Of a stretch of DNA of 35,901 nucleotides, positions 1 to 35,901 are shown in pieces. Within the stretch, counting starts at the first letter, position 1; the number at the start of each line of letters is the position of its first letter. A model generated the notes under the pieces. The model was not told the DNA's origin. It did no database searches and worked only from the letters and a program-made list of their open reading frames with translations. Source of the stretch: Clostridiales bacterium (GTDB lineage: Bacteria > Bacillota > Clostridia > Christensenellales > Pumilibacteraceae); contig JAFLVF010000010.1 in NCBI GenBank assembly GCA_022508425.1, positions 1 through 35,901 of the forward strand, given 5' to 3'. A program made the translations under genes and the position numbers.

Positions 1-1
1 C

Positions 2-343
2 CGCGTGGTGCGGCTTAGGGCGGAGGTGTCGCTCGACGAGCCGCTCAATGTCGACAACGAAGGCAACGAGCTCGTCATGGCGGACATCCTCGGCAGTGAC
101 GACGAAATAGGCAAAGAGGTGGAGGCGCAGGCCGAGCAAAAGTTGCTCGACGAAGCGCTCTCCCGATTGGGAAAGCGCGAACGTGTTATTATGCAGATGC
201 GTTTCGGACTCGGCGGATCCGCCGAGAAAACGCAGAAGGAAGTCGCCGACATTTTGGGAATTTCGCAGTCGTACATATCGCGGTTGGAAAAGAAGATAAT
301 CTACCGCTTGAAAAAAGACATAACAAAGGCGCTCGGAACTTAA
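2..343 (+). CDS. sigE: RNA polymerase sporulation sigma factor SigE (C-terminal part, cut by window start)
   Basis: This is the last third of the mother-cell sporulation sigma factor. The frame is open from the first bases, so the true start lies outside the window. The visible part starts with the [17 protein letters not shown] stretch, which matches the end of region 3 in SigE. It continues through a sigma-70 region 4 with the helix-turn-helix around [13 protein letters not shown]. In the known family SigE is made as a pro-protein and activated by SpoIIGA at the forespore septum; the pro-sequence is not visible here. The stop codon is one base from the stop of the convergent sigG, and no terminator hairpin separates them. 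Assignment to SigE rather than SigK rests on region 3/4 wording and on the sigG neighbour. Confidence 0.9.
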
Positions 344-344
344 A

Positions 345-1112
345 CTAAACAACCTTGCTGTGAATCGTTTTTATAGCCGATTTTTCGAGACGGCTGACTT
401 GGGCTTGCGAGATGCCTATTTCTTTACTGACTTCCATTTGGGTTTTTCCCTCGTAGAAGCGCATCATCAGTATGCGCTTTTCTCTTGCGTCCAGCTTGGA
501 TATCGCTTCGTCGATATCTATGCGGGACAGCGCGTTCTCGTCGTCGGCGCCCACTATGCTATCCATAACCATAACCGCGTCGTCGCCGTCGTGGTAGACG
601 GGCTCAAACAGCGAAATGGGGTCGGAGATCCCGTCGAGGGCGTAAACCACGTCGCTGACGGGAATGTTCAGCGCGGCGGCAATGTCCTCGAGCTCTGCGG
701 TGTCTCCCGTGTCGTGTTCTATCTGTTGACGGGCTTGCAGGGCGTGGTACGCCACGTCGCGTATCGACCGTGACACTCTAAGCGCCGAACAGTCTCGCAA
801 ATACCTGCGGATTTCGCCGATGATCATCGGCACGGCGTAGGTGGAAAAGCGGAGGTTGTACGAAACGTTAAAGTTTTCCATAGCCTTTATCAGCCCGATA
901 CATCCTACTTGAAACAGATCGTCGGCGCTTTGTTTTTTTGCGGCAAAACGCTGTGTTACGGACAGTACGAGTCTAAGGTTTGCCATGATAAACCGTTCGC
1001 GCGCGTCCTCGTCGCCGTTTTGCGCTTTGACGATTAGGTCCATCATTTCTTCGTGTTTCAGCTTGGGCAGGGTAGACGTATCCAGCCCGCATATTTCAAC
1101 TCTTGTGTTCAT
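345..1112 (-). CDS. sigG: RNA polymerase sporulation sigma factor SigG
   Basis: A complete 255-residue forespore-specific sigma factor. The N-terminus (VEICGLDTSTLPKL) is the SigG hallmark, followed by region 2 (NLRLVLSVTQRF, DDLFQVGCIGLIKAMENF, FSTYAVPMIIGEIRRYLRD), region 3 and region 4 (GKTQMEVSKEIGISQAQVSRLEK). Length matches the family (about 260). The ATG is preceded on the minus strand by GAGGCGG. In known spore formers SigG switches on late forespore genes and normally lies directly downstream of sigE on the same strand. Here it is inverted and convergent with sigE. I looked upstream for SigF/SigG-type promoter elements and found none convincing. Confidence 0.95.
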   Translation of the reverse strand: MNTRVEICGLDTSTLPKLKHEEMMDLIVKAQNGDEDARERFIMANLRLVLSVTQRFAAKKQSADDLFQVGCIGLIKAMENFNVSYNLRFSTYAVPMIIGEIRRYLRDCSALRVSRSIRDVAYHALQARQQIEHDTGDTAELEDIAAALNIPVSDVVYALDGISDPISLFEPVYHDGDDAVMVMDSIVGADDENALSRIDIDEAISKLDAREKRILMMRFYEGKTQMEVSKEIGISQAQVSRLEKSAIKTIHSKVV

Positions 1113-1132
1113 AGCCGCCTCATTCGTTTTTC

Positions 1133-1148
1133 TGCGAAAATATTCGCA
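1133..1148. repeat. Short inverted repeat upstream of sigG
   Basis: The six bases TGCGAA and TTCGCA form a perfect inverted repeat around AATA, about 20 bases before the sigG start on the minus strand. It could be an operator or a small leader hairpin. No regulator is recognised. Confidence 0.4.
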
Positions 1149-1321
1149 TAAATCAAGTTTGGCTATGTCGTGAGGGTAATATTCGGCAATTGCAACGCTA
1201 TTGCCGCTAATGCTGTCGATAAACCTCGAAAAGCAAAATGCGGGTAAATTATGCCGTTTCTGACCTCAATTACGTCACATGCGAGAGCAAGGTATTATTT
1301 TCATAATTTAGCTTTATTCTC

Positions 1322-1350
1322 TTGCAATTGTGCAAATAATAATGTATAAT
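1322..1350 (+). promoter_or_regulatory. Sigma-A promoter of the polysaccharide operon
   Basis: The -35 box TTGCAA (1322-1327) and -10 box TATAAT (1345-1350) are separated by exactly 17 bases, placing the start of transcription near 1357. It reads toward the aminotransferase gene and leaves a leader of about 180 bases. The -35 overlaps a perfect inverted repeat, TTGCA-ATTG-TGCAA (1322-1335), which could be a repressor site. The rest of the 428-base gap between sigG and 1541 holds the leader hairpin described separately; I see no gene in it. Confidence 0.85.
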
Positions 1351-1471
1351 GAGATTTGTAAATGTGTGCCCTTTTGCAGGTAGCGCGCATCTGCTTCGTC
1401 ACTAAGAAACCCAAACAAATACACGTAGGAAATGTTCTCGGTAGGAGTTTCGGCGGATATACAAAAGATAA

Positions 1472-1497
1472 ATTTGAGTATAAATTCATACTCAAAT
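1472..1497 (+). promoter_or_regulatory. Leader hairpin of the polysaccharide operon
   Basis: ATTTGAGTAT (1472-1481) and ATACTCAAAT (1488-1497) form a perfect 10-bp stem with a six-base loop in the 5' leader, 44 bases before the first start codon. No T-run follows, so it is not a simple terminator. In other Bacillota, long polysaccharide or antibiotic operons can use leader hairpins recognised by the NusG paralogue LoaP; no loaP is in the window, so that link is only a possibility. Confidence 0.55.
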
Positions 1498-1540
1498 CGG
1501 CGAAGCACTCCCAAAAAATAATAGGATAACGTAAAGAGAA

Positions 1541-2755
1541 ATGAAAATAAGTTTTTCCCCGCCCGATATATCGGAGAGCGAGATAAAAGAAGTTTCCGAG
1601 GCGTTGCGTTCGGGTTGGATAACAACCGGACCGAGGGTTAAAAGACTTGAGAATAAAATAGCAGAGTATGTCGGTACACCGAGATGTGTGTGCTTGAATT
1701 CTCAAACCGCTTGTGCCGAAATGGCTTTGCGCGTTCTCGGCATCGGCGATGGCGACGAAGTCATTACTTCTGCTTATACGTACACTGCTTCTGCGTCGGT
1801 AATATGCCATGTGGGTGCTAAGCCCATTCTGATCGATACTCAAAAAGACAGCCTCGAAATGGACTACGGCGCACTTGAAAATGCTATTACCGAGCGCACA
1901 AAGGCTATCATTCCGGTAGATTTGGGCGGTGTGCCTTGTGATTACGACAAAATATTCGAAATTGTTAATCGGAAGAAAAATCTGTTCGCGCCGAATAACG
2001 ATATACAAAAGGCAATGGGGCGTATTGCCGTATTGGCGGATACCGCGCATGCCTTCGGCGCCGAGTGGCACGGCAAAATGGTCGGCAATATCGCCGATTT
2101 TTCTTCGTTCTCGTTTCACGCTGTAAAAAACTTTACTACCGGAGAGGGCGGAGCGCTCACATGGAAGCATATTAACGGCGTTGACGACGAGGAAATTTAC
2201 AAGCAATTGCAGTTGCTGTCACTTCACGGTCAAAACAAAGACGCTCTCGCCAAAACGCGGCTTGGGGCGTGGGAATACGACATAATAGGTACTTGGTACA
2301 AGTGTAATATGACGGATGTTGCCGCAGCGATGGGGCTGGCGCAGTTTGAGCGTTATCCGAAAATGTTAAAGCGTCGCCGCGAAATAATAGAAAAGTACGA
2401 TAATGCGTTTAAGCCGCTTGGTATAAAGGTACTTTCTCATTATACGGATACATATAATTCGTCCGGGCATTTATATATTACGCGCATTCCGAATATATCT
2501 ATAGAGCAACGCAACGCGATTATTGCGTCGATGGCGGAGCGAGAAATAGCGTGCAACGTGCATTACAAGCCGTTGCCTATGCACACCGCTTATAAGCAGC
2601 TCGGATTTGACATCGAGAATTATCCTAATGCATATGCGCAGTTCGCTAACGAGATCACATTGCCGTTGCACACATGTCTGACCGATGAAGAAGTCGATTA
2701 TGTTATTAAAAATTATGTGAGCGTCGTGTCCGACTATTTGTATGCTGATATGTAA
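1541..2755 (+). CDS. DegT/DnrJ/EryC1/StrS-family sugar aminotransferase
   Basis: A 404-residue PLP-dependent enzyme of the family that aminates keto-sugars bound to nucleotides, such as WecE, ArnB and PglE. The opening (FSPPDISESEIKEVSEALRSGWITTGP) is typical. The cofactor-binding Asp is in ADTAH (D167), and the Schiff-base Lys is K196 in FHAVKNFTTGEGG. It is the first gene of the operon and overlaps the next gene, an initiating sugar-phosphate transferase, by 14 bases; aminotransferase plus initiating transferase is the pairing seen in the pgl systems. No UDP-sugar 4,6-dehydratase lies nearby; RmlB is the only dehydratase in the window. The substrate is therefore open: it may be a UDP-keto-sugar made elsewhere or dTDP-4-keto-6-deoxyglucose. 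Confidence 0.9.
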   Translation: MKISFSPPDISESEIKEVSEALRSGWITTGPRVKRLENKIAEYVGTPRCVCLNSQTACAEMALRVLGIGDGDEVITSAYTYTASASVICHVGAKPILIDTQKDSLEMDYGALENAITERTKAIIPVDLGGVPCDYDKIFEIVNRKKNLFAPNNDIQKAMGRIAVLADTAHAFGAEWHGKMVGNIADFSSFSFHAVKNFTTGEGGALTWKHINGVDDEEIYKQLQLLSLHGQNKDALAKTRLGAWEYDIIGTWYKCNMTDVAAAMGLAQFERYPKMLKRRREIIEKYDNAFKPLGIKVLSHYTDTYNSSGHLYITRIPNISIEQRNAIIASMAEREIACNVHYKPLPMHTAYKQLGFDIENYPNAYAQFANEITLPLHTCLTDEEVDYVIKNYVSVVSDYLYADM

Positions 2756-3431
2756 GTGGGAAAAAATACCCGAGAATATGAAAAACGATGCGGTCCATCA
2801 ATATTGGCGCATTCTTCGTAAAAAGAACTTTTCTCTGTTTTGGAAAAGGGTATTCGATATTATAGTTTCGTTTTTGATGCTTATAATACTTTCGTTGTTG
2901 TTCATAATACTTGCTATAGCAATCAAGATAGACTCGAAAGGCCCTGTGTTTTACAGACAAGAGCGGGTGACTCAGTACGGAAAGAAATTTCGGATACATA
3001 AGTTCAGAACCATGGTAATCGATGCCGACAAGATAGGCAGTCAGGTCACGGTTGCCGGAGACAGCAGAGTTACCAAGGTCGGCAAGTTTATAAGAAAGTG
3101 TAGGATCGACGAGGTGAGTCAGCTTTTTGACGTACTTGCTGGAACTATGACCTTCGTGGGTACGCGCCCCGAAGTGCCGAAGTATGTAGAGCAATACACC
3201 GACGAGATGAAAGCCACGCTGCTTCTTCCCGCAGGAGTAACGAGTCTTGCGAGTATAAAATACAAGGACGAAGACAGATTGCTCGACAACGCCGAAAATG
3301 TCGACGAAACGTATGTTAATGAAGTTTTGCCCGGCAAGATGGAATACAATCTACAGGCGTTGCGCAAATGCGGTTTTTGGCGCGATATAGGCATAATGTT
3401 CAAAACAGTCGGAGCGGTATTAAAAGGTTAG
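2742..3431 (+). CDS. Initiating undecaprenyl-phosphate sugar-1-phosphate transferase (bacterial sugar transferase family)
   Basis: A 229-residue membrane enzyme of the polyprenyl-phosphate phosphosugar transferase family (PF02397), which moves a sugar-1-phosphate from a nucleotide sugar onto undecaprenyl phosphate and so starts the repeat unit. One hydrophobic segment (residues about 37-61) precedes the catalytic core. The core shows GPVFYRQERV, KFRIHKFRTM, the RIDEVSQLFDVLAGTMTFVGTRPEVP block and the C-terminal GKMEYN. The short form, with a single membrane segment, matches PglC-type enzymes rather than the long WbaP/WcaJ type. The start at 2742 overlaps the previous gene; an ATG at 2778 is equally plausible and neither has a strong ribosome site. 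Confidence 0.93.
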   Translation: MLICKWEKIPENMKNDAVHQYWRILRKKNFSLFWKRVFDIIVSFLMLIILSLLFIILAIAIKIDSKGPVFYRQERVTQYGKKFRIHKFRTMVIDADKIGSQVTVAGDSRVTKVGKFIRKCRIDEVSQLFDVLAGTMTFVGTRPEVPKYVEQYTDEMKATLLLPAGVTSLASIKYKDEDRLLDNAENVDETYVNEVLPGKMEYNLQALRKCGFWRDIGIMFKTVGAVLKG

Positions 3432-3435
3432 CGAA

Positions 3436-4302
3436 TTGGAAGAACTGTCTGAAAATAGTTTCGAAACGCCGAAGTTTTCGGTCTTGATGTCCGTTTATAT
3501 CAAAGAAAAGCCCGAGTATTTGGAAAAATGCTTGGAAAGCGTTTATAACCAGACGGTAAAAGCGGACGAGTGGGTAATCGTTCACGACGGACCGATTACG
3601 GATGAGCTACAGGCGGTAATCGACAAGTATAAAGATTTTGACGACGTAAAAATCAACGAGGTAATACTCGAGGAGAACAATGGACTCGGAATTGCGCTGT
3701 CGCATGGCGTAAAAGCGTGCGAGAATGAGATTATCGCCAGAATGGATACCGACGATATAGCCGTGCCCGACAGATTCGAGATACAACTCGCCGAATTCGA
3801 AAAGAATCCCTCGCTGGATATATGCGGCGGTCAAATAGTCGAGTTTGAAACCGATCCGAGCGAGCCTATTGCGGAGCGGCGCGTTCCGCTGACGCATGAC
3901 GAGATATACGAGTATCAGAAGAAGCGCAGTGCGTTCAACCACATGACGGTCATGTTCAAGAGGAGCAAGGTGCTCGAGGCGGGCAATTACAAGCACTGTC
4001 CGCTCATGGAGGACGACATGCTGTGGGTGGACATGCTCCAAACGGGCGCGTTGTGCGCTAACGTCGACAAATGTCTTTGTTTTGTTCGGACCAACACCGA
4101 TATGATAGCGCGGCGGGGCGGGCTCAAGTATTACAAGAAATATAAACGCGGGCGCAAGATGATATACAAGACCGGATTTATCTCGCGCGCGCAGTACACC
4201 AAGACCAATTTCATCCAGTTCGCGGTGTGCATAATGCCCAAGTGGATGAGAAAGAAAGTTTTTTTCAAAATGCTCCACAAGAAGAAAAAATCCGACCGGT
4301 AA
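3436..4302 (+). CDS. Glycosyltransferase family 2
   Basis: A 288-residue GT-A fold enzyme. The first strand (FSVLMSVYIKEKPEYLEKCLESVYNQT) and the nucleotide/metal-binding stretch ARMDTDDIAVPDRFE are visible, together with MTVMFKRSKVLEAGNY and MEDDMLWVDML, typical of enzymes that extend lipid-linked sugar chains. The start is taken as TTG at 3436, preceded by AAAGG. The first in-frame ATG lies within the first beta strand and would remove needed sequence. Four bases separate it from the previous stop, so it is part of the operon. The linkage formed cannot be told from sequence alone. Confidence 0.9.
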   Translation: MEELSENSFETPKFSVLMSVYIKEKPEYLEKCLESVYNQTVKADEWVIVHDGPITDELQAVIDKYKDFDDVKINEVILEENNGLGIALSHGVKACENEIIARMDTDDIAVPDRFEIQLAEFEKNPSLDICGGQIVEFETDPSEPIAERRVPLTHDEIYEYQKKRSAFNHMTVMFKRSKVLEAGNYKHCPLMEDDMLWVDMLQTGALCANVDKCLCFVRTNTDMIARRGGLKYYKKYKRGRKMIYKTGFISRAQYTKTNFIQFAVCIMPKWMRKKVFFKMLHKKKKSDR

Positions 4303-4320
4303 CGCATTACAAGAGGGTTT

Positions 4321-5136
4321 ATGGAACAGATAACTTCGGAAGAACTAAAACAAATAGCATTAAAAGTACTGTGTCAAGTGCGCGATATATGTGCGTCGCA
4401 GGGCATCAGATATTATTTGGACGGCGGCACTTTGCTCGGCGCCGTGCGGCATAAGGGGTTTATACCGTGGGATGACGACATAGATATTTGCATGCCGCGT
4501 CCCGACTACGACAGATTTATCGAATATTGCAAAAACAATGAAACGCCTTTCGGCGTGGCAAGCATTGAGATAGACGATCGGTTTACCGAGCTGTATGCAA
4601 AAGCGTACGACAAGGATACCGTTTGCCATGAGAAATACGTCAACAGGAAAGGATCGGAATACGGCGTATATATAGATATATTTCCTGTAGACGGATTGGG
4701 CGACAGCGATGCCGAGGCGTTGAAGCTGTTGCACAAATCGAGGTATAAGCGCAGTCTGTTGACGGCGGCGAATTGGCAAAAATATTTCAAGAGTAAGACG
4801 CGCAAATGGTACGTCGAACCCGTGCGGTTCGTGTTCTACCTTTTAAGTAGGTGCGTTAATACAAAAAAACTTGTCAAGAAGATCAACAAAATATACCAAT
4901 CAAAGGACTTCGACAGCTCGAAAAAAGTGGGGGTAGTGTGCGGTTGCTATGGGGACAGGGAAGTCATGAACCGCGATATCTACGACGAATCGGTCGAGCT
5001 GGTCTTTGAAAACGAGACGTTTACGGCAATGGGGAAATACGACGAGTTTTTGACTAACTTGTACGGCGATTACATGCAACTTCCGCCGATAGAAAAGCGC
5101 GTGACCCACCATACGTTTACGGCTTACAAAAGATAA
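4321..5136 (+). CDS. LicD-family phospho-headgroup transferase
   Basis: A 271-residue protein of the LicD family, which has a nucleotidyltransferase fold and transfers phosphocholine-like groups from a CDP-activated donor onto surface sugars. The family block is clear: DGGTLLGAVRHKGFIPWDDDIDICMPRPDYDRF, with the Asp-rich metal site DDDID. VYIDIFPVDG follows in the usual place. The ATG is preceded by AGAGGG. The next gene encodes a LicC-like nucleotidyltransferase, so the two probably form a donor-synthesis and transfer pair. Because that partner carries an unusual PLP domain, the group transferred may not be phosphocholine. Confidence 0.88.
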   Translation: MEQITSEELKQIALKVLCQVRDICASQGIRYYLDGGTLLGAVRHKGFIPWDDDIDICMPRPDYDRFIEYCKNNETPFGVASIEIDDRFTELYAKAYDKDTVCHEKYVNRKGSEYGVYIDIFPVDGLGDSDAEALKLLHKSRYKRSLLTAANWQKYFKSKTRKWYVEPVRFVFYLLSRCVNTKKLVKKINKIYQSKDFDSSKKVGVVCGCYGDREVMNRDIYDESVELVFENETFTAMGKYDEFLTNLYGDYMQLPPIEKRVTHHTFTAYKR

Positions 5137-5167
5137 ATTACCCAACTAAAGCATATTAGGAGAAACC

Positions 5168-7579
5168 ATGAATAAGATTCAGTTTGAAATCTTGCGCCTC
5201 GCGCACGAAAAAGGCAACGTCGATATCGACGCAATGAGCAGACAGCTTTTTTTGCCTGTAACTCAAATCAATTTGGGCGTAAAAGCATTGACTACCGACG
5301 GGTATTTGACTGACAACGTCGTCTCCGCGAAAGGCAAAAAACTGCTTGAAGATCACCGTATAGACAATGCGGTAATTCTTGCGGCAGGTTTGTCGTCTCG
5401 GTTCGTGCCGCTCAATTACGAAATGCCCAAAGGGCTGTTGTCCGTCAAAGGTGAGCCGCTGATCGAGCGTCAAATCAATCAGCTCAAAGAAAAGGGTATC
5501 GATGAAATCGTTATCGTAGTCGGATACATGAAAGAACACTTCGAGTATCTGAAAGAGAAATACGGCGTAATCTTGGTCGAGGCTACAGATTATCAAACGC
5601 GCAACAACCACGCTAGCGTATATGCCGCGCGCAAATACTTAAAGAATACGATCATTACGTCGTCGGACTTGTATTTTGCCCAGAACGTATTTCAAACGTA
5701 TGCTTACGACTCGTACTATTGCACTGTTTATATGTCGGGCAAGACGGCAGAACGCGGCGTGACGCTTGACGATGACGAGAAGATTATCGATACGTTCTAC
5801 GGTGACAGGTGCTACGATATTTGGGTGACGCTCGGTTACGCATTCTTCTCGGAAAAGTTCTCGCGCAAAATGATTGAGCTGATAGAGAAGAAGTATATAG
5901 CCGACAGTTATGCAGGCCTGTTCTGGGCGGATATACAGGACAAGCATCTCGACGAGCTGTACATGTACGCAAAGAAATGCGGCGACGGAGTGATACACGA
6001 ATTCGACTCGCTCGAGGAATTGAGAGAGTTCGACGACAAGTACGTCAATAATTCGGGCTCTAAGATATTGCGTAAAGTGTGTAAGTTGTTGGGTGTGGAA
6101 GAACGCGATATCGTCAATCTCGAATCTCTTAAAAGCGTCAAAAAGAGCATGTTCCGATTCCGTTGCAACGAAGATCAGTATATATGCGATACCGATCCCG
6201 GCGAGGAAGAACATATCCACTTTTTGGGCAGAGGATATTATCAGTGCCGTGACTTCAAGAATGAGCCCGTCAAGCTGTTTAAGATGGACAAGACGGTCAA
6301 GATCGACGGACGAACAACCGTGGATACGGACAACGAACTTAACAAGCTGTTCAACTTCTCAACCGATTTCAAAAAGTATCACGACAGAGCTCTGCCGCTC
6401 TGCGCTGCTGAGAACGCGATTTCGCCGTTTGCCAATCTACCGCTTTCTTTCGGGTTTCAAGAGCGGTATATTATGAATAACACTTACTCGTTCAATATGG
6501 ATGACAACTTTATCGGTTGTGAAAAGCTGTTTCCGTTCTATCAAATGTTGTCCGAAACCTGCGAACGCATTTTCGGTGCGAAATATACCGATCCCAGGCC
6601 GTTTACGGGTATGCACTGCATTGATATGATTGTCAAAACTTTGTGTAAGCCGGGCGACAAGATGATGATACTTGACAAAGAGCACGGCGGACACGCGTCG
6701 GTGAAGCCCGTTGTCGAGCGTTTGGGTATCACCGTGTATTCCGCTCCGTACGATTTGAAAGAAAACGATTTGGATTACGCCGCGGCAAACAAAATGATAA
6801 AAGACAAGAAAATCGGTTACGTTCTGCTCGCTCCGTCCGATTTGATAAAACCGCTCGACGTGACGAAAATCAATACCGACAACTGCGTATTGCTTTGGGA
6901 TTGCTCGCAGCTGATGGGCATGATTGCGGCGGGGCTTTGCGACAATCCGCTGAAATCTATGCGCAATATCGTCATGTTCGGCGGCACGCACAAGACATTC
7001 CCCGGACCTGCGTCGGGCTTGATACTGACAAATGAAAAGCATTTGCACGACGCTATGGAAACGGAGATAAATCCCAAATTCTTAAGGCATTCGCAGATGC
7101 ACCAAAAAATCAGCCTTTTGTTTGCGCTTATAGAGTTTGAGAAGTACGGCGCTGCGTATATGAGCCACATGGTGCATTGCTCGAACTACCTGGGCGAAAA
7201 ATTGCGGCAAAAGGGTTTTGACGTTGCCGACGTCAACGGTAACATATCGGCAACGCATCAAGTCTTTATCAGGTGCGATAAGGATTGCATGGATACTATA
7301 TACAACAACGCATATAAGTGCGAAGTCACGCTGAACAAGAAACATAAGGATCTTTTCCACGGATACGGCATAAGATTGGGTACGCAGGAAATAGCGCGGT
7401 ATGACTGGAGCGACGACGCACTCGATATCATTGCGGACGTTATCAGCTGTCTTGCCGACAAGAATTGCGATGCCGCGGAAGTCGGCGCGATGATCAAGAA
7501 ACTTCCGCCCAAAGAGGTTAAGTTCGCATTCGCCGGCGAAACTCTCGAGAAATTCAGAGAATTGATGAACGTAAAATAA
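5168..7579 (+). CDS. Three-part fusion: winged helix + LicC-like nucleotidyltransferase + SHMT-like PLP domain
   Basis: An 803-residue fusion. Residues 1-62 look like a MarR-like winged helix. Residues 66-290 are a LicC-type nucleotidyltransferase with AVILAAGLSSRF and the MPKGLL motif, a family that makes CDP-choline from CTP and phosphocholine. Residues about 297-350 resemble the N-terminal lobe start of LicA choline kinase, but the nucleotide-binding end of that stretch is changed to YICDTDPGEE. Residues about 400-770 follow serine hydroxymethyltransferase (SHMT): LCAAENAISP, DKEHGGH, LLWDCSQLMGMIAAG, GGTHKTFPGPASG (Schiff-base Lys 609) and GYGIRLGTQE. Winged-helix/LicC/LicA fusions are known in Firmicutes; here the kinase appears replaced by a PLP enzyme. 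It probably makes and CDP-activates an amino-alcohol or amino-acid headgroup for the adjacent LicD protein. The ribosome site is AGGAG. Confidence 0.88.
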   Translation: MNKIQFEILRLAHEKGNVDIDAMSRQLFLPVTQINLGVKALTTDGYLTDNVVSAKGKKLLEDHRIDNAVILAAGLSSRFVPLNYEMPKGLLSVKGEPLIERQINQLKEKGIDEIVIVVGYMKEHFEYLKEKYGVILVEATDYQTRNNHASVYAARKYLKNTIITSSDLYFAQNVFQTYAYDSYYCTVYMSGKTAERGVTLDDDEKIIDTFYGDRCYDIWVTLGYAFFSEKFSRKMIELIEKKYIADSYAGLFWADIQDKHLDELYMYAKKCGDGVIHEFDSLEELREFDDKYVNNSGSKILRKVCKLLGVEERDIVNLESLKSVKKSMFRFRCNEDQYICDTDPGEEEHIHFLGRGYYQCRDFKNEPVKLFKMDKTVKIDGRTTVDTDNELNKLFNFSTDFKKYHDRALPLCAAENAISPFANLPLSFGFQERYIMNNTYSFNMDDNFIGCEKLFPFYQMLSETCERIFGAKYTDPRPFTGMHCIDMIVKTLCKPGDKMMILDKEHGGHASVKPVVERLGITVYSAPYDLKENDLDYAAANKMIKDKKIGYVLLAPSDLIKPLDVTKINTDNCVLLWDCSQLMGMIAAGLCDNPLKSMRNIVMFGGTHKTFPGPASGLILTNEKHLHDAMETEINPKFLRHSQMHQKISLLFALIEFEKYGAAYMSHMVHCSNYLGEKLRQKGFDVADVNGNISATHQVFIRCDKDCMDTIYNNAYKCEVTLNKKHKDLFHGYGIRLGTQEIARYDWSDDALDIIADVISCLADKNCDAAEVGAMIKKLPPKEVKFAFAGETLEKFRELMNVK

Positions 7580-7609
7580 TTACAAGACGGGGCGCTTCAG
7601 AAAGCGAAT

Positions 7610-8836
7610 ATGACCATATTGACGTATATAATTTTCTATATTTTGGCCGGTCTGAACATCATATCGGGCATAAAGAAGAAGAGGAGCAATGCGCTGTATG
7701 TCGTAGCTTTGTTCGTCGTATTCGTCTTAATGACGTTCAATTATCACGGTCCCGACATAGGCGCATATATTAAAACTTTTAATTCCGTCGGCAATGCGCA
7801 CAATGTAAAGAGCGCGCATGAATCAACCTATATGGAATACGGATATACGTTTTTGATGTTCTGCGCAAATAGGATAGGGCTTGACTTCTTTGCTTTCAGA
7901 ATAATATTGACGTTCGTCTGTCTGTCGTTTTTTGTTTCCACCGTCAGATATTACAAAGTCAATCCAAACTTTGTAATCGGGCTGTACATGGTGTATCTGT
8001 TCTTCTTCGATACCATTCAGATCAGGAATTGCATCTCGCAGTTCATCATTCTGTTTGCCACGAGATATTTGTTTAGTAAGACGAAACTATCGATTGTCAA
8101 GTATATTGCGTGTGTTGCTATTGCAAGCAGTATACATGTCCTTGCACTGGTTTATTTGAGTCTGTTGTTGGTGAGATTGACGCGTAGCAGGAGCTTCTAT
8201 CAATGTGTATGCGTATTGGCGGCGGCTCTGTTTGTCGTATGCGTGCTGATTCGTCCGTTATTGCCGCAGATATTGAGCTATATTTCTAAACTTCTCAATC
8301 GCGGAGAAAGCTATTTGCACAGCGAGCTTCGCTTCAGCTATTTGGCGGTGATGGGGCTGCATGTTGTGGGCCTATTGCCGCTGTATGTGTACGGAAGAAA
8401 TATTTGCGACACACAGGCAAGGCGAAGAATAAACACTATTTTGTATATCGAAATCATTATGGGAGTATTTCTGCCGTTTGCGTTTATCAACAGCAATTTC
8501 AACAGAATATTCAGAAACATTTTGATTTTGGATACAATCGGCTTGACATTGTTGTACGAGAACACTAAGAGCCGTACTCGCGCCAATGTATATGCGTTGG
8601 CGGCGCAGTTGTCGGTGGTCGGCGGATGGTTTGTTACGGACATGTTCCGCAACAGAAACGAGGATATCGTCAATGCAATCATGAAATACAATTTGATTTT
8701 CGACAATATTATGGTCGGAAATATTTGGCAATATATATTTGTCGCAGTTTTGTGCTTGTGCGTAATATTTGCGGTTAGGTGCGTTGTACCGAGTCCGACA
8801 AAACATTACAAAAGAGTGGTGCAATGCAGACAATAA
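7610..8836 (+). CDS. EpsG-family / Wzy-like polysaccharide polymerase
   Basis: A 408-residue polytopic membrane protein with roughly ten hydrophobic segments. The pattern YHGPDIGAYIKTF ... YMEYGYTFLMFCANRIGLDFFAFRI and the IRNCISQFIILFATRYLF stretch match EpsG-family proteins, which act as Wzy-type polymerases of undecaprenyl-linked repeat units at the outer face of the membrane. The gene lies amid glycosyltransferases in the same operon, which supports the role. A short inverted repeat (CGCTT...AAGCG) sits directly before the ATG and no strong ribosome site is seen, so translation may be modest or coupled. Confidence 0.82.
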   Translation: MTILTYIIFYILAGLNIISGIKKKRSNALYVVALFVVFVLMTFNYHGPDIGAYIKTFNSVGNAHNVKSAHESTYMEYGYTFLMFCANRIGLDFFAFRIILTFVCLSFFVSTVRYYKVNPNFVIGLYMVYLFFFDTIQIRNCISQFIILFATRYLFSKTKLSIVKYIACVAIASSIHVLALVYLSLLLVRLTRSRSFYQCVCVLAAALFVVCVLIRPLLPQILSYISKLLNRGESYLHSELRFSYLAVMGLHVVGLLPLYVYGRNICDTQARRRINTILYIEIIMGVFLPFAFINSNFNRIFRNILILDTIGLTLLYENTKSRTRANVYALAAQLSVVGGWFVTDMFRNRNEDIVNAIMKYNLIFDNIMVGNIWQYIFVAVLCLCVIFAVRCVVPSPTKHYKRVVQCRQ

Positions 8837-9750
8837 CGGTATTGATGTCTACCTACAACGGTGAGAAGTTTTTGCGCGAGCAGCTCGACAGCATTCTCAA
8901 TCAGCAGCTGCCACTCGATTTTGCATTGAAGATAATCGTAAGAGACGACGGCTCGACGGATTGTACGCTCGATATTCTAAAAGAGTACTGCGACAATACC
9001 GGCAATGTCGTGTCCTATTATACGGGCGAGAATTTGCGGACGGCGCGTAGTTTTTGGCATTTGCTTAAAAACTGTCCGACATCCGATTATTACGCATTTG
9101 CCGATCAAGACGATTGCTGGTATCCCGACAAAATCTCGCGCGCAATCGCGACATTACAGGCCGAACAAAATCAAGACATTCCGCTGTTGTACAACAGCAA
9201 CGTAATGGTGGCGGATGCCGAGCTTAAACCCATAGCGCCCATGAATGCGGACAAGCTACACACAGATCTCTGTCATGTAATCCTATACAACGTTTCTACA
9301 GGTTGCACACAGGTGTTTAACAATGCCGCACGCGACGAGTTTATCAAGTACGACTTAGACACGGGACTACAAATCATGCACGACCGAATCGCGGATTTGA
9401 TAACCGTTCTGTTCGGCAAAATAATCTATGACGAGAACACGAGCATGCTGTACCGTCAGCACGGCAACAACGTGGTGGGCGAGCAGTCGCTCGGGAAAGT
9501 AAGAAGCCTATTCAAGCGCGTCAAGCGGTTTATGGGTTCGAGCGATTCCATACGCAGCGATAGAGCGCGAATGTTGCTTGACAAGTACGGCGACAGACTG
9601 ACAGACGAGCAAAAACACGTACTGTACGTTGTCGGCAATTACAAGACGGACAAGAAAGCGCGCAAAGAATTGATGAAGAACAAAGCCTTCTCGCGCGGCA
9701 AGAAAAGCGACTTTTTCTTTCATTGGGCGGTTAGGTTGAAAAAGATTTAG
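8824..9750 (+). CDS. Glycosyltransferase family 2 (rhamnosyltransferase-like)
   Basis: A 308-residue GT-A enzyme starting MQTITVLMSTYNGEKFLREQLDSILNQ, with VRDDGSTDCT and the FADQDDCWYPDKI motif typical of rhamnosyltransferase-like GT2s. The chosen ATG at 8824 starts just before the first beta strand; the reading frame extends 15 codons further upstream, but those overlap the polymerase gene and are not typical. The overlap with the upstream gene is 13 bases. Since dTDP-rhamnose genes follow in the operon, this is a candidate rhamnosyltransferase; that is inference from context. Confidence 0.9.
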   Translation: MQTITVLMSTYNGEKFLREQLDSILNQQLPLDFALKIIVRDDGSTDCTLDILKEYCDNTGNVVSYYTGENLRTARSFWHLLKNCPTSDYYAFADQDDCWYPDKISRAIATLQAEQNQDIPLLYNSNVMVADAELKPIAPMNADKLHTDLCHVILYNVSTGCTQVFNNAARDEFIKYDLDTGLQIMHDRIADLITVLFGKIIYDENTSMLYRQHGNNVVGEQSLGKVRSLFKRVKRFMGSSDSIRSDRARMLLDKYGDRLTDEQKHVLYVVGNYKTDKKARKELMKNKAFSRGKKSDFFFHWAVRLKKI

Positions 9751-9754
9751 AAAG

Positions 9755-10618
9755 ATGAGCGAAGAATACAAGGTTTTAGCGACAATTACGACGTACAATC
9801 CCGACATCGAGCTGTTGGAGAGGAATATCGACGCTGTGGTGACGCAGGTCGATAAATTATTAGTCTACGAAAACTGTTCGGACAACAGACAAGATATCGT
9901 TGACTTATGCGAAAGAAAGGCCGTGGAGATAATCCTAAATGACAAGAATTACGGTGTGGCAGGACCTCTTCACGACGGCGCGGAATACGCGGACAAAAAC
10001 GGTTATGACTATGTCTTCACGCTCGATCAAGACTCGGTTATCAGCGACGGAATGGTGCACAAATTAGCGGCGATACTGCAAGGCAACGGCAAAATCGCCA
10101 TGGTGTGCGGCACGCGCGTCAATCCGGATTTTCCCGAGCCGTTGCCGCCCGAGGATTACCGTGCACCTATCAATGCAGTAATCACGTCGGGTGCGCTCGC
10201 AAGCGTAAAGGCGCTTATGGCGGTCGGCAATTATATACCCGAAATGTTTATCGACGCGGTGGATGTGGAAATTTGCTATCGGCTGAGAAAGTTTGGGTAC
10301 GAAGTGTACACCAGCGGTGTTACGTACCTGCATTGCATAGGCGAGCCGGTCAAGTGTAAAATATTGTTTAAGACCTTCCGCACTCTCAATTATTCGCCGT
10401 TTAGGCTGTATTACACCTGGCGCAACTCGCATTTAATTTTCCGCGTTTACAAGGACGACAAGGCGATTAAAGAGCTCAAAAAATATATTCGTTATATGGA
10501 AATCAAAATCATGCTCGTCGAAAAGGACAAGAGCAAGAAGCTCAAGGCCATTCGGCGCGGAAGAAAAGATTCAAAAAAATTGTACAAAGAACTGAAGGAG
10601 AAATATTCGTTTCTATGA
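9755..10618 (+). CDS. Glycosyltransferase family 2 (rhamnosyltransferase-like)
   Basis: A 287-residue GT-A enzyme. It begins [38 protein letters not shown] and has [15 protein letters not shown] and the DxD-containing [28 protein letters not shown] is the usual acceptor-side motif of rhamnosyltransferases of the RfbN/WbbL type. The C-terminal 50 residues are strongly basic, as expected for a membrane-associated enzyme. The gene begins four bases after the previous stop and its stop overlaps the start of rmlA (ATGA), so the two are translationally coupled. It is probably the dTDP-rhamnose user of the cluster. Confidence 0.9.
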
Positions 10619-11493
10619 AAGGGATAGTTTTGGCAGGCGGTAGCGGGACGAGATTGTATCCGCTTACCAAAGTAACGAGCAAGCAGCTGTTGCCCGTCTA
10701 CGACAAGCCGATGATATTTTATCCGCTGTCCACGCTCATGCAAGCGGGCATACGCGATATACTCATCATTTCCACGCCCACTGATTTGCCCAATTTCGAG
10801 CGGTTGCTCGGCGACGGCAGTCAGTTCGGAATATCTTTAAGCTACTGCGTGCAACCGTCGCCAGACGGGCTTGCGCAAGCGTTCTTACTCGGCGAGGAAT
10901 TTATAGGCGGCGATTCGTGCGCCATGGTACTCGGCGACAATATCTTCTACGGCAATCGGTTCGAGGACTACTTAAAGCGGGCTAAGGAGAGCGCCGAACA
11001 CGGCAAGGCAACCATATTCGGATATCATGTCAACGATCCGCAACGGTTCGGCATAGTCGAATTCGATAAGAACGGTAAGGTGCTGTCCGTCGAGGAGAAG
11101 CCGCAAACCCCCAAATCAAACTATTGTATAACCGGCTTGTACTTCTACGACAAGCGCGTCGTGGAATATGCAAAGAAGGTCAAGCCGTCCAAGCGCGGCG
11201 AGCTGGAAATCACCGATCTCAACCGCATGTACCTCGATGTAGGCGATCTCAACGTCGAGCTGTTGGGTAGCGGGTTTGCCTGGCTTGATACAGGCACTAT
11301 GGATAGTCTGCTCGAGGCGTCCGAGTTTGTGCAGATGGTAAGCAAGCGGCAGGCGATAACCATATCCGCTCCCGAGGAGATTGCGTTTAACAACGGTTGG
11401 ATAACCAAGAAGCAGATTTTGGCTTCCGCCGAAAGTTACGGCAAGTCGCCGTACGGCGAGCATTTGAAAAAAGTCGCGGAGGGCGTACTGTAA
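10615..11493 (+). CDS. rmlA: Glucose-1-phosphate thymidylyltransferase
   Basis: A complete 292-residue RmlA, the usual length, making dTDP-glucose from dTTP and glucose-1-phosphate, the first step of dTDP-L-rhamnose synthesis. The signature [11 protein letters not shown] at residues 8-18, [17 protein letters not shown], the metal-binding LGDNIFYG and [11 protein letters not shown] are all present. The start overlaps the previous stop (ATGA) and the stop overlaps the rmlB start (TAATG). In the family the enzyme is feedback-inhibited by dTDP-rhamnose. Confidence 0.97.
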
Positions 11494-12518
11494 TGAAGAA
11501 AACGATAATCGTAACGGGTGGCGCAGGATTTATCGGCAGCAACTTTGTGTTCCACATGCTCGATAAATACCCCGAATACCGCATTGTGTGCTTGGACAAG
11601 CTGACGTACGCCGGCAATCTCTCTACGCTTGCGCCCGTCATGGACAACCCGAATTTTCGGTTTGTAAAGGAAGATATTTGCGATAGAGTGGCTGTATTTA
11701 AGCTGTTTGACGAGGAAAAGCCTAATATTGTGGTAAACTTCGCCGCAGAGAGCCACGTCGACAGAAGCATAGAAGATCCCGGCGTATTCTTGCAGACCAA
11801 TATTATGGGCACGGCAACGCTTATGGACGCTTGCCGCAAGTACGGGATAGAGCGGTATCATCAGGTGTCGACGGACGAGGTTTACGGCGATTTGCCGCTC
11901 GACCGCCCCGATCTTTTCTTTACCGAGAAAACGCCGCTACACACGAGTAGCCCGTACTCGTCGAGCAAGGCGAGCGCGGATTTGCTCGTTCTGGCATATT
12001 ATAGGACTTACGGCCTGCCCGTCAGCATAAGCAGGTGCTCCAACAACTACGGTCCCTATCATTTCCCCGAAAAGCTCATTCCGCTGATGATAGCAAACGC
12101 GCTCAACGACAAGCCGTTGCCGGTGTACGGAAAGGGCGAGAATGTGCGCGACTGGCTGTACGTCGAGGATCATTGCAAGGCGATAGACCTTATTATTCAC
12201 AAGGGCAGAGTCGGCGAGGTGTACAACGTCGGCGGCCACAACGAGATGAAAAATATCGATATCGTCAAACTGATTTGCAAAGAACTCGGCAAGCCGGAGA
12301 GCTTGATTACTTTCGTCACGGACAGAAAAGGACACGATTTGCGCTACGCGATAGATCCGACCAAGATACACGACGAGCTCGGCTGGTTGCCGGAGACCAA
12401 GTTCAAGGACGGTATCAAAAAGACAATCAAGTGGTATCTCGACAACCGCGAGTGGTGGGAAACAATCATCAGCGGCGAGTACAAAAACTACTACGAAAAG
12501 ATGTACGGAAACAGATAG
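11493..12518 (+). CDS. rmlB: dTDP-glucose 4,6-dehydratase
   Basis: A 341-residue extended short-chain dehydrogenase, converting dTDP-glucose to dTDP-4-keto-6-deoxyglucose with bound NAD. The Rossmann motif TGGAGFIGS is at residues 8-16, the catalytic STDEVYGD follows, and the Tyr-Lys pair is in YSSSKAS; SNNYGPYHFPEKLIP is the family signature. The start at 11493 shares one base with the rmlA stop. The frame stays open further upstream inside rmlA, but the RmlB fold begins at this ATG. Its product is also a possible substrate for the operon's aminotransferase. Confidence 0.97.
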   Translation: MKKTIIVTGGAGFIGSNFVFHMLDKYPEYRIVCLDKLTYAGNLSTLAPVMDNPNFRFVKEDICDRVAVFKLFDEEKPNIVVNFAAESHVDRSIEDPGVFLQTNIMGTATLMDACRKYGIERYHQVSTDEVYGDLPLDRPDLFFTEKTPLHTSSPYSSSKASADLLVLAYYRTYGLPVSISRCSNNYGPYHFPEKLIPLMIANALNDKPLPVYGKGENVRDWLYVEDHCKAIDLIIHKGRVGEVYNVGGHNEMKNIDIVKLICKELGKPESLITFVTDRKGHDLRYAIDPTKIHDELGWLPETKFKDGIKKTIKWYLDNREWWETIISGEYKNYYEKMYGNR

Positions 12519-12551
12519 ATTTTCTTTGATCCGCACTAACGGAGGAATAAC

Positions 12552-14057
12552 ATGAAGAAAAGAATCAACGCTCTTTCGATGGCATGCATATTAGGCGTAG
12601 TATTTTGTTGCGGTACGCTTGGCGGTTGTAAAAGCGGATCGAACGGCCCCGTCGTGCCCGAGGAAGATCCGGACATAACGATAGATAACGCGTTTGTAAG
12701 AATAGACAGAGCTACGGAAAGCATTACTGTCATGGATGGGATAACCGCAGTCGACGGTAACGGAAAGGACATTACGGACAAAGTAAAAGTCGAGTGCAGT
12801 GATATGAGCTTAAACGACGGGGTAGCGACTTTTACCGAATGCGGTGATTACACATTGACTTATTCGGTCGAGGATGATTACGGCAAAAAAGCGACGGCTG
12901 AAAAAACGGTAGCTGTTCGCAATATTTACAGTGTTTACTTGACTAATGCAACTGTACCTCCTCTATACGGAGCGCTGGATTTGGCTTCCAACGAATATCC
13001 TTTTATATTCTTTAACGATCGCTTGACGGTCAACGTCGATTGCTACGGCGACAGAGCGCTAGGTAAGTACGGCGGAGAGCAAGCGGATTACGATAATGCC
13101 ATACAAAAGTTTTTGGAGCTGTATAATCAAGATAGCGACGGTTATTTCCGTTTGTTTATTCCCGACGCGCGCAATCAAATGTTGTTGAAGACGGTGGTGT
13201 GGAACGATATTTCCGAAACCAGATATGATGTCAAATATCTGTCCGACGGATCGATGTCATACAGCATTTCATTCCCGTATCGCGATGATGACGCTTACCA
13301 AACATGGCAAAACAATGTGGAAATCTACGAAGCTATGTATCGGTTAGCGCAAAACAAGCAACCGTTAAGTTATAACGATGTCACTTTGGGCGATTATTTC
13401 CTTTCATACGAATTGCACAATATGTATATTTATGCGGCATCGAAACCGAATGCCGAGTTCTGGGGCGCTTTCCCGGAAGCACTGGTCAGTTCAGACGAGA
13501 GAGTGCAGGCAGAAGTCAATAAGGCAAATTTGATCAAAAAGCAACCCGATGTCATGTATAATGCGCTTACAGAAGAACAGAAAAGCAAATTTTTGCAATC
13601 TGTTTCTTTTGATAAAGCGACATTTGACGCACAGTATTTTAATAAAGACGGCAATTATTTGATTGTCACCGGGACGAATCCTGTTACAGGCACTGTTACC
13701 GAAGATCAATTTTTGGAAATCTTTACATCTATTTGCAATGATTATCCGTCATACAACGTTTTGTTCAAACCGCATCCGGCAAGCATTCCGTCGGAGTCTG
13801 ATTTTGATAAAGTTTATAATTTTATGAATGAGCACAATATCAAAATTTTGCCCGGAAGATTGCCTATGGAGGTAATCTCTTGGACGTATAACGATGTGCT
13901 GCTGGGAGGCTTCGACTCTTCTTTATATATGGCGGTTCCGCAAGGCAACACCGTGTTCTTTATAGCGGAGAATAAAGATATGCTTACCGAATTAAGCAGG
14001 CAGTTATATGAGAGCGGAGTATTCGGTGACGTAAAATTCTACTGGATACAGCAATAG
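12552..14057 (+). CDS. Lipoprotein with Ig-like domain and sialyltransferase-like (GT52-type) domain
   Basis: A 501-residue predicted lipoprotein. Residues 1-26 are a signal peptide with lipobox LGGC (Cys26). Residues about 55-125 form an Ig-like repeat (DGITAVDGNGKDIT ... CGDYTLTYSVEDDYG), as in surface proteins. The rest, from about 150, resembles the GT52/polysialyltransferase type: LFKPHP (404-409), ILPGRLPMEV (432-441) and LGGFDSSLYMAV (451-462), matching the conserved HP, P-x-E and SS motifs. Enzymes of that type use CMP-sialic acid in the cytoplasm, yet this one should be exported and no sialic acid genes are in the window. It may bind or modify glycan outside, or use another donor. 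It sits between rmlB and rmlD; the ribosome site is GGAGG. Confidence 0.7.
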   Translation: MKKRINALSMACILGVVFCCGTLGGCKSGSNGPVVPEEDPDITIDNAFVRIDRATESITVMDGITAVDGNGKDITDKVKVECSDMSLNDGVATFTECGDYTLTYSVEDDYGKKATAEKTVAVRNIYSVYLTNATVPPLYGALDLASNEYPFIFFNDRLTVNVDCYGDRALGKYGGEQADYDNAIQKFLELYNQDSDGYFRLFIPDARNQMLLKTVVWNDISETRYDVKYLSDGSMSYSISFPYRDDDAYQTWQNNVEIYEAMYRLAQNKQPLSYNDVTLGDYFLSYELHNMYIYAASKPNAEFWGAFPEALVSSDERVQAEVNKANLIKKQPDVMYNALTEEQKSKFLQSVSFDKATFDAQYFNKDGNYLIVTGTNPVTGTVTEDQFLEIFTSICNDYPSYNVLFKPHPASIPSESDFDKVYNFMNEHNIKILPGRLPMEVISWTYNDVLLGGFDSSLYMAVPQGNTVFFIAENKDMLTELSRQLYESGVFGDVKFYWIQQ

Positions 14058-14092
14058 GAATGTTTTGTCTGTCGAATAATGCATGAGAGTTG

Positions 14093-14851
14093 ATGATGTC
14101 CGAAATCGACAAAGACATAAATATATCGGTCGTTATAGTCTATACTAACACCGAGCAGCTGGACGAAGCTGTCAAATATTTGGAGCGACAGACCGTTTTT
14201 CCGTCAGTCGAACTTGTGTTGCTCGACAACCGCGAAAAAAGATTTTTGTCGGCGGCGAGTGCTCTAAACTACGGTGCGCAACAGGCAAATGGCGAAGTTG
14301 TCGTATTCATGCACCAGGACGTGTACTTGTGGGACGAAAAGTTCCTCGAAAAGTATTATGACGTTTTGCACGAGCGGCCTGACGTGATATTGGGCGCCGC
14401 CGGAGTTGCGAAAAAGGATCACCTAATATATTACGATTTCTGCGAAACCAAGGATCGCGTCTTTCATAGCAGAACGACAAACGGTGAGCTTATGCAAGCG
14501 GTTACGCTTGACGAATGCATATTCGCGATGCGCAAAGAATTGTGGCAAAAGCTCAAGTTCGACGAGGAGACATGCGACAATTGGCATTTCTACGGCGCGG
14601 ATATATGTTACAACAACTTGCTGAACGGCGGGGAAAATATTATTTTGTCCGCGCAGATTTGTCACGAATCGAAAGGTCACGCCTACAGTCAGTCATTTCG
14701 TCGATCGCTCAAACAAATGATAAAAAAGTATAAAAGAAAATTAAAGCGCATGGAAACGACCTGTATCAATATCAAGTGCAACATGTTTATGTATGCCGTA
14801 TATTCTATGGTATCGCGGGTCAAACAAACGCGCAGGGGAAAATCCAAATGA
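14093..14851 (+). CDS. StrF-like glycosyltransferase (GT-A fold)
   Basis: A protein of about 252 residues. ISVVIVYTNTEQLDEAVKYLERQ starts a GT-A fold, and VVVFMHQDVYLWDEKFLEKYYDVL carries the HQDV motif of the StrF-like glycosyltransferase domain (PF13712). LGAAGVA and the acceptor-side WHFYGADICY follow in the usual order. The basic tail (KKYKRKLKRMETT) suggests membrane association. Two ATG codons (14093, 14096) and an upstream TTG are possible starts; GAGAG at 14085-14089 fits either ATG. The stop overlaps the rmlD start (ATGA). Probably adds a sugar to the repeat unit; the donor is unknown. Confidence 0.8.
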   Translation: MMSEIDKDINISVVIVYTNTEQLDEAVKYLERQTVFPSVELVLLDNREKRFLSAASALNYGAQQANGEVVVFMHQDVYLWDEKFLEKYYDVLHERPDVILGAAGVAKKDHLIYYDFCETKDRVFHSRTTNGELMQAVTLDECIFAMRKELWQKLKFDEETCDNWHFYGADICYNNLLNGGENIILSAQICHESKGHAYSQSFRRSLKQMIKKYKRKLKRMETTCINIKCNMFMYAVYSMVSRVKQTRRGKSK

Positions 14852-15708
14852 AGGTTTTGGTTACCGGAGTAAAAGGTCAGCTCGGCTACGACGTAGTAAA
14901 GGAGCTTGAGAGTCGCGGACACGAGGCTGTCGGACTCGATATAGATGAAATGGATATAACCGACGAGGCGGCTGTAAACAAAGTTATACATGAGGTTGCT
15001 CCCGGCGCGGTTATTCACTGCGCGGCCTGGACGGCGGTCGATAAGGCGGAGCAGTTTCCCGACAAGGTGTACGAGGTAAACGCGCTCGGTGCAAAATACA
15101 TTGCCGAAGCCTGCAAGCATCTAAAGGCGAAGATGGTGTTCATATCCACCGACTACGTGTTCGAGGGCGTGGGGAATGTTCCGTACAAGCCTGACGATGA
15201 GCGAAAGGGGCTTTCGGTATACGGCAAGACCAAGACGGTGGGCGAAGATTTTGTGCGAAAAGCTCTTGACGAGCATTATATCGTGCGCATTACATGGGCG
15301 TTTGGCGTCAACGGTGGGAATTTCGTCAAGACGATGCTGCGTCTCGCCGACAGCGGCAAGACGGAGTTGAATGTCGTCAACGACCAAATCGGTTCGCCTA
15401 CCTACACGAAAGATTTGGCACGATTGCTTGTCGATATGGCGGAAACGGACAAATACGGCACGTACCACGCGACCAACGAGGGGTATTGCAGTTGCTACGA
15501 GTTTGCATGCGAGATATTCAGACAGGCGGGTAGAAATATCAAGGTTAATCCCGTAACCACCGAAGAATATTTGAAGATGGTACCGCAGCAGGCGCGGCGG
15601 CCTCTGAATTCTCGACTCGACAAATCAAAGCTCGCCGCCAACGGGTTTAGGCCATTGCCGACGTGGCAAGACGCGCTCAAGAGATATTTGAAGGAGATTG
15701 ACGGATAA
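14848..15708 (+). CDS. rmlD: dTDP-4-dehydrorhamnose reductase
   Basis: A 286-residue reductase performing the last step of dTDP-L-rhamnose synthesis. The Rossmann loop GVKGQLG, HCAAWTAVDKAE, STDYVFEG and the catalytic Tyr-Lys pair in YGKTKTVGE are visible, as is NDQIGSPTYT, which is a family signature. The chosen ATG lies at the beginning of the fold and overlaps the previous stop by four bases; the frame is open upstream but inside the preceding gene. The stop overlaps the rmlC start by one base. Confidence 0.97.
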   Translation: MKVLVTGVKGQLGYDVVKELESRGHEAVGLDIDEMDITDEAAVNKVIHEVAPGAVIHCAAWTAVDKAEQFPDKVYEVNALGAKYIAEACKHLKAKMVFISTDYVFEGVGNVPYKPDDERKGLSVYGKTKTVGEDFVRKALDEHYIVRITWAFGVNGGNFVKTMLRLADSGKTELNVVNDQIGSPTYTKDLARLLVDMAETDKYGTYHATNEGYCSCYEFACEIFRQAGRNIKVNPVTTEEYLKMVPQQARRPLNSRLDKSKLAANGFRPLPTWQDALKRYLKEIDG

Positions 15709-16298
15709 TGGGACAGATTAAAGTGCAAAAGAACGTAGGCGGAATAGATGGGCTTTACATCATCGAGCCCGCCGTGCACGGCGACAGCCGCGGATATTTC
15801 ATGGAAACGTACAACAAGCGCGACATGGAAGAAGCCGGGCTCGATATGAATTTCGTTCAGGACAATCAGTCTATGAGTACAAAGGGCGTGCTTCGCGGTC
15901 TGCATTTCCAAAAGCAATATCCGCAGGGCAAGCTCGTGCGCGTGATAAAAGGCGCGGTGTTCGACGTTGCCGTTGATATGCGTAAGGGCAGTAAGACCTT
16001 CGGCAAATGGTTCGGCGTAGAGTTGACTGCGGACAACAAGAAGCAGTTCTATATAAGCGAGGGCTTTGCGCACGGATTTTTGGTACTCAGCGACGAAGCC
16101 GAGTTTTGCTACAAGGTGACCGATTTCTACCATCCCAACGACGAGGGCGGTATAGCTTGGAACGACCCCGGCATAGGTATCGATTGGGGCGTAAAAGGCG
16201 AGTACAAGGGTACCGCCGATCCGAGCGGCTATACGCTGAAAGACGGATCGCCCATTATCATGAGTGATAAAGATAAAAAGTGGGATAAACTACTGTAA
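15708..16298 (+). CDS. rmlC: dTDP-4-dehydrorhamnose 3,5-epimerase
   Basis: A 196-residue cupin epimerase, third enzyme of the rhamnose pathway. It shows PAVHGDSRGYFMETYNK, the catalytic His in RGLHFQ, GKLVRVIKGAVFDVAVDMRKGSKTFGKW and the SEGFAHGFLVLSD motif. The start overlaps the rmlD stop (TAATG). The set rmlA, B, D, C is complete in the operon but interrupted after rmlB by the lipoprotein and the StrF-like transferase. Confidence 0.97.
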   Translation: MGQIKVQKNVGGIDGLYIIEPAVHGDSRGYFMETYNKRDMEEAGLDMNFVQDNQSMSTKGVLRGLHFQKQYPQGKLVRVIKGAVFDVAVDMRKGSKTFGKWFGVELTADNKKQFYISEGFAHGFLVLSDEAEFCYKVTDFYHPNDEGGIAWNDPGIGIDWGVKGEYKGTADPSGYTLKDGSPIIMSDKDKKWDKLL

Positions 16299-16315
16299 AA
16301 TTCGATATATACTAC

Positions 16316-16321
16316 TATAAT
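16316..16321 (+). promoter_or_regulatory. Possible -10 element just before the flippase gene
   Basis: A perfect TATAAT ends eight bases before the flippase ATG, in an A+T-rich gap with no visible ribosome site. The matching -35 position is poor. If active it would give a nearly leaderless mRNA; it may also be chance in A+T-rich sequence. Confidence 0.25.
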
Positions 16322-16329
16322 TATAAATT

Positions 16330-17907
16330 ATGGCAGCAAGCATAAAAAAGAATTTTATATTTAATTTAGTCTATCAAATATTGATTTTGATAGCACCGAT
16401 TATTGTTACGCCTTATGTTGCACGTGTATTGGGCGTTGATAATATCGGTGAATATAGTTACATGCTGTCCATAGTATCGTATTTTTCGCTTTTTGCAGTA
16501 CTCGGTACTACGCTATATGGTCAGCGGGCTATCGGATATGCGCAGCACAATATAGAAGAACGTAGTAAGACTTTTTGGGAATTACTGATATTTCGCATTG
16601 TTACATGTCTAACCACGCTTGGAATATATGTGATTTATATATTCTTTTTTTGTGCGAAAAGCAGTAGATTATTAGCTATTATATTATCTGTCAATATTGT
16701 CGGTGTTATCTTTGACGTATCCTGGTTTATGCAGGGTATGGAAGAGTTCGGCAAAACGGCTACAGCAAGCAGTATTTTCAGAATTCTCAATGTAGTGTTG
16801 GTTTTTTGTCTGGTCAAAGAACAAACAGATTTATGGAAATACGTCACTATCACTGTCGGAAGCTCTATTGCCGGCAGTTTAATTTTATGGATGTTTTTAC
16901 CTAAATATTTATGTCGTGTCAAAGATATACGACCGTTTAAAAACATAAAAAGCATTATTCAGTTGTTTTTGCCGACTATCGCGACCCAGATATATACCGT
17001 TCTCGATAAGTCTATGATAGGTTGGTTTTCCGATGGATATTCTGAAAACGGATATTACGAGCAAGCAGAAAAAATAATTAAAATGTCAGTAACAATAGTC
17101 GTTTCTTTGGGCATTGTAATGATTCCGCGAATTGCAAATTGTTATAAGGAAAAACAATTCGATCGTATCGAGTATTATTTGTATAAGTCTTATAGATATG
17201 TTTGGTTGATGTCTATACCGATAATATTCGGAGTAATATCTATCGCTGATGTTTTCGTACCTGTTTTCTTTGGCCCGGGTTACGATAAATGTATAATCCT
17301 AATGATGATATTAAGTCCATTGACTATTGCAATGGGATTTGGACACGTGACGGGACTGCAATATTTTGTTCCGACGGAGAAGCAGAACATTTTAACTTTA
17401 ACTTATATTATCGGAGCATCTGTAAACGTTATTTTGAATTTGATTTTTATTCCGTTTTTTGCTTCAATAGGAGCATCGGTAGCTACCGTTATTTCGGAGT
17501 TTTGCGTCGCGCTATCTGGGTTGATTTTTGTGAAAAAGAAAAAATTATATGCCCTTAAACCCATTTTTATCAGTTCTTGGAAATATTGGATTGCAGGCAT
17601 TTTAATGGGGGGACTTCTTTATTTAATAAAGCTTTTTATGCCCGTAACAGTTTGGACGTTAGTGGTTTTGATTTTAATAGGAATTATTGTATACTTTTTG
17701 ATGTTATTGATTTTGAGAGATGAAATGATAATGGAAATATTAAACAAATTTTTTAATCGTTTAAAACATAAAACCATATCATCTGACGTAATAGGCGATG
17801 CTACAGATTGTAATGATGATAATTCTTTATCGACTAGTGTGTTTGATGATACTGCAATCAATGAAATAACGGATATGGAAAATAATACGGATAGCGGTAG
17901 CACATGA
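16330..17907 (+). CDS. Wzx-type polysaccharide flippase (MATE/PST-like)
   Basis: A 525-residue membrane protein with about 12-14 hydrophobic segments. It starts KKNFIFNLVYQILILIAPIIVTPYVARVLGVDNIGEYSY, the classic opening of O-antigen/exopolysaccharide flippases, and has QGMEEFGKTA and DKSMIGWFSDGYSENGYYEQAEKI. It would move the undecaprenyl-linked repeat unit to the outer face before polymerisation. The last 45 residues form an acidic, polar tail (many Asp, Asn, Ser) beyond the normal end of the family. The gene is clearly richer in A and T than the genes around it and lacks a recognisable ribosome site, both suggesting separate acquisition. It is the last gene of the operon. Confidence 0.93.
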   Translation: MAASIKKNFIFNLVYQILILIAPIIVTPYVARVLGVDNIGEYSYMLSIVSYFSLFAVLGTTLYGQRAIGYAQHNIEERSKTFWELLIFRIVTCLTTLGIYVIYIFFFCAKSSRLLAIILSVNIVGVIFDVSWFMQGMEEFGKTATASSIFRILNVVLVFCLVKEQTDLWKYVTITVGSSIAGSLILWMFLPKYLCRVKDIRPFKNIKSIIQLFLPTIATQIYTVLDKSMIGWFSDGYSENGYYEQAEKIIKMSVTIVVSLGIVMIPRIANCYKEKQFDRIEYYLYKSYRYVWLMSIPIIFGVISIADVFVPVFFGPGYDKCIILMMILSPLTIAMGFGHVTGLQYFVPTEKQNILTLTYIIGASVNVILNLIFIPFFASIGASVATVISEFCVALSGLIFVKKKKLYALKPIFISSWKYWIAGILMGGLLYLIKLFMPVTVWTLVVLILIGIIVYFLMLLILRDEMIMEILNKFFNRLKHKTISSDVIGDATDCNDDNSLSTSVFDDTAINEITDMENNTDSGST

Positions 17908-17956
17908 TAAATGGTTTTTTATTTATTAAATTAAGTTTTTATTGAAAAGTATGATG

Positions 17957-17982
17957 GAAGTTCGCGTAGAGCTTCTTTTTTT
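17957..17982 (+). terminator. Rho-independent terminator of the polysaccharide operon
   Basis: GAAGTTC (17957-17963) and GAGCTTC (17969-17975) form a seven-pair stem with one G-T pair and a five-base loop, followed directly by seven T. Confidence 0.7.
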
Positions 17983-18074
17983 ACGTCTAAAATTAGAATT
18001 TGATGAAATATGAATTTGACAGTAATCACATTCAAAAAAATATCAGAGTATAGAAAATGAGACTTTATAAACTA

Positions 18075-18099
18075 ACACAACCTGCGGGTTGTGTTTTTT
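18075..18099 (+). terminator. Second terminator after the polysaccharide operon
   Basis: ACACAACC (18075-18082) and GGTTGTGT (18087-18094) form a perfect eight-pair stem with a four-base loop; the stem runs into six T. A further inverted repeat, GCGAAAA/TTTTCGC, lies at 18130-18149. Together with the hairpin at 17957 these insulate the operon from the next genes. I see no gene between 17908 and 18193. Confidence 0.85.
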
Positions 18100-18193
18100 A
18101 TTTTATAGTGTGCTTGAATAAATAGTTTAGCGAAAAACGGAGTTTTCGCATTATTTTGTAACAGATTGGCGGGTTGGCTCATATATAGCGGTT

Positions 18194-18643
18194 ATGGGTA
18201 ACGAGCTATCATTTCAGGATTTGCGCCGTTTGGAAGTAATCAACGGCAGCGACGGCAAACGTTTGGGGCATATTATAGACCTCATTTTCGTCACAGACGG
18301 CGGACGGGTAAAGGGCATAGTCCTGCCTTACGGCAAAAAGAATTTTTTTGCCAAGTCGCAGGATTTGTTCGTGCCGTGGTCGTGCGTGCAAAAGATAGGC
18401 GAGGACGTCATTCTCGTCGAGATAGACGACCTTTGCTCCGGCACGCCCGTGTGCAAGCCCAAGCGCCCTCCGAGGCTCGAGAAGCTACCGCCTCTCGACA
18501 CAGGCGAAAACGACCGCAATCATGACCGAATCGACCGTGCGCACGGCGATCAGGACGGCGGCAATAAGTGCGACGGCATATGCGAAAAATGCATGCTGTT
18601 CGACTGCTCGCGACGGTGGGAGAGCTTTGCCGCGTCGACATAG
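18194..18643 (+). CDS. PRC-barrel protein, YlmC/YmxH sporulation family, with Cys-rich tail
   Basis: A 149-residue protein. Residues 1-80 are a PRC-barrel of the YlmC/YmxH type: SFQDLRRLEVINGSDGKRLGHIIDLIF, then GRVKGIVLP and VPWSCVQKIGEDVILVEID. Family members are short and linked to sporulation, but their biochemical role is not established. This one has about 65 extra residues: a Pro-rich linker, an Asp/Arg/His-rich stretch, and four cysteines (126, 130, 133, 138) in CDGICEKCMLFDC, which look able to bind a metal. No strong ribosome site precedes the ATG. nrdR follows. Confidence 0.8.
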   Translation: MGNELSFQDLRRLEVINGSDGKRLGHIIDLIFVTDGGRVKGIVLPYGKKNFFAKSQDLFVPWSCVQKIGEDVILVEIDDLCSGTPVCKPKRPPRLEKLPPLDTGENDRNHDRIDRAHGDQDGGNKCDGICEKCMLFDCSRRWESFAAST

Positions 18644-18732
18644 TCGTTTGGGCTGCATAAGTCAAAATAGCCGATTATACGGTGTTTTGGCTTATTGTGC
18701 GCCGCGCTCTTAGCTTAACGGCGGCCAAAGAC

Positions 18733-18761
18733 TTGATTTTTCTGCGTTCTTATGGTACAAT
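18733..18761 (+). promoter_or_regulatory. Sigma-A promoter of nrdR
   Basis: TTGATT (18733-18738) and TACAAT (18756-18761) are 17 bases apart, with a leader of about 60 bases to the nrdR start. It may also serve the FeoA-like frame, feoB and rluA downstream. Confidence 0.7.
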
Positions 18762-18827
18762 ATCCTCGAAAGCGGTTTCGGCGTTGCGCCGTGGCCGTCG
18801 GAATAATACAGCGAGGAAAAGCGTAAT

Positions 18828-19274
18828 ATGAAGTGTATCTATTGCGGAAACGCGGAAAGCAAGGTCGTCGATTCGCGTTCGACGGACGACGGTAACAGCA
18901 TTCGCCGCCGTCGCGAATGCCTGCAATGCGGCAAGCGGTTTACGACATACGAGGTAATCGAGTCTACGCCCGTGCTCGTGGTCAAGCGCGACGGAACGCG
19001 CCAAGCATTCGACCCGCTCAAACTTAAGGGCGGAATCATCAAGGCGTGTGAAAAGCGGCCCGTAGCCATTCGCGATATCGACGCGCTCGTCACGAGCATC
19101 GAGAAGCAAGTGTACAATTCGCTCGACCAAGAGATATCGTCGCAAAAAATCGGCGAAATGGTCATGAGTGGCTTGAAAGAGCTCGATCAGATAGCGTATG
19201 TGCGTTTTGCTTCCGTTTACAGGGACTTCCGCGACGTGACGTCGTTTATCGAGTTCATCAACGCATTCAAGTAG
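18828..19274 (+). CDS. nrdR: Transcriptional repressor NrdR
   Basis: A complete 148-residue NrdR, the ATP/dATP-sensing repressor of ribonucleotide reductase genes. The zinc ribbon uses Cys3, Cys6, Cys31 and Cys34 (MKCIYC ... ECLQCGKRF), and the ATP-cone follows ([20 protein letters not shown]). The C-terminus [21 protein letters not shown] is the family signature. Ribosome site GAGGAAA. No ribonucleotide reductase gene is in the window. Confidence 0.97.
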
Positions 19275-19313
19275 GCGAGGTAGCAAAAAACGAGTTTTCA
19301 CAGCGGCAAAATC

Positions 19314-19613
19314 GTGTCCGTCGGCGGCGGTGACTTTACGCACAGGCGGCTGGTCGATCTCGGCTTGCTCGGCGCATCTATGACGGTGCTGAACGAGCGC
19401 AAGCACGCTGTGTACGCGGTGTTCTCAATAGGTACGGCCCAATTTTCCGCGGTCGTGGAGAGATCTTCGGCGGAGCGGTTGGAGGTTGTCGAAGTTGAGA
19501 ATAGCGCTGTGCGGAAACCCGAACGTCGGCAAAACGACAATATTCAACAGGCTGACGCGGTCAAACGCGCCGACGGGAAACTGGCACGGCGTCACCGTCG
19601 AAAGCAGAAATAA
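19314..19613 (+). CDS. FeoA-like protein, start unclear, overlapping feoB
   Basis: The frame from about 19284 to 19500 reads like FeoA, the small SH3-like partner of the FeoB iron transporter: GKIVSVGGGDFTHRRLVDLGLLGA, then FSIGTAQFSAVVERSSAERLEVVEV, matching the family's RRLLDLGL and ALR-x-x-EA-x-x-I-V pattern. There is no ATG. The in-frame stop upstream is at 19281, the first GTG is 19314, and homology begins before that GTG, so either a rare start (for example ACG at 19290, which follows GAGG at 19276-19279) is used or the start has been lost. The frame stays open to 19613, far into feoB, in another frame. Could be a decaying gene or a coupled overlapping pair. Confidence 0.55.
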   Translation: MSVGGGDFTHRRLVDLGLLGASMTVLNERKHAVYAVFSIGTAQFSAVVERSSAERLEVVEVENSAVRKPERRQNDNIQQADAVKRADGKLARRHRRKQK

Positions 19614-21462
19614 ACGCGCCGCGGGCGACAAGTCCGTAACGTTTTGCGATCTGCCCGGCGCATACTCGCTTACCGCGCTTTCGCGCGAAGAGGAGATTAC
19701 GCGCGACGAGGTTTTGTTCGGCGGTTACGACGTTTATGCATGCGTCACCGAGGTGAACAATCTGCGGCGTAATTTGTATTTTTTCGTTCAGTTGATCGAG
19801 GCGAGAAAAAGAGTTATACTCATCGTCAATATGCTCGACGAAGCGCGTGGCAAAATCGATCTTGATTTGCTGTCAAAGCGGCTTGGCGTACCCGTTGTCG
19901 GAACGTCGGAGCGCATGCAGAATCCAAAAGAGCATATAATCTCGGCGGCAAATGCCGCTATGTTGCAAAACCCCAAAATGCCGGAGTATGTAAATCGCAT
20001 TCCGCGCGTACACTCGGACAGGCTTCCGCAGCCGTTCGCGTCTATAAAGGCAATGGAATGCGACGAGTACGTATGCTCGATGTGCGGCGGCTGTAAGGGC
20101 GCATGCGCGGAATATGATAGAGATACCCCGGCAAAATACAGATATTCGTACATTGACAGTATACTCGACGGCGTAATAGATTACCAAGGCAAAAGCGTTT
20201 ACGTTCGTACCAAAAAACTTGATAAAATCATTCTCGGGCGGCTGGCATTGCCCATATTCTTGGCGGTGATGGCGGCGGTGTTTATAATTACCACCGAGGC
20301 GTCAAAGCCGCTCAGCGGCCTTATTTCGCGCTTTATAACATATCTGTCGGGCAAAGTCGTGATGTTGCCGCTGCCCGAATGGCTATGCAAGTTGCTGGCC
20401 GACGGAGTGGTGGGCGGAGTGGGAGCGGCGCTTGCATTTTTGCCGCAGGTGACCATTTTGTTCTTGCTGACGGCCCTTCTTCAAGACTGCGGATATATGA
20501 GTCGCGTCGCGTTCTTGTCCGACGGATTTTTCAAAAAGTTCGGTTTAAGCGGTCGGGCGGCGTTCTCCCTGGTATTGGGTTTGGGTTGTTCGGTAACCGC
20601 CGTCATGTCCACGCGCGGAATATCGGACAAGGCTTCGCGCAAGCGCGCCGCATTCGTTTCGCCTTTTTGCCCGTGTGGGGCGCGGCTTGCCGTGTTTGTC
20701 GCAATTACCTCACAGCTCGGCATATCGGGTTTTGCGGTGGCGGGGCTGTACATACTGTCGTTTTGCGCCATGCTCGCCGTGCTCGCCGTCATGAAAAGGC
20801 TGGGTAAATCTACTGTCGACGACGGATTCATAATGGAAATGCCGCCGTACAGGCTGCCGTCGTTCAAGCGTGTAGTCAAGAGCGTTGCGACGAGCGTGGG
20901 CGATTTCCTCTTAAGAGTGGGGTCGATCGTTTTGCTTGTAAACGTCGTCGTGTGGTTGCTTTCCAATTTCTCGACGGTGTACGGATTTACGGGTAGCCCC
21001 GAAAACAGCTTGATGTGCACCTTTGCGTCGGTAATTTCGCCGATATTCAAACCGCTCGGGTTTGGAAATTGGCGAGCGGTGACGGCGCTGTTGTCCGGTT
21101 TTGCCGCAAAAGAAACTATCGTCGCCGTAATATCTTCGCTCGGCGGTGTGGGCGCTGTGTTCGGCACTAAACTCGAGGCGGCATCGTTTTTGATATTCAC
21201 CTGTCTGTATGTGCCGTGCGTTGCGACAATTGCGGCAATAGGCAGAGAGGCGGGCGCGAAGTATGCGGTGCTTTCCGTCGCCGTGCATACGCTGATTGCA
21301 TATACGGTATCGCTTGTATTCTACCGTTCGGCGGTGTGGTTTATGTTCGACAAGCGGTTGTTCGCAACGGTGTACGCGTGCGCGGCCGTCGCCGTAGGCG
21401 GCGCGGTCATATCTTTGAGGATACTGAAAAGGATAAAGCATGGGAAAAAAGTTGGAGTATAA
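19486..21462 (+). CDS. feoB: Ferrous iron transport protein B
   Basis: A 658-residue Fe(II) transporter. The cytosolic GTPase domain has G1 GNPNVGKT (10-17), the G3 motif DLPGAYSL (55-62) and G4 NMLD (115-118). The membrane part carries the two Gate motifs (VLGLGCSVTAVMSTRG and PFCPCGARLAVF) and GFAAKETIVAV. Between the two lies a cysteine cluster absent from standard FeoB: Cys192, 197, 200, 203 and 207 (C-x4-C-x2-C-x2-C-x3-C). The start is TTG: 19486 lies directly after GGAGG, while TTG at 19495 has better spacing from the same site. It overlaps the FeoA-like frame upstream and rluA downstream. Confidence 0.95.
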   Translation: MSKLRIALCGNPNVGKTTIFNRLTRSNAPTGNWHGVTVESRNKRAAGDKSVTFCDLPGAYSLTALSREEEITRDEVLFGGYDVYACVTEVNNLRRNLYFFVQLIEARKRVILIVNMLDEARGKIDLDLLSKRLGVPVVGTSERMQNPKEHIISAANAAMLQNPKMPEYVNRIPRVHSDRLPQPFASIKAMECDEYVCSMCGGCKGACAEYDRDTPAKYRYSYIDSILDGVIDYQGKSVYVRTKKLDKIILGRLALPIFLAVMAAVFIITTEASKPLSGLISRFITYLSGKVVMLPLPEWLCKLLADGVVGGVGAALAFLPQVTILFLLTALLQDCGYMSRVAFLSDGFFKKFGLSGRAAFSLVLGLGCSVTAVMSTRGISDKASRKRAAFVSPFCPCGARLAVFVAITSQLGISGFAVAGLYILSFCAMLAVLAVMKRLGKSTVDDGFIMEMPPYRLPSFKRVVKSVATSVGDFLLRVGSIVLLVNVVVWLLSNFSTVYGFTGSPENSLMCTFASVISPIFKPLGFGNWRAVTALLSGFAAKETIVAVISSLGGVGAVFGTKLEAASFLIFTCLYVPCVATIAAIGREAGAKYAVLSVAVHTLIAYTVSLVFYRSAVWFMFDKRLFATVYACAAVAVGGAVISLRILKRIKHGKKVGV

Positions 21463-22258
21463 AGTGCAAGAAAGCTCGGCACTTACGTCGTTTTTGGCGG
21501 CAAAAGTCGTCGGGCTTTCGCGCGCAAAAGCGGATATACTCGTAAAACGCGGCGAGGTCAGAGTGAACGGCACGCGCGTCAAAGCGAACGTCAAGCTCAA
21601 TTCGGGCGATTGTGTCAGCGTATTCGTGCCGAATGCTGTGACGGAAGAAATACCGCTCAAAACAATCTACGACGACGAGAACATAATCGTATTCGACAAG
21701 CCTAAGCATACGGCATATGACGTACTGCCGCAAATGTACGGAGAGACTCTGTACGCGGTACACCGTCTCGACGCCAATACGACGGGCGTCATTGTTTTTG
21801 CCAAAACCGAAAAAGCGAAATCCGAGCTTGAATCGGCGTTTGCCGACAGGCGCACCGTCAAGGTGTACGAGGCGGTTGTAAGCCCTGCGCCCAAAGCGGA
21901 CGCAGACACTCTCACCGCGTATACCGAATTTGTCGACGGTACTGCCAAGGTGTCGGACAAACCGTTCCCCGGCGGCAAGACTATGATAACGGAATACAGT
22001 GTAATCGAGCGTTCTGGCAATTGCGCGTTGGTTAGAGTGATGCCGCACACGGGTAGAACGCACCAGATACGTGCGCATTTCGGACACATCGGGTGTCCGA
22101 TAGTGGGCGACGGCAAGTATAATCACGGCAAGGGCGACAAAGACGGGCAAATGCTGTCGGCCGTAGAACTTACCTTTTTCGGGATCGAGGGAGAGTTGTC
22201 ATATCTCAACGGCAAGTCTTTTAAGGCCGAGCGCGGGTTTGATACGCAAAGTTTGTAG
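21440..22258 (+). CDS. RluA-family RNA pseudouridine synthase
   Basis: A 272-residue enzyme that converts specific uridines in rRNA or tRNA to pseudouridine. Residues about 13-65 are an S4 RNA-binding domain (LTSFLAAKVVGLSRAKADILVKRGEVRVNG). The catalytic Asp111 is in HRLDANTTG, followed by VMPHTGRTHQIRAHFGHIGCPIVGDGKY near the C-terminus. It overlaps the end of feoB by 23 bases, so it probably shares that transcript. The exact target site cannot be assigned from sequence. Confidence 0.93.
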   Translation: MGKKLEYKVQESSALTSFLAAKVVGLSRAKADILVKRGEVRVNGTRVKANVKLNSGDCVSVFVPNAVTEEIPLKTIYDDENIIVFDKPKHTAYDVLPQMYGETLYAVHRLDANTTGVIVFAKTEKAKSELESAFADRRTVKVYEAVVSPAPKADADTLTAYTEFVDGTAKVSDKPFPGGKTMITEYSVIERSGNCALVRVMPHTGRTHQIRAHFGHIGCPIVGDGKYNHGKGDKDGQMLSAVELTFFGIEGELSYLNGKSFKAERGFDTQSL

Positions 22259-22267
22259 TAAAATGTA

Positions 22268-22296
22268 TTGACAAATTTTATCAAGTAATGTAAAAT
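22268..22296 (+). promoter_or_regulatory. Strong sigma-A promoter giving a near-leaderless mRNA
   Basis: TTGACA (22268-22273) and TAAAAT (22291-22296) are exactly 17 bases apart. Transcription should start near 22303, only a few bases before the ATG at 22306. The -35 lies in an imperfect palindrome (TTGACAAATTTTATCAA), a possible operator. Confidence 0.75.
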
Positions 22297-22305
22297 ATAT
22301 GTCTG

Positions 22306-23781
22306 ATGAATACTAAGGACTTGAAATCTGAAGCGCGATCTAAGCTTGCGCTAAACATACATCAGGCGATAGCGGTATATGCCGTAGAGTTTTTGCTGTT
22401 TATCACTCTGATTGCGCTTGTCTTTATGGCGGTCGCGGCTTTCGGCACGAAAATGAAGGCCGCCGCAATCATTATGATTTTTTACGGTGTGGCGCTACTG
22501 CTCATAATGATGATAGTATCGGGAATTATAGGATTTGCCATGACCGATTTCTATCTCGCGAGCTATCGTTGCATTCCGTACAATTTCAGGCGCTTGGGCG
22601 ACACGATAGCGCGGGGCGGAATACACAAGATACTCGTCATGAACATCATTCGCACACTCCTCGGATTCTTACTGTTGTTGCTTCTCATCGTGCCCGGAGT
22701 GATATATCTATCGAGAACGGCGATGGCGAACAATCTGTTGATAGCCAATCCGCGCATGAAAGCAAAAGAGGCGCTAAAGGCGTCCAGCAAGGTCATGACC
22801 GGCAAGACGGGCGGATATATCGCACTCATGCTGTCGATGATCGGCTGGGTGCTGTTGGCGATATTGACGCTTGGGCTCGGGTTCGTTTTCGTTTTGCCGT
22901 ATGTAAACCTTGTAAAAACGGAATATTATAAGAGAAATCTTCAGGGCGACCGTAATATGTACCAAGTACAGCCTCAACCGGTCGCGCAAATGCCCGTGCA
23001 AAATCAACAGCAGTACGCTCAACAACAGCAGTATGCGGCGCCTGCAATGCAAAACATCGTTCCGCAGCAGGCGGCGGCACCTCAAAACGAAGAACCTCAA
23101 ATGCAGCCCATATCGTCGGTCAACGACCATGTGCTTGATGAAATAAATCAGACGATGCGCGAGTTTAACGGCGATGCGGTGATTGCGGACGTGCCCGAGG
23201 TTCCGCTCAAGCCCGTTTCGGCGGCAAAGGCCGAAGGGGCGGAGCCGATTGTGCAAAAGCCTATTACAAAGACTTTGGACGATTCCGATATCGTCGAGAT
23301 AGTCAGGCCGCTCGGCACGCAAGAGGTTGAAGGCAATGTCATAGAGCAGAGGATAAACGATATGCTCGCCGGAAAGCCGAAGGATGCGAGCGCAAAGCAC
23401 GACTATTTCGGCGGGCCGAAGGTGCAGAATGCCAACGACTTCTTTACGGAAGAGACAAGCCCCGGCGACTTTGCGGATGACTTCGGCATAGTCGAAGACG
23501 GCGACAAGCCCGCCGACAACGTCATGAGCGACGAGGCGTTTGCAGAGTTTTTGAAGGATTTTGACACGAATACCTATAATGCGGCGGAGCAGGCCGATGT
23601 GCACGCTACAGACGCGCCCAAGGTCGATCCGGAGGTTAAGCCTGCGGCCAGCGCACTCAAGACCGATATCAAGAGGCCTAAGACGGTTACATTTGCCGCA
23701 GAGACGTCGGAAGACCGTGCGGCCAGGCATAGGCGCGAGCGCGAAGAGCGGCTTAAGCAGTTGCGCAACGGTCGCAAATAA
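22306..23781 (+). CDS. DUF975-like membrane protein with long Gln-rich and acidic C-terminal region
   Basis: A 491-residue protein. The first 215 residues resemble DUF975 proteins: SEARSKLALNIHQAIAVY, several hydrophobic segments, YLASYRCIPYNFRRL, and ALKASSKVMTGKTGGYIALMLS. The function of that family is not known. Residues about 220-265 are rich in Gln, Pro and Ala; the rest is acidic and probably disordered, ending in a strongly basic Arg/Glu helix. Such a soluble tail is not part of the family norm and suggests a cytoplasmic interaction or scaffold role. The ATG follows the promoter almost at once and lacks a ribosome site, so leaderless translation is possible. Confidence 0.7.
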   Translation: MNTKDLKSEARSKLALNIHQAIAVYAVEFLLFITLIALVFMAVAAFGTKMKAAAIIMIFYGVALLLIMMIVSGIIGFAMTDFYLASYRCIPYNFRRLGDTIARGGIHKILVMNIIRTLLGFLLLLLLIVPGVIYLSRTAMANNLLIANPRMKAKEALKASSKVMTGKTGGYIALMLSMIGWVLLAILTLGLGFVFVLPYVNLVKTEYYKRNLQGDRNMYQVQPQPVAQMPVQNQQQYAQQQQYAAPAMQNIVPQQAAAPQNEEPQMQPISSVNDHVLDEINQTMREFNGDAVIADVPEVPLKPVSAAKAEGAEPIVQKPITKTLDDSDIVEIVRPLGTQEVEGNVIEQRINDMLAGKPKDASAKHDYFGGPKVQNANDFFTEETSPGDFADDFGIVEDGDKPADNVMSDEAFAEFLKDFDTNTYNAAEQADVHATDAPKVDPEVKPAASALKTDIKRPKTVTFAAETSEDRAARHRREREERLKQLRNGRK

Positions 23782-23827
23782 TTACTTTTTTTCAGCACAC
23801 AGCCGATAACACGGAGGGAATCGAGCT

Positions 23828-24862
23828 TTGAAAGACAAGCGCACATATTCATTAACAGCGAAAGAGCGCAAGGCGCGCCGCAGGGCACAGGCGGAAAAGC
23901 AGGCAAATGGCAGTTTTGCGTATGCGCAGACAGTCGATAACGGCGAAACGATAGAGAACGCTATAGACACGAGGAAAGCGCAAGAGCAGGCAATGCTCGC
24001 GTCGCAGACCGGGTCGCGTAAAACCGCCGTTATGGTCGGCGCGATTGCATGCGTTGCCATAGTTTTGATACTTGTTGCGCTAATCGTGCCCGTAATTGCT
24101 TACGTCGTAAATCCATATGTCAATTACAAATCGGTAATTGCGCGGTTTGATTTGTCCAACGGCATGACGCTCGAGTTTGTCATAGAAGAGGACGAATACG
24201 ATACGGCGGCGACTAACTTTATCTTCCTCGCCAAGAACAAGTATTTCGACAACACCGTGTTTTATGACGCGCAGAGCGGATGGTTGAGGTTTGGCGGATA
24301 TGAAGAACAGCCCGCGATAGCTGCCGGCTCGTCGAGCGATCACGGCAGAACGCATCACCACGCGCAGAACGAAGATTACTGCAATGCGTTCTCTGTGCTT
24401 CCCAACAACCTGTTCGCTAACCCGCTCAACAAGTTCGGTTACAAGTTGAATGCGGACGTCAAAGGGACTTCGCCCGAGATTCTCAACGATATTGGGGTGC
24501 TCGCATACCTCTACAGCGATACGTCGACCGAATTCCAGTTCTCGTACCAAGAGCAGGCTACGAACACCGTGCCGCTCGTCGAGGGTGGGCAGAACACGCT
24601 CGAGCCGACGATGGTCGGGCATGCGCTCAACACCGAGACTATAAACAATCTTGTATCAATAGCAAAGACGGCACAGCTCAATTCTCGAGTATCTTCGGGT
24701 TACAAATGGATGCCGCCTTCGCCCAATATCGTCATACAGCGCGTCAAGGTGTACAACCTCGACAAGTCCAAGTGGAACGATTTCAACTTTATATCGTACA
24801 TGAACGGCAAGGACAGTTCTGGCGCCAAGCGCCTTAACCGCTGGACCGGTCAAGTTGGTTGA
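23828..24862 (+). CDS. Membrane-anchored cyclophilin-like protein, probably inactive
   Basis: A 344-residue protein with a basic cytoplasmic N-terminus (KERKARRRAQAEKQ), one membrane segment (about 66-95) and an outer domain. That domain follows the cyclophilin plan: MTLEFVIEEDEYDTAATNFIFLAKNKYFDNTVFYDAQSGWLRFGGY matches the family's first strands. GVLAYLYSD and SPNIVIQRVKVY match later parts. The usual FHR catalytic Arg reads FYD here, so prolyl isomerase activity is doubtful; it could be a chaperone-like or binding protein. The start is TTG with GGAGGG nine bases upstream. A terminator follows the gene. Confidence 0.7.
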   Translation: MKDKRTYSLTAKERKARRRAQAEKQANGSFAYAQTVDNGETIENAIDTRKAQEQAMLASQTGSRKTAVMVGAIACVAIVLILVALIVPVIAYVVNPYVNYKSVIARFDLSNGMTLEFVIEEDEYDTAATNFIFLAKNKYFDNTVFYDAQSGWLRFGGYEEQPAIAAGSSSDHGRTHHHAQNEDYCNAFSVLPNNLFANPLNKFGYKLNADVKGTSPEILNDIGVLAYLYSDTSTEFQFSYQEQATNTVPLVEGGQNTLEPTMVGHALNTETINNLVSIAKTAQLNSRVSSGYKWMPPSPNIVIQRVKVYNLDKSKWNDFNFISYMNGKDSSGAKRLNRWTGQVG

Positions 24863-24880
24863 TAATTAAAGCAAAATCAA

Positions 24881-24907
24881 AAGGTCGAATGATATTCGAC
24901 CTTTTTT
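24881..24907 (+). terminator. Rho-independent terminator after the cyclophilin-like gene
   Basis: AAGGTCGAAT (24881-24890) and ATTCGACCTT (24894-24903) form a perfect ten-pair stem with a three-base loop, followed by T. It also argues that the next gene starts downstream and not at an earlier in-frame ATG at 24859. Confidence 0.9.
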
Positions 24908-24966
24908 GTTCATTCGAAAAAAATCGTTTGGTTTACAACGCCGTCGAGTCGGGCATAATCGGGTTT

Positions 24967-25632
24967 ATGATTATCGGACTTGTATTGTTGGGCATAACGG
25001 CCCTGTTGTTGTTTTTGGGTATTGCAAGGCGCGTTTTTTCAAATTTCGGCGTGCCGTATCTGTTGGCGTTTGTCATAGTAGGCGTTCTCATCGGCAGTGC
25101 TTTTATACCCGCGTTTGATATAGGCAGGGTGTCTGTAAATGCGGCGGGATTTATCGCACCGCTCACGTTCTCGGTAATGTTCTTGTTGCTTGCAAAACGC
25201 AGGAGAGAAGTGTGGTACGCGATAGTCGCGAGCTCATCCACGGCCGCCGTATACGCCGCGGTGCTGTTGTTGATATCGCCTATAACGAGCGTCACCGTCA
25301 CAGTCATTTCGGCGGGTTTTTTGTGCGGCGCGGTCGCTTACCTCGTCGGAAGGACGGAGCTTAGCGCGCTCGCCGCGGTGTTTGCGGGACTGCCGATAGG
25401 CGAGGTGGTATCGTCAATCGTCGGATATTTTTCGCTCGGGCGCGGCATAACGTTGGGCACGGCGGCGACATTCGATACGGTTATACTCGCGGCGGTATTC
25501 GCCGTCGTGCTAAGCGAGGCTATAAGCGCAATCAGGCGCACCATGAATACTCGTAACAAAAAGATCGTGTTGGAAGCGGAGGCCGCCGAGGAGTTCGATC
25601 CGGACGAGTACAAGCGTTATTTCGACGAATAA
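24967..25632 (+). CDS. DUF1614-like integral membrane protein
   Basis: A membrane protein of about 221 residues with some seven hydrophobic segments. GVPYLLAFVIVGVLIGSAFIPAFDIGRVSVNAAGFIAPLTFSVMFLL resembles the start of DUF1614 proteins, which have a conserved N-x-G-G/A-x-x-x-P stretch; function unknown. The C-terminal 25 residues are soluble and acidic. The start is uncertain: the frame is open back to 24859, but a strong terminator lies between, so ATG 24967, right at the first membrane segment, is preferred. No clear ribosome site is seen. Confidence 0.6.
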   Translation: MIIGLVLLGITALLLFLGIARRVFSNFGVPYLLAFVIVGVLIGSAFIPAFDIGRVSVNAAGFIAPLTFSVMFLLLAKRRREVWYAIVASSSTAAVYAAVLLLISPITSVTVTVISAGFLCGAVAYLVGRTELSALAAVFAGLPIGEVVSSIVGYFSLGRGITLGTAATFDTVILAAVFAVVLSEAISAIRRTMNTRNKKIVLEAEAAEEFDPDEYKRYFDE

Positions 25633-25674
25633 CATTAAAAATTCATTAGCTTTCAAAACCTTCCGCAAAAAAGA

Positions 25675-25703
25675 TTTACAAGCGGCGTCGATTGTGATAG
25701 AAT
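25675..25703 (+). promoter_or_regulatory. Sigma-A promoter with extended -10, upstream of der
   Basis: TTTACA (25675-25680) and TAGAAT (25698-25703) are 17 bases apart, and a TG one base before the -10 box makes it an extended -10. It would drive der, plsY and the two ESCRT-III-like genes, with a leader of about 140 bases. Confidence 0.75.
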
Positions 25704-25798
25704 AGAAACAGTCACATATACGGAAAGAATGGTATTCTTGCAGTTACCGCAACAAAATCCAAGTATCAATCTGTGATTGTGACACAAATATTGTAAGT

Positions 25799-25836
25799 CG
25801 CGATTGAATGAGAGACTGAAAAAGTTTTCAATCGCG
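25799..25836 (+). promoter_or_regulatory. Leader hairpin before der
   Basis: CGCGATTGAA (25799-25808) and TTCAATCGCG (25827-25836) form a perfect ten-pair stem with an 18-base loop; it ends 14 bases before the der ATG, where no good ribosome site is visible. Smaller inverted repeats lie upstream in the same leader (AAGAAT-GGT-ATTCTT; CAATC-TGT-GATTG; ACAA-ATA-TTGT). The pattern could control translation or processing; no known riboswitch class is recognised. Confidence 0.5.
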
Positions 25837-25850
25837 GCGTAGTTTACGTT

Positions 25851-27161
25851 ATGAAACCGACGGTCGCGATAGTGGGCAGGCCGAATGTAGGTAAGTCCAC
25901 GCTAATCAACAGAATAAGCGGCAGGCGCGTCGCCATTGTCGACGATATGCCGGGCGTGACAAGGGATAGACTGTATGCCGATTGCGAATGGTGCGGCAAG
26001 TATTTCACTTTGGTAGATACGGGCGGTATTGACGACGGCGACGACGATATCACGCGTTCCGTCAAGCGGCAAGCTTACGAGGCGGTCGATATAGCGAGCG
26101 TAGTTATTTTTGTCGTCGACGTCAAGCAGGGCGTGATATCCGGCGATATCGAGATAGCCGAAGTGCTGAGGAAGAGCAAAAAGCCTATCGTTCTGGCCGT
26201 CAACAAGGTTGACTCGTCGTCGCGCGACAATATTTACGATTTCTATTCGTTGGGGCTTGGCAATCCGTACGGAATATCGGCTGAGCACGGCTCCGGTGTG
26301 GGCGATTTGCTGGACGCAGTTTGCGAAACGTTCGACCGTAACGAAGAGGACGAAACGGAGGCTGTCAAGGTGGCTATCGTCGGCAAACCCAACGTCGGCA
26401 AGTCGTCTATTGTCAACAAGCTGATCGGATACGAGCGCAGTATAGTCTCCGATATGGCGGGCACGACGCGTGACGCCATCGATACCCCGATAAGTGTGGG
26501 CGGCAGGGATTATATCCTAATCGATACGGCGGGAATGCGCAGAAAGCGCGATATAGACAGCGGTACGATCGAGAGATATTCGGTGCTTCGCGCCATAGCG
26601 GCGATCAAGCGCGCCGACGTAGTAATAATAGTAATTGACGCATTGGTCGGCGTCACCGAGCAAGACGAGAAGATAGCGGGGCTTGTGCATGAGTCTGGCA
26701 AGCCGTCCGTCATAGTGCTCAACAAGTGGGACGCCGTCGAGAAGGATACCTTCACTTTCGGCGAGATGAACGACAAGCTCAAAGAGAAGTTCTCGTTTAT
26801 GAGCTATTTCAAGAGCATGGCTGTTTCCGCCAAAACCGGACTGCGGCTCGAAAAACTGATGGGTATTGCGACCGAAAGCTACGAGAATTCGACGCGGCGC
26901 ATACCTACGGGATTGCTCAACGAAATAGTCGGGCAGGCTATATCGGCGACAGAGCCCAATGCAAGAAAAGGAAGGCGCCCCAAAATCTACTATGCGTCGC
27001 AACCGGGCGTGTGTCCGCCCATGTTTGTATTCAAGGTGAACGATCCAAAGCTCATACACTTTTCGTACGAGCGGTATTTGGAAAACAGCTTGCGCCGCGC
27101 CGCCGACTTTTCCGGCACGCCTATACAGCTGAAATTCGTGGGCAAAGGAGATGACGACTGA
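25851..27161 (+). CDS. der: Ribosome-associated GTPase Der (EngA)
   Basis: A 436-residue double GTPase, the usual length, needed for assembly of the large ribosomal subunit. Two G domains are seen: G1 GRPNVGKS (9-16) with NKVD (118-121), and G1 GKPNVGKS (178-185) with NKWD. A KH-like C-terminal domain contains RPKIYYASQPGVCPPMFVFKVN. The stop shares one base with the plsY start. In Bacillota der often begins a cluster that leads through plsY/gpsA-type genes to spoIVA, as here. Confidence 0.97.
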   Translation: MKPTVAIVGRPNVGKSTLINRISGRRVAIVDDMPGVTRDRLYADCEWCGKYFTLVDTGGIDDGDDDITRSVKRQAYEAVDIASVVIFVVDVKQGVISGDIEIAEVLRKSKKPIVLAVNKVDSSSRDNIYDFYSLGLGNPYGISAEHGSGVGDLLDAVCETFDRNEEDETEAVKVAIVGKPNVGKSSIVNKLIGYERSIVSDMAGTTRDAIDTPISVGGRDYILIDTAGMRRKRDIDSGTIERYSVLRAIAAIKRADVVIIVIDALVGVTEQDEKIAGLVHESGKPSVIVLNKWDAVEKDTFTFGEMNDKLKEKFSFMSYFKSMAVSAKTGLRLEKLMGIATESYENSTRRIPTGLLNEIVGQAISATEPNARKGRRPKIYYASQPGVCPPMFVFKVNDPKLIHFSYERYLENSLRRAADFSGTPIQLKFVGKGDDD

Positions 27162-27877
27162 TGAGCATTCCGTTCTATATGGAAGTGATAGTCGGCGTTT
27201 TGGTAGTGCTCGTTTCGTATTTTATCGGCAATATCAACAGCGCCATACTTTTGAGCAAGATGAAGGGCAAGGATATCCGCACGTGCGGCAGCGGCAATCC
27301 CGGCACGATGAATATGATTCGCACCTTCGGAAAACCGATGGGCGCGATTACGCTCGTCCTCGATATCTCGAAGGGCATTGTGCCGTGCGTGCTCGGCTGG
27401 TTGTTTATGGGCACAGGGCAGTTCTGCCGTCTTGGCAGTGACAGAATAGGCTTGTACGTAGCAGGGCTTGCCACCGAGATCGGGCATATATATCCCGTGG
27501 TGATGAAGTTTAAGGGCGGCAAAGGTGTAGCCACGCTGTTCGGCGTGTGTTTGACGTGTCAGCCGATTGCAATGACCGTGTCGTTTGCCGCAGGAGTGGT
27601 CTTGCTGATATTCTCTCAACGCGGTGCGCTGACGTCGTTTGCTATGTTGTCTGTACCGCTTACGCTTGAGGGTATAGCCGCGGCGTCCGGTCCGATGGGC
27701 GTTGTTTCGACGGTGCTTATATTCATGATGTTCGCGTTGACGTTGTTCGCGCACAGGTCCAACCTGTTGACAATGTTCTCCGGCAACGAGCGCAGAGTCG
27801 TGCTCAAAAAGTCGCATAAAGTCAAGCCGTTGCCGGACATATCGATGCTCGTTTACGAGCCTGCTATTGTCGAATAG
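27161..27877 (+). CDS. plsY: Acyl-phosphate:glycerol-3-phosphate acyltransferase PlsY
   Basis: A 238-residue membrane enzyme that acylates glycerol-3-phosphate to start phospholipid synthesis. The three family motifs are clear: FIGNINSAILLSK, CGSGNPGTMNMIRTFGK...DISKG, and GHIYPVVMKFKGGKGVAT. It is somewhat longer than the usual 200 residues because of an insertion around residues 83-95 and a soluble tail of about 40 residues. It overlaps der by one base. The ribosome site of the next, ESCRT-III-like gene overlaps the plsY stop, so that gene is coupled to phospholipid synthesis at the level of the transcript. Confidence 0.95.
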   Translation: MSIPFYMEVIVGVLVVLVSYFIGNINSAILLSKMKGKDIRTCGSGNPGTMNMIRTFGKPMGAITLVLDISKGIVPCVLGWLFMGTGQFCRLGSDRIGLYVAGLATEIGHIYPVVMKFKGGKGVATLFGVCLTCQPIAMTVSFAAGVVLLIFSQRGALTSFAMLSVPLTLEGIAAASGPMGVVSTVLIFMMFALTLFAHRSNLLTMFSGNERRVVLKKSHKVKPLPDISMLVYEPAIVE

Positions 27878-27886
27878 GAGTAGATC

Positions 27887-29176
27887 ATGACCGATATCAA
27901 AAAACGCGCCGAGCGTAACGGCAAGGTAAGGCGCACAATCAATGAAATCGAGCAGACGATAAGGAAGCTCGAGGCCATGAAAGCGGAGTACATGAGAAAG
28001 GCGGTCGATGCTAAGTCTCGCGGCGAGAGCGCTTCGTACAACCTCGCAAAAAGCGCCATAAACACCACTCTCGCACAGGAAAAGCGCGCCAAAGAAATGC
28101 TGCTCAATATCAAGATAACCGCGGAGCTTCAGAAGATGGGCGAGACAAACGCCGACTTTTTGTCAGGCATGTCTACAATCGCCAAAAGCATAGCGAAAGT
28201 AAATAAGAAATCGGACTTCGTCAAGCTCCAAAAAGAAATCGAACGAGCTCTGTCCGGCATGGAAGAGGCGCAAGCAGGGCTCGACGGGTTTTTGCAGAAC
28301 ACCGACGCGGCGTTTTCGGTCATATCGTCCGCGCAGGGCGCGCTGTCCGATTCCGAAATAGACAACCTGATCGACGGCAAAGTAACCGAGAAACAGCTGT
28401 TGATGGACGACGAGATAGAAAGATTACTGTCAGGCATAAACGGTGTCGACAATAACGTTGCCAAAGTCGAAACGGGCGTGCGAAGCGGCGGCGAAAACGC
28501 TAGGCATAACGGAAATAATGCGGCGTCTGCGCCTGCGCTTAAGTTTGATTTCGGCGCGGGTAAATGCGCGCCCATTCCCAAAGAGCTTGCCGATAAATTT
28601 GTAAAGTTCGACGTACCGGCGGTCGCCTTGTCGAATACGCTGATAAACTTAGTAGATAACAATATTTCAGTCCGTGGGCGCAATAACGGCCTGATAGAGT
28701 ACGTCGCTTCTTCCAACGTCGTCAATCTCGGCGGGAAGATAAAGTTTGTATTCTTCGATTTGAGCGGCAGTGGATTATCAAAATTCGACGGTACTGTTTT
28801 ATCGGCGTGCGATGCGGTGACCGATTGGTCGCTTGTCATGCCGACTCTGATCGCAATCAAGGATGAGATTGGCAGACGGCGTGATTCAGCTGTCAAGATG
28901 CCGCACATAGTCGTCGTAATTGACGGCGATTTCGGTGGGGCTGATGAGGTTAATGCGCTACGATACATTATTGACAACGGTAGCACCGTAGGCGTCAGTA
29001 CAATAGTGATGGACAACGACAGAACGTTTGAGTCTGTACATTGCGTTATAGCACGGAAATCGGGAAATGAGTGCGAAGTAATTACTGACGGCAAGGCGAC
29101 GGTCGACCGTTTGCCAGATATCGGCGCCGACGTTGTAGACGCCGTCATATCGATTGTTGCGGAGGATAGAGCATGA
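27887..29176 (+). CDS. ESCRT-III (Snf7/Vps2)-like protein fused to a FtsK/HerA-like half domain
   Basis: A 429-residue protein of two parts. Residues 1-150 are a charged helical region in the ESCRT-III core order: a basic first hairpin (INEIEQTIRKLEAMKAEYMRKAV, SYNLAKSAI), then MLLNIKITAELQKM and GMSTIAKSIAKVNKK, which resembles the Vps2/CHMP2 core. Acidic short motifs follow: EIDNLI (157-162) and DDEIERLLSGI (174-184), placed like MIT-binding motifs. After a loose linker (200-218), residues about 280-400 resemble the second half of a FtsK/SpoIIIE ATPase: KIKFVFFDLSGSGLSKFDG, a Walker-B-like HIVVVIDGD (340-348), VGVSTIVMDND; no Walker A is present. The ribosome site AGGAG overlaps the plsY stop; its own stop overlaps the next start (ATGA). 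Confidence 0.7.
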   Translation: MTDIKKRAERNGKVRRTINEIEQTIRKLEAMKAEYMRKAVDAKSRGESASYNLAKSAINTTLAQEKRAKEMLLNIKITAELQKMGETNADFLSGMSTIAKSIAKVNKKSDFVKLQKEIERALSGMEEAQAGLDGFLQNTDAAFSVISSAQGALSDSEIDNLIDGKVTEKQLLMDDEIERLLSGINGVDNNVAKVETGVRSGGENARHNGNNAASAPALKFDFGAGKCAPIPKELADKFVKFDVPAVALSNTLINLVDNNISVRGRNNGLIEYVASSNVVNLGGKIKFVFFDLSGSGLSKFDGTVLSACDAVTDWSLVMPTLIAIKDEIGRRRDSAVKMPHIVVVIDGDFGGADEVNALRYIIDNGSTVGVSTIVMDNDRTFESVHCVIARKSGNECEVITDGKATVDRLPDIGADVVDAVISIVAEDRA

Positions 29177-29730
29177 GCGACAAGAAACGGATAAAAGAGC
29201 AGATGCTGATAAACCGCGCCGTCGCCTCTATCAAGAAGCAGCTGTCCGATCTCGAAAACAGCCGCAAAGAGTACATTGCGGCGGCGGTCGAGGCTCGGCG
29301 CGAGGGCATAGCTTCGCAATACAACCTCGCCAAGAACGCCATTCGCATAGTTACTGCGCAAAAGGTGGTCGTCGAGCAAATGCTTCTCAATCTTCAGCTG
29401 AGCGCGCAGATAAAAGACGTGTCGGAAATGACAAAGTCGTTCGCCGACGGCATGAAGCTTTTGTCCGGCTCGATTACGGAGACAACGGGCTCGCTCAACT
29501 TCGACAAAGTGACAAAGCAGATGAACAAGGCTATGCTGTCAACGATAGAAAAACAGGCCGAGTCGGAAGCCTTCCTCGGTGCGACGGAAAACAGCTTTTC
29601 GGCGTTTTCGTCGGGTGCGATCTACAATGACGAGATAGACAGGCTGATAGCAAGCAATATGGGCGCGGAGACCGGCGTGGACGACGAGATTGCCGCGCTC
29701 GAGCGTAAGATAAAGTCTACAAAGGTATAG
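29173..29730 (+). CDS. ESCRT-III (Snf7/Vps2)-like protein
   Basis: A 185-residue, almost wholly helical protein, paralogous to the first half of its upstream neighbour. Shared stretches include YNLAK-x-AI, AQ...MLLN, F-x-x-GM (about 90-94) and EIDRLI (154-159). It also shares the closing DDEIAALERKI (170-180). It has no second domain, so it is the plain ESCRT-III form: basic N-terminal hairpin, helical core and acidic C-terminal helix ending five residues before the stop, where MIT-interacting motifs sit in Vps2-type proteins. The C-terminal helix resembles the MIM1 motif in place and character but is not a strict match. It probably co-polymerises with its neighbour on membrane and is handled by the MIT-AAA ATPase downstream. 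PspA/Vipp1, the known bacterial relatives, lack such C-terminal motifs. Confidence 0.7.
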   Translation: MSDKKRIKEQMLINRAVASIKKQLSDLENSRKEYIAAAVEARREGIASQYNLAKNAIRIVTAQKVVVEQMLLNLQLSAQIKDVSEMTKSFADGMKLLSGSITETTGSLNFDKVTKQMNKAMLSTIEKQAESEAFLGATENSFSAFSSGAIYNDEIDRLIASNMGAETGVDDEIAALERKIKSTKV

Positions 29731-29732
29731 AG

Positions 29733-29861
29733 TTTGAAAGTACATTCATCGCGTGATGCGGACTACGTGTACGATGGTCGGCTCGGTCACTTAGGTCTGA
29801 CTAAGCTCCCTTCGCCGACCGCGTACCTGTTGTCCACCTGACGCGCGACTGTACTTTCAAA
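29733..29861 (+). ncRNA. Long rod-like inverted repeat, possible structured RNA
   Basis: TTTGAAAGTACA (29733-29744) and TGTACTTTCAAA (29850-29861) form a perfect 12-pair outer stem. Inside it nest TCGCG/CGCGA (29749-29753 with 29844-29848), GGAC/GTCC (29760-29763 with 29832-29835), GTAC/GTAC (29769-29772 with 29823-29826), GGTCGGC/GCCGACC (29776-29782 with 29814-29820) and CTTAG/CTAAG (29790-29794 with 29801-29805), closing on a six-base loop. Most internal loops are near symmetric. No T-run follows, so it is not a plain terminator. It fills the gap between the second ESCRT-III-like gene and the ATPase gene. It could be a processing or attenuation element, a small RNA, or a miniature mobile element; no known family is recognised. 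Confidence 0.6.
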
Positions 29862-29892
29862 TACATTTTGATAGTGAGGGTATGGTCATCAA

Positions 29893-30924
29893 ATGACAGA
29901 CAACAGCTTGAAGCTCGATATGTTCAAAGAGGCGTACGACAGCGCCGTCGCCGCGTTTAACAACGGGCAAGCGGAGAGGGCGAGGACGCTGTTTCGCCGC
30001 GCGGCGGAACTTATGGACGAGATCGCAAGTTCGAGCGAGCCTGCGTTATCCGCCAAGCGAAGAGAGCGCGCCGAAAAGCTTCGCTATCTCGCAGAAAACC
30101 TCACTTCGACGAACTCCTCATCGATGTCGGACGGCGAACAAACCTTTTTGCATGCCGACAAGCCGACCGAGCGCGTGTCGTTTGACGATATCATCGGGCT
30201 TGACGACGCCAAGGCGGCGATACGGCGGCTTCTTATCGATCCGCTAAAGAATCCCGAGGCATACAAGAAATACGGGTTGAAAGCAGGCGGATATATACTG
30301 CTCGAAGGCCCGCCGGGCACGGGCAAAACCACTTTTGCAAAGGCGACGGCGAGCGAACTTGACGTGCCCTTTTACAATATCAACGCCAACGAGCTTGTCG
30401 ATTCGTATATAGGCAAGACGGGCAAGAACATAGACAAACTGTTCGATTCGGCGCGCTCCGCCGCCAAAGCAGCGGGCAAGCCCATCGTGATATTTATCGA
30501 TGAGATAGACTATCTCGCGCAAAAGCGCGGCGGCGAGAATAAGACGGCGGGGGAAGCGGTGCCCACGCTCATCAAGCAAATGGACGGGTTTGCGTCCGAC
30601 TCGACTGACTTGGTACTGATAGCGGCGACCAACATAAGTTCGTCGCTCGACCCGGCGATATTGAGCCGTTTTCGCAACGTAATCAATATTCCTTTGCCCA
30701 ACGCCGCCGAGCGTGAAAGGATACTCGAATCCAAACTTAAGATGCTCGACAAGGCGGATTTCGAGGCTATTGACTTTACGCGCGTCGCCGTCAAGACTGA
30801 AGGGAAGTCGGGTCGCGATATGAGCCGCATAGCGCTCGAACTCAAGAGCGCGCTCGCTTCGCGCGACGCAGGGCTTGCAGTCATTACCAAATCTCTTACC
30901 GATATATTGATAGACGCCATTTAA
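29893..30924 (+). CDS. Vps4-like AAA+ ATPase with N-terminal MIT-like domain
   Basis: A 343-residue ATPase with the architecture of Vps4, the enzyme that disassembles ESCRT-III filaments. Residues 6-72 look like a three-helix MIT domain (KEAYDSAVAAFNNGQAERARTLFRRAAELMDEI ... RRERAEKLRYLAENL). After a Ser-rich linker, the AAA+ core starts VSFDDIIGLDDAKAAI. It has Walker A GPPGTGKT (139-146), pore loop YIG (172-174) in NELVDSYIGKTGKNIDKLF, Walker B IVIFIDEID (198-206), sensor 1 AATN and the SRFRN region where arginine fingers lie. A C-terminal helical domain completes it. FtsH-type proteases can be excluded: no membrane segments, no zinc protease. The ATG at 29893 overlaps a four-codon frame starting at 29882. 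A terminator follows. Confidence 0.85.
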   Translation: MTDNSLKLDMFKEAYDSAVAAFNNGQAERARTLFRRAAELMDEIASSSEPALSAKRRERAEKLRYLAENLTSTNSSSMSDGEQTFLHADKPTERVSFDDIIGLDDAKAAIRRLLIDPLKNPEAYKKYGLKAGGYILLEGPPGTGKTTFAKATASELDVPFYNINANELVDSYIGKTGKNIDKLFDSARSAAKAAGKPIVIFIDEIDYLAQKRGGENKTAGEAVPTLIKQMDGFASDSTDLVLIAATNISSSLDPAILSRFRNVINIPLPNAAERERILESKLKMLDKADFEAIDFTRVAVKTEGKSGRDMSRIALELKSALASRDAGLAVITKSLTDILIDAI

Positions 30925-30941
30925 TGAAACGAAGTATCTAT

Positions 30942-30965
30942 ACGGCACGCTTACGTGCCGTTTTT
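30942..30965 (+). terminator. Terminator after the AAA+ ATPase gene
   Basis: ACGGCACG (30942-30949) and CGTGCCGT (30954-30961) form a perfect eight-pair stem with a CTTA loop, followed by T. It separates the ESCRT-like genes from spoIVA. Confidence 0.9.
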
Positions 30966-31039
30966 GTTTTTCGGAAAAATTCATATCATTATCGGCTTAG
31001 AAGCTGCGGAACGTAAATAACGTTAAAAAACGAAAAATG

Positions 31040-31068
31040 TCATAATGCTTTTTTTCGGCACATATAAT
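31040..31068 (+). promoter_or_regulatory. Sigma-E-type promoter of spoIVA
   Basis: TCATAAT (31040-31046) and CATATAAT (31061-31068) are 14 bases apart. Against the known sigma-E consensus (KMATATT, 13-15 bases, CATACANT) each box has one mismatch. Transcription would start near 31076, about 25 bases before the spoIVA ATG. In Bacillus subtilis spoIVA is a sigma-E gene. Confidence 0.75.
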
Positions 31069-31100
31069 CAATTAGCTATCAGTTGTCGGACGGAGGTATT

Positions 31101-32582
31101 ATGGAAGAGTACGACGTATATAAAGACATTGCGGAGCGAACGGGCGGAGATATTTATATCGGGGTTGTCGGACCTGTGCGGTCGGGCAAGTCCACGTTTA
31201 TAACTAACTTTATGAACGCGTTCGTCTTACCGCAGACCACGGGCTACGAGCTCGAGCGCATGCGCGACGAACTGCCGCAGAGTGCGGAAGGGCGCACCGT
31301 AATGACCACACAGCCCAAGTTCGTGCCGAGCGAGGCGGCCACAATCAACTTGAGCGACACCGCCAAAATTTCCGTGCGGCTTGTCGACTGCGTAGGGTAC
31401 ATGGTCGACGGTGCTAACGGGCATATGGAAGGTGACGCGCCGCGGCTTGTCAACACGCCGTGGAACGACGATCCCATTCCGTTTGAGCGCGCCGCCGAGA
31501 TCGGAACGAAAAAGGTAATCACCGATCACTCGTCGATAGGCGTCGTAATGACGTGCGACGGGTCTATCAAGACGGAGCTTCCCCGCGAAAGTTATGTATC
31601 GGCGGAGGAGCGCACCGTTGCCGAGCTTAAGGCTATCGGCAAGCCGTTTATAATAGTTCTCAATTCTGCGGTGCCCGATTCGCCCGAAACGCACAAAATC
31701 GCAGACGGTCTGGCCGAAAAATATAACTGCGCCGTCATGCCGCTAAACGTCGCCAATCTCACCAAGGACGACGTCGTCAAGCTGTTCGAAACGGTGTTGT
31801 ACGAGTTCCCCGTGCGCGACGTATATATGTCGTCGTCGAGCTGGATCAAGGCGCTCGACAGCAGCAGCGAGATAAGCTCTGAACTGATTAAGCTTACAAC
31901 GGCGCTCGCGTCTAAGGTCGAGCGCATGCGCGATTGTACGGCGCCCATTGACATTTCTGACGGAGAGTGCGAGTTCTTCGACGGGTTCGAATTAGACAAG
32001 GTCGAGCTTGACAAGGGCAGGGCGATATTCAAAGTCAAAGAGAAAGAGGGATTATTCTACCGCGCACTCAAGGACGCGTGCGGATTGGATATCAAAGACG
32101 AATTCGATCTCATGTCGTCTATCGGCGATCTCGTCAAGGCAAAACGCGCTTACGACAAGATGGAAGCGGCGCTTAACCAAGTCGCAGAGACGGGCTACGG
32201 CGTAGTGACGCCCACTCTCGGCGAAATGACGCTAAACGATCCGGTTGTATTCAAGCAGGGCTCGCGCTTCGGCGTCAAACTGAAAGCGTCCGCGCCCAGC
32301 CTTCACATCATGCGCGTCGATATCGAGACCGAGGTCTGTCCCGTCGTCGGCACCGAGCAGCAGAGCGAGGAGCTTGTCAACTATCTTCTGAGCGAGTTCG
32401 AGCAAAATCCCAAGGATATTTGGCAGACCAACATGTTCGGCAAGTCGCTCGAAAGTCTGGTTAACGAGGGACTCAACAACAAACTGAACGCTATGCCCAC
32501 CGAAACGCAAAAGAAGATGCGGAAAACGTTGTCACGCATAATCAACGAGGGCAGAGGCGGCATAATCTGCATACTTCTGTAA
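31101..32582 (+). CDS. spoIVA: Stage IV sporulation protein A (spore coat ATPase)
   Basis: A 493-residue protein matching SpoIVA across its whole length. The mother-cell protein binds and hydrolyses ATP and polymerises irreversibly on the outer forespore membrane as the coat basement layer. The start VYKDIAERTGGDIYIGVVGPVRSGKST includes the Walker A (24-31). DELPQSAEGRTVMTTQPKFVP, VRLVDCVGYMVDGA and NTPWNDDPIPFERAAEIGT follow. The C-terminus ends GRGGIICILL, the region that in the family inserts next to SpoVM on curved membrane. ATG 31101 has GGAGG upstream; the frame is open to a TTG at 31083, which is less likely. Confidence 0.97.
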   Translation: MEEYDVYKDIAERTGGDIYIGVVGPVRSGKSTFITNFMNAFVLPQTTGYELERMRDELPQSAEGRTVMTTQPKFVPSEAATINLSDTAKISVRLVDCVGYMVDGANGHMEGDAPRLVNTPWNDDPIPFERAAEIGTKKVITDHSSIGVVMTCDGSIKTELPRESYVSAEERTVAELKAIGKPFIIVLNSAVPDSPETHKIADGLAEKYNCAVMPLNVANLTKDDVVKLFETVLYEFPVRDVYMSSSSWIKALDSSSEISSELIKLTTALASKVERMRDCTAPIDISDGECEFFDGFELDKVELDKGRAIFKVKEKEGLFYRALKDACGLDIKDEFDLMSSIGDLVKAKRAYDKMEAALNQVAETGYGVVTPTLGEMTLNDPVVFKQGSRFGVKLKASAPSLHIMRVDIETEVCPVVGTEQQSEELVNYLLSEFEQNPKDIWQTNMFGKSLESLVNEGLNNKLNAMPTETQKKMRKTLSRIINEGRGGIICILL

Positions 32583-32596
32583 ATCCAACAAACATG

Positions 32597-32635
32597 CGCC
32601 GTGCTGTCGGAAAACCCTTCGGCACGGCGTTTTTT
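32597..32635 (+). terminator. Terminator after spoIVA
   Basis: CGCCGTGC (32597-32604) and GCACGGCG (32622-32629) form a perfect eight-pair stem around a 17-base loop, followed by six T. Confidence 0.9.
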
Positions 32636-32681
32636 GTGTAGTAATTACTTGCGATTTGGCGTTGCGTCGGTGTCAAATGGT

Positions 32682-32710
32682 TTGACAAATAGTGCGTTTT
32701 GTGCTACAAT
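32682..32710 (+). promoter_or_regulatory. Sigma-A promoter of the ABC exporter genes
   Basis: TTGACA (32682-32687) and TACAAT (32705-32710) are exactly 17 bases apart. The leader of about 33 bases contains a five-codon frame (32730-32747, MTENT) that stops two bases before the first exporter gene and has AAGG just upstream; it may be a leader peptide or chance. Confidence 0.85.
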
Positions 32711-32749
32711 CATACCGTAAGATAAGGTGATGACAGAGAATACTTAGCT

Positions 32750-34504
32750 ATGGTCAAGGAATTGTCAAGGAGCATAAGAGAGTATAAGACAGCCTCTATA
32801 TTGACGCCGCTATTCGTATCGTTAGAGGTTGTATTGGAGTGCTTGATTCCTTTTGTCATTTCGAAACTTTTGGGTGCGATAAACGTCGACGACGGCGTCA
32901 CGATAGAGTTAAGCCAAATATTGATGTACGGCGGCATTCTTGTTGCGATGTCGTTGGCGTCGCTTGCATTCGGCGCGCTGTCGGGCGCGTTTTGCGCAAA
33001 GGCGTCTACCGGCTTTGCCAAGAACCTGCGTAAGGATTTGTACTACAAGGTGCAGGACTTCTCGTTCGAGAATATAGATAAATTTTCAACTTCTTCGCTC
33101 ATTACGCGCATGACGACGGACGTGACCAACGTGCAGTTCGCGTATATGACGATTATACGAATAGCGGTCAGGTGTCCGCTCATGATGATATTCTCGCTCG
33201 TCATGGCGTTTGTAATGGGTGGGAGTCTCGGCTTTATCTTCATAGCCGTCATTCCGCCGCTGTCGCTATTGCTGTTTTTGATTATGCGAAAAGCAATGCC
33301 GCTGTTCCACAGGGCGTTTAAGAAATACGACAAGCTCAACGAGTCCATTCAAGAGAACGTGCGCGGTATTCGTGTCGTCAAGACCTTCGTACGCGAGGAC
33401 TACGAGAAGAAGAAGCTTAACCGCGCCGCATCGGACGTTCAGTACGATTTGACCAAAGCCGAGCGCATAATCGCTTGGAACAACCCCATCATGCAATTCT
33501 TCTTCTACGGCGTTTTGTCGGCGGTATTGTTTCTCGGCTCGTATACCATACTCAAGACGAGCGGCGCCGTTGTCAACGTGGAAGAGGTATCTCAGCTAAT
33601 CGTCTACGGCATGCAGATATTGATGTCGTTGATGATGGTGTCCATGGTGTTCGCCATGATAATTATGTCGCTGGAGAGCGGCAGGCGTATTTGCGAAGTT
33701 CTCAACGAGGAGAGCTCGCTCTCAAATCCCGAAAATCCCATCTTCGACATCGAGGACGGCTCGATAGATTTCGACAACGTCGACTTCAAGTATTCGGTAA
33801 ACGCAGAGCGCAACGTCCTCGAGGGCATCAATCTTCATATTCGCTCGGGCGAGACGATAGGCATTATCGGCGGTACCGGCTCGAGCAAAACGTCGCTTAT
33901 CAACCTGGTATCGCGTTTGTACGACGTTACGAGCGGCTCTGTCATGGTGGGCGGCAGGAACGTCAAAGAATACGATCTGACCGCGCTTAGAAATCAGGTC
34001 GCAGTAGTTCTGCAAAAGAACGAGTTGTTCACCGGCTCTATCAAGGAAAATCTGCGCTGGGGCAATCCCGACGCGACGGACGAGGAACTGGTCGAGGCGT
34101 GCAAGCTCGCGCAGGCCGACGAGTTTATTTCGACTTTCCCCGACGGTTATGACACGCACATCGAGCAGGGCGGTACAAACGTTTCGGGCGGTCAGAAGCA
34201 GAGGTTGTGTATAGCGAGAGCTTTGCTCAAAAAACCTAAGATTCTTATTCTCGACGACTCGACAAGTGCCGTAGATACGCGCACCGACGCGCTCATCAGA
34301 AAGGCATTCCGCGAATTTATTCCCGAGACCACCAAGCTGATTATAGCACAACGTACGTCGTCGGTGGAGGACGCCGACAGAATCATCGTAATGGATTCGG
34401 GCAAGATAAACGCTATCGGCACGCACAAAGAGCTTCTCGGCACGAACGAGATTTATACCGAGGTTTACAACACGCAGAACAAAGGAGGTAACGACGATGA
34501 GTAA
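32750..34504 (+). CDS. ABC exporter half-transporter, subunit with degenerate catalytic site
   Basis: A 584-residue membrane-ATPase fusion. About 310 residues with six membrane segments are followed by a nucleotide-binding domain with Walker A GGTGSSKT, signature NVSGGQKQR and Walker B ILILDDSTSAVD. The catalytic Glu after Walker B is Asp here (LDDS), and the switch His position reads IAQRTSS. This is typical of the weak-site half of heterodimeric exporters such as BmrC/BmrD or TM287/288. The next gene, overlapping by eight bases, encodes the partner. Substrate unknown; drugs or lipids are usual for the class. Confidence 0.93.
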   Translation: MVKELSRSIREYKTASILTPLFVSLEVVLECLIPFVISKLLGAINVDDGVTIELSQILMYGGILVAMSLASLAFGALSGAFCAKASTGFAKNLRKDLYYKVQDFSFENIDKFSTSSLITRMTTDVTNVQFAYMTIIRIAVRCPLMMIFSLVMAFVMGGSLGFIFIAVIPPLSLLLFLIMRKAMPLFHRAFKKYDKLNESIQENVRGIRVVKTFVREDYEKKKLNRAASDVQYDLTKAERIIAWNNPIMQFFFYGVLSAVLFLGSYTILKTSGAVVNVEEVSQLIVYGMQILMSLMMVSMVFAMIIMSLESGRRICEVLNEESSLSNPENPIFDIEDGSIDFDNVDFKYSVNAERNVLEGINLHIRSGETIGIIGGTGSSKTSLINLVSRLYDVTSGSVMVGGRNVKEYDLTALRNQVAVVLQKNELFTGSIKENLRWGNPDATDEELVEACKLAQADEFISTFPDGYDTHIEQGGTNVSGGQKQRLCIARALLKKPKILILDDSTSAVDTRTDALIRKAFREFIPETTKLIIAQRTSSVEDADRIIVMDSGKINAIGTHKELLGTNEIYTEVYNTQNKGGNDDE

Positions 34505-35901
34505 CGAACGACCTCCTAAGCGCAGGGCCCCCAAAGGTATGCTGTCGCGCACGCTTAAATGCCTGTATCACTATTATCCAAAGATGCTTGTATTTACCGT
34601 ACTGTGCATCGTAATAAACGCCGTAATCAGCGCGTTGCCGTCTATATTCATGGAGCGCGTGTTCACCGTCGTTACCGAGGCGCTTAAAGCCGGTACGGGC
34701 TGGGCGGGGTACGGTAAAGAGATAGCAAAATACATGGGCATTCTCATGGGGCTGTACGTCATTTCGCTCGCGGTTGGCGCAGTGGACAAACAGCTCATGG
34801 CTGTTATGACGCAGGGATTTTTGGCGAAGATGCGCGAGCAGATGTTCAACGGCATGCAAGACCTGCCCATCAAGTATTTCGATTCCAACAGCAACGGCGA
34901 TATCATGAGCTATTACACCAACGATATCGACGCGTTACGCCAAATGATTTCGCAATCTCTTCCGCAACTGTTGGCGTCCGGCATCATGGTGCTGACGCTG
35001 TTTGTCATAATGATTTGGTACAGCTTCTGGTTGACGCTTATAGTGCTAAGCGGCGTGATTGCCATATACTTCGTTACCAAAATCGTCGGCGGCGGTGCAG
35101 GTAAATATTTCGTCGCACAGCAACGCGCAATAGGCAGGACCGAGGGCTTTATCGAAGAGATGATGAACGGACAAAAGGTCGTCAAGGTTTTCTGCCACGA
35201 GAACGAGGCCAAGGCCGATTTCGACAAGGTCAACGAAGAGCATTACGACAAGTCAAACCGCGCCCACCGTTATGCCAATATGTTAATGCCGATATTGGGC
35301 AATATCGGACACGTGTTGTACGTCATTGTCGCAGTAGTGGGCGGTGTGTTCATTCTGCAAAGCGTGGGGAATATGTCTGTCGGCGTGATTGCGGGCGCGG
35401 TGTCGTCGGTGTTTACCATTGCGCTTGTCGTCGCGTTCTTGCAGATGACGCGGCAGTTTTGCAACAACGTCAATCAGGTGTCGAACCAGGTAAACTCGAT
35501 AGTAATGGGCCTTGCGGGCGCGCGGCGGTTGTTCGATCTTATCGACCAAACACCGGAGGTCGACAACGGCTATGTCACGCTTGTAAATGCGAAAGAGGTG
35601 GACGGCGAGATTGTCGAGTGCGAAGAGCGTACGGGACTTTGGGCATGGAAGCATCCGCACGGCGACGGCACGACGACGTACACAAGGTTGTGCGGCGACG
35701 TCGTTCTTTCCGAAGTTGATTTCGAGTACGAGCCGGGCAAGCCCGTGCTTCACGACGTATCCATATTCGCAAAGCCGGGGCAGAAGGTCGCCTTTGTCGG
35801 CGCGACGGGCGCAGGCAAAACGACGATAACCAACCTTATCAACCGATTTTACGACATTGCCGACGGCAAAATTCGCTACGACGGCATAAATATCAACAAG
35901 A
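34497..35901 (+). CDS. ABC exporter half-transporter, partner subunit (cut by window end)
   Basis: The frame opens at ATG 34497, with AGGAGG upstream, and runs to the end of the window without a stop, giving about 468 residues. A basic N-terminus (RPPKRRAPKG) precedes six membrane segments (LVFTVLCIVINAVISALPSIFMERVF onward) and the coupling region IKYFDSNSNGDIMSYYTNDIDALRQM. The nucleotide-binding domain begins with VDFEYEPGKPVLHDVSIFAKPGQKVAFVG and Walker A GATGAGKT. Before it, an insertion with ERTGLWAWKHPHGDG is common in clostridial exporters of this group. Signature, Walker B and the catalytic Glu lie beyond the window, so whether this is the active-site half cannot be checked. Confidence 0.93.
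   Translation, partial: MSNERPPKRRAPKGMLSRTLKCLYHYYPKMLVFTVLCIVINAVISALPSIFMERVFTVVTEALKAGTGWAGYGKEIAKYMGILMGLYVISLAVGAVDKQLMAVMTQGFLAKMREQMFNGMQDLPIKYFDSNSNGDIMSYYTNDIDALRQMISQSLPQLLASGIMVLTLFVIMIWYSFWLTLIVLSGVIAIYFVTKIVGGGAGKYFVAQQRAIGRTEGFIEEMMNGQKVVKVFCHENEAKADFDKVNEEHYDKSNRAHRYANMLMPILGNIGHVLYVIVAVVGGVFILQSVGNMSVGVIAGAVSSVFTIALVVAFLQMTRQFCNNVNQVSNQVNSIVMGLAGARRLFDLIDQTPEVDNGYVTLVNAKEVDGEIVECEERTGLWAWKHPHGDGTTTYTRLCGDVVLSEVDFEYEPGKPVLHDVSIFAKPGQKVAFVGATGAGKTTITNLINRFYDIADGKIRYDGININK

Follow-up and report, generated by a model that had tools for sequence, protein, structure and literature searches.

Three open reading frames on the forward strand form a compact module at positions 27887–30924 of the window, by which we mean the whole analysed stretch of 35,901 nucleotides (Clostridiales bacterium, assembly GCA_022508425.1, contig JAFLVF010000010.1, positions 1–35,901). 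The first two, which we name escA and escB in the present analysis, overlap by 4 bases, and a gene for an AAA+ ATPase comes next, as originally predicted (Table 1). The 162-base gap in front of the ATPase gene contains a dispersed repeat, and the interval 29728–29892 has 37 matching places in the host's own genome, including two in the window itself. No Rfam family matched positions 27000–31500 at gathering scores. The genes der and plsY closely precede the module and may be transcribed together with it. The promoter-like site upstream of der is a weak one, because five such sites were found where shuffled sequences gave a mean of 5.2; terminator-like sites numbered 11 in 25600–31200, against a shuffle mean of 6.5. 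A second promoter-like site on the forward strand lies inside escB (29509–29537).

Table 1. Features of the module and its surroundings (window coordinates).
Feature	Position	Strand	Description
Promoter-like site 5' of der	25675..25703	+	10/12 positions; consensus match only
escA	27887..29176	+	429 aa; ESCRT-III-like domain (1-200) and degenerate FtsK/SpoIIIE domain (about 201-429)
ESCRT-III-like domain of EscA	27887..28486	+	EscB-profile match, E 5e-44; pN/pS 0.23-0.32
Decayed FtsK/SpoIIIE motor of EscA	28487..29173	+	phmmer matches to relatives; Walker A absent
escB	29173..29730	+	185 aa; ESCRT-III-like, acidic amphipathic C-terminal tail
Dispersed repeat, escB-ATPase gene gap	29733..29861		15-nt inverted ends, 93% complementary
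vps4-like gene	29893..30924	+	343 aa; three-helix MIT-like N-terminus and classical AAA+ ATPase
MIT-like (or TPR-like) three-helix bundle	29905..30096	+	Residues 5-68; AF2 pLDDT about 90
Intrinsic-terminator-like site, module/spoIVA interval	30942..30961	+	8-pair stem, then T run

Two paralogues and a decayed motor

EscA and EscB had been described as two paralogues running from basic to acidic, and both parts of that description hold. Residues 1–200 of EscA share 31% identity with EscB (BLASTP E 1e-25) and match the EscB profile; net charge over residues 1–100 is +8 in EscA and +6 in EscB, and thereafter −7 (to residue 200) and −5, respectively. The module genes are under selection, with pN/pS among four genomes (six pairs for each gene) of 0.19–0.29 for EscB and 0.34–0.39 for the ATPase, alongside the values for EscA 1–200 in Table 1.

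The two acidic C-terminal motifs that had been pointed out are present in both proteins, as SDSEIDNLI and MDDEIERLL in EscA and NDEIDRLI and VDDEIAALE in EscB. Among 46 naturally ending relatives, the tail pattern [DE]xx[LIVM]xx[LIVM]xx[KR] occurs in 31 (shuffles: mean 1.8, maximum 6) and an EID-x-LI-like pattern in 13 (mean 0.4, maximum 3), counts that indicate conservation rather than independent events, since the sequences are related. The likeness of the amphipathic tail to the MIM1 consensus is partial.

The remaining 229 residues of EscA (201–429), overlooked in the original prediction, form a degenerate FtsK/SpoIIIE domain. They match relatives at loci L047 and L023 (phmmer E 1.8e-8 and 3.7e-5), which in turn match Pfam FtsK_SpoIIIE at 2e-28 and 4.9e-29; the window sequence itself has no Pfam match in this half at E ≤ 0.01 and no Walker A motif. 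FtsK_SpoIIIE together with a Walker A motif was found in EscA of four genomes, G020 (L050), G031 (L048), G017 (L047) and G013 (L023), with FtsK_alpha additionally in L050 and L048. Going by sequence, the motor is decayed in the window EscA and complete-looking in these relatives. In other relatives the ESCRT-III domain is fused to RuvB.

Relationship to ESCRT-III and Vps4

Among Pfam families, Snf7 is the one with matches in the largest number of relatives, 22 of 51 members at E ≤ 1 with a best E of 2.8e-8. One aligned relative, L055, gives a nearly full-length match of 29.4 bits (cut-off 27.3) and is the sole relative above the curated cut-off; the window EscB matches at E 0.77, and the window EscA does not match at E ≤ 1. 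Profile membership in the Snf7 superfamily is accordingly a property of the family and not of the window copies alone. Membership of the PspA type was rejected: PspA_IM30 matched 2 of 51 members, at best with E 0.2, and nothing in the host's own genome at E ≤ 1. Pfam Snf7 likewise had no match in the host's own genome, a negative that says little, because the model found nothing above cut-off in 14 control genomes either (nine of the 14, Sulfolobus among them, matched below it).

The AlphaFold model of EscB, of modest confidence (pLDDT 63), has helices at residues 2–44, 47–104, 110–145 and 150–183, which fits the ESCRT-III order of a long alpha1–alpha2/3 hairpin, alpha4 and alpha5. When this model was compared with the PDB by Foldseek, ranks 1–17 all belonged to the ESCRT-III superfamily. 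The fold check proposed with the original prediction did not go against it. PDB sequence searches with the window EscB, A1, A2, A4 and one relative returned nothing below E 0.1. On the profiles and the model, we regard both the family-level homology and the predicted helix order as established. Related operons encode another helical protein, Esc2, whose candidacy as a further ESCRT-III protein was unsupported (hhalign of A2 with A4, probability 0.2, E 0.3).

For the ATPase, the best NCBIfam model is CdvC (E 7.1e-48, residues 11–314), and the best structural match of its AF2 model is archaeal Vps4. These matches may fit the Vps4-type AAA+ core that had been proposed; the CdvC match is far below the curated cut-off and the structural margin is narrow. 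The N-terminus, proposed to be MIT-like, is a predicted three-helix bundle (residues 5–23, 27–46 and 50–68) that could be of this type. In sequence, Pfam MIT matches 2 of 40 ATPase relatives (best 1.4e-6), against 11 for TPR_2 (best 0.0047) and 10 for TPR_8. In a search with the N-terminal domain, TPR designs ranked ahead of archaeal Vps4 MIT chains (E 0.15 and 0.34), and in VIA-align no listed chain extended over residues 1–78 and residues 1–80 were barely covered. The window ATPase ends before the columns of the Vps4_C oligomerisation helix, which is absent among the best 25 of 44 families; among relatives, Vps4_C is over the cut-off in L110 and below it in L055, L060 and L061.

These TPR matches, the weak direct scores of the window proteins and VIA Z values for helical hairpins that are tied with those of unrelated folds would all suit a convergent origin, with EscA and EscB as unrelated coiled coils and the ATPase as a TPR-AAA chaperone. 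We consider this very improbable given the Snf7 match of L055 over the gathering score, the spread of Snf7 matches through the family and the uniform run of 17 Foldseek hits; Esc2 does not have Snf7 among its best 25 of 37 Pfam families.

Distribution and possible roles

Linkage of the genes, offered as a check with the original prediction, recurs: 55 of 62 EscB-type ORFs, and 41 of 47 loci, have a MIT-AAA gene nearby. ESCRT-III-like and vps4 genes thus occur together in linked form, provided that the AAA+ genes count as vps4-like. Within the order the family was detected in 44 of 396 genomes, and it was hardly seen elsewhere: a class-wide search gave 5 of 391 (four from the order, the fifth a weak match containing a stop) and a phylum-wide search 1 of 398, the window itself.

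The module was originally suggested to serve sporulation. A partnership with SpoIVA in forming the septum or coat or in engulfment would suit its location, since 4 of 17 genomes of the genus have it between plsY and spoIVA, and in the window and G013 spoIVA is the very next gene; the FtsK-family protein SpoIIIE also works at the sporulation septum. As a main role this is set back, and we find it improbable, because plsY adjoins spoIVA without the module in 13 of the 17 spoIVA-bearing genomes of the genus, an EscB match at E 1e-3 is missing in 10 of 17 (though one of the ten, G018, is matched weakly by the profile at 1.3e-8), and there is a terminator-like site between the ATPase gene and spoIVA. 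Moreover, a SpoIVA query of 24 loci matched only in the window, L023 and L046, with L047 having spoIVA at its edge, and the host genome encodes a separate FtsK. What survives of the original picture of a polymer and remodeller in a spore former is the ESCRT-III-plus-Vps4-like reading; a sporulation role is not supported.

A further possibility is a conflict or stress-response system, possibly anti-phage, built from ESCRT-III/Vps4-like parts; the filament would serve as a sensor or act on the membrane as effector, effector domains would be exchangeable, and the window copy would be a reduced version. As a proposal about role, it agrees with a polymer-plus-remodeller mechanism. Its patchy presence in the order would agree, as would relatives linked or fused to TIR (L061), TIR-NB-ARC (L047), FtsK, RuvB and TnsA-like nuclease domains, and predicted-inactive FtsK domains are reported from NTP-dependent conflict systems (PMC7159879). 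PADLOC matched only the AAA part of the window module, to IetA (1.3e-43), neither EscA nor EscB being matched at E ≤ 0.001, and the module was rejected as a known anti-phage system. The IetA match may be generic, because IetA is an AAA ATPase itself and its models also match the AAA proteins of L061 and L054. No recognised effector adjoins the window module, and in four genomes the module and spoIVA show broadly similar synonymous divergence. We consider this role rather unlikely.

We suggest that the module probably encodes an ESCRT-III polymer of bacteria and its Vps4-type remodeller, acting at the cytoplasmic membrane. EscA and EscB, as old ESCRT-III-like paralogues, would co-polymerise on the inner face of that membrane, touching it through the basic alpha1–alpha2 hairpin; the MIT-like N-terminus of the ATPase would dock on their acidic amphipathic tails, and the ATPase would pull subunits from the filament through its pore, like Vps4/CdvC. 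In the ancestral EscA an FtsK/SpoIIIE-type DNA pump may have been tied to the filament, replacing the membrane anchor of ordinary FtsK, and in the window lineage the pump would have been allowed to decay while polymer and remodeller were kept. The host encodes FtsZ, and no PspA was detected in it. Tentatively, and at somewhat less than even chances, the role may be to close or patch the cytoplasmic membrane during growth, in septum closure or envelope repair. With more doubt, bacteria of this order might run true Snf7-type (not PspA-type) ESCRT-III/Vps4 machines, in some genomes from more than one locus, whose filaments carry FtsK or RuvB motors that clear trapped DNA during membrane closure, so that abscission would come with its own DNA pump.

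A linked Snf7-type pair and AAA+ remodeller across many genomes of one order would redraw the ESCRT map, and the FtsK and RuvB fusions physically couple the ESCRT-III-like domain to DNA handling. FisB is described as the only known dedicated bacterial membrane-fission machine (PMC8274934); the module would offer bacteria a candidate ATP-driven one, and its proteins are small and suitable for biochemistry.

Comparison with known systems

Recent surveys have described the ESCRT-III/Vps4 pairing as absent from bacteria, and none of the open-access literature matches listed reported bacterial ESCRT-III and MIT-Vps4 genes in linkage. VPS4-like AAA+ proteins in bacteria, and Snf7/PspA homologues near AAA+ ATPases, have already been noted in a section of PMC11237479. 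In those cases a TPR-6TM protein displaces snf7 beside a transferred vps4, or a Snf7 homologue with a TM segment lies in transporter operons; that section describes neither FtsK or RuvB fusions nor an EscA-EscB pair. The archaeal Meth_adaptin ESCRT locus (PMC10936438) includes an SPFH protein with a zinc ribbon, and SPFH-type proteins likewise occur at 37 of 47 EscB loci, with a zinc ribbon in L061, whereas the window locus has no SPFH gene.

PspA, Vipp1 and LiaH are, like EscA and EscB, bacterial members of the ESCRT-III superfamily, and the first two were found by Foldseek; the present family differs in matching Snf7 far more often than PspA_IM30 and in combining two acidic-tailed paralogues with an AAA+ partner. 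The FtsK/SpoIIIE DNA translocases share their domain with EscA of L050, L048, L047 and L023, but not a Walker A motif with the window EscA; the ESCRT-III-like domain occupies the position expected for the FtsK membrane anchor.

In archaea and eukaryotes, membranes are bent and severed by ESCRT-III filaments together with a Vps4 motor. The archaeal Cdv/ESCRT-III system with CdvC (Vps4) is different in several ways: here the host is a bacterium with FtsZ, the window ATPase is without the Vps4_C tail, some members fuse FtsK or RuvB to the ESCRT-III domain, and neither CdvA nor a winged-helix gene was noticed in an incidental scan of neighbours. The two systems are alike in that ESCRT-III-like genes adjoin a gene for an AAA+ protein whose N-terminus is MIT-like, in matching Snf7 rather than PspA profiles, in their acidic C-terminal tails, and in archaeal Vps4 being the best structural match of the ATPase.

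The module and its setting

For the module, homology at family level, a predicted helix order, gene linkage and selection are all shown. EscB is paralogous to residues 1-200 of EscA (31% identity, E 1e-25), the ESCRT-III-like domain; both names are introduced here. Its neighbours der, plsY and spoIVA were identified by Pfam, and spoIVA by NCBIfam as well. Only 9 bases separate plsY from escA, and escA and escB overlap by 4 bases.

Features of the module and adjoining sites in the window
Feature	Position	Strand	Remarks
escA	27887-29176	+	429 aa
escB	29173-29730	+	185 aa
ATPase gene	29893-30924	+	343 aa
Dispersed repeat	29733-29861		15-nt inverted ends
Promoter-like site	29509-29537	+	within escB
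Terminator-like site	27005-27020	+	within der
Terminator-like site	30942-30961	+	3' of ATPase gene

The repeat that separates escB from the ATPase gene is possibly a MITE-like element, since it has 37 matching places in its own genome; in two related genomes, G013 and G017, escB and the ATPase gene are almost contiguous. GC content is 0.356 at 16001-18000, versus 0.45-0.54 in the remaining 2-kb windows. We infer co-transcription of the module with der and plsY from gene spacing, because promoter-like sites on the + strand between 25600 and 31200 (one upstream of der, the other within escB) are no more numerous than in shuffled sequence and a terminator-like site lies inside der.

SpoIVA is encoded in 17 of the 20 genomes of the genus, the window's own included, and plsY adjoins spoIVA in 13 of the 17. 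The module lies between the two in 4 of the 17, with additional genes in G016 and G017; those of G017 include a gene for a TIR-NB-ARC protein (locus L047, 9390-12713) between the module and spoIVA. At E 1e-3, EscB was found nowhere in 10 of the 17, one of which (G018) has a weak profile match. On the SpoIVA tree, which has a long branch on the G000 row, module presence takes three changes (at least two by the starred branches) and may reflect one gain and two losses. That the module serves sporulation is, in our judgement, quite improbable.

The genes are under purifying selection. When four members of the genus, G000, G013, G016 and G017, were compared pairwise (six pairs), pN/pS was 0.23-0.32 for EscA 1-200, 0.19-0.29 for EscB and 0.34-0.39 for the ATPase, compared with 0.15-0.26 for SpoIVA, all rough values because synonymous sites are near saturation. 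The C-terminal part of EscA evolves faster (0.63-0.68, three pairs).

Spread, linkage and age

A single-protein query recovered EscB-type genes from 13 of 61 close genomes. Across the order Christensenellales, a 16-row profile detected them in 44 of 396 genomes, representing 22 of 142 genera. Class-wide the count was 5 of 391 genomes, of which four belong to the order and the other gave a weak match containing a stop; phylum-wide it was 1 of 398, the window itself. Window-type EscA and EscB separate into two starred clades when 51 ESCRT-III-like domains are placed on a tree. Both clades also contain copies from G020 and G031, so the duplication predates the genus.

Among 56 profiled loci, 55 of 62 EscB-type ORFs have a same-strand MIT-profile ORF no more than 6 kb away, as do 41 of the 47 EscB loci; these loci are not a random sample, because most were fetched around EscB or AAA matches. 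One gene order that recurs starts with SPFH(-zinc ribbon) and continues with a protein of about 109 aa, the helical Esc2 of about 200 aa, EscB and a single or tandem MIT-AAA. SPFH-type proteins occur at 37 of the 47 EscB loci, the window lying outside these 37. A second MIT-AAA locus (L060, 6277-9111, contig C72), with SPFH, the 109-aa protein and Esc2 and lacking EscB, is present in the window's own genome, which is 94% complete with 6.6% contamination. This genome encodes FtsZ and one FtsK above cut-off, and gave no PspA_IM30 match at E<=1.

On a contig labelled Omnitrophota (L025, 2245-4614), two proteins that look helical on inspection (234 and 211 aa) are encoded directly 5' of a MIT-AAA gene (MIT profile 7e-4), possibly a parallel in another phylum or a case of misbinning. 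A TIR protein is encoded beside an SPFH/MIT-AAA locus of G016 (L061, 9060-11498), and what appear by eye to be a Snf2-like helicase and a trypsin-like protease lie beside the EscA-EscB-MIT-AAA cluster of G020 (L050, 2-2251 and 9638-10816).

Motor domains joined to ESCRT-III-like and MIT-like domains

EscA relatives match FtsK_SpoIIIE at 1.6e-45 (L050, G020), 9.4e-41 (L048, G031), 4.9e-29 (L023, G013) and 2e-28 (L047, G017), and FtsK_alpha is present in the first two. In an alignment of eight EscA proteins, the motor looks complete in four genomes (G020, G031, G391 and G267), keeps Walker A and has lost the alpha domain in G017 and G013, lacks Walker A in the window, and is missing entirely in G016; the ESCRT-III-like part is retained in all eight. 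Elsewhere, a RuvB-type AAA+ shares one polypeptide with an ESCRT-III-like domain (L122, 3969-5633, Snf7 2.4e-5; L124, 1301-4183, Snf7 6.2e-4; both with RuvB_N and RuvB_C). The L130 protein (4294-6825) has a MIT-profile N-terminus (4e-9) followed by RuvB domains, and the similar L131 protein (8691-10883) combines RuvB with a TnsA-like nuclease domain (4.1e-6) and gave no MIT-profile match.

Proposed role and known systems

We suggest that the module is probably best explained as an ESCRT-III polymer and its Vps4-type remodeller in a bacterium: EscA and EscB would assemble, and the ATPase would dock on and remodel them. Such a pair would close or mend the cytoplasmic membrane, a role we put forward tentatively; that the module instead takes part in a conflict system seems to us unlikely. 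Among the literature matches listed, neither a pair of the EscA/EscB-ATPase type nor ESCRT-III-FtsK or -RuvB fusions are described. A 2023 review finds a clear Vps4 homologue wanting in bacteria (PMC7615534), and according to a 2024 survey, systems that combine vps4 with ESCRT-III are restricted to archaea and eukaryotes (PMC10936438). Another 2024 study (PMC11237479) reports transfers of Vps4-like AAA+ genes in which snf7 is displaced; it also notes longer operons where AAA+ ATPases accompany homologues of Snf7 or PspA. Like the recurrent operons described here, the archaeal Meth_adaptin ESCRT loci include SPFH with a zinc ribbon (PMC10936438).
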